From Desulfobacula sp. (GTDB lineage: Bacteria; Desulfobacterota; Desulfobacteria; Desulfobacterales; Desulfobacteraceae), in assembly GCF_030611305.1 (NCBI RefSeq), contig NZ_JAUWQB010000016.1:1-50896 (forward strand): DNA of 50,896 nucleotides, written 5' to 3'. The position numbers and the translations under genes are program-made. The notes beneath the pieces are model-generated. The model was not told the DNA's origin. It ran no database searches and worked only from the letters and a program-made list of their open reading frames with translations. Of this stretch, positions 1-50,896 are shown in pieces (positions within the stretch are counted from its first letter, which is position 1; each line of letters starts with the position of its first letter).

Positions 1-65
1 CCCTGTGCGGACCCGCATGCAGGGTGTTGTGGGGGCTGGGGGATTAAAACCCCCGGCTACCCGAT
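1..65 (+). other. 3' end of a group II intron (part of domain V and all of domain VI), truncated by the window edge
   Basis: Positions 31-62 fold into a 12-bp stem with loop 43-49, broken only by one unpaired A at 59. That A lies seven bases from a terminal AT at 64-65. A bulged branch-point A seven or eight bases before a 3' AY is the signature of group II intron domain VI. Just upstream, 1-23 pairs as CCCTG/CAGGG and TGCG/CGCA with a two-base bulge on the 3' side, as in domain V. The catalytic AGC triad would lie at or just before base 1. The intron runs left to right, so its reverse transcriptase would be outside the window. Seen: the two hairpins and bulge. Inferred: intron identity and the splice boundary at 65/66. 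Confidence 0.7.
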
Positions 66-118
66 TGAGTTTTATAATACAATAATCAAGGTTCTACCCT
101 ATTATTAGATTTGACTCC

Positions 119-2695
119 CTATGCTATCATTATTTCTGTCAACTTTGTCAATTCATCTTTGAGGGTATCCTTAGTTATTGACGCATGCGTCTCTAACCTC
201 AAAATCGGAATATCATACTTATTAAAAATATCATCCTTCTTTTGATCCCTTAACTGCTGCTCTGGATTATTCAAATGGAATTCAGTACCATCGACTTCTA
301 TTGCAAGAACCGGGCTTTTGTCAAACTTGTTGGAAATTAAAAAATCCACGCTGCTTCTTGGCTGTTTGATAAACTTTTTTTCAATTTCACTACATCGTTT
401 CCTATTTAAAAAGATATCCGCGAGTCTTACCTCATGGGAAAACGAATAACATATGAAAGCTTCTTCCGAGAGCAGTTCCTTAAGGATAGAGTAAATTATT
501 AGTTCACTTTTGAAACTAATGTTCTTTTTTACATTACTCATAGCCAACTTTCTTTTCCACAGCCTTTCTGAAAAATCTTTATATAATAGGTCAAATACTG
601 AAATGACACGACCGTTCTCAATATTACTTTTATCATGGTATTCAATATACCTGAGCAAATCACCGATGTTATTTCCGTTCTTTTTATAAAATGCATCAGC
701 GTTTGATATAATAATCAACTGTTTCTCCGCCCTGGACACAGCTACATTAACCATTTGAGGATCATCTACAAAACGCATTTTAAAATTTGATTTAGCTGAT
801 TGGTCGAGAATTGTTGAAAACACAATAACCGGTTTCTCCCGCCCTTGGTACTTGTGTACTGTATCTTTTTCAATGGCTGACGGGTTTAGCTTTTCAGACA
901 ATTTTACCTGTTTTCTATAGGGAGTGATCAAGCCTATGTCATCCAGGTTCTGAGAGTAAAGGCTGAACTTATAATCTTTTTTATTATCAATCAGGTTATT
1001 AAGTTCTTCCAGCTCTCTTTGATTGAAAGGGCCTCTTTTTCCTCTAGTTATCTCCCGCATGTGATTCCCTGGAGCTGTTTTAATAACATTTATGGGGGCG
1101 GAATTTTCTGCTTTGGTGTATACGATGAGTTCTCCATTGTAATAGTTCATATTACAGAACCGGATAATGTCTGGATGACATCTGTAATGTTCTTTTAATA
1201 ATGTTTTCTGAAGTCTCTCTCCATACAAAACATCCAAAGAAGACATGATATTTTGCTTTTGATAATCATAGGCCTCATTCTCAAAATAGTGTTCGGTTTT
1301 TTCTGGAATATGAGGTAGTTGTTTCTGATCTCCTACGATTATTATTTTTTCAGCACATGATAACGGCAACATTGCTTTAACTAAGTCAAGGGTCGATGCT
1401 TCATCCACTATGACATAGTCAAATACAAATCCATTTGCAGCAGAATTTGTGATTGAATAAGCTGTGCTTAAAATTATCGGATAATCATTTATAAATGAAT
1501 CAAATACTTTTTTATACTTTTTTATAGTATATTTCTTTCTTTCCTCCTTAAATCGTTGGCTCAAATAATGATCAAAAAGCGTTTTAGAAACTTTGCTGTG
1601 CTTTTCTGCCAAATCCAAAAAGTTTCCTTTTCCTAAAATCCGTTCACATTGCTTCAGCTTGTTTTCTAATTCTTTTATCTTAAGTTTGTAAAAAACCTTT
1701 TGGAATCTGGAGATAACCTCGTGATTATTCTCCTGTAATTCTTTGAATTTATAGACACCATATTTGGCAAAGAGCTTAAACTTGCTAATGAAATTCAGTT
1801 TCTCCTTATTTGAAATCATTATCCGATGGTCTACAAGAAAATCTAAAATTTTCTCATGCCCTAAATTATAAAAGCTGATATAAAGTCTCTCATCTAACTT
1901 ATCAATTCCATCAACATTGTTATAGTAGGCCTGCTCCAATCTCAAAGCGTTCAGTTTTTCTTTAATCTGCTGTTGCTCCCGTTCTTTTTTCATCAATTGC
2001 CGGAGTTTGGTACTGCATTCAAGCAACTCATTTTTAGTGCGTTTAAGATCTTCTGAATCAAGCTGATTCGGCACTATTTCTCTAATAATATTTGATTGAT
2101 TTAAAAAAAACTTTTCTTGCTTTTCCTTTCTTCCCAATTGGGCATATATGTATCCATAATTGTATTTATTGAGTTTGTCCCTTACGTTATCAACTGCTGC
2201 ATTATTATTAGATACTAAAGCAACGTTCTTTCCTCTTAGCATTACATTTGCAATAATGTTCAATATGGTTTGTGTTTTACCTGTTCCGGGCGGTCCTTGA
2301 ATAACACTTAGTTCATTCTTGAATACACTTTTTGTTGCCTCTAACTGGCTAATATTAAATCTAAATGGAAAAATTAACGGCTCTTCGTCATTGAAATTCT
2401 CAAACGCAGCCCCATTTAAGTACTTATGCAATAATGAATTTTCTTTAATTTTAATGCCATTGCAATATCTGCCCAGCACTGAAGAACCGTCTTCTGCTTT
2501 AGTATCTTGTGCGATCGAAGTATATATTTCAAAAGGATCATTAGATTTGGTTTCGATAGTCACGTTCTTTGAGCTATAAGGGTATGGCGTCTCATTGTTT
2601 TTAAACCGGACGATGTACTTATCCCCAATTTTATCCAAGCTTTCAATTTCATTTGTTTGGTCAATACCCTTTAAAAAGATTCTTTTTGTTTCCAT
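119..2695 (-). CDS. Superfamily I DNA/RNA helicase with C-terminal DUF2726-like nuclease domain
   Basis: An 858-residue protein with Walker A GPPGTGKT near residue 135, a Walker B/DEAS segment near 430 followed by GDQKQLP, and the C-terminal superfamily I motifs VHKYQGRE and NVAVSRAEKQL. These place it with the AAA_11/AAA_12 (Upf1/Dna2-like) helicases. The last 80 or so residues contain a VDF...AIEVDG pattern, as in DUF2726/PD-(D/E)xK-type endonuclease folds, which suggests a helicase-nuclease fusion. The middle (about 210-400) is Lys/Glu-rich and probably coiled. The ATG at 2695 is preferred over a TTG at 2710; neither has a clear ribosome binding site. It stands alone between the intron end and a toxin-antitoxin-like region. 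Such proteins are common in phage-defence islands, but a defence role here is inference. Confidence 0.8.
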   Translation of the reverse strand: METKRIFLKGIDQTNEIESLDKIGDKYIVRFKNNETPYPYSSKNVTIETKSNDPFEIYTSIAQDTKAEDGSSVLGRYCNGIKIKENSLLHKYLNGAAFENFNDEEPLIFPFRFNISQLEATKSVFKNELSVIQGPPGTGKTQTILNIIANVMLRGKNVALVSNNNAAVDNVRDKLNKYNYGYIYAQLGRKEKQEKFFLNQSNIIREIVPNQLDSEDLKRTKNELLECSTKLRQLMKKEREQQQIKEKLNALRLEQAYYNNVDGIDKLDERLYISFYNLGHEKILDFLVDHRIMISNKEKLNFISKFKLFAKYGVYKFKELQENNHEVISRFQKVFYKLKIKELENKLKQCERILGKGNFLDLAEKHSKVSKTLFDHYLSQRFKEERKKYTIKKYKKVFDSFINDYPIILSTAYSITNSAANGFVFDYVIVDEASTLDLVKAMLPLSCAEKIIIVGDQKQLPHIPEKTEHYFENEAYDYQKQNIMSSLDVLYGERLQKTLLKEHYRCHPDIIRFCNMNYYNGELIVYTKAENSAPINVIKTAPGNHMREITRGKRGPFNQRELEELNNLIDNKKDYKFSLYSQNLDDIGLITPYRKQVKLSEKLNPSAIEKDTVHKYQGREKPVIVFSTILDQSAKSNFKMRFVDDPQMVNVAVSRAEKQLIIISNADAFYKKNGNNIGDLLRYIEYHDKSNIENGRVISVFDLLYKDFSERLWKRKLAMSNVKKNISFKSELIIYSILKELLSEEAFICYSFSHEVRLADIFLNRKRCSEIEKKFIKQPRSSVDFLISNKFDKSPVLAIEVDGTEFHLNNPEQQLRDQKKDDIFNKYDIPILRLETHASITKDTLKDELTKLTEIMIA

Positions 2696-2824
2696 GTTTG
2701 AGTTTTTCAACTAATTTAAGTGTCAATCCGAATCACTATTGCCAAAATGGTCTGTTGGTCTAATTTTTTGCTTTACCAATACGTTTATTCTCACCAAACA
2801 ATAAAAATGAAGTTAAGAACTTTG

Positions 2825-2853
2825 AACATGCTGCGGCTCGGCCGCAGCATGTT
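2825..2853. repeat. 13-bp perfect palindrome with a 3-nt loop
   Basis: Arms 2825-2837 and 2841-2853 are exact reverse complements around TCG and GC-rich in their core (GCTGCGGC). The hairpin lies between the start of the helicase gene and the end of the next minus-strand gene. It could be the terminator of the nucleotidyltransferase operon, although no clear T-run follows on the minus strand, or a small intergenic palindromic element. The remaining bases of 2696-2948 hold nothing else I can support. Confidence 0.5.
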
Positions 2854-2948
2854 GCATGTTGAACGTTTTACAAAAAAAGCAGCCTAATTTCGATCACAGT
2901 TTTTTGAGGTAGGGTCACTCCGAATTCTGTGATGGGGACATCTATCCG

Positions 2949-3629
2949 CTACTGTTCCAAAAGCTTTCGGGATAAACTATGCAATTCCACATTTGCCAGC
3001 GCAACAACCTTTTTCTTAACTGTTCTTGAATAATATTCCTTTTCGGTTTTAGTCAATAGGCTTCCTTCTAATTTCTTCTTAAACAATTCTTTTTGTTTAG
3101 GAGAAAAAACCTGCGACAAAGCATATTCCATAGAAAATTCTTGAAATTTATCTTTGCGCCTTCGATCCTTTTCAACTTTTTTTTCAAAATAAAGTTCAAA
3201 AAGCCCCATTACCCGTTCTGGATCAAATTGATCTTTCCCCGTTTGAGGTGCCTGGTGGTGAACCAAATTATTTTTCCATGTTTTGACACGTTTCTTGTCT
3301 TCATCGGAAAATGTTTTTTTGAGTTTGTTGAGCCATGGGAATGAGAGGTGATACGTTGAGTAAACTGAAGCCGATAAAAGCACAAGTTGATGGAATTGTT
3401 GTTTTTGTTTTTTGGCATCTAACTGCTGCACGACCATGTCTGGCGAAAAATGATAACTTTCAGCAGCATTTGCCAGTATCACAGGAAACCCTTCCCAAAG
3501 ACGAGTATCATTACTTTTCACAACCTCTGCCAGTGTTTCATTTACATCTATATCTTCATTTGGTTCAAACATTGGAAAACCCAATTTTGACAGACTGTTA
3601 TATAGTTCTCGATCAGCCATAAAGTCCAT
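2949..3629 (-). CDS. Partner protein of nucleotidyltransferase; function unknown
   Basis: A 226-residue soluble, basic protein without signal peptide or membrane segment. Its C-terminal end (SPKQKELFKKKL, LTKTEKEYYSRTVKKK) resembles a tail I recognise on uncharacterised proteins encoded next to nucleotidyltransferases; this is recognition, not a database result. The start overlaps the end of the upstream nucleotidyltransferase gene by 17 bp, or 8 bp if the internal ATG at 3620 is used, so the two should be translated together. The GGGAG near the junction could serve either start. The pairing recalls two-gene AbiE/MenAT-like modules in which one member is a nucleotidyltransferase toxin, but no winged-helix antitoxin domain could be confirmed. 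Confidence 0.6.
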   Translation of the reverse strand: MDFMADRELYNSLSKLGFPMFEPNEDIDVNETLAEVVKSNDTRLWEGFPVILANAAESYHFSPDMVVQQLDAKKQKQQFHQLVLLSASVYSTYHLSFPWLNKLKKTFSDEDKKRVKTWKNNLVHHQAPQTGKDQFDPERVMGLFELYFEKKVEKDRRRKDKFQEFSMEYALSQVFSPKQKELFKKKLEGSLLTKTEKEYYSRTVKKKVVALANVELHSLSRKLLEQ

Positions 3630-4218
3630 TCTCCCTGAGTTGATCTAAAAAATAATCCATATTCGGTTTTAATCGAACCTCAGCCACTTCGTACAGGAGC
3701 AGTTCATTGAAATGCTCCGTCAGTTGTGCGATGTCAATTTTTTCTTTATGTGCATCAAATAGCATCAGGCAATCTTCAAAATCAACCCGGGTTCCACGCA
3801 TCAACTTACTGCAAATCAGATCATAATCGTTTAAAATGCCAATATAAAGATGTGAATATTCCTTTAAGGCGGAATTTCTATCATCCTCTAGGGGAGAGTC
3901 GAGTAACTCCGTTGTATGAATATGGTTACCGCTAAAGAGATCAAATCGAAATATCTCTTTATTCCGCTTCCACCCTGATCCGGTTGTTTGTTTATACCCT
4001 AACGCTTTTAACAGTTTGGTCAGGTATGTGAATTCTTTTATATTGGGGATCATGAAATCAACATCTTTTGTAGAGGGTTTTACTCCTAACAAAGTCATGG
4101 CTGTCCCACCACAGGCAATCAGATGTACCCTGCGTTTGAGGAAGCGGTTCCATTCCGCCATAATGTCGAGAAGCTGTTCTTTACCTAATCCATATTCCAT
4201 TTGTAGCTTTTCATACAT
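3613..4218 (-). CDS. DUF6036-like nucleotidyltransferase (AbiEii/MenT-like fold)
   Basis: A 201-residue protein with the minimal nucleotidyltransferase signature CGGTAMTLLG...STKDVDF (residues about 36-55). The Gly-Gly pair binds the nucleotide and the Asp-x-Asp binds metal. A later LFDAHKEKIDI stretch and helical C-terminus fit the DUF6036/AbiEii-like families, many of which are toxins that nucleotidylate tRNA or a partner. It is first in a two-gene operon with the 226-residue protein. The ATG at 4218 lies about 36 bases from a TTGACA-N17-TACATA promoter and has no Shine-Dalgarno sequence. Toxicity is inferred from architecture only; housekeeping or aminoglycoside-type nucleotidyltransferases are alternatives. 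Confidence 0.65.
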   Translation of the reverse strand: MYEKLQMEYGLGKEQLLDIMAEWNRFLKRRVHLIACGGTAMTLLGVKPSTKDVDFMIPNIKEFTYLTKLLKALGYKQTTGSGWKRNKEIFRFDLFSGNHIHTTELLDSPLEDDRNSALKEYSHLYIGILNDYDLICSKLMRGTRVDFEDCLMLFDAHKEKIDIAQLTEHFNELLLYEVAEVRLKPNMDYFLDQLRENGLYG

Positions 4219-4223
4219 TTTTT

Positions 4224-4282
4224 TGTATATATATCTACATTACTTTGTATCTATATGTACAAAATAGTTATCTCCTTGTCAA
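4224..4282 (-). promoter_or_regulatory. Promoter with two tandem TGTA-N8-TACA operators
   Basis: On the minus strand, TTGACA (4277-4282) and TACATA (4254-4259) are 17 bp apart. Two palindromes with TGTA/TACA arms and 8-bp centres lie at 4246-4261, over the -10 and start site, and 4224-4239, just downstream. They are offset by exactly 22 bp, about two helical turns. This is typical of cooperative repressor sites, as in autoregulated toxin-antitoxin operons. The repressor is not identified. Confidence 0.6.
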
Positions 4283-4358
4283 GTTCCATTTTAGATATCA
4301 ATTCGGGCTCAGTTCTAAAGCAGCCCCTTGCTGTCCGGTCACTCGCTGGTCGGGCTGT

Positions 4359-4664
4359 TTAGGAAGTTGTTTGAATTGCTTCTGCATGCAATTTTAAGCC
4401 AAGTGCACCAATGACTTTGAGGATTGTGTCAAAGCCCGGATTTCTTTCACCAGAAAGTGCCTTGTAAAGACTTTCGCGGGAAAGGCCAGCATCCCGAGCT
4501 ACCTGTGACATTCCCTTGGCCCGGGCAATGTCACCCAAAGCTTTAGCAATAAAAGCAGCATCCCCATTGGCTTCCTCAAGACAAGCTTCAAGATAAGCCG
4601 CCATTGCTTCCGGATTACGAAGATGCTCGGAAACATCATATCTTGTGGTGATAGTTTTAGCCAT
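4359..4664 (-). CDS. HigA-like antitoxin, Cro/C1-type helix-turn-helix (COG3636 type)
   Basis: A 101-residue protein. Residues about 50-90 form a Cro/C1 helix-turn-helix (MSQVARDAGLSRESLYKALS, followed by NPGFDTILKVIGALG), and the N-terminal YDVSEHLRNPEAMAAYLEACL matches the 'putative addiction module antidote' family. These antitoxins bind the partner toxin and repress their own promoter. The start is supported by AGGAGT eight bases upstream. It lies directly downstream of the RelE/HigB-like toxin, giving the toxin-first order typical of HigBA-like modules. Since the toxin carries a nonsense codon, this antitoxin may be all that remains active of the module. Confidence 0.85.
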   Translation of the reverse strand: MAKTITTRYDVSEHLRNPEAMAAYLEACLEEANGDAAFIAKALGDIARAKGMSQVARDAGLSRESLYKALSGERNPGFDTILKVIGALGLKLHAEAIQTTS

Positions 4665-4673
4665 GATAGACTC

Positions 4674-4964
4674 CTATAAATTCTGCGCCAATTGTAAGGC
4701 GGTTTTGATATCTTTTGCCTAGGTACGCTTGTCTCCACCAGCCAACAAAAATACTATAGACTCTCCGAGCTGCTTATAATACACCCGATAACCAGCTCTG
4801 TAATTGATTCGTAACTCTGAAACACCTTCGCCCACTGCCTTAACATCTCCTGGATTTCCGGCAGCCAGTCGCTCAATTCGTACCAAAATACGAGTGCGAG
4901 CACGGATGTCATGTAACTTATCAAGCCATTTGACAAAAAGTTCAGTTTTTCGAATTTCAATCAT
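4674..4964 (-). pseudogene. RelE/HigB-family toxin with an in-frame amber codon near its C-terminus
   Basis: The first 81 codons (4719-4964) encode a typical COG3657 addiction-module toxin: FVKWLDKL, LVRIERLAAGNPGDVK, GVSELRINYRAGYRVYY and LLAGGDKRT. A TAG at 4719-4721 then interrupts it. Reading through in the same frame gives AKDIKTALQLAQNL and a second TAG at 4674, which is the tail expected of the family (usually about 95-100 residues). The TAG therefore sits where Gln (CAG) is usual, one transition away. The product is either an 81-residue protein lacking its last helix, probably inactive or weakened, or a 96-residue protein if the amber is suppressed. The promoter and antitoxin look intact. 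Confidence 0.75.
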
Positions 4965-4970
4965 TGTTCA

Positions 4971-4999
4971 ATTGTAGCCAGGTGGCCACATGTTGTCAA
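4971..4999 (-). promoter_or_regulatory. Near-consensus sigma-70 promoter of the toxin-antitoxin pair; leaderless start
   Basis: Minus strand TTGACA (4994-4999), 17-bp spacer, TACAAT (4971-4976). The toxin ATG begins only six bases after the -10, so transcription should start at or about the ATG and the message would be leaderless. A small CAATnATTG palindrome covers the start codon and may be the antitoxin operator. Confidence 0.7.
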
Positions 5000-5030
5000 T
5001 AAACAATTTACGATGCCATGTTTTAAGCCC

Positions 5031-5084
5031 AACGAATAAGGATAGATTGTGGTTCGTTCCTCACACAATCTATCCTTATTCGTT
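5031..5084. repeat. 21-bp perfect inverted repeat with 12-nt loop; attC-like flanks
   Basis: Arms 5031-5051 and 5064-5084 are exact reverse complements, AT-rich, with loop 5052-5063. It sits between the toxin promoter and the end of the next minus-strand gene. Read on the minus strand the ends are TTCTAAC and GTTGGGC. The latter fits the integron attC core GTTRRRY and the former fits RYYYAAC at six of seven positions. The absence of extrahelical bases argues against a functional attC. A terminator or a small palindromic mobile element are alternatives. Confidence 0.6.
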
Positions 5085-5134
5085 AGAAGTTATTTTTTAT
5101 ATTAAATTTGAGATTCAATGGTTTCCCTTAAGTT

Positions 5135-5785
5135 TTACAAAATACCTTTAACAAAAGGAATGACTACAGTAAGCCGAGACCATTCTTTGAATTCTTTTTT
5201 GTGGTAAAGTTCAATAACAAGTAAATAGTCTTTATTTTCACAAATTCCCAAACAAACTAAAGAAGCGTCTTTTACAAGTAATTTTTTATAATCATAAGAT
5301 TTTCGACAAAGAAAAACTTCAACGCTGAAAGGTTTATTTTTAAAACCATCGATAGGAATAATAATATCATTTGAAGTGATCTTTTTTTGAAATATGGGTA
5401 ATTTATTCGGGGCTTGAGGAATAATAGTAAAAATTCTTTTGAATTCTATCATGTCTTCCAATGGCTCAACAGAATTTATGAATAATCTATCTTCACTAGT
5501 ATTGGAACGTAAATGCACTATTGCTGGATCAGTATCTCTCGGTGGATGATATGTAAAATGTGATCCGACCGGGGTAACATTTACAGCATCATTAAAATTA
5601 ACTTTAGTCTTTCCGCTCTGTTGCCCCTCGGGTATTTTAATTTCACCAAGCTTCATTTCTTGTGGTTTAGATAATGATGACCCAAATGAAAACGAACCAT
5701 CTTTAAGAGGGATTATAAAAAAGAATTTTCTTAATTGATTATTTTCCGACAACAGAATTCGAGTTTTATTGTTTTGTTTACTCAT
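5135..5785 (-). CDS. Hypothetical protein, 216 residues
   Basis: I do not recognise this family. The protein has no signal peptide or membrane helix. It is predominantly beta-like, with repeated hydrophobic/polar alternation (FFFIIPLKDGSF, KRIFTIIPQ, NDYLLVIELYHKK, LTVVIPFVKG). Three segments contain an 'IIP/VIP' strand, which may reflect a repeated beta unit. It is a single gene on the minus strand, followed by the 21-bp palindrome and preceded by an AT-rich region. Its lower GC than the metabolic genes to the right and its position in the islet suggest acquisition, which is inference. The ATG at 5785 has only a weak GAAG upstream. Confidence 0.6.
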   Translation of the reverse strand: MSKQNNKTRILLSENNQLRKFFFIIPLKDGSFSFGSSLSKPQEMKLGEIKIPEGQQSGKTKVNFNDAVNVTPVGSHFTYHPPRDTDPAIVHLRSNTSEDRLFINSVEPLEDMIEFKRIFTIIPQAPNKLPIFQKKITSNDIIIPIDGFKNKPFSVEVFLCRKSYDYKKLLVKDASLVCLGICENKDYLLVIELYHKKEFKEWSRLTVVIPFVKGIL

Positions 5786-5962
5786 TTTTTTCTTCTAACG
5801 TATCATATTAAGCAGAAAAAAATCTGCATATTAACCTTATATATTTTTTTATAATTATGATATTAAAGCATCCAAATACAGTTTTAAGGCAAGTTGTTAA
5901 AAATAAATATACTCTTGGCATATATATAGTGACCCCGGCTGTCAAGACAAATCCTGTAGCGT

Positions 5963-6856
5963 TTAAGAATATTTTTTAATAAAATTTCCTATGTGTTTAA
6001 TAGCCTGTCTTCCCTCTGAAAGATATTTGGCGAAATAATGCCATACATGAAACATTCCTTCCCAGATTTCCAGTTGGACCGTTGCGCCCGCCTTAGTTAG
6101 CTTTTTTGACAGGATTTTCGAATCGTCAACCAGGACTTCATGTTCACCGGTTTGAATCAGGACAGGAGAGATCCCTGAAAAATTATTGTTGATAGGGGAT
6201 ATCAGAGGGTTAGACAAGTCTTTGTCAGTATAAAAAAGAGCGGTTTTCTTCAAAATGCTTTGACTGAGCATGGGGTCTTTTTTTTGGTTTTCAATATGGG
6301 ATTTGTTTTTGCATTCAAGATCAATCCAGGGTGAGATCAATATAGAGCATATGGGCAAAGGGCGCTCATCTGTCAGGAGACCGGATAGAAGGGCAAGGGC
6401 AAGGCCTGCCCCTGCAGAATCTGCAACAAGGCTTATTTTGTGTGTATCTTGAAAATTATCCATCACCCATTGATACACAGCCCTCACATCGCAAAGCCCC
6501 TTTGGAAAGGGATGTTCAGGGGCCAGCCTGTAGTTGAAAATCAAAACTTTTGCATCAGAAGCAATCGCTATTCGTGATGCAAGATCCCTGTGGGAATTTA
6601 TTGAGCCGGCAATATATCCTCCCCCATGGATATATATGATGATTCGTTTTTTATTATGATGTAAAGGCAACAGCCATTGAGCTTCAATGGCTTTGATACG
6701 AAACGGCTCAGCTTTGATGGATTTATCCGGTTTAAAGGCAATAGCGCTTTTTTCAAGAAGTTTTCTGTATGGCTCAATACCGATAGATTCAAAGGTAGGC
6801 CGTGATTTTAGATGTCTGAAAATAGCTGATAATATTATTGATGTCATTTTGCTCAT
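5963..6856 (-). CDS. Alpha/beta-hydrolase of the hormone-sensitive lipase (HSL) type
   Basis: A 297-residue esterase. The oxyanion-hole motif HGGGYIAGS lies near residue 77. The nucleophile elbow reads ADSAG instead of the usual GDSAG, with Ser near 147. A catalytic Asp lies in EHEVLVDDS and a His in GMFHVWHYF, with the usual spacing. The LAPEHPFP segment is also typical. It probably hydrolyses short acyl esters in the cytoplasm, and no signal peptide is visible. It is divergent from the HAD phosphatase gene, about 85 bp apart. Upstream 5786-5962 is AT-rich with a weak GCAGA/TCTGC hairpin and no gene. Confidence 0.88.
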   Translation of the reverse strand: MSKMTSIILSAIFRHLKSRPTFESIGIEPYRKLLEKSAIAFKPDKSIKAEPFRIKAIEAQWLLPLHHNKKRIIIYIHGGGYIAGSINSHRDLASRIAIASDAKVLIFNYRLAPEHPFPKGLCDVRAVYQWVMDNFQDTHKISLVADSAGAGLALALLSGLLTDERPLPICSILISPWIDLECKNKSHIENQKKDPMLSQSILKKTALFYTDKDLSNPLISPINNNFSGISPVLIQTGEHEVLVDDSKILSKKLTKAGATVQLEIWEGMFHVWHYFAKYLSEGRQAIKHIGNFIKKYS

Positions 6857-6941
6857 AAAAAAACCATATTGTTTATCTATCTAAAAAAAGGTATCACAGT
6901 TTGGTGTGAAACCAAATATTTTTTATGGGGAATACAGGGAA

Positions 6942-7796
6942 ATGGGAAAAAATTTTTTTATCACTGATTTTGACGGAACATTATTAAAAAATGACAAAAC
7001 CATCTCCCGCGAAGACATCAAAACCCTTGAGATGTTAAGACAGAGAAAAATAGTGACTGCTATTGCAACCGGACGGTCCGTATACTCATTTGAGAAAGCG
7101 TTGAAGGTTATTGGCATGGCCCGGGGGGATAATTTTTTACCTGTAGATTATGTCATATTCTCGACTGGTGCCGGTATTATGGAATTTCCAGGCGGTAAGG
7201 TGATCTGTCAAAAGGCTGTGCCATCTTCGGACATTGGAAAGATAACGAACTATCTGGACCATCGAAAGTTTGACTATATGGTGCATAAGTCCATACCTGA
7301 TACAAGACATTTTTTATATAAATCCCATGGAAATCATAATCCTGATTTCCAAGCCCGGCTGGCCCTTTATAAGGAATACGCATTGCCCCTGAAGGACGGG
7401 CATATCCATTGCGATCCGGCCACTGAAGTACTGGCCATTATACCGGGTGGAGCGGATATGGATTCCATAGAAACAATAAAAAAGGATTTATCCGGTTTCA
7501 GTGTGATCCATGCTACGTCCCCGCTTGATCATCTATCATCATGGATAGAGGTCTTTCATAAAGATGTATCTAAGGCTAAGGCCGCCTCCTGGCTTGTTAA
7601 AAGGCTTGGTGTAAACCGCCAAAATGTTATTTCAGTGGGAAATGATTATAATGACCAGGACCTTCTGGCCTGGTCAGGAAAAGGATTTGTCGTAGAAAAT
7701 GCCCCTGATCGCTTAAGGAAAGCCTTTAAGACCGTGTCTTCCAACAACCGGTGCGGTGTGTCCCAGGCTGTAAAAGAGTCAGGATGGATAGATTAG
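6942..7796 (+). CDS. HAD-IIB (Cof-type) phosphatase
   Basis: Motif I DFDGTLL, with nucleophile and acid/base Asp, lies at residues 8-14. Motif II is ATGRS near 45, the Lys of motif III is near SKAKAASWL, and motif IV is GNDYNDQDLL near 240. Together with a C2-type cap this makes it a Cof/YidA-like HAD phosphatase acting on phosphorylated sugars or cofactors; the substrate is unknown. The frame is open from a GTG at 6906, but the ATG at 6942 follows CAGGGA and places the catalytic strand at the N-terminus as in the family, so it is preferred. An inverted repeat TTTGGT/ACCAAA (6900-6916) lies over the rejected start. It converges with pdxJ, 17 bp away. Confidence 0.85.
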   Translation: MGKNFFITDFDGTLLKNDKTISREDIKTLEMLRQRKIVTAIATGRSVYSFEKALKVIGMARGDNFLPVDYVIFSTGAGIMEFPGGKVICQKAVPSSDIGKITNYLDHRKFDYMVHKSIPDTRHFLYKSHGNHNPDFQARLALYKEYALPLKDGHIHCDPATEVLAIIPGGADMDSIETIKKDLSGFSVIHATSPLDHLSSWIEVFHKDVSKAKAASWLVKRLGVNRQNVISVGNDYNDQDLLAWSGKGFVVENAPDRLRKAFKTVSSNNRCGVSQAVKESGWID

Positions 7797-7813
7797 AATG
7801 TTTATCGGCAATA

Positions 7814-8533
7814 TCAAAGTCCTGAAATTAGTTGTTTCATATCTCTGACAGCCTGTTCCATGCCTGTCAGTATGGCTCTTGCAACAATACTGTGCCCGAT
7901 GCTGAATTCGCTGATTTCGTGAAGTCCCTTAAAGGCTTTAATCGTATTGTAACAGATGCCGTGACCGGCGTTTACCTCAAGTTTTAGCTTGGTTCCGATT
8001 TTTGCTGCGTCAACGATTCTAAAAAATTCTTTTTGTTTCTGGGCACCTGTGGTTGCATCGCAAAAAGCACCCGTATGAATTTCGATCATGTCGGCATCAA
8101 TTTTATGGGCGACTTTAATCTGGTCAAGATCCGGATCAATAAAAATGCAGACGGCAATTCCGGCGTTTTTTAAAGTTGTGACGGCTTCCCTGACATAATT
8201 TTCATGGCTGATCAGGTCCAGCCCCCCCTCTGTGGTCAATTCTTTTTTTGTCTCAGGAACAAGGGTTACGCAGTCCGGTTTGATATCCAGTGCAATCCCT
8301 AACATTTCACTGGTGGCGGCCATTTCCAGTATGAGTTTTGATTGTACAATTTTTCTTAACAGCCTGACATCCCTTTCCTTTATATGGCGGCGGTCTTCTC
8401 TTAAATGAACAACGATTCCGTCAGCCCCTGCAGTCTCGGCAGCAACAGCCGCCGCAACAGGTTCAGGATAGTTGATTCCCCGGGCTTCCCTTAAAGTCGC
8501 CACATGATCTACATTTACAGCAAGTTGAGCCAT
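7814..8533 (-). CDS. pdxJ: Pyridoxine 5'-phosphate synthase PdxJ
   Basis: A full-length (239-residue) TIM-barrel enzyme that condenses 1-deoxyxylulose 5-phosphate with 3-amino-2-oxopropyl phosphate in the DXP-dependent route to vitamin B6. Characteristic segments are the N-terminal NVDHVATLREARG, GIVVHLREDRRHI, CVTLVPE, IEIHTGAFCD, EVNAGHGICY and SIGHSIVARA. These carry the phosphate-binding and active-site Glu/His residues. It is last in the phoH-HDIG-ybeY-pdxJ operon, 20 bp after ybeY. In many bacteria acpS follows pdxJ; here the next gene is the convergent HAD phosphatase. Confidence 0.97.
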   Translation of the reverse strand: MAQLAVNVDHVATLREARGINYPEPVAAAVAAETAGADGIVVHLREDRRHIKERDVRLLRKIVQSKLILEMAATSEMLGIALDIKPDCVTLVPETKKELTTEGGLDLISHENYVREAVTTLKNAGIAVCIFIDPDLDQIKVAHKIDADMIEIHTGAFCDATTGAQKQKEFFRIVDAAKIGTKLKLEVNAGHGICYNTIKAFKGLHEISEFSIGHSIVARAILTGMEQAVRDMKQLISGL

Positions 8534-8553
8534 TTGTTTTACCTCTCCATTAT

Positions 8554-9018
8554 TTAAAATATATTCAACTCTTTATTGGTTTCAATTTTTCTTAACAGCT
8601 CAAGGCTTTTGTCTTCCATCTTCCGCGCATCTGACTGGCTTGCTTCATGGTCAAATCCCATCAAATGCAGGATGCCGTGGATCAGAAGCTGGGACATCCT
8701 TTCATCCAGGCTGAAGTTTGCCTTATCAGCCTCTTGTTTAGCGGTTTCACAGGAGATGACAACATCTCCTAAAAGGCCTGGTGTTATATCAGCAAATTGG
8801 CCTTCCTGCATAGGGAATGCCAAAACATTTGTCGGTTTGTCTATACCCCGGTATGTCTTGTTGAGCTGTTGAATCTGATCATTATCCGTAATCACAATGG
8901 ATATTTCATGGGCATCACAACCCAAGGCGTTTAAGATCTGTTTTGTCTTTTGACAGATTGTATCCGTTGGTATTTTCTTTTTTTGCTGATTGTCGATCAG
9001 TATCTTTAGATATTCCAT
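8554..9018 (-). CDS. ybeY: Endoribonuclease YbeY
   Basis: A 154-residue protein with the zinc-binding HGILHLMGFDH motif near residues 113-123, matching the family HGxLHLxGYDH. It also has TDNDQIQQLNKTYRGIDKPTNVLAFP, typical of the N-terminal half. YbeY matures and quality-controls 16S rRNA. The start lies inside the 3' end of the preceding HDIG gene: 104 bp are shared in different frames. The ATG follows an A-rich AGGAAAAG tract, and the N-terminus looks normal for the family, so the overlap seems real. The neighbours phoH and the HDIG membrane protein are its usual partners. Confidence 0.95.
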   Translation of the reverse strand: MEYLKILIDNQQKKKIPTDTICQKTKQILNALGCDAHEISIVITDNDQIQQLNKTYRGIDKPTNVLAFPMQEGQFADITPGLLGDVVISCETAKQEADKANFSLDERMSQLLIHGILHLMGFDHEASQSDARKMEDKSLELLRKIETNKELNIF

Positions 9019-11299
9019 TTTTTTCTTTTTTCTTTTCCTGATTTTTTCCCGGGGATCTATCCGGGTATTCTATCCGGCTGTGATAAATGCTGGTTAAAAT
9101 ATTATTGAAGCTTTTCGCAATCTGGTGAAGATCTTTTAGTGTCATTTCGCATTCTTCCAGTTGCCCGTCGGCAAAAATATCGTTAATCAGTTCTTTAACC
9201 CGTCCCTGGATTCTCGCAGGTGTAGGACGGTCTAATGCTCTGACAGCCGCTTCAACAACATCCGCCAGCATGACAATACCGGCTTCTCTTGTCTGAGGTT
9301 TCGGGCCCGGATATCTGAAATTCTCTTCTTTTACCGTGGCGTTTCCGCTTTTTAAGCTTTTTTGATAAAAATATTTGATCAGGGATGTACCATGATGTTG
9401 AATAATTCCCTCAATAATTTCTTTCCCTAGTTTATGTTTTTTAGCCAGCTCAACACCCTTTTTCACATGCCCGATTAAAACGAGGGCTGACATGGAAGGG
9501 GAGAGCTTGTCATGCCTGTTTTTACCGTCTGCCTGATTCTCGATAAAGTATAATGTTTTACCCAGCTTTCCGATATCATGGTAATATCCCATTACTTTTG
9601 CCTTAAGGGTGCTGGCATTTATGGCCGATGCAGCAGCTTCCGCCAGGGTGGCAACAATAACGCTGTGATTATACGTCCCGGGGGCTTCAATCATCAGTTT
9701 TTTAATTAAAGGCTGATCAAGATTTGAAAATTCCAGAAGGGTTGAGTCTGTTGTATAATCAAAAATAAACTCAATCAGAGGGGTAAATCCGATGGTAAAG
9801 GTGGCTGAAAAAAGACCACCGCAAAAAGCCAGGGCCATTTCTTTTGCAAGAATGGGAACATCGGGCTGGGCAAGGGAATAGAATCCAAGGGAAAGAGCCA
9901 GGATAGCATTGAAGGCTGCAAGCTTGAACCCGGCTATGATAAAGTTTTTCCTCTCTTGCCGCTCTTTGATCCAATAGGCAGCCGTAATACTTGATAAAAA
10001 GAAAAAGATAAAGACCTCGAAACTGCCTGAAAATGCAAGGCTTGTCAGCAAGGAGAGAATAATGGTGAAAAAAACGGCAATATCAAACCCCAGGAACAGG
10101 CAGGTCAGCATGGCCGCTGCCGGGATCGGGATGATCATGAAAAACGATAGAGAGGAGAAATCCCACATAATTTCAGGATTTGCCGACTGGGCAATATAGG
10201 TTGAAAACTTGACAAAGGTGAGATACAGGATAAGCCCTAAGGATAGAAAGAGGATATGCTTATTATGAGCCGTTTGTAATTTTTTGTGGTCTTTTAAGAA
10301 TAGGAGATAAACCACCAGGATGGATAAAAAAGTGATTAAGGAAATCCCTGTGCTGGAAATGAAAATATCCTTTTCTTCTGCCTGGTCCTGAAGGGCAACA
10401 AGCTTTACCTGCTGTACCTTATCTACCCGTTCGCCTTCCCTTAAAATCATTTCACCTGCTTTGATTTTATACAGAATCGGTTTGATTTGGGTTTCAGCTT
10501 CCCGGATCCTTTTTTCCGTTTCATTTTTATTTAAGGTAATATTGGGCTGCAATAGTTTTTGGCACAAATCAACGATCAGGTTGGAAAGATTATAGTTGAT
10601 ATCCTTTAATAGGGGTTGGCCTTCGATTCGAACCATGGCTTTTGCCTGATCCGGACCATAAAAGACTTTCAAATTATTGACAGTCCTCTCTTCTCTGGAG
10701 CCTATGGTTTGAAGAATAATTCCCTTGTGTGCTTCCTTTAGTAAAAATTCTTTATTTGCCACAATTCCGTTTATAAGAACTTTGTTGATAATGGCTTTAA
10801 TCTTCAGGGTAATGTCAGGAGAAAATTGATATTTGTAAAAAATAGAATAAGCTCCCTTGCTGATTTCAATTCCCAGTTTTTCTTCAAATTCGGGTTTGGT
10901 AGCCAATACAATAGCAAAGGTCGGATCCGGTTCTAAGGTCTGCTCATCTGCTTTCTTGAACAGTTCCCGGGGAATTTTCATTGCAGCATCAATGTTGGAA
11001 GAGATCTTTTTAAGCAGGCCGGCATCAAAATCATATATAATTTTAACAGATTCTTTAACTTCATTCTTTTTAATATTTGTGGCTTCTTTATCTTCAACAA
11101 AGAAATTTCTGGGCGCTTTGATATCCCTTTTTGCCACATCCCCGATACTATAAGAATAGGATGTTTTACTCTGTTCCGGGTAATGTGTAATGGTAAAGAA
11201 TACCGTGATAATAATCAGTAACATCCACAACACATAAGGTGATGTCGAAAGAAATTCTTTTACCTGGTTGAGATTATTTCCGTTTTTGGTTTTTCTCAT
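8915..11299 (-). CDS. Seven-transmembrane HD-domain phosphohydrolase (PgpH/7TM-HD family)
   Basis: A 794-residue membrane protein. One N-terminal helix (about 20-40) is followed by an extracytoplasmic 7TMR-HDED domain (to about 300), a block of seven membrane helices (about 310-500), then a cytoplasmic HD domain with YYHDIGKLGK near 585 and IIQHHGTSL near 650. In Listeria, PgpH of this family hydrolyses cyclic di-AMP; function here is inferred by homology. The last 40 or so residues are Lys/Asn/Asp-rich and partly lie within ybeY, so they may be dispensable. The gene starts 26 bp before the phoH stop. Confidence 0.9.
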   Translation of the reverse strand: MRKTKNGNNLNQVKEFLSTSPYVLWMLLIIITVFFTITHYPEQSKTSYSYSIGDVAKRDIKAPRNFFVEDKEATNIKKNEVKESVKIIYDFDAGLLKKISSNIDAAMKIPRELFKKADEQTLEPDPTFAIVLATKPEFEEKLGIEISKGAYSIFYKYQFSPDITLKIKAIINKVLINGIVANKEFLLKEAHKGIILQTIGSREERTVNNLKVFYGPDQAKAMVRIEGQPLLKDINYNLSNLIVDLCQKLLQPNITLNKNETEKRIREAETQIKPILYKIKAGEMILREGERVDKVQQVKLVALQDQAEEKDIFISSTGISLITFLSILVVYLLFLKDHKKLQTAHNKHILFLSLGLILYLTFVKFSTYIAQSANPEIMWDFSSLSFFMIIPIPAAAMLTCLFLGFDIAVFFTIILSLLTSLAFSGSFEVFIFFFLSSITAAYWIKERQERKNFIIAGFKLAAFNAILALSLGFYSLAQPDVPILAKEMALAFCGGLFSATFTIGFTPLIEFIFDYTTDSTLLEFSNLDQPLIKKLMIEAPGTYNHSVIVATLAEAAASAINASTLKAKVMGYYHDIGKLGKTLYFIENQADGKNRHDKLSPSMSALVLIGHVKKGVELAKKHKLGKEIIEGIIQHHGTSLIKYFYQKSLKSGNATVKEENFRYPGPKPQTREAGIVMLADVVEAAVRALDRPTPARIQGRVKELINDIFADGQLEECEMTLKDLHQIAKSFNNILTSIYHSRIEYPDRSPGKNQEKKKEKNGISKDTDRQSAKKENTNGYNLSKDKTDLKRLGL

Positions 11300-12224
11300 A
11301 GGCGTCTATAATGTTTGATACAAGTTTATGCCGGACAACATCATCCTTTGAAAAATAAATAAATTCAATCCCTTTTATATTGGTTAAAATTTTTTTAGCT
11401 TCAATCAGACCGGATTTTTTTCCGGATGGCAGGTCTACTTGTGTGATATCACCGGTGACAATGGCTTTTGATCCATACCCGATACGTGTTAAAAACATCT
11501 TCATCTGGTTTGATGTTGTATTCTGTGCTTCATCCAGGATAATAAATGCATTATTTAATGTTCTGCCCCTCATAAAGGCAAGAGGGGCGATTTCAATGGT
11601 ATCCTGTTCAATGAGTATTTTTGCTTTTTCAAAGTCCATCATGTCATAAAGGGCATCATATAAAGGCCGGAGATAGGGATTGATCTTCTGGGCCAGGTCT
11701 CCGGGTAAAAATCCCAGGGTTTCTCCTGCTTCAACAGCAGGTCTTGTTAATATAATTCTTTTAACTTCCCCTTTTGAGAATGCGGCCATTGCCATGGCCA
11801 TGGCAAGATAGGTTTTCCCTGTTCCGGCAGGGCCGATGGAAATAAGAATATCATTCTTGCGGATCCCTTCGATATATTTTTGCTGGGCAGGATTCCTAGG
11901 GGTGATGGCTTTGTTTCTAATCGTTTTAAATACCGTGGTCGAAAAGATATCTTTTAAATGAGAGTTATTGTTGTTCTTTATGGTATTGATTGCTGCATCA
12001 ATATCAGCTTCCCCAAAGGAGAAGTCGTCTTCTAAAAGTTGATAAAGCTGGTCGATCAGTTTTTCAGCAAGATTTACATCATGAGGCTTGCCGCTAACCG
12101 ACAGCGTGTTGCCCCGGGTGTTGATTGTAACTTTAAACGCCTCACAGATTTTGTCCAGATTGTTGTTATGATGTCCAAAAAGTTCCCTGGTAAGCACCAA
12201 GTTTTGAAACGTAATGTTTTTCAT
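11274..12224 (-). CDS. phoH: PhoH family ATPase
   Basis: About 316 residues. An N-terminal KH-like segment (to about 110) precedes the PhoH P-loop domain: Walker A GPAGTGKTYLA near 131, TRPAVEAGETLGFLPG, LAFMRGRTLNNAFIILDEAQ (Walker B) and VTGDITQVDLP. It is probably a nucleotide-dependent RNA helicase-like factor that works with YbeY. The frame is open to a TTG at 12260, but the ATG at 12224 is closer to the normal family N-terminus and is used here. No clear Shine-Dalgarno sequence precedes either. It is the first gene of a minus-strand operon divergent from cvpA. Confidence 0.95.
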   Translation of the reverse strand: MKNITFQNLVLTRELFGHHNNNLDKICEAFKVTINTRGNTLSVSGKPHDVNLAEKLIDQLYQLLEDDFSFGEADIDAAINTIKNNNNSHLKDIFSTTVFKTIRNKAITPRNPAQQKYIEGIRKNDILISIGPAGTGKTYLAMAMAMAAFSKGEVKRIILTRPAVEAGETLGFLPGDLAQKINPYLRPLYDALYDMMDFEKAKILIEQDTIEIAPLAFMRGRTLNNAFIILDEAQNTTSNQMKMFLTRIGYGSKAIVTGDITQVDLPSGKKSGLIEAKKILTNIKGIEFIYFSKDDVVRHKLVSNIIDAYEKNQKRK

Positions 12225-12332
12225 GGTGTATAGGGTGCATTTTATTTGCTTAAAGGTCAATAAAAATCTTGACTAAAAAAGGGGTTAGCTGTTATTGAAA
12301 AAACGCTCTTAATCAAAGAAAAAGGGAGGAAT

Positions 12333-12839
12333 ATGAACATTTTTGATATTGCTGTGATTGTTATTATTTCAGTTTGTTTGATACGGGGACTCTTTAAAGG
12401 ATTAATTGGAGAAGTGTCAGAAATAATCGGTGTTGTTGCCGGTTTTTACGGTGCCTATACATACTATCCTCTGATCACGCCTTATGCTGAAAAATGGATT
12501 GGAAACCCCGGAATCAGAAATCTTACCGCTTTTTTCCTCCTGTTTTGCGCCATTTTAGTTATTGTCAGTCTTATTTCTGTACTGATCCGTAAATTTTTAA
12601 AACTTGTTTTTTTGGGGTGGGTTGACCGGGCCTTCGGTTTCGTTTTTGGTGCTGCCAAAGGGGTGTTGATTGTTTCAGTTTTTTTTATTATGGTCACAAT
12701 ATTTTTCCCGAAAAGTTCAAATATTTTTTCCGATTCAAAATTTTCTCCTTATATTGCAAAAGTATCCAAAGCCATGACAGTGTTCGTTTCCCAAAAGACC
12801 AAAAGTGATTTTTTAAAACAGCTGGAAGGAATCCTTTAA
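12333..12839 (+). CDS. cvpA: CvpA family membrane protein
   Basis: A 168-residue protein with four hydrophobic helices and the CvpA signature: an N-terminal NIFDIAVIVI start, GLFKGLIGEVSEIIGVVAGFYGAY, and a third/fourth helix pair with GWVDRAFGFVFGAAKGVL. CvpA proteins are inner-membrane proteins needed for colicin V production in E. coli and for bile or envelope-stress resistance elsewhere; the biochemical role is unclear. AAGGGAGG precedes the ATG at a good distance. mazG follows three bases later, so they are one operon. Confidence 0.92.
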   Translation: MNIFDIAVIVIISVCLIRGLFKGLIGEVSEIIGVVAGFYGAYTYYPLITPYAEKWIGNPGIRNLTAFFLLFCAILVIVSLISVLIRKFLKLVFLGWVDRAFGFVFGAAKGVLIVSVFFIMVTIFFPKSSNIFSDSKFSPYIAKVSKAMTVFVSQKTKSDFLKQLEGIL

Positions 12840-12842
12840 AAT

Positions 12843-13628
12843 TTGAAAACACTAGACAGACTGTTTGATATTATCCGAACATTAAGAAGTGAAAACGGGT
12901 GTGTCTGGGATAGAAAACAGACACCTGAAACCATATGGAAATGCCTTGCAGAAGAAGTATATGAACTTCAAGAGGCTATGGCTAAACAAGACCTGCAAAA
13001 TATCTGTGAGGAATTGGGGGATATCCTGTTTCAACTTGTTTTTATTGTGGAGATTTTTCAGGAAAGAGAGGAATTCACTCTTTCAGATGTGGTGGGCCAT
13101 GTGGCCAGAAAAATGATTCGTCGCCATCCCCATGTATACGAAGATGCCAGGATATTAACCCAGGAAGAATTAAACCGGCAGTGGGAGACAATCAAAGCCC
13201 TGGAAAAGAAGGAAAATGGACAGAAAAGAGCATCTGTGCTTGATTCGGTCCCTCAAGGGATGCCATCGTTGATTCGGGCGTTAAAAGTATCCGAATGTGT
13301 CGTAAAAGAAGGATTTGACTGGGATAATATCCACGAGGTGCTGGATACGGTCAAAGATGAAATAGATGAATTTGAGGCGGCCTTAAAATCCGGGAACCAA
13401 AATGAGGCAATTATGGAATTCGGAGATATTTTGTTTACCCTTGTCAATGTTGCAAGATTTGCAAAATTTCATCCGGAAACAGCTCTTGCCGGTTCGACTG
13501 CCAAGTTTGAAGGCAGATTCAGGTTGATGGAAAACGAATTAAAGGAGAAACAGGTCAAGCTTAAAGGCCTTTCAAGGGATCAAAAAGACCTGCTTTGGAG
13601 CCGGGCAAAACAATCCTATGAAAGATAA
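12843..13628 (+). CDS. mazG: Nucleoside triphosphate pyrophosphohydrolase MazG
   Basis: A 261-residue two-domain MazG that converts NTPs to NMP plus pyrophosphate. Both halves carry the EExxE(n)ExxD metal-binding pattern: EEVYELQEAM with CEELGDILFQLVF near 38-65, and DEIDEFEAAL with MEFGDILFTLVNVARF near 175-210. The N-terminus LFDIIRTLRSENGCVWDRKQT is typical. Translation begins at a TTG, with GGAAGGA inside the end of cvpA as the likely ribosome binding site. It converges with fba 34 bp further on. Confidence 0.93.
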   Translation: MKTLDRLFDIIRTLRSENGCVWDRKQTPETIWKCLAEEVYELQEAMAKQDLQNICEELGDILFQLVFIVEIFQEREEFTLSDVVGHVARKMIRRHPHVYEDARILTQEELNRQWETIKALEKKENGQKRASVLDSVPQGMPSLIRALKVSECVVKEGFDWDNIHEVLDTVKDEIDEFEAALKSGNQNEAIMEFGDILFTLVNVARFAKFHPETALAGSTAKFEGRFRLMENELKEKQVKLKGLSRDQKDLLWSRAKQSYER

Positions 13629-13662
13629 CCCTCTTCCTTGAAATTTAAAACCTTAGATTTTT

Positions 13663-14952
13663 TTAATCGTCAAAGTCTCCTGCAGGACCCTTGTCGGCAG
13701 TGATATTTGAAGCTTTCTCTATGATTTTTTCTTTTGTCCACTCATCTTTAGATTCAATTTTTTCAGCCTTGAAACCCGGATCATGGGATTTGTTTTTTAA
13801 GATTTCGTCAATCACTATCTGGGCTGTATCTGTAGTGTTGAATACGTTGGTTAACAGATCATATACGAATTTTTCGACATCTTTTGCCATCCTGTCTCGG
13901 ATTTCTTTTGGCTGAACCAGCAATTTACTTTCAAATGGAAGGTTCAGTTTTTTAAAGTTGCCGCCTTTTAAATCATTTGCTTTTGTATAGGCAAGCATTT
14001 GAGACCACATATCCTCTGAAACACCTCTGCCTTTTTGTTTGATGAAATTACCATTGTCAAGAATAGCGTTTCCATAATCATTAACTTCAAGGCCCCAGGA
14101 GATCATTTGCAGGGCAGTTGCCACATTGGCTTTGGTTGTCCGGGTTTTTGAGACTATCTCACGAAGCCTTTCTGAGTTGTTACCGGAGGTGCCGTGCTGG
14201 GCACCGGAGATTTTATATTTGGAAAGGGCTTCATGAATTTGAGCGGTCAGCTCAACATTGATGCCTGTATCGCTGGCTTCAATGCCATGGGTTGTACCAT
14301 TATTTAAGGCAATCCAGTTGGGAAAAATATTGTGGGCATTGAGTCCCTGGATGAGAAAGAGCGCTTCCTGGGCAGTTGAGAGCCCCAATTTTCCTTTTAT
14401 CTCACCCACTTCTGTTTCAAGGCCCGCCCAGCCAGGAACATACGGACATAATTCAATATTTGCCAGAAGATTCTGGTCATCCGGCATATGAGAGGCATCA
14501 ATGGCAATGGAAGTAATACCTGAATCAAACAATGACACGATTTCTTTTTTTGCAGGTTCAATATCTTCCAATTTTTTAATACCGAAATGATCCGCATGGA
14601 TAGCAACGGGAATGGTAATGCCAAGTTCATTCATAAAGGCATCGGTCATTCTTGCAATATTCCACAGATTCACTGCACAATAGGCGCCTGTCCCTCCTTC
14701 AGATCTGGCAATTTCAATCATAATCGCGGCATTGGCACGTTGAGCGGCCGAAAGAGCGCCCTTGATAACAAAAGAGTTTCGTCCGTTGGCGGCAATGGTC
14801 ATGCAGTTTTCCTTGAGCAACATGGCCTGATCAATATATTTCCCACTGACAAGAAGTGCTTTGGAGTTTGGAAAAAGTTTTTTCACATTAGGGGGTCTGC
14901 CAAGGTCAAGAGCGGTCTCAAAGTCTGAAGAGTATTTTAGTGGTTTTATCAT
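13663..14952 (-). CDS. fba: Class II fructose-bisphosphate aldolase
   Basis: A 429-residue zinc aldolase that splits or forms fructose 1,6-bisphosphate. Visible active-site elements are HADHFG (first Zn His and catalytic Asp, about residue 119), ETEVGEIKG (Zn Glu), NNGTTHGIE (Zn His) and GAQHGTSGN (Zn His and phosphate loop). It is longer than the E. coli enzyme (about 360) and has an extended Lys/Asp-rich C-terminus. It stands alone on the minus strand. GGGAG precedes the ATG, and a TetR-like operator copy lies about 90 bp upstream of the start. In a sulfate reducer growing on acids it would work mainly in gluconeogenesis, which is inference. Confidence 0.93.
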   Translation of the reverse strand: MIKPLKYSSDFETALDLGRPPNVKKLFPNSKALLVSGKYIDQAMLLKENCMTIAANGRNSFVIKGALSAAQRANAAIMIEIARSEGGTGAYCAVNLWNIARMTDAFMNELGITIPVAIHADHFGIKKLEDIEPAKKEIVSLFDSGITSIAIDASHMPDDQNLLANIELCPYVPGWAGLETEVGEIKGKLGLSTAQEALFLIQGLNAHNIFPNWIALNNGTTHGIEASDTGINVELTAQIHEALSKYKISGAQHGTSGNNSERLREIVSKTRTTKANVATALQMISWGLEVNDYGNAILDNGNFIKQKGRGVSEDMWSQMLAYTKANDLKGGNFKKLNLPFESKLLVQPKEIRDRMAKDVEKFVYDLLTNVFNTTDTAQIVIDEILKNKSHDPGFKAEKIESKDEWTKEKIIEKASNITADKGPAGDFDD

Positions 14953-15037
14953 ATTCTTCTCCCTGATTTTCTTGGATTATTTTTAAATATTGATTATTTT
15001 TTACACGAAAAGGGTTTTAAATCAAGAAATATTAAAG

Positions 15038-15055
15038 AATGAATTTATATTCATG
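15038..15055. promoter_or_regulatory. Candidate TetR operator, copy 1 (AATGAA-N6-TTCATG)
   Basis: This 18-bp site shares arms and spacing with the copy at 15205-15222 over the TetR promoter. It lies between fba and the TetR gene, so the regulator could also touch fba. The rest of 14953-15175 is very AT-rich, with no open frame worth reporting. Confidence 0.35.
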
Positions 15056-15175
15056 ATACTTTTCCATTAAAAGCCTGGAACTACTTTTAAAACAAAAAAC
15101 AATGTTTATTCATAACTGTCTGTAAAATAACATAAAATAAATTTTTAAATAAATTTTATAATAATAACTATCTGC

Positions 15176-15222
15176 TTGACATTTATAAAATTCTTTTGTT
15201 AAATAATGAACCTTTATTCATT
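15176..15222 (+). promoter_or_regulatory. TetR gene promoter overlapped by operator copy 2
   Basis: TTGACA (15176-15181), 17-bp spacer, TTAAAT (15199-15204). AATGAA-N6-TTCATT (15205-15222) immediately follows and covers the expected start of transcription. A repressor there would block its own synthesis, as is usual for TetR proteins. The predicted start near 15211 lies after the ATG at 15206, which rules that ATG out as the translation start. Confidence 0.5.
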
Positions 15223-15247
15223 TATATTAAGGAAGGATGATACAAGT

Positions 15248-15829
15248 TTGCAGAAAAATAAATCGGAAAAATATAATAAAATATTGAACAGTGCAGGTGC
15301 CGTTTTTGCAGAATATGGATTTTACAAAGCAACCATATCACAAATAGCAGCACAGGCTGGTGTGGCTGATGGGACATTATATTTGTATTTTAAAAATAAA
15401 GATGACATTCTTTATCAGTTCATCAGTTTCAAAACCAATGTTGTGTTTAAGGAAATGCATGCTGCTGTCAAAAAGGGTCGGAATGCCGAAGAAAAGTTGC
15501 GGTATTTGATCCGGTGTCATCTTACAGAATTTCAAAATGATAGAAACATGGCGATTATTTTTCAGTCGGAAGTAAGATACTTAAGAGACATTGAATCTCA
15601 AATCAAAGATATATCAAAAATGTATCTGGGTCTATTGTCAGATATTATTGAGCAGGGGCAGATTGAAGGTTCCATGCGCCAGGATCTTTTTATCGGTCTT
15701 GTTAAGCGATTTATTCTTGGCGCCGTGGAAGGCGTTATCAGTACCTGGGTGTCTGCCGATGGTAGATATGATCTGGTTTCAATGGCAGATCCCCTGGTAG
15801 ACCTTTATCTGACAGGACTCAAAGGATAA
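15248..15829 (+). CDS. TetR/AcrR family regulator, probably of fatty-acid/Etf genes
   Basis: About 193 residues. The N-terminal helix-turn-helix (ILNSAGAVFAEYGFYKATIS...GVADGTLYLYFKNKDD) is a canonical TetR DNA-binding domain. The C-terminal ligand domain (IFQSEVRYLRD, GLVKRFILGAVEGVISTWV) resembles FadR/YsiA-type TetR proteins that sense acyl-CoA. The open frame begins at an ATG (15206), but this lies upstream of the predicted transcription start and lacks a ribosome site. The TTG at 15248, about nine bases after AAGGAAGGA, gives the normal family N-terminus. It sits directly upstream of the EMO/etfBA operon on the same strand, so control of that operon is likely but inferred. Confidence 0.85.
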   Translation: MQKNKSEKYNKILNSAGAVFAEYGFYKATISQIAAQAGVADGTLYLYFKNKDDILYQFISFKTNVVFKEMHAAVKKGRNAEEKLRYLIRCHLTEFQNDRNMAIIFQSEVRYLRDIESQIKDISKMYLGLLSDIIEQGQIEGSMRQDLFIGLVKRFILGAVEGVISTWVSADGRYDLVSMADPLVDLYLTGLKG

Positions 15830-15882
15830 TAAATGTCAGTTAGTATCTGAACAATCTAAATTTGTTGAATAAGGCTTTTTGC

Positions 15883-15910
15883 TTGACGTGTTCTTTTATG
15901 TTTATTAAAT
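15883..15910 (+). promoter_or_regulatory. Possible promoter of the EMO-etfBA operon
   Basis: TTGACG (15883-15888), 16-bp spacer, TTAAAT (15905-15910), about 50 bp before the start codon, which itself follows GGAGG. The match is only partial, and no copy of the AATGAA-N6-TTCAT operator is seen here. Confidence 0.4.
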
Positions 15911-15961
15911 CTTGCTGAGTTTTTATTTATAAGGTTAAGAAATATTTGGAGGTAAAGAAGC

Positions 15962-18013
15962 ATGGCTTCGATAATCGGTCCGGCAAGTTTTAAATTTTTC
16001 GGGATATTTCCCGCAGTAATATTGTCATTTATTTTGCCTGTCATCGGGATAGGACTGTTTTCCTACATTATGGCCAGGCGTATTGCACCTCTTGTGAGGG
16101 CAAACCCTGATAGCAGGTTTGATCAAATTGGTAAGCGTGTCAAGAATCTTATCCTTGTATGGCTGGGCCAGATTAGACAGCCAAGGTATATGCTGGCAGG
16201 CGTGCTCCATATTGTCATCTTCGCGGGTTTTTTAATTCTGTCCATACGCTCTACGTCACTTGTTATTGTCGGTTTTTCAGATGGATTTGTAGTACCCGGG
16301 TTTGGGGGGCTTTTAGGCGATATCTATAATTTTTTCAAAGACTATGCCGCAACCTGTGTGCTCATTGCCTGTATCATTGCAGCTGTCAGAAGGGGGATCT
16401 TTAAACCCAAACGATATGCAGTGCCTGAAAAATATGGCAAAGATCATACCGCAGAAGCTGTTTTTGTATTGGGTATTATTGCAACACTCATGATTTCTGA
16501 AAGTCTTTTTGAAGCATCTGAGCTTGCCTATACCGGCCATGAACATTTTTTGGCTCCTCTTTCTCTGGTATGGATTTTTAAAGGCATTCTTTCCTCGGCA
16601 CCCCAAAATGTTCTCCAGGGACTTCATATCTTTACCTATTTTGTTCATGATTTAACTTTTTTCTTTTTTCTGTGTTTCTTACCCATGGGAAAACATTTCC
16701 ATGTAATTACATCTATCTTCAATGTGTTTTTCATGCGGGTTCAGAAAGGCAAAATCAAACCGGTAATGCATGGGGTTTCCGATGACAAGCTGGATGATCT
16801 TGAATCCTTTGGTGTGAAAAAACTTGAAGATTTTACCTGGAAACATATGCTGGATTTTTACTCGTGTGCCGATTGCGGCAGGTGTTCTGATCATTGCCCG
16901 GCAAACGCAGCGGGGCGTCCATTATCTCCTAGGTTTATCACCATTAAGGCAAGGGATTTGATATTTAAAAATTATCCCATGTCAGGAGAAATTTATAAAA
17001 GCAATTTATTGGTAGAAGATATCTATACTGAAGATGAAATCTGGTCCTGCACCACCTGCGGCGCCTGTGAAGAAGAGTGTCCTCTGGGGATTGAATATAT
17101 TGACAAAATGGTTGATTTACGTCGGGGTATGGTAGACGAAGGCATGGTGCCCCAGTCCCTGCAAAAACCCTTGAAGGCCCTTGAAAAACGGGGTAATCCT
17201 TACGGAAAAATGGAGAAAAAGCGGGCAGACTGGGCAAAGGATAAGGAATTTAAGGCAACTCATCAGATTAAAGATCTTGCCAAGGAAAAAGCAGACACCC
17301 TCTATTTTGTAGATAGTATTACATCCTATGATGATGAAATTCAGGATATCGCAAGGCGAACTTCCATTATCCTTGAAAAAGCAGGGGTCGACTTTGGAAT
17401 TCTGGGTAAGCTGGAAAAGGACAGTGGGAATGAGGTCATTCGGTTTGGTGAGGAAATGCTGTACCAGGATTTAAAAGAGCAAAATACTGAAGCTATTATG
17501 GAAAGTGGTGTTAAACAAATTGTGACAGCAGATCCCCATGCTTATAATGCATTGAAAAATGATTATGACAATCTTGTTCCTGTTAAACATATCAGCCAGG
17601 TGGTTGCCCAAAAAATAACAACGGGTGAGCTTGATCTTAAACCCTGCCAGAATCCTGACAAGATCTATGTATATCATGACCCATGCTATCTGGGGAGGCA
17701 CAATGGTATATATGAAGAGCCCAGGCAGGCGATGGATGCCATTGACGGGTTAACAAGAGTAGAACTTGAAAAGAGCCGTGATCGATCATTCTGTTGCGGT
17801 GGCGGCGGGTTGATGCTTTTTTATGAACCGGAAGAAGAAATAAGAATGGGTGTTTTAAGAGTCAATATGGCTGCTGAGGCAGGAGCAAATGTCATTGTAA
17901 CTGCCTGTCCTTTTTGCCTGGTTAATATCCAGGATGCGATCAAGGTCGCAGGAAAAGAAGGAGAAATGGAAGCCTTGGATTTTACAGAACTCATTGAGCA
18001 GCATCTTAAATAA
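15962..18013 (+). CDS. Membrane Fe-S oxidoreductase of the EMO type (EtfAB:menaquinone oxidoreductase, DUF224/CCG domains)
   Basis: A 683-residue fusion. The first 250 or so residues form a NarI-like membrane domain with several helices and His residues suited to haem b. Next comes a ferredoxin-like domain with CADCGRCSDHCP and CTTCGACEEECP (two [4Fe-4S] motifs, about 300-380). The C-terminal part has two CCG-type cysteine-rich modules (HDPCYLGRHNG...SFCCGGGG, CPFC), as in heterodisulfide reductase HdrD. Family members next to etfBA accept electrons from the flavoprotein during acyl-CoA oxidation and reduce (mena)quinone. The adjoining etfB and etfA support that role here. Start at ATG 15962 after GGAGG. 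Confidence 0.9.
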   Translation: MASIIGPASFKFFGIFPAVILSFILPVIGIGLFSYIMARRIAPLVRANPDSRFDQIGKRVKNLILVWLGQIRQPRYMLAGVLHIVIFAGFLILSIRSTSLVIVGFSDGFVVPGFGGLLGDIYNFFKDYAATCVLIACIIAAVRRGIFKPKRYAVPEKYGKDHTAEAVFVLGIIATLMISESLFEASELAYTGHEHFLAPLSLVWIFKGILSSAPQNVLQGLHIFTYFVHDLTFFFFLCFLPMGKHFHVITSIFNVFFMRVQKGKIKPVMHGVSDDKLDDLESFGVKKLEDFTWKHMLDFYSCADCGRCSDHCPANAAGRPLSPRFITIKARDLIFKNYPMSGEIYKSNLLVEDIYTEDEIWSCTTCGACEEECPLGIEYIDKMVDLRRGMVDEGMVPQSLQKPLKALEKRGNPYGKMEKKRADWAKDKEFKATHQIKDLAKEKADTLYFVDSITSYDDEIQDIARRTSIILEKAGVDFGILGKLEKDSGNEVIRFGEEMLYQDLKEQNTEAIMESGVKQIVTADPHAYNALKNDYDNLVPVKHISQVVAQKITTGELDLKPCQNPDKIYVYHDPCYLGRHNGIYEEPRQAMDAIDGLTRVELEKSRDRSFCCGGGGLMLFYEPEEEIRMGVLRVNMAAEAGANVIVTACPFCLVNIQDAIKVAGKEGEMEALDFTELIEQHLK

Positions 18014-18078
18014 ATAAATGAGTTACAGTTTTAAGATTAAAAAATCTGTGACAGATAATTGATTTAAAGGAGGCAATA

Positions 18079-18864
18079 ATGGAGATTTTGGTATGTGTCA
18101 AGAGAGTACCGGATACTGCTGAGAATGAATTTGAACTCAACAGTGCCGGAAATGATCTTGATCGTGATGATCTGGTTTATTCAGTTAATGAATGGGATAA
18201 TTATGCGGTTGAAGAAGCGATCCAGATTGTTGATAAAGTCGGTGGAAGTGTGACGGTTATCACTGTTGGTGATGATGAATCAGAAGAAGTGTTGAGGCGT
18301 GAGATGGCAATGGGTGCCAATAATGGTATTCTTCTTTCTGACGATGCATTTGAAGGATCTGATGGCTTGGGGATTGCGGCCATTCTTAAGGCAGAAACCC
18401 AAAAAGGCAATTATGACCTGATTATGTCAGGTGCCCAGGCAGACGAAGGAGCAGGCCAGGTGGGTGGAATGCTCGCCGCAATGCTGGATTACCCCTATGC
18501 ATCTCTGGTGAATAAAATTGAGATCAGTGATGGCAAAATAACAGTGGGCAGAGAGATTGAGGGCGGAAACCAGGAAATGAATGAAATGGACCTTCCTTGC
18601 GTTCTTTCTATCCAGACAGGTATTAATGAGCCCCGTTATGTGGGCATCCGAGGTATCAGAAAAGTGGCCAGTGTGGATATTCCTGTTAAGGGAACGTCTG
18701 ATCTTGGTCTTGATGCGGCTAATGTCGGAGAAGCCGGTGCAAAAACCAAAAGAGTCGATTATTTTGTCCCTGATACGGGTGAAGGTGCCGAGATGCTTGA
18801 AGGCTCCACCGACGAGATCATTGAAAAACTGATTGAGAAGCTTAAAGCAAAAGGAGGGTTATAA
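18079..18864 (+). CDS. etfB: Electron transfer flavoprotein beta subunit
   Basis: A 261-residue EtfB. It shows MEILVCVKRVPDT at the N-terminus, the Etf beta signature (VNEWDNYAVEEAI), GAQADEGAGQVGGMLA and the conserved LPCVLSIQTGINEPRY. EtfB binds AMP (or FAD in bifurcating types) and with EtfA shuttles electrons from acyl-CoA dehydrogenases. AAAGGAGG precedes the ATG. It follows the membrane Fe-S oxidoreductase by 65 bp and is followed by etfA after two bases. Whether this pair bifurcates cannot be settled by eye; linkage to an EMO-type quinone reductase argues for the non-bifurcating role. Confidence 0.96.
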   Translation: MEILVCVKRVPDTAENEFELNSAGNDLDRDDLVYSVNEWDNYAVEEAIQIVDKVGGSVTVITVGDDESEEVLRREMAMGANNGILLSDDAFEGSDGLGIAAILKAETQKGNYDLIMSGAQADEGAGQVGGMLAAMLDYPYASLVNKIEISDGKITVGREIEGGNQEMNEMDLPCVLSIQTGINEPRYVGIRGIRKVASVDIPVKGTSDLGLDAANVGEAGAKTKRVDYFVPDTGEGAEMLEGSTDEIIEKLIEKLKAKGGL

Positions 18865-18866
18865 TC

Positions 18867-19835
18867 ATGACACAGATTTTTGCATATATTCCATTTAAAA
18901 ATGGTGCTGCTGAAGACGTGGCCTTGGAGTATCCTTCAGCTGCCAAAAAAATTGATGAGGGTGCATCCTTAACTGCTGTTGTAACAGGATCAGGTGCAGA
19001 TCTGGATAAAGTGGCCGATGAGATGACTTCCATTTATTCGGAAGTGATTAAAATTGATCATGCCGATCTGGCTTATCCAAACGCAGAAGTTGTCAGAAAA
19101 GTTCTGGTCAATATTATTCCAACCGATGCTATTTTTCTTACGGCTCACGATACGTTTGGGATGGACCTGGCGCCAGGCCTTTCCGTTAAAATGGATTCAG
19201 CTTATGCAGCTGATATGGTTGATTTTGAAGGGATAGACGGAACAACCCTGAAAGCAGTTCGCCAGGAACTTGGCGGGGCTGTGAGCACCCATGTGGCCAT
19301 TGATATATCTTCCGGGGTTGTTATGACCGTCCGGCCCGGATCTTTTGCGCCGGTTGACGGCGGGTCAGCCAGTGGGGCAGTGGTTGATAAATCCGGTGAT
19401 GCCGGTGATCTTTCCGCAAAAAGAAAATTCCTTGAAATTGTTGCGGCAGAAGTGGGTGATGTGGACATTACTAAATCTGATGTTCTCGTGTCTGTTGGCC
19501 GCGGTATTGAGGATGAAGAAAATATTGAAGTTGCCCAGGAACTTGCTGAAGCAATGAATTCGGTTGTATCCTGCTCAAGACCGATTGTTGATGCCAAATG
19601 GCTTGAGAAATCACGACAGGTTGGAACATCCGGCCAGACCGTTAAGCCAAAAGTATACATGGCCATGGGGATTTCAGGTTCTTTCCAGCATATGGGCGGC
19701 GTAAAGGGCAACCCGTTTATCGTTGCTGTTAACAAGAACCCCAAAGCACCGATTTTCCAGGTAGCAGATGTCGGTATTGTTGAAGATATCCTTGATTTTA
19801 TGCCTGAACTTACCGAAGCAATTAATGATCTTTAA
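18867..19835 (+). CDS. etfA: Electron transfer flavoprotein alpha subunit
   Basis: A 322-residue EtfA. The N-terminal half is alpha/beta. The C-terminal FAD domain carries VSVGRGIEDEEN, SRPIVDAKWLEKSRQVGTSGQTVKP and ISGSFQHMGG...IVAVNKNPKAPIFQVADVG, the classic FAD-binding signature of the alpha subunit. It forms the heterodimer with EtfB that moves electrons from acyl-CoA dehydrogenases to the membrane oxidoreductase encoded upstream. AAAGGAGGG overlaps the end of etfB and serves as ribosome site. An intrinsic terminator follows. Confidence 0.96.
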   Translation: MTQIFAYIPFKNGAAEDVALEYPSAAKKIDEGASLTAVVTGSGADLDKVADEMTSIYSEVIKIDHADLAYPNAEVVRKVLVNIIPTDAIFLTAHDTFGMDLAPGLSVKMDSAYAADMVDFEGIDGTTLKAVRQELGGAVSTHVAIDISSGVVMTVRPGSFAPVDGGSASGAVVDKSGDAGDLSAKRKFLEIVAAEVGDVDITKSDVLVSVGRGIEDEENIEVAQELAEAMNSVVSCSRPIVDAKWLEKSRQVGTSGQTVKPKVYMAMGISGSFQHMGGVKGNPFIVAVNKNPKAPIFQVADVGIVEDILDFMPELTEAINDL

Positions 19836-19865
19836 GATTTTAAGATTATTTAAAGAGATTTTTTG

Positions 19866-19908
19866 AAAAGGGGCCTGAAATTTTGAGTAAGGCCCCTTTT
19901 TATTTTTT
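19866..19908 (+). terminator. Intrinsic terminator after etfA
   Basis: An 11-bp perfect stem (19866-19876 with 19890-19900, core GGGGCCT/AGGCCCC) with a 13-nt loop, followed by TATTTTTT. It closes the EMO-etfBA operon. Confidence 0.9.
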
Positions 19909-20150
19909 CTGCCTTTCAGATTACAGCCATTCAACCGGTTCAAGCATCAACCTTCTCACCATCTACTTGATTTCATATATCTTTTCATCCCAAGTTATAA
20001 GTTTATCAATTAAAATTTTTAAACTAAAGAATAGCATCTTTATCTTTATATGCCTCAAAACATAAAGTTATATATGCCGAACATTTAAATGTGTCAATGA
20101 AAAAATGAGGTCATCGAGGACTTATTAGTTTGATATTTTAAATTTTTACT
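19909..20150. other. Intergenic region without recognisable gene
   Basis: AT-rich spacer between the etf terminator and the end of the convergent NicO gene. I see no open frame with coding character, repeat or clear promoter in it. Confidence 0.5.
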
Positions 20151-21041
20151 TTAAAGACTGGTACTTAAAAGGATAAAGCCTAAACAAGCTACCAATAGGC
20201 CTGCCATGGCTTCAATCATATATTCAAGTATGGTTAAAATCCTGCTGTGATTGGAAGCCAAAGAGAGAACAGCGACTTTGCCTGACATGCCTGCCATAAC
20301 AATCAATGTAATGGTTGAGGCCATGCCGAAAGAAATGGTTGTGCCCAGTAGAATTCCCAGCCAGGTTAAATCCATGGAAATGGCAAACAACATCACCATT
20401 ACCACACCGGGGCAGGGAATGATACCAACTGCGATTGCTGTTATAAATGGATTGGCAAACAGTTTTGTACGGGGCTTGGGATGTGCTGTTTTATTTTTGA
20501 TCCATTTATAAATACTTGTGAAAAATATGATGAGCCCAAGGCAGGTGATCAAAGAATAGCTGATGATTTGAGTGATACTTGTCATGGTTTCAAGTGATGC
20601 GGAAATGCTTGTTTGTAATAAGTATTTTACGGTCAGAACAAAGAAAATCCCTGAAAATCCATGGGTTAATGCCACAAGATTGCCGAAAATCAAGCCCTGG
20701 GAAAAACTTGGTTTGCAGGACAGAATATAGGACAGGGCGACGGCCTTTCCATGGCCGGGGCCGGCTGAATGGATAACGCCATAGGCAAAGGCTGAGGCAA
20801 TAAGAATAAAAAAGGGTGTCGGGCTTTTTCTTGTTTTGGCCTCACGTATCAAACTGGACATCTTTTCTCTTAACTGCTGCTGCCAGAAAATTATCTTAAC
20901 AAAGAATTTGCTTTTTATCAGTGGCTCAGGTGTCGTGTGCTGATTTTCAGGTTTTGCTGTAAATGGATTATGAGCACTCCCCATAGAGGCAGGTATAAAA
21001 AAAAATGACAATAAAGCAATAATAATTAGAATCTTTTTCAT
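20151..21041 (-). CDS. NicO/RcnA-type nickel-cobalt transporter
   Basis: About 296 residues. A signal-like first helix and a periplasmic His/Pro-rich stretch precede a six-helix membrane domain. The family motif HSAGPGHGKAVALSYIL lies near 95-111, NLVALTHGFSG near 130, and a second helix pair shows GIIPCPGVVMVML. NicO proteins move Ni/Co (or other divalent ions) across the inner membrane, as importers or effluxers. The ATG at 21041 overlaps the stop of the upstream DUF1007 gene (TAATG), so translation is coupled; an earlier in-frame ATG at 21074 is disfavoured. The adjacent DtxR regulator and feo genes suggest metal-responsive control. Confidence 0.85.
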   Translation of the reverse strand: MKKILIIIALLSFFFIPASMGSAHNPFTAKPENQHTTPEPLIKSKFFVKIIFWQQQLREKMSSLIREAKTRKSPTPFFILIASAFAYGVIHSAGPGHGKAVALSYILSCKPSFSQGLIFGNLVALTHGFSGIFFVLTVKYLLQTSISASLETMTSITQIISYSLITCLGLIIFFTSIYKWIKNKTAHPKPRTKLFANPFITAIAVGIIPCPGVVMVMLFAISMDLTWLGILLGTTISFGMASTITLIVMAGMSGKVAVLSLASNHSRILTILEYMIEAMAGLLVACLGFILLSTSL

Positions 21042-21655
21042 TACTTTAATTTGAAATCCAGAAATAATGCCCAAGGATTCACCATGTCATAGTATATCAA
21101 GGTAGCTTTGTCTCTTTTTATGTGAGCATTGACCTCAAACTTGTCATTGTTTTCAATTGCAAAAGGATGTTGTTCTGTAAAATAAATGGCAGAGTAGTAA
21201 TTCGGGTCATAGAAAGCAATGTTAATGTGTTTAAAATTTTTTATGGCACTGACATGGCAGGGGATGAAAAAACCATAAATCAATTTTCCGTTTTCAAGTT
21301 TGGCAGAAAAGTCAGTCACATATTTAACGTTAAAAGGAGTGCCGTCAATTTTTACATAAATAAAATAATTGAATTCGGCAATATAGGAAAAGGCTTTTTC
21401 CCTGATAGATGCCACCTCGGTTTTTTCAAGAGTTCCGTTTTTATTCAGATCATGATCCTCGCAGATCATGTTTGAAAACATGTCATCAAACTTCCAGTAT
21501 ACATTAAAACCTGCCAAACCTTTTTCATCAAACACGATTTTCAGATTCTGGGCAATAAAAACATGGGGATGTGCCCATGTGATTCCGATGGAGAGAAACA
21601 ACAGGCAGGAGATGACAAAAACAGATTTGATAACTATATGTTTCATATATTTCAT
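21041..21655 (-). CDS. DUF1007 family periplasmic protein with an EF-hand-like loop
   Basis: About 204 residues. A signal peptide (ISCLLFLSIGITWA) is cleaved before HPHVFI, the typical start of mature DUF1007 proteins, which usually sit beside NicO transporters. Residues about 72-90 contain DLNKNGTLEKTE, an EF-hand-like calcium loop. The role is probably to feed or sense metal for the neighbouring transporter, which is inference from gene pairing. The open frame extends upstream to 21859, but the extra 68 residues look non-coding and overlap the end of the DtxR gene; the ATG at 21655 (or 21646) puts the signal peptide at the N-terminus. The spacer 21656-21833 holds nothing else clear. Confidence 0.8.
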   Translation of the reverse strand: MKYMKHIVIKSVFVISCLLFLSIGITWAHPHVFIAQNLKIVFDEKGLAGFNVYWKFDDMFSNMICEDHDLNKNGTLEKTEVASIREKAFSYIAEFNYFIYVKIDGTPFNVKYVTDFSAKLENGKLIYGFFIPCHVSAIKNFKHINIAFYDPNYYSAIYFTEQHPFAIENNDKFEVNAHIKRDKATLIYYDMVNPWALFLDFKLK

Positions 21656-21833
21656 ACCAGTATTTTTATAGTATTCGTATTTTTTGACCCCGTATATAGT
21701 ATGGGTAATATAAAATTGAAATAGAAAAAAGATACGGCCGGTACAAACAGGGCAGAATGAAATTACATGACTGGCATTTTGGGTAAATAGCGCGATATCG
21801 TCTGCTGAGGTATGCCCAATTCTCTTTTGGTAG

Positions 21834-22253
21834 TTAATCTGTGATTGGTTCGATGTCACAATGGGGACAGGTATCGATTTTTTTTAAAAAAGCCCTGAAT
21901 TTTTTAAAGGTCTGTTTATCCATTGCATGTTCCATCTGGCACGCCGTACGGTCTGCTGTCTCTTCATCAACCTTTAATATTCTGAAAAGAAAATCTTTTA
22001 AAAAAATATGACGGTGCTCTATTTCCACTGCGATTTTTCTGCCTTCAGGAGTTAAGGTGACATATCCATAGGGTTCATAGTTGATAAGCTTGTTTTCAGT
22101 AAGCTTTTTTAACATCCCTGTAACGGAACCTCTTTTAATATCCATCTTTTCGGCAATATCCTTTGACCGAGCCACTGTTTTTGTTCTCTGCAATTCAAGT
22201 ATGATTTCAAGATAATCTTCAAGGCTTTCTGAAAGCTGATTTTTTTTAGCCAT
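21834..22253 (-). CDS. DtxR/MntR-family metal-dependent repressor
   Basis: A 139-residue protein. The N-terminal winged helix (LEDYLEIILELQ, ARSKDIAEKMDIKRGSVTGMLKKL, YGYVTLTPEGRKIA) and the dimerisation part with metal ligands (HRHIFLKDFL, EETADRTACQMEHAMD) are those of DtxR/MntR/IdeR repressors. The C-terminal SH3-like domain of DtxR is absent, as in MntR types, and the end carries a CPHCD metal-binding-like motif. It is divergent from feoA and upstream of the DUF1007/NicO genes. The natural guess is Fe- or Mn-dependent repression of one or both. Confidence 0.92.
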   Translation of the reverse strand: MAKKNQLSESLEDYLEIILELQRTKTVARSKDIAEKMDIKRGSVTGMLKKLTENKLINYEPYGYVTLTPEGRKIAVEIEHRHIFLKDFLFRILKVDEETADRTACQMEHAMDKQTFKKFRAFLKKIDTCPHCDIEPITD

Positions 22254-22292
22254 GTCTTTTCTCCATTAAGTTTATCATCATATGTTTATATT

Positions 22293-22318
22293 TAAATATT
22301 TAGTAAGTCAAATATTTA
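22293..22318. promoter_or_regulatory. Candidate metalloregulator operator (9-8-9 inverted repeat)
   Basis: TAAATATTT (22293-22301) and AAATATTTA (22310-22318) are exact inverted repeats around eight bases. They lie between the DtxR gene start and the feo promoter, the usual place for an autoregulatory DtxR-family site. The arms do not match the classic DtxR/IdeR consensus closely. Confidence 0.45.
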
Positions 22319-22344
22319 TTTTATACATGCAGCTCATTTTTTTA

Positions 22345-22373
22345 TTGACAATAATAAAAGTTGGGCTTATAAA
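22345..22373 (+). promoter_or_regulatory. feoAB promoter
   Basis: TTGACA (22345-22350), 17-bp spacer, TATAAA (22368-22373), about 50 bp before the feoA start. No convincing Fur box was seen across it. Confidence 0.65.
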
Positions 22374-22425
22374 ACATTCCATGCAGCAACGAATTTAATG
22401 TGCTATGAAAAACAAGGAGATAACC

Positions 22426-22659
22426 ATGGGAATAATAAACCTAAGACAGATGGGTGTGGATCAAACCGGGATCATTACCCGTGTAAAAGCAAATGGCGAG
22501 CTTGGCAGGCGGCTCAGGGACATGGGGTTGATCCCGGGTAAGGAAATCAAGGTGCAGGGGAAGGCCCCTCTGTATGACCCGGTCTCTTTAAGGATTATGG
22601 GATTTACACTAACGCTTCGTAATAATGAAGCCGACTATATTGAAGTAGAGGTGCAATAA
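22426..22659 (+). CDS. feoA: Ferrous iron transport protein A
   Basis: A 77-residue SH3-like protein with GELGRRLRDMGLIPGKEIKV and PLYDPVSLRIMGFTLTLRNNEAD, the FeoA pattern. It is a small cytoplasmic partner needed for FeoB-mediated Fe(II) uptake. The open frame begins at 22405, but the ATG at 22426 follows AAGGAG at ideal distance and gives the usual N-terminus. feoB starts after one base, indicating coupled translation. Confidence 0.94.
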   Translation: MGIINLRQMGVDQTGIITRVKANGELGRRLRDMGLIPGKEIKVQGKAPLYDPVSLRIMGFTLTLRNNEADYIEVEVQ

Positions 22660-22660
22660 G

Positions 22661-24883
22661 ATGAGTACGGCAATCGTATTGGCAGGGAACCCGAATTCAG
22701 GCAAAACAACTCTTTTTAATGAATTAACAGGCGCGCGACAGCATGTAGGGAATTATCCCGGCGTGACTGTTGAAAAAAAACAAGGAACATGCGTAAGCGA
22801 TTCCGGGAAATTCAATATAGTTGATCTTCCCGGAACCTATTCTCTGACTGCATATTCTTTGGAGGAGGTTGTTGCAAGAGATTTTCTTGTAAATGAAAAA
22901 CCTTCCATGATCGTCAATATTGTTGATGCATCCAATCTTGAAAGAAATCTTTATCTGTCAGTCCAGTTTATGGAAATGGGGATTCCTGTAACCATTGCAT
23001 TAAATATGATGGATGTGGCAAAAAAACGGGGTATTCAGATTAATATTGAAAAATTGTCAAAACTATTGAATGTTCCCATTGTTCCGATTATTGCCCGAAG
23101 TGGCGAAGGGAAAAAAGAACTGCTGCAGACCATTGCCGCAAATATGAATGGTAAAGTTGAACCTTTAACGATTTCCTATGGATATGACATTGATACTGCC
23201 CTTGATGAAATGGAAGAAATTATCCGGTCCTCCGCTTTTTTAACTGCAAACTACAGAGCAAGATGGACTGCTATCAAATATCTTGAAAATGACAGCCAGG
23301 TTATTGAATCAGGTAAAAAGGACAATATAAAGGTTGCTTTGCAACTGGAAAAGATTGTTGAAAAAGTTACCAGCCATCTTTTAGCAACCCTTGATACACA
23401 TCCTGAAGGAATAATTGCAGATCAGAGGTACGGATTTATCAATTCAGTTCTAAAACAGAACGTGATCAGTTATTTTTATGACAAAAACAGAATGCAATTG
23501 TCAGATAAAATTGATAAAGTAGTGACAAACCGATTCCTGGGACCCATCATTATGGTTGCGATTTTGATGGGACTCTATAAATTTACATTTACCTATAGCG
23601 AAATCCCGGTGGGGTGGTTTGAAAGCTTTTTCGGGTGGGTTGGAGGTGTTGCAGATAATGCCTTGCCTGAAGGGCATTTAAAATCCCTTGTTATTTCCGG
23701 AATAATTGACGGGGTGGGTGGAGTTCTTGGATTTGTGCCTTTGATCATGTTCATGTTTTTAGGGATTGCTTTCCTTGAAGACTCGGGATACCTGGCACGA
23801 ATGGCCTTTATGCTGGACAGGGTGTTCAGGATGTTCGGTCTCCACGGCAGTTCTGTGATGGCATTTATTGTATCCGGCGGTATTGCAGGCGGATGTGCAG
23901 TCCCGGGTGTTATGGCCACCAGAACCCTTAAATCTCCCAAAGAAAGACTTGCAACGCTTTTAACAGTTCCGTTTATGAATTGTGGTGCCAAACTTCCGGT
24001 ATTTGCATTGCTGGTAGCTGCATTTTTTGCTGAAAATGAAGCAACTGTGATGCTGCTTATTACAATGATCTCATGGATGGGTGCATTGCTTGTGGCCTGG
24101 GCTTTGCGGTCTACTATTATAAAAGGAGAATCAACGCCATTTGTCATGGAACTTCCCCCATACAGGATGCCGACTTTTAAAGGTATTTTGATTCATACCT
24201 GGGAAAGAACCTGGCAGTATATTAAAAAGGCAGGCACTGTTATTTTAGGAGTCTCCATTGTTCTCTGGGCCATGATGACATTTCCAGGGCTTCCTGAGAC
24301 TAAGACTCAAGAATTTGAAAACCAGCGGTCAACCATTACATCTGGTGTACCATTTCAGATTTTGGATGAACTTGAAATCCTTGAACAAGGTAACCTGAAG
24401 GTCACACGTAAATTGTCTGCAAAGGCACTGGCCGTAAAGGAAAGCCTTAACCAGGTTGATTTTGATGAAGCCCATGCAGGTTTGAAAAATTCCATTGCTG
24501 GCAGAATTGGTTCTTCCCTTGAAGGGATAACAAAGTTTGCAGGATTTGACTGGAGAACAAATATTGCCCTTGTGGGCGGATTTGCCGCAAAGGAGGTCGT
24601 GGTATCAACTCTTGGTACTGCCTATTCCATTGGCGAAGTAGTTCCGGAAGAAACTGCTTCTCTTTCTGACAGGCTAAAAGCAGCAGAGGGTTGGGGACCT
24701 CTGACCGCATTTAGTCTGATCATATTCACTATTTTTTATGCCCCCTGTTTTGTGACAGTGGTCTGTATTGCAAAAGAGGCAGGATCATGGAAATGGGCTG
24801 CCTTTTCCGTTGTGTTTAATACGGCACTTGCTTTTGGATTGTCAGTAATTTTTTACCAGGTCGGGTCCCTAATCCTGACATAA
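22661..24883 (+). CDS. feoB: Ferrous iron transporter FeoB
   Basis: A 740-residue inner-membrane Fe(II) transporter. The N-terminal GTPase domain has G1 GNPNSGKTT, G3 DLPGTYSL and G4 NMMD. After the helical GDI-like domain come two Gate domains, with GGIAGGCAVPG and TVPFMNCGAKLPVFALL (the conserved membrane Cys) and a late FYAPCFVTVVCIAKEAGS. The arrangement with feoA upstream and a Cys-rich micro-protein downstream is the common anaerobe layout. Its substrate is soluble Fe2+ under sulfidic anoxic conditions. Confidence 0.96.
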   Translation: MSTAIVLAGNPNSGKTTLFNELTGARQHVGNYPGVTVEKKQGTCVSDSGKFNIVDLPGTYSLTAYSLEEVVARDFLVNEKPSMIVNIVDASNLERNLYLSVQFMEMGIPVTIALNMMDVAKKRGIQINIEKLSKLLNVPIVPIIARSGEGKKELLQTIAANMNGKVEPLTISYGYDIDTALDEMEEIIRSSAFLTANYRARWTAIKYLENDSQVIESGKKDNIKVALQLEKIVEKVTSHLLATLDTHPEGIIADQRYGFINSVLKQNVISYFYDKNRMQLSDKIDKVVTNRFLGPIIMVAILMGLYKFTFTYSEIPVGWFESFFGWVGGVADNALPEGHLKSLVISGIIDGVGGVLGFVPLIMFMFLGIAFLEDSGYLARMAFMLDRVFRMFGLHGSSVMAFIVSGGIAGGCAVPGVMATRTLKSPKERLATLLTVPFMNCGAKLPVFALLVAAFFAENEATVMLLITMISWMGALLVAWALRSTIIKGESTPFVMELPPYRMPTFKGILIHTWERTWQYIKKAGTVILGVSIVLWAMMTFPGLPETKTQEFENQRSTITSGVPFQILDELEILEQGNLKVTRKLSAKALAVKESLNQVDFDEAHAGLKNSIAGRIGSSLEGITKFAGFDWRTNIALVGGFAAKEVVVSTLGTAYSIGEVVPEETASLSDRLKAAEGWGPLTAFSLIIFTIFYAPCFVTVVCIAKEAGSWKWAAFSVVFNTALAFGLSVIFYQVGSLILT

Positions 24884-24900
24884 ATAAAGGAAGATAAATC

Positions 24901-25044
24901 ATGGATTCAATTATTGTTGGAATTATCGTAATCGGTGCGGTGATTTTCAGCGTAAAAAGTTTTATTAAAATCTATAGAGGAGAAGGTGATTGCAGTTGTG
25001 GTGAAGGATGTTCCTGCTCCTCCAAGAATTCTTGCAATCCCTAA
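24901..25044 (+). CDS. FeoB-associated Cys-rich membrane micro-protein
   Basis: A 47-residue protein: one N-terminal membrane helix (IIVGIIVIGAVIF) followed by a basic stretch and a cysteine cluster (CSCGEGCSC...SC, five Cys). This is the hallmark of the FeoB-associated Cys-rich family (PF12669) found behind feoB in many anaerobes. The ATG follows AAAGGAAG at a good distance and 17 bases of spacer after feoB. It probably binds iron at the cytoplasmic exit of FeoB, which is inferred. Confidence 0.8.
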   Translation: MDSIIVGIIVIGAVIFSVKSFIKIYRGEGDCSCGEGCSCSSKNSCNP

Positions 25045-25322
25045 TCCTTAATTTTTTTCTTCACCAATGAGGGAATAGTAGCTCGTGCAGAGAATGACTG
25101 GAATTCAATCAAACTATTGCATTTCCTGTTCAGAAGCTCAATGGCGGAACTAATTTTTTAACGGGTGATCTTTTTGCCTGTGGTATTTTTCCAGGACAGA
25201 TATCAATTTTTCAACTTTGTTTTTCCGCGGTTCCAGGAATGCCGCAAAATCATGAATAGGATGTTATTTTAAAATAATTAAAAATAGATACATGACTGAG
25301 GCATAAATAGGAAATAAAATGA
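25045..25322. other. Non-coding spacer, possibly with a decayed minus-strand gene
   Basis: No intact gene is seen. On the minus strand, two start-less open stretches (25150-25263 and about 25047-25160, offset by one frame) give protein-like translations containing HDFAAFLEPRKNKVEKLI and IELLNRKCNSLIEFQS. They would join if one base were removed from an A6 run near 25155. This might be a gene remnant; it could equally be chance. Confidence 0.25.
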
Positions 25323-25351
25323 TTGACATACCCTGATGAATTAAATATGAA
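25323..25351 (+). promoter_or_regulatory. Promoter of the acidic-loop protein/TonB operon
   Basis: TTGACA (25323-25328), 17-bp spacer, TATGAA (25346-25351). Predicted transcription start is near 25358, giving a leader of about 130 nt. Confidence 0.55.
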
Positions 25352-25363
25352 AGGCAATAATTA

Positions 25364-25480
25364 ATCACCCGAAGGTGATAAGATAAGATAATTTAGTTCT
25401 AGTTAATATTTGTATCTAAAAGCCATGAAGGCCTTTTTCTGAGAACAGAAAAAAATCCTTCGTGGCTTTTTTATTTTTGA
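25364..25480 (+). promoter_or_regulatory. Leader attenuator 1 (AAGCCATGAAGGC element)
   Basis: The leader contains a hairpin ATCACC-CGAA-GGTGAT (25364-25379), a 38-nt AT-rich linker, then a long hairpin: AAAAGCCATGAAGG (25418-25431) pairs with 25457-25470 with a single G-U, closed by an inner TTTTTCTG/CAGAAAAA stem, and is followed by TTTTTTATTTTT. This is a full intrinsic terminator ending a few bases before the ribosome site (GAGGA) of the next gene. A near-identical 5' arm occurs in two other leaders (35254-35308 and 35615-35667). It could also end a feo transcript, but the promoter between them favours attenuation. Confidence 0.65.
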
Positions 25481-25487
25481 GGATAAA

Positions 25488-27233
25488 ATGAAGTTTATAA
25501 TTATTTTCATAGTTTTCTTTTTCCCCTGGTCGTTTTCCCAGGCCCATGTAAAACAGATGGAAAAAGATACTGACGGAGACGGTAAGATAGATCAGATTGC
25601 TTTTTTTGATGTTCAAGGCAAGATCAAACGGCTTGAGATCGACAGCAACAAAGACGGCCTCATTGATCGTTATCAATATTATCTGGATGAAAAACTTATC
25701 AGGATTGAAAGAGATACGGATTTTGATCAGAAGATTGACTGTAGGGATAATTATCAATTAGGGAAAAGGATAAAACAAACCCGGATTACCATTGATGATA
25801 AAGTCATTCAGATCACTTTGTTTGATGAAAACGAGCAAGTTTCTTTAATAAAAAAAGATAGTTCCGGCAATGGGGAGTTTGATCTTTTTTACTATTATCA
25901 AGCAGGCAGCCTGATCTTATCCACAAAAGACACCAATGATAACAATAAGATCAATATATGGCAGACATATAAAAACAACAGGCCTTTTGAGCAAAAGGTG
26001 GATGATAATGAAGATGGTAATTTTGAAAGAATTGTATTGTATGACCAAAACGGGGTTCCCCAAAAAAGCCTTCACGACCTTGATGGGGACGACAGTCTGG
26101 AGACATTCCGGTTTTATATCAAGGGCGAGATTTTAAAGCAGCATAAGGATGCCAATCTTGATGGTATAATGGATTCCAAGACTTATTTTGAAAACTCCGT
26201 TCCAATTGAACAGAAAACAGATTCAAACTTTGACGGAAAATTTGATATTTTTACAACCTTTAAAAACAACAGGCCTGTAACCCGGAACAAGGATACGGAT
26301 TTTGATGGAAAGATAGACTGCTTTACCCTGTTTGACCAGGCAGGTTTGGTAAAAGAGATAAAAGAGGATACAAAAAATAGCGGTAATATTGACAGGCTCA
26401 GATTTTTTAAAGATGGAAAGCCCACACGCGTAGAGTATGATTCAGATGGAGATGTTTTCTTAGAAACCAAATCGTATTTTAAAAACGGTAAAATAAGTAT
26501 TCAGACGAAAGATGAAAACAGCGACAAAAAGCCTGATATCAGAATTATTTTCAACTCCAGAGAAGAAAAAATAAAGGTTGAAATGGATACGGATTTTACC
26601 GGGAAAAATGATACCTGGCATTTTTACAAAAACAATGGGCTTGTCAGAACTGAGAAGGATGAAAACAAGAACGGAACAGTTGATCTGGTCATCTGGTATG
26701 ACAAAGGTTCCAGGTCGAAATTGGCAAAGGATACAAATAATAACGGATGTTTTAACATCACCCAGAGCTTTGACAGCCCTGAATGGTCTATGGTTACAGA
26801 ACAGGATATGGATTGTGACAAGAATGTTGAAGCCTGTTTTTTTTATAAAGATGGTGTGCTTAGGGTAAAAGAACTGGATGAAAATAATGATGGTCTTATT
26901 GACCTTAAAGAGTATTTTGATCCAAAGGGAAAAATTGTCAAAAGCATGGAAGATGATGGCTTTACCGGCAGACTCAATCTTGTCTGGTTTTTCGATGACC
27001 TGGAAAATCCGGTCAGGGCGGAAAAAGACAATGATGGAGATGGTAAGGCTGACACATGGTTTTTTTATCATAAAGGCAGGTTGGCAAAAGTAGAAGAAGA
27101 TACAAATAAAGATGGGCTTCCTGATTTGTGGGAACAATACGATGAAGCAGAAATATTAATTAAAAATGAAAAAGACCTGGATTTTGACGGAATGGCTGAT
27201 GTCATAGAGTATCATAGAAGATCATCAGAATGA
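25488..27233 (+). CDS. Secreted protein with about 23 acidic D-x-D-x-D-G calcium-type loops
   Basis: A 581-residue protein. A signal peptide (FIIIFIVFFFPWSFSQA) is followed by tandem units of about 22-25 residues. Each has a DxDxDGxxD loop (DTDGDGKID, DSNKDGLID, DTDFDGKID, DENNDGLID, DTNKDGLPD), then an aromatic strand (xxYF/WF) and a 'KxGK' turn. By eye there are about 23 units to the C-terminus, some with degenerate loops. The pattern resembles thrombospondin type-3/dockerin-like calcium binding, and a periplasmic or surface location is likely. It is first in an operon with exbB-exbD-tonB, so it may interact with a TonB-dependent process. I know of no assigned function. Confidence 0.8.
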   Translation: MKFIIIFIVFFFPWSFSQAHVKQMEKDTDGDGKIDQIAFFDVQGKIKRLEIDSNKDGLIDRYQYYLDEKLIRIERDTDFDQKIDCRDNYQLGKRIKQTRITIDDKVIQITLFDENEQVSLIKKDSSGNGEFDLFYYYQAGSLILSTKDTNDNNKINIWQTYKNNRPFEQKVDDNEDGNFERIVLYDQNGVPQKSLHDLDGDDSLETFRFYIKGEILKQHKDANLDGIMDSKTYFENSVPIEQKTDSNFDGKFDIFTTFKNNRPVTRNKDTDFDGKIDCFTLFDQAGLVKEIKEDTKNSGNIDRLRFFKDGKPTRVEYDSDGDVFLETKSYFKNGKISIQTKDENSDKKPDIRIIFNSREEKIKVEMDTDFTGKNDTWHFYKNNGLVRTEKDENKNGTVDLVIWYDKGSRSKLAKDTNNNGCFNITQSFDSPEWSMVTEQDMDCDKNVEACFFYKDGVLRVKELDENNDGLIDLKEYFDPKGKIVKSMEDDGFTGRLNLVWFFDDLENPVRAEKDNDGDGKADTWFFYHKGRLAKVEEDTNKDGLPDLWEQYDEAEILIKNEKDLDFDGMADVIEYHRRSSE

Positions 27234-27276
27234 TTCATAAAAAAGGTCAATATAATTATCAGGCAGGGAGATTTAA

Positions 27277-27885
27277 ATGGTTGAATTTTTATCAAAAGGC
27301 GGGATGCTGGTAATTCCGATTCTGTTATGTTCGGTTTTTGCCTTGGCTATATTTTTAGAAAGAATGATCAGCTTTGCAAGAATGCGCACTCGCGGCAGGG
27401 AAATTGACCAAAAAGTCGCCTCACTTCTTATGGAGAAAAAAGATGACGAAGCAAAAAGGGCAGCCCAAAACAGTGACTCTCCCATGGGACGTGTGCTTAC
27501 CCAGGCTCTTGAGGTCAAGAACAGGGAGAGGGAAACCCTGGAAACTGTTATTATCAATGCCATTGACAGAGAGGTGCAGAACCTTTCATCATATATCCAG
27601 ACACTTGCCACCATTGGCAATATTGCTCCCCTGCTGGGTCTTCTCGGGACAGTTGTCGGGATGATTAAGGCTTTTATGGTGATTCAGCAGATGGGGGGCA
27701 AGGTTAATGCAGCAGTTCTTGCAGGCGGCATATGGGAAGCTATGCTTACCACAGCTATCGGCCTTGCAGTGGCGCTTCCAACCATGGTTGCCCATAGCTA
27801 CCTTTTAGCCAGGGTGGATAAATATGAAGCAAGACTTCAAAACGGGGCAGTGACATTTATTAAGGCCATTTCCAAAGGAGATTAA
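27277..27885 (+). CDS. exbB: ExbB/TolQ-type proton channel subunit (TonB system 1)
   Basis: A 202-residue MotA/TolQ/ExbB protein with three membrane helices: N-terminal GMLVIPILLCSVFALAIFLE, a central IAPLLGLLGTVVGMIKAF, and a last helix with MLTTAIGLAVALPTMVAHSY. The conserved Thr/Pro-containing helices form the proton path. With ExbD and TonB it turns proton motive force into movement of TonB and powers outer-membrane receptors. GGGAG precedes the ATG. exbD follows after one base. Confidence 0.92.
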   Translation: MVEFLSKGGMLVIPILLCSVFALAIFLERMISFARMRTRGREIDQKVASLLMEKKDDEAKRAAQNSDSPMGRVLTQALEVKNRERETLETVIINAIDREVQNLSSYIQTLATIGNIAPLLGLLGTVVGMIKAFMVIQQMGGKVNAAVLAGGIWEAMLTTAIGLAVALPTMVAHSYLLARVDKYEARLQNGAVTFIKAISKGD

Positions 27886-27886
27886 A

Positions 27887-28294
27887 ATGCTTGTTCATAG
27901 AAAAAGAAAACCTCGTTACCAGATACAGACACCTCTTACATCCTTGATAGATATCATCTTTATGCTGCTTATCTATTTTCTTTTGACCACCAACTTCATA
28001 GTGGATGAAGGCATTAAAATCAAACTTCCCCAGGCAAAATCGGCGCAACCCCAGATCAACAAAGAAATTACCGTTTATGTTGATAAAAACGGTCAGGCAT
28101 TTATAGGGGAGAATAAGGTTCCTGAAGATCTTCTTTTTAAAACATTAAAAGAGATGATAGGCAATAAAAAAGATAAGTTGGTGATTATTAAGGCAGACCG
28201 GACTATTGTGTTGAACAAAGCTGTTAAGGTCATGGACATTGCCAAGGCTGCAGGTGCAGGAAGATTATGCCTTGCAACGGAAAGGAAATTGTAA
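27887..28294 (+). CDS. exbD: ExbD/TolR-type subunit (TonB system 1)
   Basis: A 135-residue protein with one N-terminal helix carrying the essential Asp (PLTSLIDIIFMLLIYFLL, Asp near 24) and a periplasmic domain with IKIKLPQAKS and VIIKADRTI, as in ExbD. Works with the adjacent ExbB and TonB. AAAGGAG overlaps the end of exbB. Confidence 0.93.
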   Translation: MLVHRKRKPRYQIQTPLTSLIDIIFMLLIYFLLTTNFIVDEGIKIKLPQAKSAQPQINKEITVYVDKNGQAFIGENKVPEDLLFKTLKEMIGNKKDKLVIIKADRTIVLNKAVKVMDIAKAAGAGRLCLATERKL

Positions 28295-28297
28295 TCG

Positions 28298-28987
28298 GTG
28301 TATTCTTTACCAGGTGATCAAAGGAGAATAAACTGGCTGTTAAATGGTTTGATAGCGGTCTCGCTAGGAGTCCATGTGTTGATATTTATGCATATGGCAG
28401 GAATTTGCAGGACTGAAGCTTTGACATATATTGAAATCGGTATCAAGGATATTTCAAAACCTGTTGAAAGGCTGATCCCAAGGCCCAGGACCAGACAAAA
28501 CCCAATATATAAAATACCAAAAATGGATACAATCAATATTGCGAAACAAAATATACCCCCTATAAAAATTAACCGGGTGAAGACCAGTCTGTCAGATACT
28601 TTAATGGAAAGTATAAAAGTGCCTGACTTGCCTTTTGTACCGGAGCAATCCAATATCAATATATCGGATTTCAAATCTGACAATGTATCTGATTTTTTAA
28701 CAAAAAATGATTACTTTGACATGTTAAGATTAAAAATAGAAAGCAATAAAAAATATCCTGATACTGCACGGTTAAAATATATTGAAGGACGGGTAGAGAT
28801 AAATTTTATTATAGCCAAAGACGGCCGGATATCTGATTTAAAAATTGTCAAGCCTGCAAGGCACAACAGCCTGAACAAGGCGGCATTAAAGGCGGTAAAA
28901 GATTCTGCTCCTTTTTCTGTGCCGCCGTCAAACCTGTTTAAGGAATCACTTAAAATTGAAATAACAATTGTTTTTGAAATAACATGA
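28298..28987 (+). CDS. tonB: TonB protein (system 1)
   Basis: A 229-residue TonB. One N-terminal helix (LNGLIAVSLGVHVLIFMH) is followed by a short Pro/Lys/Ile-rich linker, rather poor in the usual Pro-Lys repeats, and a C-terminal TonB domain: KKYPDTARLKYIEGRVEINFII, DGRISDLKIVKPA, LNKAALKAVKDSAPF. It starts at a GTG three bases after exbD. It ends 61 bp before the convergent importer operon. Confidence 0.9.
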   Translation: MYSLPGDQRRINWLLNGLIAVSLGVHVLIFMHMAGICRTEALTYIEIGIKDISKPVERLIPRPRTRQNPIYKIPKMDTINIAKQNIPPIKINRVKTSLSDTLMESIKVPDLPFVPEQSNINISDFKSDNVSDFLTKNDYFDMLRLKIESNKKYPDTARLKYIEGRVEINFIIAKDGRISDLKIVKPARHNSLNKAALKAVKDSAPFSVPPSNLFKESLKIEITIVFEIT

Positions 28988-29048
28988 TTTTATTTGGTAT
29001 TCAAGAATACAAAAAAGATTGGAGATCATCACGGCCAAATGAAACTGA

Positions 29049-29852
29049 TCAAGCCGGTATTGTTTCGTTCCTGTCCAAAGGAGCAGTACTTATTTTATAC
29101 ATTATCACCTTCTCCGTGTCTGTCCCCAAAATATCAAACTCTATATCGTAGATTTTTTTAAGATTTTTTTCATCAATAATTTTCTCTACAGAGCCATAAT
29201 CTATGATTGTACCGTCTTTTATCAATACGATTTTATGCGAAAATTTGATGGCATCATTTGGGTCATGGAGGCTCATAAGCACTGTTAAATTTTTCTCACG
29301 AGCTATGTCTCTAACAATGGTTAATACTTTCACTTTGTTTTTAATATCCAGATGAGCTACAGGTTCATCAAGTAATAAGATCTTCGGTTCTTGCATTAGG
29401 GCCCGGGCAATAAAAGTAAGCTGACGTTCTCCGCCACTGATTTGGGTATATGGTCTTTCAGCAAGTCCCGATATACCTAGTTCGGATAGTATCTTTCTGC
29501 CTTTTTGATAGTCTTCCTGTAAGGGTGATGAAAAAATGGACAAATAGGGTGTCCTGCCCATGACGACAAGATCAAGCACTTTATACGGAAAGCTGTTCTG
29601 ATGATCCTGCGGCACTCCTCCGACAATTTTGGCCAGTTCAGATGACTTAATTGTAGATATTAGTTTGCAGTCAAGATAAATACGCCCTTTTTTCGGATTC
29701 AGCAGTCCATAGATAGATTTAAGAAGTGTGGTCTTCCCTGACCCATTAGGTCCCAGGAGGGATACAACTTCATTTGGTTCTATTTTTAAATTTACGTTCT
29801 TGATCCCGGAATGGTCATTATACATAAAGTGCAAATTATTTATTGTTATCAA
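29049..29852 (-). CDS. ABC importer ATPase, iron-siderophore/B12 type (importer A)
   Basis: A 267-residue ATP-binding subunit of the FecE/BtuD group: Walker A GPNGSGKTTLL near 34, Q-loop GGVPQDHQ, signature ISGGERQLTFIARAL, Walker B ILLLDEP and a switch His in MSLHDPND. The tail is typical of the family (YGSVEKIIDEKNLKKIYDIE). It is last in the minus-strand operon receptor-radical SAM-binding protein-permease-ATPase. The TTG start overlaps the permease stop by three bases. Confidence 0.92.
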   Translation of the reverse strand: MITINNLHFMYNDHSGIKNVNLKIEPNEVVSLLGPNGSGKTTLLKSIYGLLNPKKGRIYLDCKLISTIKSSELAKIVGGVPQDHQNSFPYKVLDLVVMGRTPYLSIFSSPLQEDYQKGRKILSELGISGLAERPYTQISGGERQLTFIARALMQEPKILLLDEPVAHLDIKNKVKVLTIVRDIAREKNLTVLMSLHDPNDAIKFSHKIVLIKDGTIIDYGSVEKIIDEKNLKKIYDIEFDILGTDTEKVIMYKISTAPLDRNETIPA

Positions 29853-30814
29853 TTCCAGCCTCCTGCAACCTTTCGAAGGAGATAGATAAAGTATGGGGCT
29901 GCGACCAATGTGGTAATTATACTTACCGGAATATCATAGGTGGTTAATGTTCTGCATAAGGTGTCAGTTATAAGAAGCAGACTGGCGCCAAGGCCAGCGG
30001 AAGCCGGGATAAGATACTTGTTATCCGGGCCTATCAGGCTTCTTGCCATATGGGGAACAATCAATCCTATCCAGGCAATTATTCCGGTTACTGCAATTAT
30101 CGAGCTGCACATCAATGTGCTTAAGGCGATTACTATCAAGCGATCACGATTAATGTTTACCCCCAGCAATTTGGCATCGTTGCTACCCATGGAGAGCACA
30201 TTAAGCCTGTAGCGCATTAAATATAATATGGAGAAACCAATAACCAGCCCCGGTAAAGCCATCAGGATATCGTCCCAGCAGGATTTATGAAAACCACCCA
30301 TCATCCAGAAGACAATTCCGGAAAGACGGTAAGGATCCGAGGCAAGCTTAATGATCGAAAGCAGGGCAGTAAATACCCCGGCTACAATAACCCCGGAAAG
30401 CACAGTAGTCACCGTGGAGAATTCACCCCTTACCCTGGCTAAAGAACATGCAAGACCAACAGCTATAAAACTGAAAACAAGTGCTGAAGCGGGAATCAGA
30501 TACATGCAGTTGGGCAAGAATAACATTGCCAGGGCAGCCCCGAATGCCGCCCCTTGGGATTGCCCCAAAATATATGGGGCAACAAGGGGATTACGCAAAC
30601 ATGATTGTAAAGAAGCCCCTGCCACTGAAAGCGCAACCCCGGCCATCATGCATAAAATAATCCGTGGCGCTCTTATATTAAGCAGAACAAAAAAATCCTC
30701 CGAAGAAAGAGAGGTGATAGTCAAAGAATATCTACCCAGAAACAATACCATTAAAGCAATCGGAAAAGGTGACAAGGTTAGATAAAAGCTGTTGGTTTTG
30801 ATAGATGCATTCAC
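29849..30814 (-). CDS. FecCD/BtuC-type permease (importer A)
   Basis: About 321 residues with ten or so membrane helices. Family motifs are LRAPRIILCMMAGVALSVAGASLQ-like (split by the first helix), NPLVAPYILGQSQGAAFGA, VLSGVIVAGVF and GLIVPHMARSLIGPDNKYLIP. It moves a metal chelate or corrinoid-like ligand across the inner membrane as a dimer. The frame opens at a TTG (30829); the GTG at 30814 follows GGAG and is preferred. The ATPase gene overlaps its end. Confidence 0.9.
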   Translation of the reverse strand: MNASIKTNSFYLTLSPFPIALMVLFLGRYSLTITSLSSEDFFVLLNIRAPRIILCMMAGVALSVAGASLQSCLRNPLVAPYILGQSQGAAFGAALAMLFLPNCMYLIPASALVFSFIAVGLACSLARVRGEFSTVTTVLSGVIVAGVFTALLSIIKLASDPYRLSGIVFWMMGGFHKSCWDDILMALPGLVIGFSILYLMRYRLNVLSMGSNDAKLLGVNINRDRLIVIALSTLMCSSIIAVTGIIAWIGLIVPHMARSLIGPDNKYLIPASAGLGASLLLITDTLCRTLTTYDIPVSIITTLVAAPYFIYLLRKVAGGWN

Positions 30815-30865
30815 TTCATTTTGCTCCAAATTGATTTCAAATCGACTTTGATTTAGTTTTCCTCG

Positions 30866-31945
30866 TCATGGAATGTAAATCTCATACTTATCAACAAGAT
30901 CGGTAAAAAAATTATTAGCGCCGTACATTACCCGGAATATTTCGTTTCCTTGTTTTTCAATATCCAGATTTCGAAAATGATCCGGATAGGCTGTTTTAGC
31001 TATCTGCATAATATTGATCACAGTGGTTGAAGGATACCAGCCGCACCAACCGATTATAACATTATATACTCTCTTGTTTTTAACCGCTTTTACCTTCTGC
31101 CATTGCTGGTAATCAAGAAGTTCCCGAGGTGATATCCTGCTTAAAATATGAACAAAGACGATTTCTGGTTTCCAGATCATTACTTGTTCAGGATTTAATT
31201 GATACCAGACCTCACTGTTTTTAACTGCTGTATTGACTACACCGGCGGTATCCAAAGGATCGGGATGCCCATTGGCACTAATTGCACCGGGGACCATTGC
31301 CGATACTATGATCCCCTTACGTCTGTTGTCTTTGGGGATTCGGTCGGTAAAAACCGTTATTCCCGAAAGCTTACCCTCCAAATACTGTACCAGATAATCG
31401 GCTCGTTCCTGCTTATTAAGTATTCGGCCAATCAAGCTTATTAATTTAAAAGAAAATTTTCCCTTCCCGGCAGGAGGATTAATCCTTACACAAACGACAG
31501 GTATCCCTGTTCTTTTCTGTAGACTGTCGGCCATATCAGCCCGGTTGGCATCACCAAAGATAATATCAGTCTTCAGTTTGACCAGTTCTTCCGTGTTCAC
31601 GGCATCCATCATCCTTCCCGTGGCAGGCAAACTCATAATCTGTGGAAACAATTCAGTAAAAACAGGGTCCGCCTTCATACTGCCGTCTATCCCCACAATC
31701 TTATTTTGCTCTCCAAGGGCAAATATTGTCCGGGTGGCTTCCGGCCACAAACTGACAATACGATTAATCCTTGCAGGTATATGCACGGTTCTGCCCGCCT
31801 GATCCGTAATTATAATTTTTTCGCTTTCCGAAGAATGTGCCACAAAAGGCAGCAAAGCTGCTGCCAGCATGAATACAACCATCATCCCGGCAGCCAAAAC
31901 CACGTTTTTAATTGTCAATTGCTTTGGTTTTATTATGGTTCTCAT
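30866..31945 (-). CDS. Periplasmic helical-backbone binding protein (importer A)
   Basis: A 359-residue BtuF/FepB-type binding protein. The N-terminal signal/anchor helix (VVLAAGMMVVFMLAAALL) is followed by IIITDQAGRTVHIPARINRIVSLWPEATRTIFALG, in which 'RIVSL.P..T' is the family hallmark, and FGDANRADM and WKPEIVFVH. No lipobox is obvious. It should pass the ligand from the receptor to the permease. Its ATG overlaps the radical SAM stop by four bases (ATGA). Larger than average, with a long C-terminal helix and Trp-rich WCGWYPSTT segment that may shape a distinctive pocket. Confidence 0.9.
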   Translation of the reverse strand: MRTIIKPKQLTIKNVVLAAGMMVVFMLAAALLPFVAHSSESEKIIITDQAGRTVHIPARINRIVSLWPEATRTIFALGEQNKIVGIDGSMKADPVFTELFPQIMSLPATGRMMDAVNTEELVKLKTDIIFGDANRADMADSLQKRTGIPVVCVRINPPAGKGKFSFKLISLIGRILNKQERADYLVQYLEGKLSGITVFTDRIPKDNRRKGIIVSAMVPGAISANGHPDPLDTAGVVNTAVKNSEVWYQLNPEQVMIWKPEIVFVHILSRISPRELLDYQQWQKVKAVKNKRVYNVIIGWCGWYPSTTVINIMQIAKTAYPDHFRNLDIEKQGNEIFRVMYGANNFFTDLVDKYEIYIP

Positions 31946-33003
31946 TTATTTTTATCTTTGTTAAAAAGGTCCGGCTTCATTCCCAGTCCTTTAATAATTC
32001 TGCATGTAAGAGGGAGCCGGTCGCTGTATTCCAGGTTATAGACTGTTTTAGTAACTATCTCTGAGGATTTCATACCCTTAAATTGCATTCTCGGTCTGTG
32101 CACATGGGGTCCCAGATGGATAGCCCTGTTTGCGCCGGCCATAACCCATATAGGCAAGAACTGCGGGTCATTCATCATTCCTCCAAAAGAAATGTCAACA
32201 TCTCTAAGTATCAATCTGGCTACAGCTCCTACCTTAGCCACCTCCATTGTTAAAGCAGTCTTGTGATTACTCATTCCCGCTCCCGGTATCGGTCTGAGAC
32301 CGGTTACAGGAAAATGGCTTAAGTTCTGAAAGTTGTTAAGCCAAAAAATATGATCAACATAATTTTGATAACTGCTGCCCAGGCCAACCATCATGACACT
32401 TGTCAAGCCAATACCAACTTCATCAATCTCACTGGCAAGTTTCTTTCTGGCATCCAGACTGTCTCCTGGCTTAGTTGCAGCAAAGACCTGCGGGTTACAG
32501 GTTTCAAGGGAACAACAGATCTCTTTTACCCCTAACTCCTTTAATTCAATCAGATCATCCTTACAAAGAGAAGGCCCGACATTTATCCATATGCCTAGAT
32601 TATTGTCAACTTCTTTTATTGCCTTTACAGCCGCGATTATTTTTGTTGAAGCATCGTTTGCTCCGGTACCTCCGCCAATTTCCACCATTTTTACATGACA
32701 TTCGGAAACAAACTTTGCAGCTAAGCGAACTTCCTGAATGGTTAACGGTTCGGAAAATGATGATTTTCCATCCTTCAACGACCTGCTGCAATATTTACAC
32801 GGGGGATCAATGGTGCAATCTGTCAATGTGCCGATAAACCCGTCGAACTTGAAAGTATCCCCCACCTCTTGACCTCTTACCTTAGAGGCTGTTTTAAAAA
32901 GCGCCAATAATTTGTCCATAGTGGTTGCTTCATTTAAAAGCAGCAGCGCCTCTTCAGGGGATACGGATTCTTTTTCTGCTTTGGTTAATATCTTTTCATA
33001 CAT
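31942..33003 (-). CDS. Radical SAM enzyme with HmdB-type CX5CX2C cluster motif
   Basis: A 353-residue BioB/HydE/HmdB-like radical SAM barrel. The cluster motif is TDCTIDPPCKYCSRS (near residues 61-75), Cys-x5-Cys-x2-Cys rather than the standard Cys-x3-Cys-x2-Cys. This spacing is the hallmark of HmdB, which helps build the guanylylpyridinol cofactor of methanogen [Fe]-hydrogenase. Other features are VEIGGGTGANDAS, ICCSLETCNP, LRPIPGAGMSNH and a BATS-like C-terminus. No Hmd hydrogenase or other hmd gene is in the window. It is flanked by importer genes (ATGA overlap with the binding protein; receptor upstream by 23 bp). It probably modifies or helps use the imported compound, which is inferred. 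AAAGGAGA precedes the ATG. Confidence 0.8.
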   Translation of the reverse strand: MYEKILTKAEKESVSPEEALLLLNEATTMDKLLALFKTASKVRGQEVGDTFKFDGFIGTLTDCTIDPPCKYCSRSLKDGKSSFSEPLTIQEVRLAAKFVSECHVKMVEIGGGTGANDASTKIIAAVKAIKEVDNNLGIWINVGPSLCKDDLIELKELGVKEICCSLETCNPQVFAATKPGDSLDARKKLASEIDEVGIGLTSVMMVGLGSSYQNYVDHIFWLNNFQNLSHFPVTGLRPIPGAGMSNHKTALTMEVAKVGAVARLILRDVDISFGGMMNDPQFLPIWVMAGANRAIHLGPHVHRPRMQFKGMKSSEIVTKTVYNLEYSDRLPLTCRIIKGLGMKPDLFNKDKNK

Positions 33004-33026
33004 TGTCTTATCTCCTTTTGAATGAA

Positions 33027-35024
33027 TTAAAATTTTACGGTTAATGATGCACTAATCAGACGTCCCGGCGTTTTATATAAATCCGAGATATCGTATCCCT
33101 TATCAAGCAGATTTTCACACTCAAGGCTGAACTCCGCATGTTTAAAGATCTCTTTTGTGATCTTAATGTCAACAGTCCAGTAATCATCCAGCCTTGTTTC
33201 TTCTGAATTTTCTTGGTCAACATACATCTCATCCGTATAACGCAGCCGGACATCGGCTTTAAACAGATCAGGATTATTATAAATTACTCCCAAACTGAAT
33301 TTGTTTTCAGGGGTATAAGAAAGGTTATTTCCTACTACTGACTGATCAACGTCATTTTTTTCAATAGTGGATTCATTAAAGGTATAGCTTGACTGGCATG
33401 ATATTTCATCGGTGATATCATACCGCAACTCAGCCTCAATTCCACGCATTTGCACTTCGGAAATATTGTCAAATTGCACTTTATTTACCCCAATGGTGCG
33501 TGTACTGATAAAATCATCACCCTGAGCTTCATAAAGCGTGAGCTTAACTAAAAGATTATCAAAAAAGTTGTGGTCCAGGCCAACCTCGTATGAGATCATG
33601 GTTTCCGGCTTAAGATCGGGATTACCCCAAATTTGCTTGGGGCCACGAAGCATATATGTATACAGGCGAGGCAGGCTGGGAGCCTGAAAAGCTTTGCCAA
33701 TAGATGCTCTCAATGTTGTGTTTCCGGTAGCATGATAAACAAGCCCAAGTTTTGGATTAAATGAATCCCAGGACTTATCATCGTAAGAAATATCTATAGG
33801 GTTTAAAGGATTTGTGTCAATGAGTGAACCGTCATAGCTTTCAAACCAGTCCTGACGTGCTCCCAGATTAACCAGGAAACTATCATTGAAAAAGGCTGCT
33901 TCATCCTGCAAATAGAGGGAATAATAACGCTGTTTTCCTTTAGTTTGATCAAACCGGACTACTGTTTGGTAAACTCCCTTTTTATCAATACCGCTTTGCT
34001 TAAACTCAAATCCTGCGGTTAAGATATTCCATTCAACCAAAGGATATGATGCCTGCATTGAAGCTCCGTAGGTCGGCACATCGAAATCCTCTACTAAATT
34101 GAGGTAATTATAGAAAGGAGGTTTGTCAAACTCAACATCCCAATCTTCATTATGTATGTAGGATACAAATCTAAGCCCCAACCCGTTTTTTATATCTCTG
34201 TTAAAGGTGATATTTCCTCTGTTGATCTCACGATCAAAGTTTGAATATTTTGTGCCCCTTCCTATGTTGGATTGAGAATGCGACAGGTTAAGTGAAAGAG
34301 TGGAAATTTCATCGAAATCATAACTTAAACGAGAGTCAAAATTGCTGTTCTCATAATCATTCATGATATTATATGGTTGCTCCTCTTTGGCAGCCACGTA
34401 GCCATCCGTAGTTGCATATTTCCCGGATAACCCATAGCCGAACCGGCCATTTTTCCCTCCAACATTAAAATAGGTTGATCGAGTATTCAAACTGCCGTAG
34501 CTAATCCTTGCAACCGCCTCAAAAGGTTTTTCCGGTTTTTTAGTAATAAAATTAATTACACCGCCCATGGCGCTTGAGCCATACAGACTTGAGCTGGGGC
34601 CACGGACAATCTCAATCCTTTCTATATTATCGGTTGGTATCTGACCCCATTCAACCCAACCGTGCCAATTACCATTAACAGGCACGCCATCAACAAGGAT
34701 TAATGTTTTGCCCTGATCGCTAACTCCTCTCAAGCTAACCTGGCGGCCACGACTATCACAGCGATGGCTGCCCATTATGTCAATTCCGGCGGTATTTCTT
34801 AAAAGCTCGTCAGCGGTGTCCGCAGTTGACCCTTTTATCTCTTCCTGATCAATAATTGTTACACTGGCCGGCGCATCTTTTAAGGATGATTCCTTACGAG
34901 TAGCTGTTACCACAATATCATCCAGCCGGACCGTGCTTGCATCTTCCTGTTTCTGGTTTGCCAAACAAACCGTGTTTAATAAAAAGAGTATGCTCGCACA
35001 TAAAATAATGACAATCTTATTCAT
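33027..35024 (-). CDS. TonB-dependent outer-membrane receptor (importer A)
   Basis: A 665-residue BtuB/FhuE-like receptor. A signal peptide (IILCASILFLLNTVCLA) is followed by the TonB box region DIVVTATRKESSLKDAP, a plug domain (LLRNTAGIDIMGSH, GVSDQGKTLILVDGVPVNG, IERIEIVRGPSSSLYGSSAMGG) and a 22-strand barrel ending in a C-terminal Phe (SASLTVKF). The ATG at 35024 follows AAAGGAGGAG. It is first in the importer A operon, behind a leader of about 340 nt containing an attenuator. The ligand is unknown; BtuB-like receptors take corrinoids or metal chelates. Confidence 0.94.
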   Translation of the reverse strand: MNKIVIILCASILFLLNTVCLANQKQEDASTVRLDDIVVTATRKESSLKDAPASVTIIDQEEIKGSTADTADELLRNTAGIDIMGSHRCDSRGRQVSLRGVSDQGKTLILVDGVPVNGNWHGWVEWGQIPTDNIERIEIVRGPSSSLYGSSAMGGVINFITKKPEKPFEAVARISYGSLNTRSTYFNVGGKNGRFGYGLSGKYATTDGYVAAKEEQPYNIMNDYENSNFDSRLSYDFDEISTLSLNLSHSQSNIGRGTKYSNFDREINRGNITFNRDIKNGLGLRFVSYIHNEDWDVEFDKPPFYNYLNLVEDFDVPTYGASMQASYPLVEWNILTAGFEFKQSGIDKKGVYQTVVRFDQTKGKQRYYSLYLQDEAAFFNDSFLVNLGARQDWFESYDGSLIDTNPLNPIDISYDDKSWDSFNPKLGLVYHATGNTTLRASIGKAFQAPSLPRLYTYMLRGPKQIWGNPDLKPETMISYEVGLDHNFFDNLLVKLTLYEAQGDDFISTRTIGVNKVQFDNISEVQMRGIEAELRYDITDEISCQSSYTFNESTIEKNDVDQSVVGNNLSYTPENKFSLGVIYNNPDLFKADVRLRYTDEMYVDQENSEETRLDDYWTVDIKITKEIFKHAEFSLECENLLDKGYDISDLYKTPGRLISASLTVKF

Positions 35025-35111
35025 CAATCTCCTCCTTTAATCATTTTGTCAGTACAATAAAGATATTTCCCAGAACCGGATGCATTGACGAGCTATTACC
35101 ACAGTGTTATA

Positions 35112-35191
35112 AGGAGGGTGTAAGCTCCTGAATATACGGGGCTTCCCCGGAAGACAGCATGTTTCTTTGATCGGATACTGTGCTGTCTTCC
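35112..35191. other. Strongly structured segment in the receptor A leader
   Basis: Three adjacent hairpins: AGGAG/CTCCT (35112-35129), CGGGG-CTT-CCCCG (35137-35149), and an 11-bp perfect stem 35149-35159/35181-35191 (core GAAGACAGC). The second and third share base 35149. On the minus strand this lies between attenuator 3 and the receptor start, inside the predicted leader. On the plus strand the last hairpin is followed by TATTTTTAT and could end a transcript. I looked for a cobalamin riboswitch core and could not align one. It may be a second regulatory RNA element. Confidence 0.4.
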
Positions 35192-35253
35192 TATTTTTAT
35201 CTTAATTTTGTACTTTGACAGTTTTTTATAATTTGTTATGTAAAATCTCCCAA

Positions 35254-35308
35254 ATAAAAAAAGCCAAGAGTCCTAAATAGAATTCTTTCTATCAGGCCTT
35301 CTTGGCTT
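35254..35308 (-). promoter_or_regulatory. Leader attenuator 3 (AAGCCAAGAAGGC element) of importer A
   Basis: On the minus strand AAGCCAAGAAGGCC pairs through AAGCCAAGA with TCTTGGCTT (arms 35300-35308 and 35261-35269), with an inner ATAGAA/TTCTAT stem, and is followed by seven T and then ATTT: a complete intrinsic terminator. About 35 nt upstream lies a TGCAAT-CGAA-ATTGCA hairpin (35341-35356). No minus-strand gene lies between this site and 42593, so there is no upstream transcript to end other than the receptor leader itself. The 5' arm keeps GAAGGC although its partner does not fully pair with it. Confidence 0.65.
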
Positions 35309-35366
35309 ATATTCAAATCTTGATCTTAAATTTTAACTACTGCAATTTCGATTGCAATTTTCAATG

Positions 35367-35396
35367 ATCATACTTTAATCTGATACCCCTTGTCAA
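35367..35396 (-). promoter_or_regulatory. Promoter of the importer A operon
   Basis: Minus strand TTGACA (35391-35396), 18-bp spacer, TATGAT (35367-35372). It directly adjoins direct-repeat copy L (35415-35446), so it may derive from the end of a former insertion sequence. Confidence 0.6.
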
Positions 35397-35414
35397 GGAC
35401 AAATCCAGGGCAAA

Positions 35415-35446
35415 CACGGTAAATTTGTTCTTCTTGAATAACTCCA
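35415..35446. repeat. Direct-repeat copy L flanking importer B
   Basis: CACGGTAAATTTGTT (35415-35429), then TTGAATAACTCCA. The 15-base core recurs exactly at 42507-42521 in the same orientation, followed there by GTGAACAACTCCA. The two copies bracket the importer B operon. The right copy lies next to a transposase remnant, so both may be insertion-sequence ends. Confidence 0.6.
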
Positions 35447-35485
35447 GATTTGGGTTGACAGGTTTGCTTTGTCATTGTATTAACA

Positions 35486-35515
35486 TTGGCATTGGCAGAA
35501 AATTGCATCTATAAT
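35486..35515 (+). promoter_or_regulatory. Promoter of the importer B operon
   Basis: TTGGCA (35486-35491), 18-bp spacer, consensus TATAAT (35510-35515). An inverted repeat TCTAT-AATTA-ATAGA, extended by TTGCA-type flanks, covers the -10 and start site and may be an operator. Confidence 0.6.
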
Positions 35516-35567
35516 TAATAGATTGCAATAAATGACATCAAGAAGGTGTTTGTAGTAATGCAGCAAA

Positions 35568-35667
35568 TTGTCAGAAAATTCTGACAAAAAGCACTGATAG
35601 ATAATAATAAATTTAAAGCCATGAAGGCTGACAGAAGTTCTGTTTGCCTTCATGGCTTTTTTGTTTT
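35568..35667 (+). promoter_or_regulatory. Leader attenuator 2 (AAGCCATGAAGGC element) of importer B
   Basis: Hairpin TTGTCAG-AAAATT-CTGACAA (35568-35587), an AT-rich linker, then AAAGCCATGAAGGC (35615-35628) perfectly paired with 35646-35659, an inner ACAG/CTGT stem, and TTTTGTTTT. It lies about 50 nt before the receptor start. All genes for 6.7 kb to the left are on the minus strand, so this plus-strand terminator can only act on the leader of the receptor operon. That makes attenuation the best explanation. Confidence 0.7.
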
Positions 35668-35718
35668 AAGCAATGCGGGCTATTAAATAGCTAAGATATA
35701 AGAAAAGGAATAAAAAAA

Positions 35719-37872
35719 ATGATGAGGAAAAGAAAAATATTTATAATTATATTGATAATATTCGGGCTTGTCTCTAATAATTTAACCTGGGCAGATTATC
35801 AAAATCAACAGGAAGTCATTAAGCTTAAGGAAATTGTTGTAACAGCGCAGGTGGAAGACAGGAAGTTAGTGGCAACTCCTGCCAGTATCAGCCTTATAAC
35901 TGCTGCTGAAATCCAGGAAATGGGAGCAAAAACCATTGCCCAGATTATTGAAAATATTCCAGGTATGGTGCATGAAAATTCTACCAGAGACTATATAACA
36001 GTTCGGGGTAATAGAAGTTCGCAGTCCTCAGGGGTTCTGGTACTTGTAAATGGTGTTCCGGCAAATTCAGGAGTGAGCGGCTATACTGAATATGATGCTA
36101 TCCCTGTATCTGATATTGAAACCATTGAAGTTTTACGTTCATCAGGAAGCATTATCTATGGTCCTGATGCTGCACGCGGTGTCATTAATATCATTACAAA
36201 AAAAGGAGAAAGCAAATCTCCTAAAACACGGATTTCTGCCACCTATGGTTCATGGGATACCAAGGAAGTATCTGCCGGTATAAGCGGCGGAATTAATAAG
36301 TGGAATTATGCCTTTGGAGCCTCTTTTTTGGACACAGACGGATACGCAGATGATAATAAAAAAAGAGAGGCTGTGCGCATGGATATAGGATACAGTTTTT
36401 CAGAATCAACTGATATTAGTTATAATATAGCCTGGCATGAAGTAGATTATGATACAATCTATGGCAGGACAAAGTGGCAAATTGATAACTTTCGGAATGA
36501 TTCCATATTCCCCACATCAGCAACTAATGACACATTGATTCATTATCGGGAAAACAGTGATGAAAGTCTCTCGCAGAGCCTTAAACTCTCGCACAATGCA
36601 GAGAATTTTTTCTTAACCGGCTTTCTCTGTTACGATGATACTGATCATGTTTATGATTATCTGAAGTACCGGCTGAATCCTGCTTACAATAAGACCAGCT
36701 CCTACTATGATTACAGAGAGGACAGAGACCAGAAAAGAAGTTTAGCACGACTTTTTGGGGGATATCATTTTGATTTTGATAAAATTGCTTACACACCTGC
36801 TTTTGGTATTGATTTTGAAAAAACAGATTTTGATCAGAAAAAATCATATCCATGGTCACCTGTGCCCAATTCAGCTTCACAACTAACTGCCATTGCCAAA
36901 GGTGATCTGAATACACAAAAAAAGAGACTGGGAGTTTTTACAAGTAATGAATTCCTTTTTGGAGAAAAATGGGAGCTTAACTTAGATTTAAGGTTTGATA
37001 ATGTCAAATACGATATTAAAAACGCACAGCCTAAACATGTCAGCAATGAAGACAGTGACTACAGCTGGAAGATAGCACCGGCATGGCATCCTTGCCCGGA
37101 TTCAACAATTTACACCTCAGTGTCAAAATCGTTCTGGTATCCTGTTCTTATTTATTACAACTATGCCATGCAATATGGTGACACTGAAAACAGACCTGAA
37201 GATTTAAAACCTGAAGAATACCTTACCTTTGAACTTGGATACAAACATTATTTTAATTCAAAGTTAAGCCTGGCTCTTGCAGGATATTATATGAAAACAG
37301 AAGATAAATATTTATCGCTTTATGATGAGTCTGACTGGAAAGGCTATCAAAATGTTGGAAAGGCAGAACATAAAGGAATTGAAATAGAAGCGTCAGGACG
37401 AATCAATTCTCTCATGGGGTACCGTTTCTCAGGAGCATGGCAGGATGTAAAATGGGATGATGCAAATTTTAGAGCATATGTTTGGGGTGCAACTCCTGCT
37501 TCCGATACCAGACAGAATGTTGACATATCAGGCAAACAGGTTCCCCAAATTCCTGAGTATACAGCATCCTTTGGTCTTGATTTTTATTTTTGGGATTATT
37601 TCAAACTCAGTAATGACGTAAATTATATTGGCTCGCGCCATATTGATGTATTGAATCGTTATAAAACAGATGATCATTTTACTTTTGATACAATGCTATC
37701 CTTTACACGGAAAAATTATAAATTTTGGATTCTCGGATCAAACCTTTTTAATAAAGAATCTGAAAGTATGTTTAACGAGACAGGAAAAAGAAATGCTGAT
37801 GGTACACCTGCTCACCTGTATTATCCGGTGGATGGCAGGTATATTGAAGCAGGAGTTACAATAACTTTCTAA
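35719..37872 (+). CDS. TonB-dependent outer-membrane receptor (importer B)
   Basis: A 717-residue receptor. A signal peptide (IFIIILIIFGLVSNNLTWA) is followed by TonB-box-like LKEIVVTAQVEDRKLVATP, plug motifs (IAQIIENIPGMV, GVLVLVNGVPANSG, DIETIEVLRSSGSIIYGPDAARG), and a barrel ending with a C-terminal Phe (AGVTITF). AAGGAA precedes ATG ATG. It belongs to the same broad BtuB/CirA group as receptor A but is clearly different in sequence. It is followed after one base by its binding-protein gene. Ligand unknown. Confidence 0.94.
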   Translation: MMRKRKIFIIILIIFGLVSNNLTWADYQNQQEVIKLKEIVVTAQVEDRKLVATPASISLITAAEIQEMGAKTIAQIIENIPGMVHENSTRDYITVRGNRSSQSSGVLVLVNGVPANSGVSGYTEYDAIPVSDIETIEVLRSSGSIIYGPDAARGVINIITKKGESKSPKTRISATYGSWDTKEVSAGISGGINKWNYAFGASFLDTDGYADDNKKREAVRMDIGYSFSESTDISYNIAWHEVDYDTIYGRTKWQIDNFRNDSIFPTSATNDTLIHYRENSDESLSQSLKLSHNAENFFLTGFLCYDDTDHVYDYLKYRLNPAYNKTSSYYDYREDRDQKRSLARLFGGYHFDFDKIAYTPAFGIDFEKTDFDQKKSYPWSPVPNSASQLTAIAKGDLNTQKKRLGVFTSNEFLFGEKWELNLDLRFDNVKYDIKNAQPKHVSNEDSDYSWKIAPAWHPCPDSTIYTSVSKSFWYPVLIYYNYAMQYGDTENRPEDLKPEEYLTFELGYKHYFNSKLSLALAGYYMKTEDKYLSLYDESDWKGYQNVGKAEHKGIEIEASGRINSLMGYRFSGAWQDVKWDDANFRAYVWGATPASDTRQNVDISGKQVPQIPEYTASFGLDFYFWDYFKLSNDVNYIGSRHIDVLNRYKTDDHFTFDTMLSFTRKNYKFWILGSNLFNKESESMFNETGKRNADGTPAHLYYPVDGRYIEAGVTITF

Positions 37873-37873
37873 T

Positions 37874-38941
37874 ATGACACGTTTTATTACAAAAACAGGT
37901 TTTAGTTTGATAAGTGTTTTTATATTGTTGTGCCTGAGTGTTTCAGGCACAACAGCAGTTGGTCAGACAAAAATTGTTGAAATCCAGGATGCCAATGGGA
38001 ACTTTGTACAAGTACAATTGCCGGTTCAAAGAATAGTAGTCTTAACATCTGATGCTTTAGAGATTGTATGTGCTCTTAAAGCAGACAACCTTATAACAGG
38101 TGTATTTACCGGCATTTCAAGAGAAGCCCTTTTTGAAGCCAAATTAAAGCAAAAACCAAAAGTCGGAGACTGGAGAGAAGTTAATTACGAACTTTTGGCT
38201 GAGTTAAAACCTGATATTGTATTATGTTATGCACGATCTCCAGGGAAAAATCTTGAAAAAAAACTTAACCCATTTGGTATTAAGGTAATACGGCTTAATT
38301 TTTTTAAACTGGAAACTTTAGATCAGGAGATAAAAACACTTGGTTTGATTTTAGGAAAAGCAGAGCAAGCAGAAGCGCTTATAAACTGGCATCAAAACAG
38401 GCTTCAGTTTTTACAAGAAAAATTAAAGGGGATTAAAAATCCTCCTGATATCTATATTGAAGGAGATTCCAGATATCATACAGCAGGACCCGGTTCAGGC
38501 GGAGACAAAATGTGTACCCTTGCAGGCGGCAATAATATTGCAAAAAATCTTTCAATACCTTATCCGGAAATAACCTGTGAATGGATTTTAAAAAACAACC
38601 CGGAGGTGATTATTAAAGTAGCCACCCGCGGTTCCTATAACATCAAAGCCAAGAACATCAAAACAGATATAAAAAGCAAAACCAGACTGGTTGCTTTAAA
38701 AACAATACAGGAAGAAATCATGGTACGTCCTGCCTGGAATCATATTCAGGCTGTAAAACAGAAAAGAGTTCATGTAATAACAAATGAAATCTGGGCAGGT
38801 CCCAGAGCTGTAATCGGAGCAAGTTATTTGGCAAAGTGGTTTTTCCCGGAAAAGTTGAAACATTTTAACCCTGAAGAGATCCATAAAGAATATATTAATA
38901 ATTTCCATAATATTAAATTCCAGGGAAAGTATGCATACTGA
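37874..38941 (+). CDS. Periplasmic helical-backbone binding protein (importer B)
   Basis: A 355-residue BtuF/FecB-type protein. A signal peptide (LISVFILLCLSVSGTTAVG) is followed by VEIQDANGNFVQVQLPVQRIVVLTSDALEIVCAL. The family 'R-IVVL' strand is present, and LLAELKPDIVLCYARSPG follows. EGDSRYHTAGPGSGGDKMCTLAGGNNI is typical of family members binding Fe-chelates or corrinoids (quoted here in part as a motif of G/D/H residues near 200-222). It ends inside the start of the permease gene (11-bp overlap). Confidence 0.9.
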   Translation: MTRFITKTGFSLISVFILLCLSVSGTTAVGQTKIVEIQDANGNFVQVQLPVQRIVVLTSDALEIVCALKADNLITGVFTGISREALFEAKLKQKPKVGDWREVNYELLAELKPDIVLCYARSPGKNLEKKLNPFGIKVIRLNFFKLETLDQEIKTLGLILGKAEQAEALINWHQNRLQFLQEKLKGIKNPPDIYIEGDSRYHTAGPGSGGDKMCTLAGGNNIAKNLSIPYPEITCEWILKNNPEVIIKVATRGSYNIKAKNIKTDIKSKTRLVALKTIQEEIMVRPAWNHIQAVKQKRVHVITNEIWAGPRAVIGASYLAKWFFPEKLKHFNPEEIHKEYINNFHNIKFQGKYAY

Positions 38942-39959
38942 AAAAATATATACAGAGTATAAAAAATTTAATGCGAAAAAAGTATTTTATATACTTATTT
39001 TTACTATAATTTTAGGAATTATAGCTTTAGGAGCACTTTTGCATGGACCATCATCCATTGGATTTAAAAATTCATTTACAGCGCTTTTTAAAGAAACCGG
39101 CATTGCCAGTGCAATTGTATGGGAGCTCAGGCTGCCTCGTATCATTATGGCAATTTTAACAGGATGCGGGCTTTCCATTGCCGGAACTGTATTCCAGGCA
39201 ATACTTAAAAATCCCCTGGCATCCCCCTATACTCTCGGTATTGCGTCTGGTGCCGGATTTGGCGCTGTGCTTGCAATTATTTTTGGAGGCAGTTTGTACA
39301 GTGAATATCTTATTGCAGGATCAGCCTTTTTCTTTGCCATGCTCTCTTCTTTAATTATTCTTTCAATTGCCAGATTAAAGGACCCAAGCCCTGAGACCAT
39401 GATACTCGCAGGTATTGCAATCATGTTTCTCTTTTCCTCTTTAAGTTCTTTTTTCCAATACATTGGAACAATGGAACAGGTTCAGGAGATTGTATTCTGG
39501 TTCTTTGGATCACTTTCAAAAACAGGCTGGAAAGAAATTAGTATTGTCTCTGTTATGATATTTGTTCCCATACCTTTTTTAATAAAATCATCATGGAAAT
39601 TAAATCTTCTTGCTACAGGGGATGAATCTGCAAAAGCTCTGGGCGTTAACACTACAAAGCTCAGAATGCAGGGAATGATTTTTGCCTCTTTAATAACATC
39701 TGCCTGTATATGTTTTACAGGTGTAATCGGCTTTGTAGGACTTGTGTCGCCTCATATAGGCAGAATGCTGGTCGGTTCAGATCATAGATTTCTAATTCCA
39801 ACGTCTGCTTTGATCGGTACCATCCTTGTTCTTGTTGCAGATACCTTTGGCAGAATATTATGGGCACCCCAGGTCATCCCCATAGGGATTGTCACTTCAT
39901 TTATCGGAGTTCCTTTCTTTTTTTATTTATTAATAAGGCGAACAAGGGGGTACTGGTAA
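38931..39959 (+). CDS. FecCD/BtuC-type permease (importer B)
   Basis: A 342-residue permease with about ten helices: LRLPRIIMAILTGCGLSIAG, NPLASPYTLGIASGAGFGAV, MILAGIAIMFLFSSLSSF, and the late GLVSPHIGRMLVGSDHRFLIP motif of the family. AGGGAAAG precedes the ATG within the end of the binding-protein gene. The stop overlaps the ATPase start (TAATG). Confidence 0.92.
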   Translation: MHTEKIYTEYKKFNAKKVFYILIFTIILGIIALGALLHGPSSIGFKNSFTALFKETGIASAIVWELRLPRIIMAILTGCGLSIAGTVFQAILKNPLASPYTLGIASGAGFGAVLAIIFGGSLYSEYLIAGSAFFFAMLSSLIILSIARLKDPSPETMILAGIAIMFLFSSLSSFFQYIGTMEQVQEIVFWFFGSLSKTGWKEISIVSVMIFVPIPFLIKSSWKLNLLATGDESAKALGVNTTKLRMQGMIFASLITSACICFTGVIGFVGLVSPHIGRMLVGSDHRFLIPTSALIGTILVLVADTFGRILWAPQVIPIGIVTSFIGVPFFFYLLIRRTRGYW

Positions 39960-40807
39960 TGTTGAAAGTTCATGGGTTAAAATTTAAATACAAAGACAGA
40001 GATATACTTAAAAAAATAGAAATTCAGATCAATAAAGGGGAAATCTTAAGTATTCTGGGACCTAACGGGACTGGTAAAACAACCCTTTTAAAATGTATTG
40101 CCGGGATAATAAAACCTCAAAAAGGCTCTTTTTCCATTGGCAGCAAAAATATGTCGCATATTAAAAGAAACAGTCTTGCCAAACAAATTAGCTATGTTCC
40201 CCAGAGTTCTCCCTCAAAATTTCCCATTACTGTATTTGAAGCTGTTCTGATGGGAAGAAGCCCTTATATTATGTGGAGACCATCAGAAAAAGATTTAAAA
40301 ATCGTAGTAAATGTTCTCAAATTTCTTAAACTTGAAGAATTTGCTTCAAAAAATTTTGATCAGCTAAGCGGAGGAGAAAAACAAAAGGTTTTAATAGCCA
40401 GAGCAGTGGCACAGGATACTGAGTATTTGCTCATGGATGAACCCACCAGCAACCTTGATTTAAAACATCAGATGGAAATTATGGAGGTAATTTCCAATAT
40501 GGTCAAAACAAAAAATGTGGGTGCTGTTTTTGCAATGCATGATCTGAATCTTGCATCCAGATTTTCCGATAGAATAATAATGCTAAGCAGAGGAGAGGTG
40601 TTTTGCACAGGCAGGCCTGAAGAAGTTATAACCATTGAAAATATAAAGAGAGTTTATGGGGTTAATGCAACAATAAAAAATAATAATGGTATTTTGTATG
40701 TATTCCCGGATAAGCCGGTTAATAACAAAAATAGTAACTTGATTAATAAACCACCTAATAATCAGGCACACTCGGAAGTATTCTATGATTCTAAAATAAA
40801 ACGATAA
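39959..40807 (+). CDS. ABC importer ATPase (importer B)
   Basis: A 282-residue FecE/BtuD-type ATPase: Walker A GPNGTGKTTLLK near 37, Q-loop ISYVPQSS, signature LSGGEKQKVLIARAVA, Walker B YLLMDEP, switch His in AMHDLNLAS, and the C-terminal IENIKRVYGVNA. The open frame extends left to 39860, but the ATG at 39959 overlapping the permease stop and preceded by AAGGGGG is the real start. The last 30 or so residues are Asn/Lys-rich and variable. Confidence 0.93.
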   Translation: MLKVHGLKFKYKDRDILKKIEIQINKGEILSILGPNGTGKTTLLKCIAGIIKPQKGSFSIGSKNMSHIKRNSLAKQISYVPQSSPSKFPITVFEAVLMGRSPYIMWRPSEKDLKIVVNVLKFLKLEEFASKNFDQLSGGEKQKVLIARAVAQDTEYLLMDEPTSNLDLKHQMEIMEVISNMVKTKNVGAVFAMHDLNLASRFSDRIIMLSRGEVFCTGRPEEVITIENIKRVYGVNATIKNNNGILYVFPDKPVNNKNSNLINKPPNNQAHSEVFYDSKIKR

Positions 40808-40829
40808 TTCAAATAAAAGGAAAAAAACA

Positions 40830-41396
40830 ATGGATTGGGATGCAGTTAAAAATGATACCTATTATCGAGGCAGAAAGCTTGAAAGCGATGCAAGAAATGA
40901 TTCAGACATGGACAAATGGGAAGAATATGCAGAGTTAAAAATTCTTAAAGGAAGCCATACCCTGGGAATTAACGGATACATGAATGCAGCTGCTTTGTCA
41001 GAAGCGGGCAAAGATATTGATACAGCAGTATCTTATTATGAAAAAGCTCTTTCAACAGCTATCAGGGTTAAATATAAAGATCTGGTTGTTATCCTGGGTT
41101 ATAAAATTGCATTGCTCCATGAAAAGAGAAAAGAATGGGATAAATGTATTGCTGTGTATGAACAGGTTGCAGAATTTTGTGACATGCAGGGGGAACATTT
41201 TCTGGCAGCAGATGCCTATGAGCATGCAGCAGAGATGACAGTCATGTCAGGAAAAGATGCAGCAGATTATACAAAGCCTATTGATCTGTGGGAGAGGAAC
41301 ATCGTTCACTGGGAAGAAGAAGATCATCTCCATGATGCAGTATGGAGCAAAGAACATATTGAACTTTATAAAAAAATGATTGGAATAAAAAAATGA
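40830..41396 (+). CDS. TPR-like helical repeat protein of importer B
   Basis: A 188-residue soluble protein made of helical hairpins with TPR spacing: NAAALSEAGKDIDTAVSYYEKAL, IALLHEKRKEWDKCIAVYEQVAEF and FLAADAYEHAAEM (each read as A/G/Y/A-type positions), so a protein-binding scaffold. No signal peptide. AAAAGGAAA precedes the ATG 22 bases after the ATPase, and its stop overlaps the following DUF2117-like gene by four bases (ATGA), so these two are translated together. I do not recognise a named family. Its place between an ATPase and a putative enzyme suggests a cytoplasmic partner that handles the imported compound or the DUF2117 protein. Confidence 0.75.
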   Translation: MDWDAVKNDTYYRGRKLESDARNDSDMDKWEEYAELKILKGSHTLGINGYMNAAALSEAGKDIDTAVSYYEKALSTAIRVKYKDLVVILGYKIALLHEKRKEWDKCIAVYEQVAEFCDMQGEHFLAADAYEHAAEMTVMSGKDAADYTKPIDLWERNIVHWEEEDHLHDAVWSKEHIELYKKMIGIKK

Positions 41397-42505
41397 TTGG
41401 AATACTATTTCACGGAGCTGAAGTAATTGATTCAGGGTGGGCAAAAAAAATCATAGATGCCATGGAAACCCTTGATGATGTGCGCTGTGTACTTGCAGGC
41501 ACCATGGGGCGCACTGCAGTTATTGACAGCGGACTTAAAAAATTTGAATTCTGGGGTAAAATGCCGGGTGAATCTCTTGGTAAACTTGCAACAGAGGCAG
41601 ACAATATTATTCTTGCAACTTCAAGCAAATCAGAGGAATCTGCCACGACTTTCGGAGGCATGGTTGTTAAACATGCAGATGTGGTAACTCCAGTTGTACA
41701 GGTTGAATGCAGTAATCCCTTTTATGTTGAATGGGTAGAAGGAATTTCCCCTGCAATCATAGATATGTTGAAAATAATGGGAATAAAGCAACAACCAGGC
41801 ATAGAAATAAAAGAATCTGTATGGGAATCTGATGGAAAAATATTCAGAAAAATGACAACTGCCAAACCCAACGACTTTATACTTGTAGATGGAATCATGG
41901 TTGGCAGAGCAGAAAAGGCCAAAATTATTTTTGTATGCAAAAACGGTCACATAATAGATATTCAGGGCTGCAAAATTAAACAACATGGAATTGAGAAACT
42001 GGATAGATTTGGCAATCTTGATATTAAAAAAGCCAAGCTTGCATCAACATTTTCAATACGCGGCACTGAAACCGTACCACGGATACAACCGGTAAAAGGC
42101 AGCGGGGTTTCATTTATTGACCATGCCGGAATGCATGTATATGATCTTGCTCACAATGTGGAAGGGGTTGTTACAGTGGGAGATGATACTACCACTGTGG
42201 TTGCAGATATCCTATACAGGAGTCAGATACCTGTTATAGGCATTATTGACGGAGACAGAGATACAATTCTTAAAAACCCTCATTACACGCCTGGTTCAGT
42301 ATTGTTTACTGTACCGGAAGACGATGAATTCGGCTTAAAAGTCTTTGATACCATTTTCCAAAACAATCAAAGGCTTGATGCAAAATTTGATGAAGTGCTT
42401 GCGCAGACCGAAAAGCTTGCAAAAGGAATTTTAATTGAAAAAAGAGTCTTATCTATGGATGGTAAAAGGATAGGAGTACCAGATAAAAGCCAAGCATTTT
42501 TTTAA
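41393..42505 (+). CDS. DUF2117-like protein, methanogen-type family, function unknown
   Basis: A 370-residue cytoplasmic protein. The N-terminal part (GILFHGAEVIDSGWAKKI, CVLAGTMGRTAVIDSGL, ATSSKSEESATTFGGMV) matches what I recall of DUF2117, described mainly from methanogenic archaea. It resembles a Rossmann-like or small-ligand-binding fold. The C-terminal half has a beta-rich segment and then VVTVGDDTTTVVADILYRSQIPVIGIIDGDRD, a possible nucleotide- or metal-binding loop. It is last in the importer B operon, coupled to the TPR protein by ATGA. Its link to a metal-chelate importer suggests a role in processing or sensing an imported cofactor; this is inference. Confidence 0.7.
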   Translation: MIGILFHGAEVIDSGWAKKIIDAMETLDDVRCVLAGTMGRTAVIDSGLKKFEFWGKMPGESLGKLATEADNIILATSSKSEESATTFGGMVVKHADVVTPVVQVECSNPFYVEWVEGISPAIIDMLKIMGIKQQPGIEIKESVWESDGKIFRKMTTAKPNDFILVDGIMVGRAEKAKIIFVCKNGHIIDIQGCKIKQHGIEKLDRFGNLDIKKAKLASTFSIRGTETVPRIQPVKGSGVSFIDHAGMHVYDLAHNVEGVVTVGDDTTTVVADILYRSQIPVIGIIDGDRDTILKNPHYTPGSVLFTVPEDDEFGLKVFDTIFQNNQRLDAKFDEVLAQTEKLAKGILIEKRVLSMDGKRIGVPDKSQAFF

Positions 42506-42506
42506 C

Positions 42507-42537
42507 CACGGTAAATTTGTTATAGTGAACAACTCCA
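42507..42537. repeat. Direct-repeat copy R flanking importer B
   Basis: CACGGTAAATTTGTT (42507-42521) identical to copy L, then a diverged tail ending AACTCCA. It begins two bases after the stop of the DUF2117-like gene. An AGCCAAGC/GCTTGGCT inverted pair (42488-42495 with 42544-42551) encloses it, which on the minus strand is followed by TTTT. Confidence 0.6.
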
Positions 42538-42592
42538 TGAGAGGCTTGGCTATTCCGAGTCATTTTCAAATAATCAAAGACAGCACGCGTGT

Positions 42593-42811
42593 TTAAAGGT
42601 AGTTGGCGCATTTTTTGAGCAACACTTTTTTATTACCAGGGCTGTAGAAACCTTTATCAAAGCTGCAACCTTTCAAATTAAAAAATTTATTTTGAGCTGA
42701 TTCAACCATTGATACCGCTATTTTGTCATCAGTTTCTTTTTCCATCACCCGGTGATGCAGGATCAGACCATACTGATCTTCCAAAATACAAACCCGCAAC
42801 CCTAATTGTGT
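42593..42811 (-). pseudogene. C-terminal remnant of an insertion-sequence transposase
   Basis: An open frame translating to QLGLRVCILEDQYGLILHH...MEKETDDKIAVSMVES and KGCSFDKGFYSPGNK, the middle of the catalytic domain of ISNCY-like transposases, about 70 residues long. The conserved N-terminal part, including the first catalytic Asp, is missing and the end stops early (CANYL). Upstream it runs straight into the end of the His-rich gene, so the insertion sequence was deleted from both sides. It marks a past mobile element at the right boundary of importer B. Confidence 0.7.
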
Positions 42812-43035
42812 GAATGATCATGGGCCTCATGATTCCTGTGATCATGATCATGAGGCCCATGTGTATCTGTATGATCATGGATTTTCTCTCCGTCATGGCT
42901 ATGGCTGTGTTCGTGGTCATGTGCATGGATATGGTGGTGAGGATGGTTATGTTCCTTACCATCGTGCTGATGGAGATGATCATGCTCATGGTCATGGTCG
43001 TGCTTGTGACTGTGCTTGTTGAGGTTGACTTCCAT
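42802..43035 (-). CDS. Histidine-rich metal-binding protein
   Basis: A 77-residue protein. After MEVNLNK it is almost wholly His/Asp/Glu/Gly (KHDHDHEHDHLHQHDG, HNHPHHHIHAHDHEHSHSH), with more than 30 His. Such tails bind Ni, Co or Zn with high capacity (compare Hpn, SlyD or HypB His-tracts). The ATG at 43035 follows AAGGAG at the right distance; an earlier in-frame ATG at 43065 lacks one. The stop codon lies at the junction with the transposase remnant, so the original C-terminus may have been changed. Probably a metal store or buffer for the surrounding uptake systems, which is inference. Confidence 0.75.
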   Translation of the reverse strand: MEVNLNKHSHKHDHDHEHDHLHQHDGKEHNHPHHHIHAHDHEHSHSHDGEKIHDHTDTHGPHDHDHRNHEAHDHSHN

Positions 43036-43143
43036 TGTATGTCTCCTTTTTATTAAAAATTTCAATAAACAAAAACTTTTGCGTTTCAGAGTGTGATAAT
43101 GGGATCAACTATTTTTTAAGTATAATTGCGTTACTCATGAAAA

Positions 43144-43386
43144 TCAATTTTTAATTTGAGTTATGACAGCAGCTTCCAAATCGTCCAGAAGCCTTTTCAG
43201 GTCAAAACCATAAATAGCCGACACACTGTGAATGGTTTCAAAAAGTGACTTGCAGCAAATGCACTCTCCTGCAAGCAGGTCGTATTTCTTAAATACCGGC
43301 AGGGTTTCCTTATATGCTGCCACAACATCAAGGACTGTCATTTCCGGATTGATGAGTTGCCGGCCACCATTTTTCTTATTGCACAT
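43144..43386 (-). CDS. DUF1858/ScdA-N-like small protein
   Basis: An 80-residue helical protein with INPEMTVLDVVAAYKETLPVFKKYDLLAG...CCKSLFETIHSVSAIYG-FDLKRLLDDL, the 'TVxDVVxxxPETxxVFxxxG..CC..TLxEAA' pattern of DUF1858/DUF542 (ScdA N-terminal) domains. A CICC cysteine cluster sits at the end of the first helical pair. These domains are linked to Fe-S or NO/sulfur chemistry in anaerobes. The start overlaps the end of the upstream kinase-like gene by 11 bp, so it belongs to the selenium-type cluster. Confidence 0.75.
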   Translation of the reverse strand: MCNKKNGGRQLINPEMTVLDVVAAYKETLPVFKKYDLLAGECICCKSLFETIHSVSAIYGFDLKRLLDDLEAAVITQIKN

Positions 43387-44245
43387 TATACTCCTTTAAT
43401 ACCTTTTCCAGAGCCCGAGGGATATGCGAGATAATTTCGCAAACCTGAGTGGCAGGGGTCGGTTTGGCATTAAATCCGGCAACCCGGTTAACTTTTGCTG
43501 CAATTTTTGCTGCTTTTGAAATTGGTATTCCTGTCCCTGCAAGGGCAGTGACAATGCCGGTAATTGTATCCCCCGTCCCTCCCATGGCTTCCATGGCTTC
43601 GACTATTGGGTTGTCTACAGAAAAAATGACACCACTTTTATCTGCAATATAGTCTGTTGCCCCTTTTACGAGCAAATTTTTTGCTGCATTTCCATGCAGG
43701 TACGCCCGGCTGATAAGATCAGGAACCTTATTGTCATCGTGTAAGATAAACCCCCGGGTGTAAAATGGGTGTGGTGCGGTTTCATCAGCAAGAAACGAAA
43801 GCTCTCCCACATCCGGTGTAAAAAGGTCATAAGATTGAGCCTGACCGCTCATCTTGGCAGCATACATAAAACCGGCGTCTGCTATCAATACTGGTTTTTT
43901 TTTCAAATCATTCAGCATGAACAGAATCCGGTTATGCCAGTCTACATCCGGCTGAAGGTAATGGAATACAATGGTATGGAAATCAATTTGAGACCTGTTT
44001 TCAACCAGGTATTGATACAGGTCGCGGCTGCCGTCGCCAAGTCCGATATCCCCTGCAATAAACCCGGTTATATCCTTTGGACCCAATACCTTCAGAGTAT
44101 TGACCATAGCGCCTAAAAGCGCCGGGGTTCCCCGGTTCACCTGGACATATCTGCCATCAATTCTGAGCCTGTTTTCAACCATATCCACTTTGCCAATAGT
44201 CAGGGGAAAATCCGGGTCCGGTACTGTGCCTACCACTGCGAGCAT
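43376..44245 (-). CDS. Ribokinase-fold protein (sugar kinase/NAD(P)H-hydrate dehydratase-like)
   Basis: A 289-residue protein. The C-terminal motif MGGTGDTITGIVTALAGTG is the anion-hole/catalytic Asp motif of the ribokinase superfamily, here closest in form to the ADP-dependent NAD(P)H-hydrate dehydratase (YjeF C-terminal) and ThiD-like branches. Upstream elements are FIAGDIGLGDGSRDLYQYL, ADAGFMYAAKMSG, and LLVKGATDYIADKSG. It lacks the YjeF epimerase domain. Its start overlaps the DUF3343 gene by 16 bp, and it lies in the yedE cluster, so a role in selenium or sulfur carrier metabolism is suspected; the substrate is unknown. Confidence 0.7.
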   Translation of the reverse strand: MLAVVGTVPDPDFPLTIGKVDMVENRLRIDGRYVQVNRGTPALLGAMVNTLKVLGPKDITGFIAGDIGLGDGSRDLYQYLVENRSQIDFHTIVFHYLQPDVDWHNRILFMLNDLKKKPVLIADAGFMYAAKMSGQAQSYDLFTPDVGELSFLADETAPHPFYTRGFILHDDNKVPDLISRAYLHGNAAKNLLVKGATDYIADKSGVIFSVDNPIVEAMEAMGGTGDTITGIVTALAGTGIPISKAAKIAAKVNRVAGFNAKPTPATQVCEIISHIPRALEKVLKEYNVQ

Positions 44246-44778
44246 TTTTTCTGCATCTCCTTAAAAGCAAGTCCAAGGGCATAGCCACAGAGGGTATGCC
44301 CGATGTCCAGGGGATTGGGAGCCTGTGCCATGGTTTTGCCCACAAGCATGAAAGCAAGATACGGCACATCCGGGCAACCGCCTCCGGAAACATTGACGAT
44401 CAATTGGGTACTTTTTTCAACAGTGATTTTCATATTGGCAGCCCTGATCATGAGAAACTCTCCAAAATCTTTTATCTGAAAAAGGTCTACCGGCTGGAGC
44501 AATGGATCGGTTACAGGAACCGTCTCAATCGGCGGGATCCCTTCCTTTTCAAGGAGCCGCAGGATATTGAGTTCCTGGATCAAAGGAAACTCAATCACGA
44601 GATCACACCCGCTTTGAATCTCCGGCGGCGGACCCATTACCCTGATTTCCCAGTCATTTCCCAGTAAAACTTTTTGGGCAGCAATGACTTCGCTTGTATT
44701 TTCAAACACAAGGATACCCAGTTCTGCCCGGGAAAGATGATGCTGTTTTTTTTCTTTGAATAGTTTAAATTTAAACAA
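44230..44778 (-). CDS. DUF3343-type protein of the selenium cluster
   Basis: A 182-residue protein. The N-terminal half (LGILVFENTSEVIAAQKVLL, IRVMGPPPEIQSGCDLVIEF) matches DUF3343, a small carrier-like domain often fused or linked to TusA/YedF. The C-terminal half has VNVSGGGCPDVPYLAFMLVG, with a Cys in a glycine turn that might bear sulfur or selenium, and ends in GHTLCGYALGLAFKEM. The domain order suggests a two-part carrier or transferase. The gene is in tight order with the TusA-like gene (15 bp) and the kinase-like gene (overlap). Confidence 0.7.
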   Translation of the reverse strand: MFKFKLFKEKKQHHLSRAELGILVFENTSEVIAAQKVLLGNDWEIRVMGPPPEIQSGCDLVIEFPLIQELNILRLLEKEGIPPIETVPVTDPLLQPVDLFQIKDFGEFLMIRAANMKITVEKSTQLIVNVSGGGCPDVPYLAFMLVGKTMAQAPNPLDIGHTLCGYALGLAFKEMQKKCSQW

Positions 44779-44793
44779 AATGCCCTTACGCCA

Positions 44794-45012
44794 TTAATCT
44801 TTTACAATTGTAATTTGGTATTCATCACCTTGCTGCCGAATATCAGTGACATTGTATTTTTTGCTTTCCGCAGCCCTTGAGACATTCTCTTTTGAAGCAT
44901 CCGTATCCACAAGCATAATTATCTCTTTTTCATTGCCTGATTTAATGGCTTCCATAAACATTAACACTGGCTGAGGGCATGAAAACCCTCTTGCATCAAT
45001 CGTTATACTCAC
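44794..45012 (-). CDS. TusA/YedF-like sulfur (selenium) carrier
   Basis: A 72-residue TusA-family protein with the CPxP motif in ARGFSCPQPVLMFMEAI (Cys near 12), the persulfide- or perselenide-bearing residue, and the typical small two-layer fold (IIMLVDTDASKENVSRAAE). Beside yedE it matches the TusA domain of the selenium-metabolism protein YedF. It starts two bases after yedE. The genomic pairing is known from many selenium-using anaerobes; the biochemical role is not settled. Confidence 0.88.
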   Translation of the reverse strand: MSITIDARGFSCPQPVLMFMEAIKSGNEKEIIMLVDTDASKENVSRAAESKKYNVTDIRQQGDEYQITIVKD

Positions 45013-45014
45013 GG

Positions 45015-46109
45015 CTATACTCCTTTGATATTTTTTCTCATTGTAAATCCGATAAACAGGCAGACGATAAGCCCGACTGCTACAGCAGCAATTCCATGGG
45101 GGCCAACACCTTTAGGAGAACTGGCCAGTCCGAAATTATGAGCAATGGCAGCCCCCATAATCATTCCCAGAACAAAGACGGCGGCATCACCATCCCCTTC
45201 ACCCGAAAGAAACAGCTGACGTCCGGGGCATCCTCCTGCCAGGGCAAAGGCAAGGCCTGCAAGCACCATCCCTGCAAAATTCCAGACCTGCATAGTATGG
45301 GCAACCGGCTGCCCTTCAAACCCGGGATTAAACTGACCCAGAACAAAATTTGTAACAAATGCAAATAGTACAAGAGAAATCAATCCTGTTAACAGATGAA
45401 TATGGCGAAATAAAATCAGATCCCGAAAAGCGCCCATGGTGCAGAATCGGCTTCTCTGGGCTGCAAAACCTACCACAAGTCCGATCACAAGGGATATAAA
45501 TAATGGTGCATGCATGGCCCCGGGACCTTTAAGGCTGTATAACAAAACCCCGCTTTTATTTTCTCCTGCCACCTGGGGGTAAAGAAACATCAGGCATAAA
45601 AAACCCAGCATGATAAGTGGGAAAATCAGGCCGACACTTTTATGGGTTGCCTGGCTTCTGCCCAGGTTGTACCCGTTTTTTAAAAAAAGAACACCGATCC
45701 AGATCCCCCCTGCCAGTCCCAGCAGGCCAATAATGGCATTGCCATCCCCACCGGCAAGGCGAAGCAGGGCACGCCAGGGACAGCCTAAAAAAACCAGGGC
45801 CCCGATCATGGCAAAAACACCCAGAACAAACCTGGCAATGGGTGCAGATCCGCTACGGGGTTTAAATTCCTTAAAACTTAACGCAGCAATTAAAGAGCCT
45901 AAAACAAAGCCAATAATCTCCGGACGCATATATTGCACCACGCCTGCCCTGTGAAGTCCTAAGGCTCCTGCTATATCCCTTTCAAAGCATGCCACACAGA
46001 TCCCCATGTTTCCCGGGTTCCCCATTTTTTGCAAAACCCCTGCTAAAATACCGATAACCGCGCCAACACAAATAATACCCCATCGGCCGGCAAAAAAATT
46101 CTTAACCAT
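45015..46109 (-). CDS. yedE: YedE-type selenium/sulfur membrane transporter
   Basis: A 364-residue membrane protein of the YeeE/YedE family with about ten helices. It has the family's paired cysteine segments: GNMGICVACFERDIAGALGLH (read here as the CVAC motif near residue 38), FLGCPWRALLRLAGGDGNA, QRSRFCTMGAFRD and AGGCPGRQLFLSGEGDGDA. These repeats carry the substrate-conducting Cys residues seen in thiosulfate/selenium transporters. It is first in the cluster yedE-tusA-DUF3343-kinase-DUF1858. AAAAGGATG precedes the ATG. Selenium is favoured over thiosulfate because of the N-terminal CVAC form typical of the selenium-associated clade. Confidence 0.88.
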   Translation of the reverse strand: MVKNFFAGRWGIICVGAVIGILAGVLQKMGNPGNMGICVACFERDIAGALGLHRAGVVQYMRPEIIGFVLGSLIAALSFKEFKPRSGSAPIARFVLGVFAMIGALVFLGCPWRALLRLAGGDGNAIIGLLGLAGGIWIGVLFLKNGYNLGRSQATHKSVGLIFPLIMLGFLCLMFLYPQVAGENKSGVLLYSLKGPGAMHAPLFISLVIGLVVGFAAQRSRFCTMGAFRDLILFRHIHLLTGLISLVLFAFVTNFVLGQFNPGFEGQPVAHTMQVWNFAGMVLAGLAFALAGGCPGRQLFLSGEGDGDAAVFVLGMIMGAAIAHNFGLASSPKGVGPHGIAAVAVGLIVCLFIGFTMRKNIKGV

Positions 46110-46299
46110 ATTATTTCATCCTTTTAAAAATATTTAGTATAATTCAACTCACTACTCGCTTGGGCATCTTTCCCACAGGTTGTTTGGAAAGTCCAATTGA
46201 TAATTAATATATAAAAACCGGCTTCCATAGAAGAAGTCAATACAGCTATGATATTTCTGTTTTTAACAGGACTTTAATTCGACATCCTTTTTTCATCAG
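46110..46299. other. Upstream region of yedE; no gene seen
   Basis: AT-rich spacer. On the minus strand CTTTCC...GGGAAAG (about 46167-46192) can form a small leader hairpin upstream of yedE. No convincing promoter or open frame was found. Confidence 0.4.
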
Positions 46300-46416
46300 T
46301 TAAATCCGGGCTCTGGTTTTTCTTTCTTCTTCATTGTAAGTATGGCAGGCCTGCCAGGTGAGATCCACCACATTGGCTCTGGATTCTTCAAGGATTTTGA
46401 GGTAAGATCGGTTCAT
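46300..46416 (-). CDS. Possible 38-residue small protein after tonB
   Basis: An ATG-initiated frame of 38 codons translating to MNRSYLKILEESRANVVDL and TWQACHTYNEEERKTRARI. The composition (few rare residues, one Cys/His pair, amphipathic helix) is protein-like, and it lies 18 bp after the tonB stop on the same strand. No ribosome site is evident, and I know no family. It could be a genuine small component of the TonB/ABC operon or a chance frame. Confidence 0.35.
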   Translation of the reverse strand: MNRSYLKILEESRANVVDLTWQACHTYNEEERKTRARI

Positions 46417-46434
46417 CGTGTCAAATATACTTTG

Positions 46435-47187
46435 TCAGTTAAATTCAAATTTTACAGGAATTTTAACCCACATTGCTTCAGGCACGCCATTTTTTTTACC
46501 TGGTTCAAAGAGCCAGTTTTTAACAGTTTTGAAAGCCTGGTTATCAAGGGATTTATACCCGCTGGACTTAAAAATCTTTAAAGAGTTAACTTTACCTTTT
46601 TCTGAAACCAGCACAATTAGTTCGACTGTTCCCACGTAGCCTCTTTTTTTAGCGATAACAGGATAAACAGGCAAAGGGTTTTTCTTGTAAAGCGGTTTTG
46701 CAAATTCAATATAGGCCTCTTGCTGTTTGATATTTTCTTTTTTTCGAGGAATTGTTTTTTTAAAGGTTGCAGGCTGCACTTGAAAATTTTGCTTTTTGAC
46801 CGCTTTGATCGGCTTTGCTTCAACCACTTTAACAGGATTCGATTCTTTCTCTATCACTTCTTTTTGTTTTACCTTTTTTTCAGGCTTAGCCAGATCTTTT
46901 TTCTTAAGAATATTATTGGTTTTCTTTTTCGGGGTAATAGATATGGTTTTTTTGGGATTTGGTATGATTTTTTCTATTTTGTTTATTGAATGGGTTTCTT
47001 TTACAGGTTTATCTGGTTTAAGAGATGTTTTTTCTATTATAGGCTGTCTATGGGAGAGGGTGACCAAAACCGGTTTGATTTTGGGGGGTAAAATTTCATT
47101 ATTTTTTTTTATTACCGAAGGAACTAATACCATAAGAGCAATATGGAAGCATAGGGCAATTAAGGCAGATAGTATAATACGGCTCAT
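46435..47187 (-). CDS. tonB: TonB protein (system 2)
   Basis: A 250-residue TonB. The N-terminal anchor (LSALIALCFHIALMVLVPSV) is followed by a long periplasmic linker rich in Lys/Pro (about 30-165), then the TonB C-terminal domain: KNPLPVYPVIAKKRGYVGTVELIVLV, GKVNSLKIFKSSGYKSLDNQAF and VKNWLFEPGKKNGVPEAMWVKIPVKF (each quoted as a fragment of the family pattern). It starts within the exbD stop (ATGA). Unlike TonB 1, it has the classical charged linker. It probably serves the receptor of importer C, which would lie beyond the window or elsewhere. Confidence 0.92.
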   Translation of the reverse strand: MSRIILSALIALCFHIALMVLVPSVIKKNNEILPPKIKPVLVTLSHRQPIIEKTSLKPDKPVKETHSINKIEKIIPNPKKTISITPKKKTNNILKKKDLAKPEKKVKQKEVIEKESNPVKVVEAKPIKAVKKQNFQVQPATFKKTIPRKKENIKQQEAYIEFAKPLYKKNPLPVYPVIAKKRGYVGTVELIVLVSEKGKVNSLKIFKSSGYKSLDNQAFKTVKNWLFEPGKKNGVPEAMWVKIPVKFEFN

Positions 47188-47600
47188 TTTGAAATTTGAT
47201 CTTCAGGGTCAGCCTGCAGAGAAATTTGATTCAATCCGGCCTGTCTGATTCTGTCTAAAACTTTAAAAAGATGTTGATAGGAAATACTTTTATCTGCAAA
47301 AAGAAGAACGTTTGTTTTTTCTTCTTTTTTTGCCTTCTGTTCAAGAATCCGGGTTAAATGTTCCAGGTCAACCAGCTCTTTGTTGACAAAGATTAAGTAG
47401 TCTTTATTTATGGTAACTGACAGAATTGTATCTTTTTCAGAGTTACCAACAGAGGATTCAGGCAGAGTGACGGGCATGCCTTTGTGCACGGCCATGGACA
47501 GCATGGTATAGATAAACACAACCAGAAGAAGGAAAACAACATCAATCAAAGGCAGCATTTCGATCCTGGGTTTATTATTTTCAGGTAAGCGTATTTTCAT
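47184..47600 (-). CDS. exbD: ExbD/TolR-type subunit (TonB system 2)
   Basis: A 138-residue ExbD. A single helix has the essential Asp (IEMLPLIDVVFLLLVVFIYT, Asp near 22), then the periplasmic part with MPVTLPESSVGN and VLLFADKSISYQHLFKVLD. Overlaps exbB and tonB by four bases each (ATGA), so the three are translationally coupled. Confidence 0.93.
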   Translation of the reverse strand: MKIRLPENNKPRIEMLPLIDVVFLLLVVFIYTMLSMAVHKGMPVTLPESSVGNSEKDTILSVTINKDYLIFVNKELVDLEHLTRILEQKAKKEEKTNVLLFADKSISYQHLFKVLDRIRQAGLNQISLQADPEDQISK

Positions 47601-48229
47601 TTTTTGCTTCTAAGATGATTGTTTTTTTCAAGCAGGATCTGTTCATAAACAATTTCAAAGCTGGTGGCATATTTTTCCATAATTCCTGCTGCATGCTTGG
47701 TTCTTGCGTTAAAGTAGTTGTAGGGAAAAACGGTTATGATGGAAATAGATAAGCCTGTTGCAGTTGTTATCAGGGCCTGGGCAATACCTGCCGTTACAGC
47801 CTGGGGGTTTTCAATCCCTGATGTTCCCAGCATGTCAAAGGAATTGATGATGCCCATAACAGTACCCAGTATGCCCATAAGCGGGGCAACGGTTATCATG
47901 GTATCCAAAACTCCCATAAATCTTTGCATCCCATTGATTTCGTCTGCGGCTGATGATTCCATGGCCTTGATCAGGGAATATTCACGATGAAGGATCCCGC
48001 TTATAATCATTCTGATGACATAATTGTGTGAGCCCGATGCCTTTTGGCGGACAAGATCCCACTCCCCTTTCCCTGTAAGCTTTAAAACTTCATCTAAAAG
48101 TTTTTGATTTCTCTGCATACCAATCTCAATCCAGAAAAATGTCCGCTCAATGATAATGGTCAGAGAAATAATGGAGCACAACAGCAAAGGATACATGATG
48201 GGCCCACCATTATTAAATATTTCAATCAT
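47597..48229 (-). CDS. exbB: ExbB/TolQ-type proton channel subunit (TonB system 2)
   Basis: A 210-residue MotA/TolQ/ExbB protein: MYPLLLCSIISLTIIIERTF as first helix, VAPLMGILGTVMGIINSFD as second, and ALITTATGLSISIITVFPYNYF as third. It is shorter in its cytoplasmic loop than E. coli ExbB. It begins in the stop codon of the ABC ATPase gene (ATGA), an unusual direct coupling of an inner-membrane importer with its outer-membrane energiser. Confidence 0.93.
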   Translation of the reverse strand: MIEIFNNGGPIMYPLLLCSIISLTIIIERTFFWIEIGMQRNQKLLDEVLKLTGKGEWDLVRQKASGSHNYVIRMIISGILHREYSLIKAMESSAADEINGMQRFMGVLDTMITVAPLMGILGTVMGIINSFDMLGTSGIENPQAVTAGIAQALITTATGLSISIITVFPYNYFNARTKHAAGIMEKYATSFEIVYEQILLEKNNHLRSKK

Positions 48230-49047
48230 AAGATAGGATTCTCCTTTTGATTTAAAGCATTTTGGCTAACAAGAAAAAGACAGGGTCTTTTTGACACAGG
48301 GTTTTTTTGAATTTTTACTGTTGTTTGGTAAACTTCCTGGATTGATTCTTCCGACAGGACCTGTTCACAAGTCCCGGTTTGATAAATGGTTCCATTTTTT
48401 CCATTGAGCAAAACAAGCCTGTCAGAATATTCTGCTGCCAGGTTTAAATCGTGAATCACCATCAGTACAGAGATAGAGAGCGTTGTTTTAAGAGAGCTTA
48501 TCAATTCAAGAATTTGAATCTGGTGCGTTATATCAAGATGAGATGTCGGTTCATCAAGGATCAGAAGCATGGGTTCCTGGGTTAAAGCCCTGGCAATGGC
48601 TGCGAGTTGTCTTTCCCCTCCGCTTATTTCATTGATGGGGGCGTGCGCAAGTTTTAAAATACCGGTCAGCTCCATATATTTATGGGCCAGAGCAATGTCT
48701 TTGGCAGTTTCAAAGAATTGATATTTTTTAAAAAAAGGAAGCCTTCCTAAAAGGACATATTCTTCAACACTCATGGAAACAGGTTCAGAGGATTGCATGA
48801 CAACTGCAATATGCCTGGCCAATTGCTTGTTTGACATGGTTTGAATATTTTTACCTTTTATATAAATATTTCCTTTTTCAGGCTTGTTTATCTTTGAAAT
48901 GATTTTTATCAGGGTTGTTTTCCCACAGCCATTAGGGCCGATGATTGAAATGAATTCACCCGGATCTGTTGAAAAACTTATATCTTTTAGTACATTTTTT
49001 TCGTGGTATTTGAAGCTGAGGTTATCAATGAAGAGAATCTGGTTCAT
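48226..49047 (-). CDS. ABC importer ATPase (importer C)
   Basis: A 273-residue FecE/BtuD-type ATPase: Walker A GPNGCGKTTLIK near 37, Q-loop AVVMQSSEP, signature ISGGERQLAAIARAL, Walker B LLILDEPTSHLD and switch His in VIHDLNLAA. The C-terminal VLSEESIQEVYQTTV is typical. The ATG overlaps the permease stop by four bases. Closest in motif form to the importer A ATPase (both ISGGERQL). Confidence 0.93.
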   Translation of the reverse strand: MNQILFIDNLSFKYHEKNVLKDISFSTDPGEFISIIGPNGCGKTTLIKIISKINKPEKGNIYIKGKNIQTMSNKQLARHIAVVMQSSEPVSMSVEEYVLLGRLPFFKKYQFFETAKDIALAHKYMELTGILKLAHAPINEISGGERQLAAIARALTQEPMLLILDEPTSHLDITHQIQILELISSLKTTLSISVLMVIHDLNLAAEYSDRLVLLNGKNGTIYQTGTCEQVLSEESIQEVYQTTVKIQKNPVSKRPCLFLVSQNALNQKENPIL

Positions 49048-50054
49048 AGGGTCACCTGCTTTCTTGAAAGCACCCAGATGAAAATAACTCCGCCGATGAT
49101 GCCTGTTATGACACCTACAGGAAGTTCAAGCGGGGATATGACAACCCTTGCAATCACATCACATAGAACTAAAAATGCAGCACCGGCCAGAAATGAACTG
49201 ATTAGAAGTATTCTATGGTCCGGCCCTGCTATCATACGCATGAAATGAGGAACAATAAGGCCTGCAAACATGATGATGCCGGCAACAGATACGCTTAATC
49301 CCGTTAAAAAGGATGCAATGATAAATAAAAACTTTTTAGTTCTTGTTGTATTGACACCCAGATTTGCTGCTTCGTCTTCACCCAGAAGCAGGGCATTTAA
49401 ATCAAAGCAGAAAAAATACGAGACAACAAGCCCGGCAAGGGAGCCGAAAAGCACCATTTTTATTAAAATTGTGTTGGGTTCATCAAGGGAGCCCATGATC
49501 CAGAGAACAATATTTTGAAGATCATCGGTTTTTGAGACAGCCATGAGCAGCATGACCAGGGAGGAGGCAACGTAGGAGATCATAACACCTGTTAAAAGCA
49601 TCCTGTTGGACTTGATGTTTTTTGTATTATTGTTCAAATAATAAACAAGAAAAATAACAAGACTTGCTCCTAAAAATCCTGAAAGGGGATATGCGATAAT
49701 GCCTATTTTGCTGTAAAAACTAAAAACTATATTGATGCATACACCAAGAGACGCTCCTCCTGAAATGCCAAGGGTATAAGGTTCAACCAGGGGGTTTTTA
49801 AAAATTCCCTGGAGCAGGGCGCCGGCAAGGCTTAAGGCCCCGCCGATTGAAAGGCCTAATATGATTCTTGGCAATCGTATGCCTAAAAGGATACTGTAAT
49901 CACTAGTTCCTTTGCCATAAAAAAGGATATGGGGGATGTCTTTTAATTGGATGCCTGCACTGCCCGTGCATAGTGCCAGAAGACTCACGAGAATGATCAG
50001 GGCCATGAGGATGATTAAAATAATGGACCAGTATTTTATCTTGTTTTGTTTCAT
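49044..50054 (-). CDS. FecCD/BtuC-type permease (importer C)
   Basis: A 336-residue permease with about ten helices: IRLPRIILGLSIGGALSLAGALLQ (family RLPR start), NPLVEPYTLGISGGASLGV, MLLTGVMISYVASSLVML, GEDEAANLGVNTTRTK and GLIVPHFMRMIAGPDHRILL (quoted in part). It starts four bases after the binding-protein stop and overlaps the ATPase start. Confidence 0.92.
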   Translation of the reverse strand: MKQNKIKYWSIILIILMALIILVSLLALCTGSAGIQLKDIPHILFYGKGTSDYSILLGIRLPRIILGLSIGGALSLAGALLQGIFKNPLVEPYTLGISGGASLGVCINIVFSFYSKIGIIAYPLSGFLGASLVIFLVYYLNNNTKNIKSNRMLLTGVMISYVASSLVMLLMAVSKTDDLQNIVLWIMGSLDEPNTILIKMVLFGSLAGLVVSYFFCFDLNALLLGEDEAANLGVNTTRTKKFLFIIASFLTGLSVSVAGIIMFAGLIVPHFMRMIAGPDHRILLISSFLAGAAFLVLCDVIARVVISPLELPVGVITGIIGGVIFIWVLSRKQVTL

Positions 50055-50058
50055 TTTT

Positions 50059-50896
50059 TTATATCAGCTCCGGATTTTCAATCGTGGGTTTTAAGTCAAT
50101 ATTAGGATGAATTAAAGATAAAATCTGTTTTAAGCCTTTTACAAAGGTAACAGGAGTCGGGCTTAAGATAAGTTCAGGATCCAGAACATAGATCTGGTTT
50201 TTTATGGTGGCATTTAAAGAAGTAAATTTCATCCATCTTTGTTTTTCAATCTCTCCGGCTTTTTTATCTGTTCCCATGGTTGCAATTAAAATAACATCCG
50301 GATTTTCCTTAAGGACTTTTTCCCTGCTGTATATTCCTGATTTTTCATTTTCAGCAATATTGATTCCACCGCCATATTTAATATATTCATTGATAAAGGT
50401 GTCTTTATTGGCAGAATGCAAGGGTTTCATGCCGATCTGGATAAATACCTTTTTTTTAGGAAGACCTGCTGTTTTCATTTTAATGGCTTCAACCTCTCTT
50501 ACAGCAGCTTCTATTATTTTTTTTGCCATATCTGTCTGCCCGAGAGCCTTGCCGATTGTCATTGTGATCTCACACATTTGAGGAAAGGTTTGTGGGTTTT
50601 GGATTTTAGTCACTTTTATTTTCTGATTCTGTAAGATTTGTATTTGTTTTTCCCTTGAAAGCGGGCTTGCAATAACAAGATCAGGGTGCAGGCTGATAAT
50701 TTTTTCAACATTCATCTGGATAACCGATCCTATTTTTTCTTTAAATTGGGCTTCCTCGGGTGAATTACAATAGCTTGTATTGGCAATCAGCAAATCCTGG
50801 GCATTTAACAGATATATGGTTTCTGTGATAATGGGCGATAATGATATGACTTTTTGGGGGCTGATGGCAGTTGCCCGGGGGGGTTGCCGATCCAAA
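50059..50896 (-). CDS. Periplasmic binding protein of importer C, truncated by the window edge
   Basis: At least 278 residues, open to the last base, so the N-terminus with its signal peptide lies outside. The mature part has VISLSPIITETIYLLNAQDLL (the family 'SLxPxxTE' strand), LHPDLVIASPLSRE, VFIQIGMKPLHSANKDTFI, KYGGGINIAENE and LKENPDVILIATMG, as in BtuF/TroA-like helical-backbone proteins. The apparent TTG at 50895 is only the edge of the window. It is the first visible gene of the importer C/TonB 2 operon; a receptor gene may be further upstream. Confidence 0.9.
   Translation of the reverse strand, partial: LDRQPPRATAISPQKVISLSPIITETIYLLNAQDLLIANTSYCNSPEEAQFKEKIGSVIQMNVEKIISLHPDLVIASPLSREKQIQILQNQKIKVTKIQNPQTFPQMCEITMTIGKALGQTDMAKKIIEAAVREVEAIKMKTAGLPKKKVFIQIGMKPLHSANKDTFINEYIKYGGGINIAENEKSGIYSREKVLKENPDVILIATMGTDKKAGEIEKQRWMKFTSLNATIKNQIYVLDPELILSPTPVTFVKGLKQILSLIHPNIDLKPTIENPELI

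Follow-up and report, generated by a model that had tools for sequence, protein, structure and literature searches.

What does a radical SAM enzyme do inside an uptake operon? The question is raised by a gene in the window analysed here, a stretch of 50,896 nucleotides from Desulfobacula sp. (contig NZ_JAUWQB010000016.1), whose host is probably an anaerobe. The gene lies between the receptor and the binding protein of a TonB/ABC importer, and the encoded protein resembles HmdB. HmdB-type radical chemistry has so far been characterised in FeGP-cofactor synthesis only. A homologue linked to an importer would give separate access to the chemistry of its subgroup, since its substrate may be found via the imported compound. 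A precedent for the arrangement is HmuW, a radical SAM enzyme which is encoded in a heme-uptake operon and opens heme anaerobically (PMC10404700).

Operon structure and neighbourhood

The open reading frame that the initial annotation placed at 31942-33003, giving no strand, does exist. It is on the minus strand (33003..31942) and encodes 353 aa; the plus-strand reading of the same interval is interrupted by stops. It belongs to an operon transcribed entirely from the minus strand in the order receptor, radical SAM enzyme, binding protein, FecCD permease, ATPase. The operon and its immediate neighbours are as follows.

33027..35024, minus strand: TonB-dependent receptor TonB1; ATG at 35024 preceded by AAAGGAGGAGA; the listed ORF opens at TTG 35027
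31942..33003, minus strand: HmdB-like radical SAM protein, 353 aa; start preceded by AAAGGAGAT
32788..32817, minus strand: codons for CTIDPPCKYC (C63-x5-C69-x2-C72), where the [4Fe-4S]/SAM site is predicted; coordinates derived from the ORF
30866..31945, minus strand: periplasmic binding protein SBP1 (PF01497); ATGA overlap with the radical SAM gene
29849..30829, minus strand: FecCD-type permease; nearest solved chain is the HI1471 permease
29049..29852, minus strand: ABC ATPase; 4 bp overlap with the permease ORF
25488..28987, plus strand: 581-aa acidic repeat protein, ExbB, ExbD and TonB; homologues adjoin SBP1-like importers in related genomes
35719..42505, plus strand: second, divergent importer operon encoding TonB2, SBP2, FecCD2, ATPase2, a TPR protein and a DUF2117 protein

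The junctions are tight, as had been noted initially. The receptor gene ends at 33027 and the radical SAM gene starts at 33003, with 23 bp between them; the ATGA at 31945..31942 is shared by the stop codon of the radical SAM gene (TGA) and the start codon of SBP1 (ATG). The 25 bases before the SBP1 start contain no clear Shine-Dalgarno sequence, and in this pair of genes only the radical SAM gene has one. With this overlap, and lacking a clear ribosome binding site of its own, SBP1 is probably translated in dependence on the radical SAM gene.

The surroundings are metal-related: they include genes for NicO, DUF1007, a DtxR/MntR-type regulator, FeoA, FeoB and YedE, as well as two ExbB-ExbD-TonB sets and a second and a third FecCD-type importer. 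Genome G418, from a sister family, has an operon similar to the TonB2 operon yet has no match to the radical SAM protein. The DUF2117 protein has no relative among solved structures (five matches, at E 0.29-0.99); its single-sequence structure prediction was unusable (mean pLDDT 32.6), and no paper on its function was found by title and abstract in the open-access literature. Base composition gives no clear mark of foreign origin.

The radical SAM protein and its family

Membership of the radical SAM superfamily is indicated by the PF04055 score (45.3 bits against a gathering cut-off of 29.5) together with a three-cysteine cluster motif, CTIDPPCKYC. The motif has the Cys-x5-Cys-x2-Cys spacing (Cys63, Cys69, Cys72) which had been noticed from the start as that of HmdB. 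Ten proteins were compared for it: from this genome the radical SAM protein, PylB, MqnE and MqnC, and from plasmids two HydE, three BioB and one ThiH. CX5CX2C is present only in the radical SAM protein; the other nine have CX3CX2C. In alignments, C63, C69 and C72 coincide with the cluster cysteines of the relatives and the two extra residues fall within the cluster loop. The residues of the SAM site are also recognisable: E167 lies in an ETxN motif as in PylB and HydE (ET in ThiH), and an MVGLG strand is present.

The positions that we take to bind the auxiliary cluster of BioB are occupied by cysteine in both aligned proteobacterial BioBs; the radical SAM protein has no cysteine there, which counts against a biotin-synthase-like sulfur insertion. 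It is related by sequence to HydE, PylB, BioB and MqnE/MqnC, with which its SAM-site residues align, but it differs from the sampled members of those families in its cluster loop and scores far below their family cut-offs.

The literature ties this loop to one family. CX5CX2C is described as unique to HcgA/HmdB (PMC10100467, PMC3087415) and as universal in HcgA (PMC3087415), and it is the motif given for HmdB (PMC4389238). It also occurs in Mvol_1414, a functionally unannotated radical SAM protein of a methanogen (PMC9431491). Those enzymes with a CX5CX2C loop that a search of open-access papers brought up are either HcgA/HmdB or unassigned. HcgA, which is the same protein as HmdB, makes 6-carboxymethyl-5-methyl-4-hydroxy-2-pyridinol, a precursor of the FeGP cofactor, from a small compound, and its substrate is given in that source as unknown (PMC10100467). 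BioB, PylB, HmdB and HydE form one radical SAM subgroup (PMC11736057).

Profile scores agree with the motif in direction. At E 0.01 the protein matches 19 NCBIfam families, the best being HmdB (TIGR03957), with 158.6 bits over model positions 4-296 of 317. This is half the equivalog cut-off of 320.9. The BioB, PylB and HydE models give 68.5 (cut-off 225), 49.1 (348.2) and 23.7 bits (254.6). As a control, PylB of the same genome scores 504.9 bits on the PylB model and 97.1 on the HmdB model. The initial annotation had also stated that Hmd is absent; neither Hmd (PF03201) nor HmdC (TIGR03958) is matched in the genome, which is 97% complete, and both models are positive in the control genome, Methanocaldococcus jannaschii.

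In a small tree of nine proteins, none of them an HcgA, the branch of the radical SAM protein is long (1.97 changes per column) and falls outside the clade of the three BioBs, which has support of 99/97. Support for grouping the protein with PylB and HydE is weak, at 82/85; in an AU test a sister relation to the BioBs (p 0.235) or to HydE (p 0.172) is not rejected. Phylogeny, proposed initially as a check, covers half of the comparison asked for, and in it the protein stays outside the sampled BioB clade. The structural check proposed with it gave nothing, as the single-sequence model was unusable (mean pLDDT 40.2).

Three identities were rejected. Against BioB stand the score, the cluster spacing, the lack of the auxiliary cysteines and the position outside the sampled BioB clade; against HydE, the score and CX5CX2C in place of CX3CX2C; and against an HmdB equivalog, the half-cut-off score and the lack of detected Hmd and HmdC. 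The protein shares with HmdB/HcgA the motif, the best-scoring curated family and the subgroup (PMC11736057); it differs in score, in genomic company and in residing in an importer operon. By sequence comparison it is an HmdB-like orphan: among curated families HmdB is by far the nearest, yet the protein falls below the HmdB standard.

Cargo of the importer

The best family of TonB1 is the heme-receptor subfamily TIGR01785, at 250.2 bits and below the cut-off of 316.85; its nearest solved chains are the colicin I and enterobactin receptors. There is no histidine between its FQAP and NPDL boxes, where we would expect one in a heme receptor. Heme is considered an unlikely cargo on both grounds. 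The same two features distinguish the operon from the HmuW system. ChuW and HutW are kin of HmuW in anaerobic heme degradation, and no HemN/HutW-type family is found among the 19 matches of the radical SAM protein, which with the sub-cut-off receptor places the locus outside the known heme-uptake and heme-opening systems.

SBP1 has as its nearest solved chain the putative iron-binding protein 2etv, with HI1472 third best; HI1471 is the best solved-chain match of the permease. We take HI1472/HI1471 to be the molybdate/tungstate importer MolA/MolB. A related importer (L042) is followed by a regulator with an HTH and a PBP_like domain, the latter presumably linked to molybdate. The HI1472/HI1471 matches are remote and insufficient to fix the cargo; together with the regulator they give only a hint of molybdate or tungstate. 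From the receptor, SBP1 and permease matches and the metal-related surroundings we conclude that the importer would carry a metal chelate, of unspecified kind.

Genes upstream of related binding proteins

Nineteen other SBP1-like matches from the family, in 18 regions (L040-L057), were surveyed: their ORFs of at least 90 aa were compared at E 1e-6 with the proteins of the window and with five radical SAM references. For 10 of these loci the gene next upstream was computed as well as mapped; for the remainder it was taken from the map. Across the 19 loci, no ORF adjoining a binding-protein gene has a radical SAM match or a CX2-6CX2C motif near its start. At one locus (L056) a CX3CX2C radical SAM protein is encoded 1.5 kb downstream on the other strand, and a further CX3CX2C ORF lies farther away.

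An enzyme gene is found directly 5' of the binding-protein gene in three of the 19 loci, and the enzyme is SAM-dependent in two of these. At L050 a receptor gene (PF00593, truncated at the contig end) is followed after 398 bp by a methyltransferase gene, which shares ATGA with the binding-protein gene; a FecCD permease gene comes next. At L040 the order is methyltransferase, binding protein, FecCD permease and ATPase, and an adjoining receptor was not recognised. The longest binding-protein ORF of L040 overlaps the methyltransferase gene by 20 bp; a later ATG, 10 bp past the methyltransferase stop, lies behind a Shine-Dalgarno sequence of its own (GAGAGGA), and the binding protein may start there. 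Both enzymes match Pfam methyltransferase domains, with only 22% identity between them. In the third case (L041) a PdxA-like gene is located 26 bp upstream of the binding-protein gene. In the other 16 loci what lies upstream is a receptor gene, a TonB gene or a divergent gene, or there is no close neighbour.

The two methyltransferase loci are the best indication that the radical SAM gene is not a random guest in the operon. By analogy they mildly favour an enzyme which would modify the ligand after import, in the way that HmuW acts on heme.

Distribution in relatives

The radical SAM protein was found in its own genome and in no other: one of 86 family genomes (E 1e-20), one of 389 order genomes (E 1e-18) and one of 395 phylum genomes (E 1e-20), in samples which overlap and at limits that more divergent relatives may escape. 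There was no match in 36 genomes of the family of G418 (E 1e-16; a sample without a positive control genome), nor in IMG/VR, plasmids (E 1e-8) or phages (1e-5). At E up to 1, plasmids gave 22 records, and among the matches listed (12 of 22) all were HydE or BioB. A scan of contigs for the pattern E[IV]GGGTGAN gave a single match, in a methyltransferase of a SAR202 genome, which was taken for chance.

SBP1 is matched in 18 of the 86 family genomes including its own (E 1e-25), where the two best matches besides itself reach 29% and 31% identity; at 1e-40 its own genome is the only one of 390 in the phylum. TonB1 is matched in three of 26 genomes of the genus including its own (1e-60), with a best identity of 34%. 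As none of the three proteins has a close orthologue in the relatives searched, the operon looks new to this lineage. The survey that had been proposed for orthologues beside the same importer genes turned up the linkage solely in this genome within the family, order, phylum and sister-family samples, an outcome that the initial annotation had named among those that would refute its proposal. Searches of titles and abstracts in the open-access literature (subscription journals being mostly outside this scope) gave no report of a BioB/HmdB-type enzyme in an uptake operon.

Possible roles of the radical SAM enzyme

The reading preferred here, and held tentatively, is that the enzyme was recruited into the importer operon and acts in the cytoplasm on the imported ligand. 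A radical SAM enzyme of the HmdB/HydE/BioB/PylB group would have been placed between the receptor and the binding protein of a TonB-ABC metal-chelate importer and would be made together with it, remaining in the cytoplasm. On arrival of the metal-ligand complex, a 5'-deoxyadenosyl radical would take hydrogen from the organic ligand; the ligand would then be rearranged or broken, freeing the metal or making the ligand usable. The logic would be that of HmuW, executed by a different radical SAM subgroup. If true, this would extend the heme case of radical SAM enzymes which dismantle imported metal ligands without oxygen.

Action on imported ligand is favoured by the coupling to SBP1, the intact cluster motif, the two methyltransferase loci, the HmuW precedent and the fact that no EamA, MFS or MatE exporter was recognised among the window ORFs scanned. 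It is weakened by the lack of a second radical SAM-importer example in the samples searched and by the small number of methyltransferase loci. The parallels are also imperfect: HmuW shares with the present case a radical SAM gene in an uptake operon, action on an imported metal-ligand complex being its own feature, but it is a class C radical SAM methyltransferase, and none of the 19 NCBIfam matches is of this type. HcgA, for its part, is described as building a pyridinol and not as breaking a ligand (PMC10100467). The initial proposal that the imported compound is modified on arrival gains some support from the methyltransferase importers, and the linkage itself is seen in one genome of those searched. 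A bolder form of the proposal, which is somewhat doubtful, is that HmdB-type chemistry also serves uptake by opening or rebuilding a metallophore on its arrival, which might be a heterocyclic chelate of Fe or of Mo/W, the enzyme being one of several interchangeable SAM-dependent enzymes of this slot.

HydE, PylB and BioB make cofactors or amino acids, and the enzyme may likewise make an internal cofactor or metal ligand, being co-regulated with import merely since the cofactor needs the metal. The operon does lie in a metal-homeostasis region, with NicO, DUF1007, the DtxR/MntR-type regulator, FeoAB, three FecCD-type importers and YedE, and HcgA itself makes a cofactor precursor (PMC10100467). 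However, an ATGA overlap within an importer operon is tighter than co-regulation requires, and the operon has no other cofactor gene; this explanation is considered unlikely.

The second possibility named in the initial annotation was a secreted metal-binding compound which is taken back: the enzyme would make a small, perhaps pyridinol-like, chelator that is recaptured by the receptor and ABC importer of the operon. The nearest family makes a pyridinol from a small precursor (PMC10100467), and TonB1 is nearest to siderophore- and heme-type receptors. Opine zincophore clusters, such as those for staphylopine and pseudopaline, join biosynthesis genes to TonB receptors and/or FecCD importers (PMC7438024), and they resemble the present operon in having an enzyme gene beside such components. 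Those clusters, as described in that source, encode a nicotianamine-like synthase and an opine dehydrogenase as well as efflux, the characterised ones carrying an EamA or MFS efflux gene (PMC7438024), and none of these components was recognised among the ORFs scanned here. Among the window ORFs scanned (some of which have no family) no EamA, MFS or MatE exporter was recognised, nor any biosynthetic cluster of several genes; the operon and the neighbouring ORFs scanned likewise showed no ligase, no NRPS and no second gene of biosynthesis. Chelator secretion is considered quite unlikely.

Chance insertion of a horizontally acquired, functionally unconnected gene would account for a linkage seen once and for the absence of the radical SAM gene and of a close SBP1 orthologue (best 31% in the family) from the relatives searched, but it is decidedly unlikely given the proper Shine-Dalgarno sequence of the radical SAM gene, its 23-bp and 4-bp-overlap junctions, an SBP1 gene without a clear Shine-Dalgarno sequence and the SAM enzymes directly upstream of the binding-protein gene in two relatives.

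Leader region and a recurring hairpin

The leader of the operon has the following features.

35367..35396, minus strand: TTGACA-18-TATGAT, a promoter-like site (11 of 12) where the leader of the TonB1-radical SAM operon begins
35256..35313, minus strand: leader hairpin AAGCCAAGAAGGC...CTTGGCTTTTTTT, one of the repeated terminator-like elements
35028..35230, minus strand: further leader structure (fold z-score -3.7) 5' of TonB1, matched by no Rfam family at the gathering cut-off

Promoter-like sites are at chance level in the region (20 in total against 19.0 by chance). An Rfam scan of the window gave no family at the gathering cut-off. A match to IhtA over the leader hairpin (29.8 bits against a gathering cut-off of 76, E 0.0029) and two further weak matches below the cut-off were taken for chance.

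In the window a terminator-like hairpin, AAGCCANGAAGGC...TTCNTGGCTTTTTT, precedes each of TonB1, TonB2 and the 581-aa gene; in G418 it precedes the TonB2 homologue. Its 5' arm is found in two of the 19 SBP1-like loci (L012/L040 and L028/L056) and upstream of both non-self TonB1-like matches (L032/L058 and L033/L059); an arm match in a plasmid (L039) was taken for chance. Of the cells in an alignment of eight copies, 90.4% pair; with the partner slid the share is 24-58%. These figures are to be read in the light of the selection of the copies by their 5' arm. The same selection limits the covariation count: one pair has changes on both sides, in four sequences, and while the covariation score was reached by none of 500 shuffles, that number of pairs (one) was reached by 375 of 500. 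The hairpin, terminator-like and undescribed, recurs upstream of several such operons. In all five aligned leaders, TTGACAA precedes the hairpin arm by about 85-130 bases.

Leader hairpins of the importer operons

A terminator-like hairpin (AAGCCANGAAGGC...TTCNTGGCTTTTTT) recurs ahead of genes for TonB receptors and importers in several genera. Copies are present in leaders in the window, ahead of a homologue of its receptor TonB2 (L009), beside SBP1-like importers of related genomes (L040, L056) and upstream of TonB1-like receptor genes elsewhere (L058, L059):

Window 35256-35313, minus strand, leader hairpin
Window 35615-35659, plus strand, leader hairpin
Window 25418-25470, plus strand, leader hairpin
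L009 6650-6716, minus strand, leader hairpin
L040 4971, plus strand, leader hairpin
L056 5118, plus strand, leader hairpin
L058 8086, minus strand, leader hairpin
L059 7347, minus strand, leader hairpin

The 5' arm is conserved among the copies, and covariation is clear at one pair. Upstream of several copies lie a promoter-like TTGACA site and another hairpin, which is variable. The repeated hairpin may be an attenuator or a small RNA that has not been described before. The TonB1 leader (window 35028-35230, minus strand) folds better than its shuffled versions (z -3.7; 0 of 200 fold as well). The stretch CACAGTATCCGATCAAAG occurs both in it and in the L012 leader that precedes a methyltransferase-SBP operon; L012 is the same locus as L040.

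DUF2117 genes

DUF2117 (PF09890) genes were found in 2 of the 395 genomes of the phylum sample; both genomes are bacterial and of one order, and each gene is the last in a TonB/ABC importer operon:

Window 41393-42505, plus strand, DUF2117 gene
L008 (second genome) 17794-18855, minus strand, DUF2117 gene

The family is described as archaeal, and its model has matches in M. jannaschii and M. acetivorans.

Neighbouring genes and PylB

The window contains a third importer set (46435-50895, minus strand), comprising a binding protein, FecCD permease, ATPase, ExbB, ExbD and TonB. An acidic repeat protein (25488-27233, plus strand) has counterparts in four related loci (L042, L043, L045, L048). These proteins are ~540-615 aa long and ~40% identical; their genes adjoin those for ExbB and TonB, close to SBP1-like importers. 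At another such importer, a PdxA-like gene is directly upstream, with a gap of 26 bp (L041 5906-6928, minus strand).

PylB (504.9 bits) is encoded at L004 (C102) in the window's own genome. The adjoining gene presumably resembles PylC; the pair points to putative pyrrolysine use in this genome.
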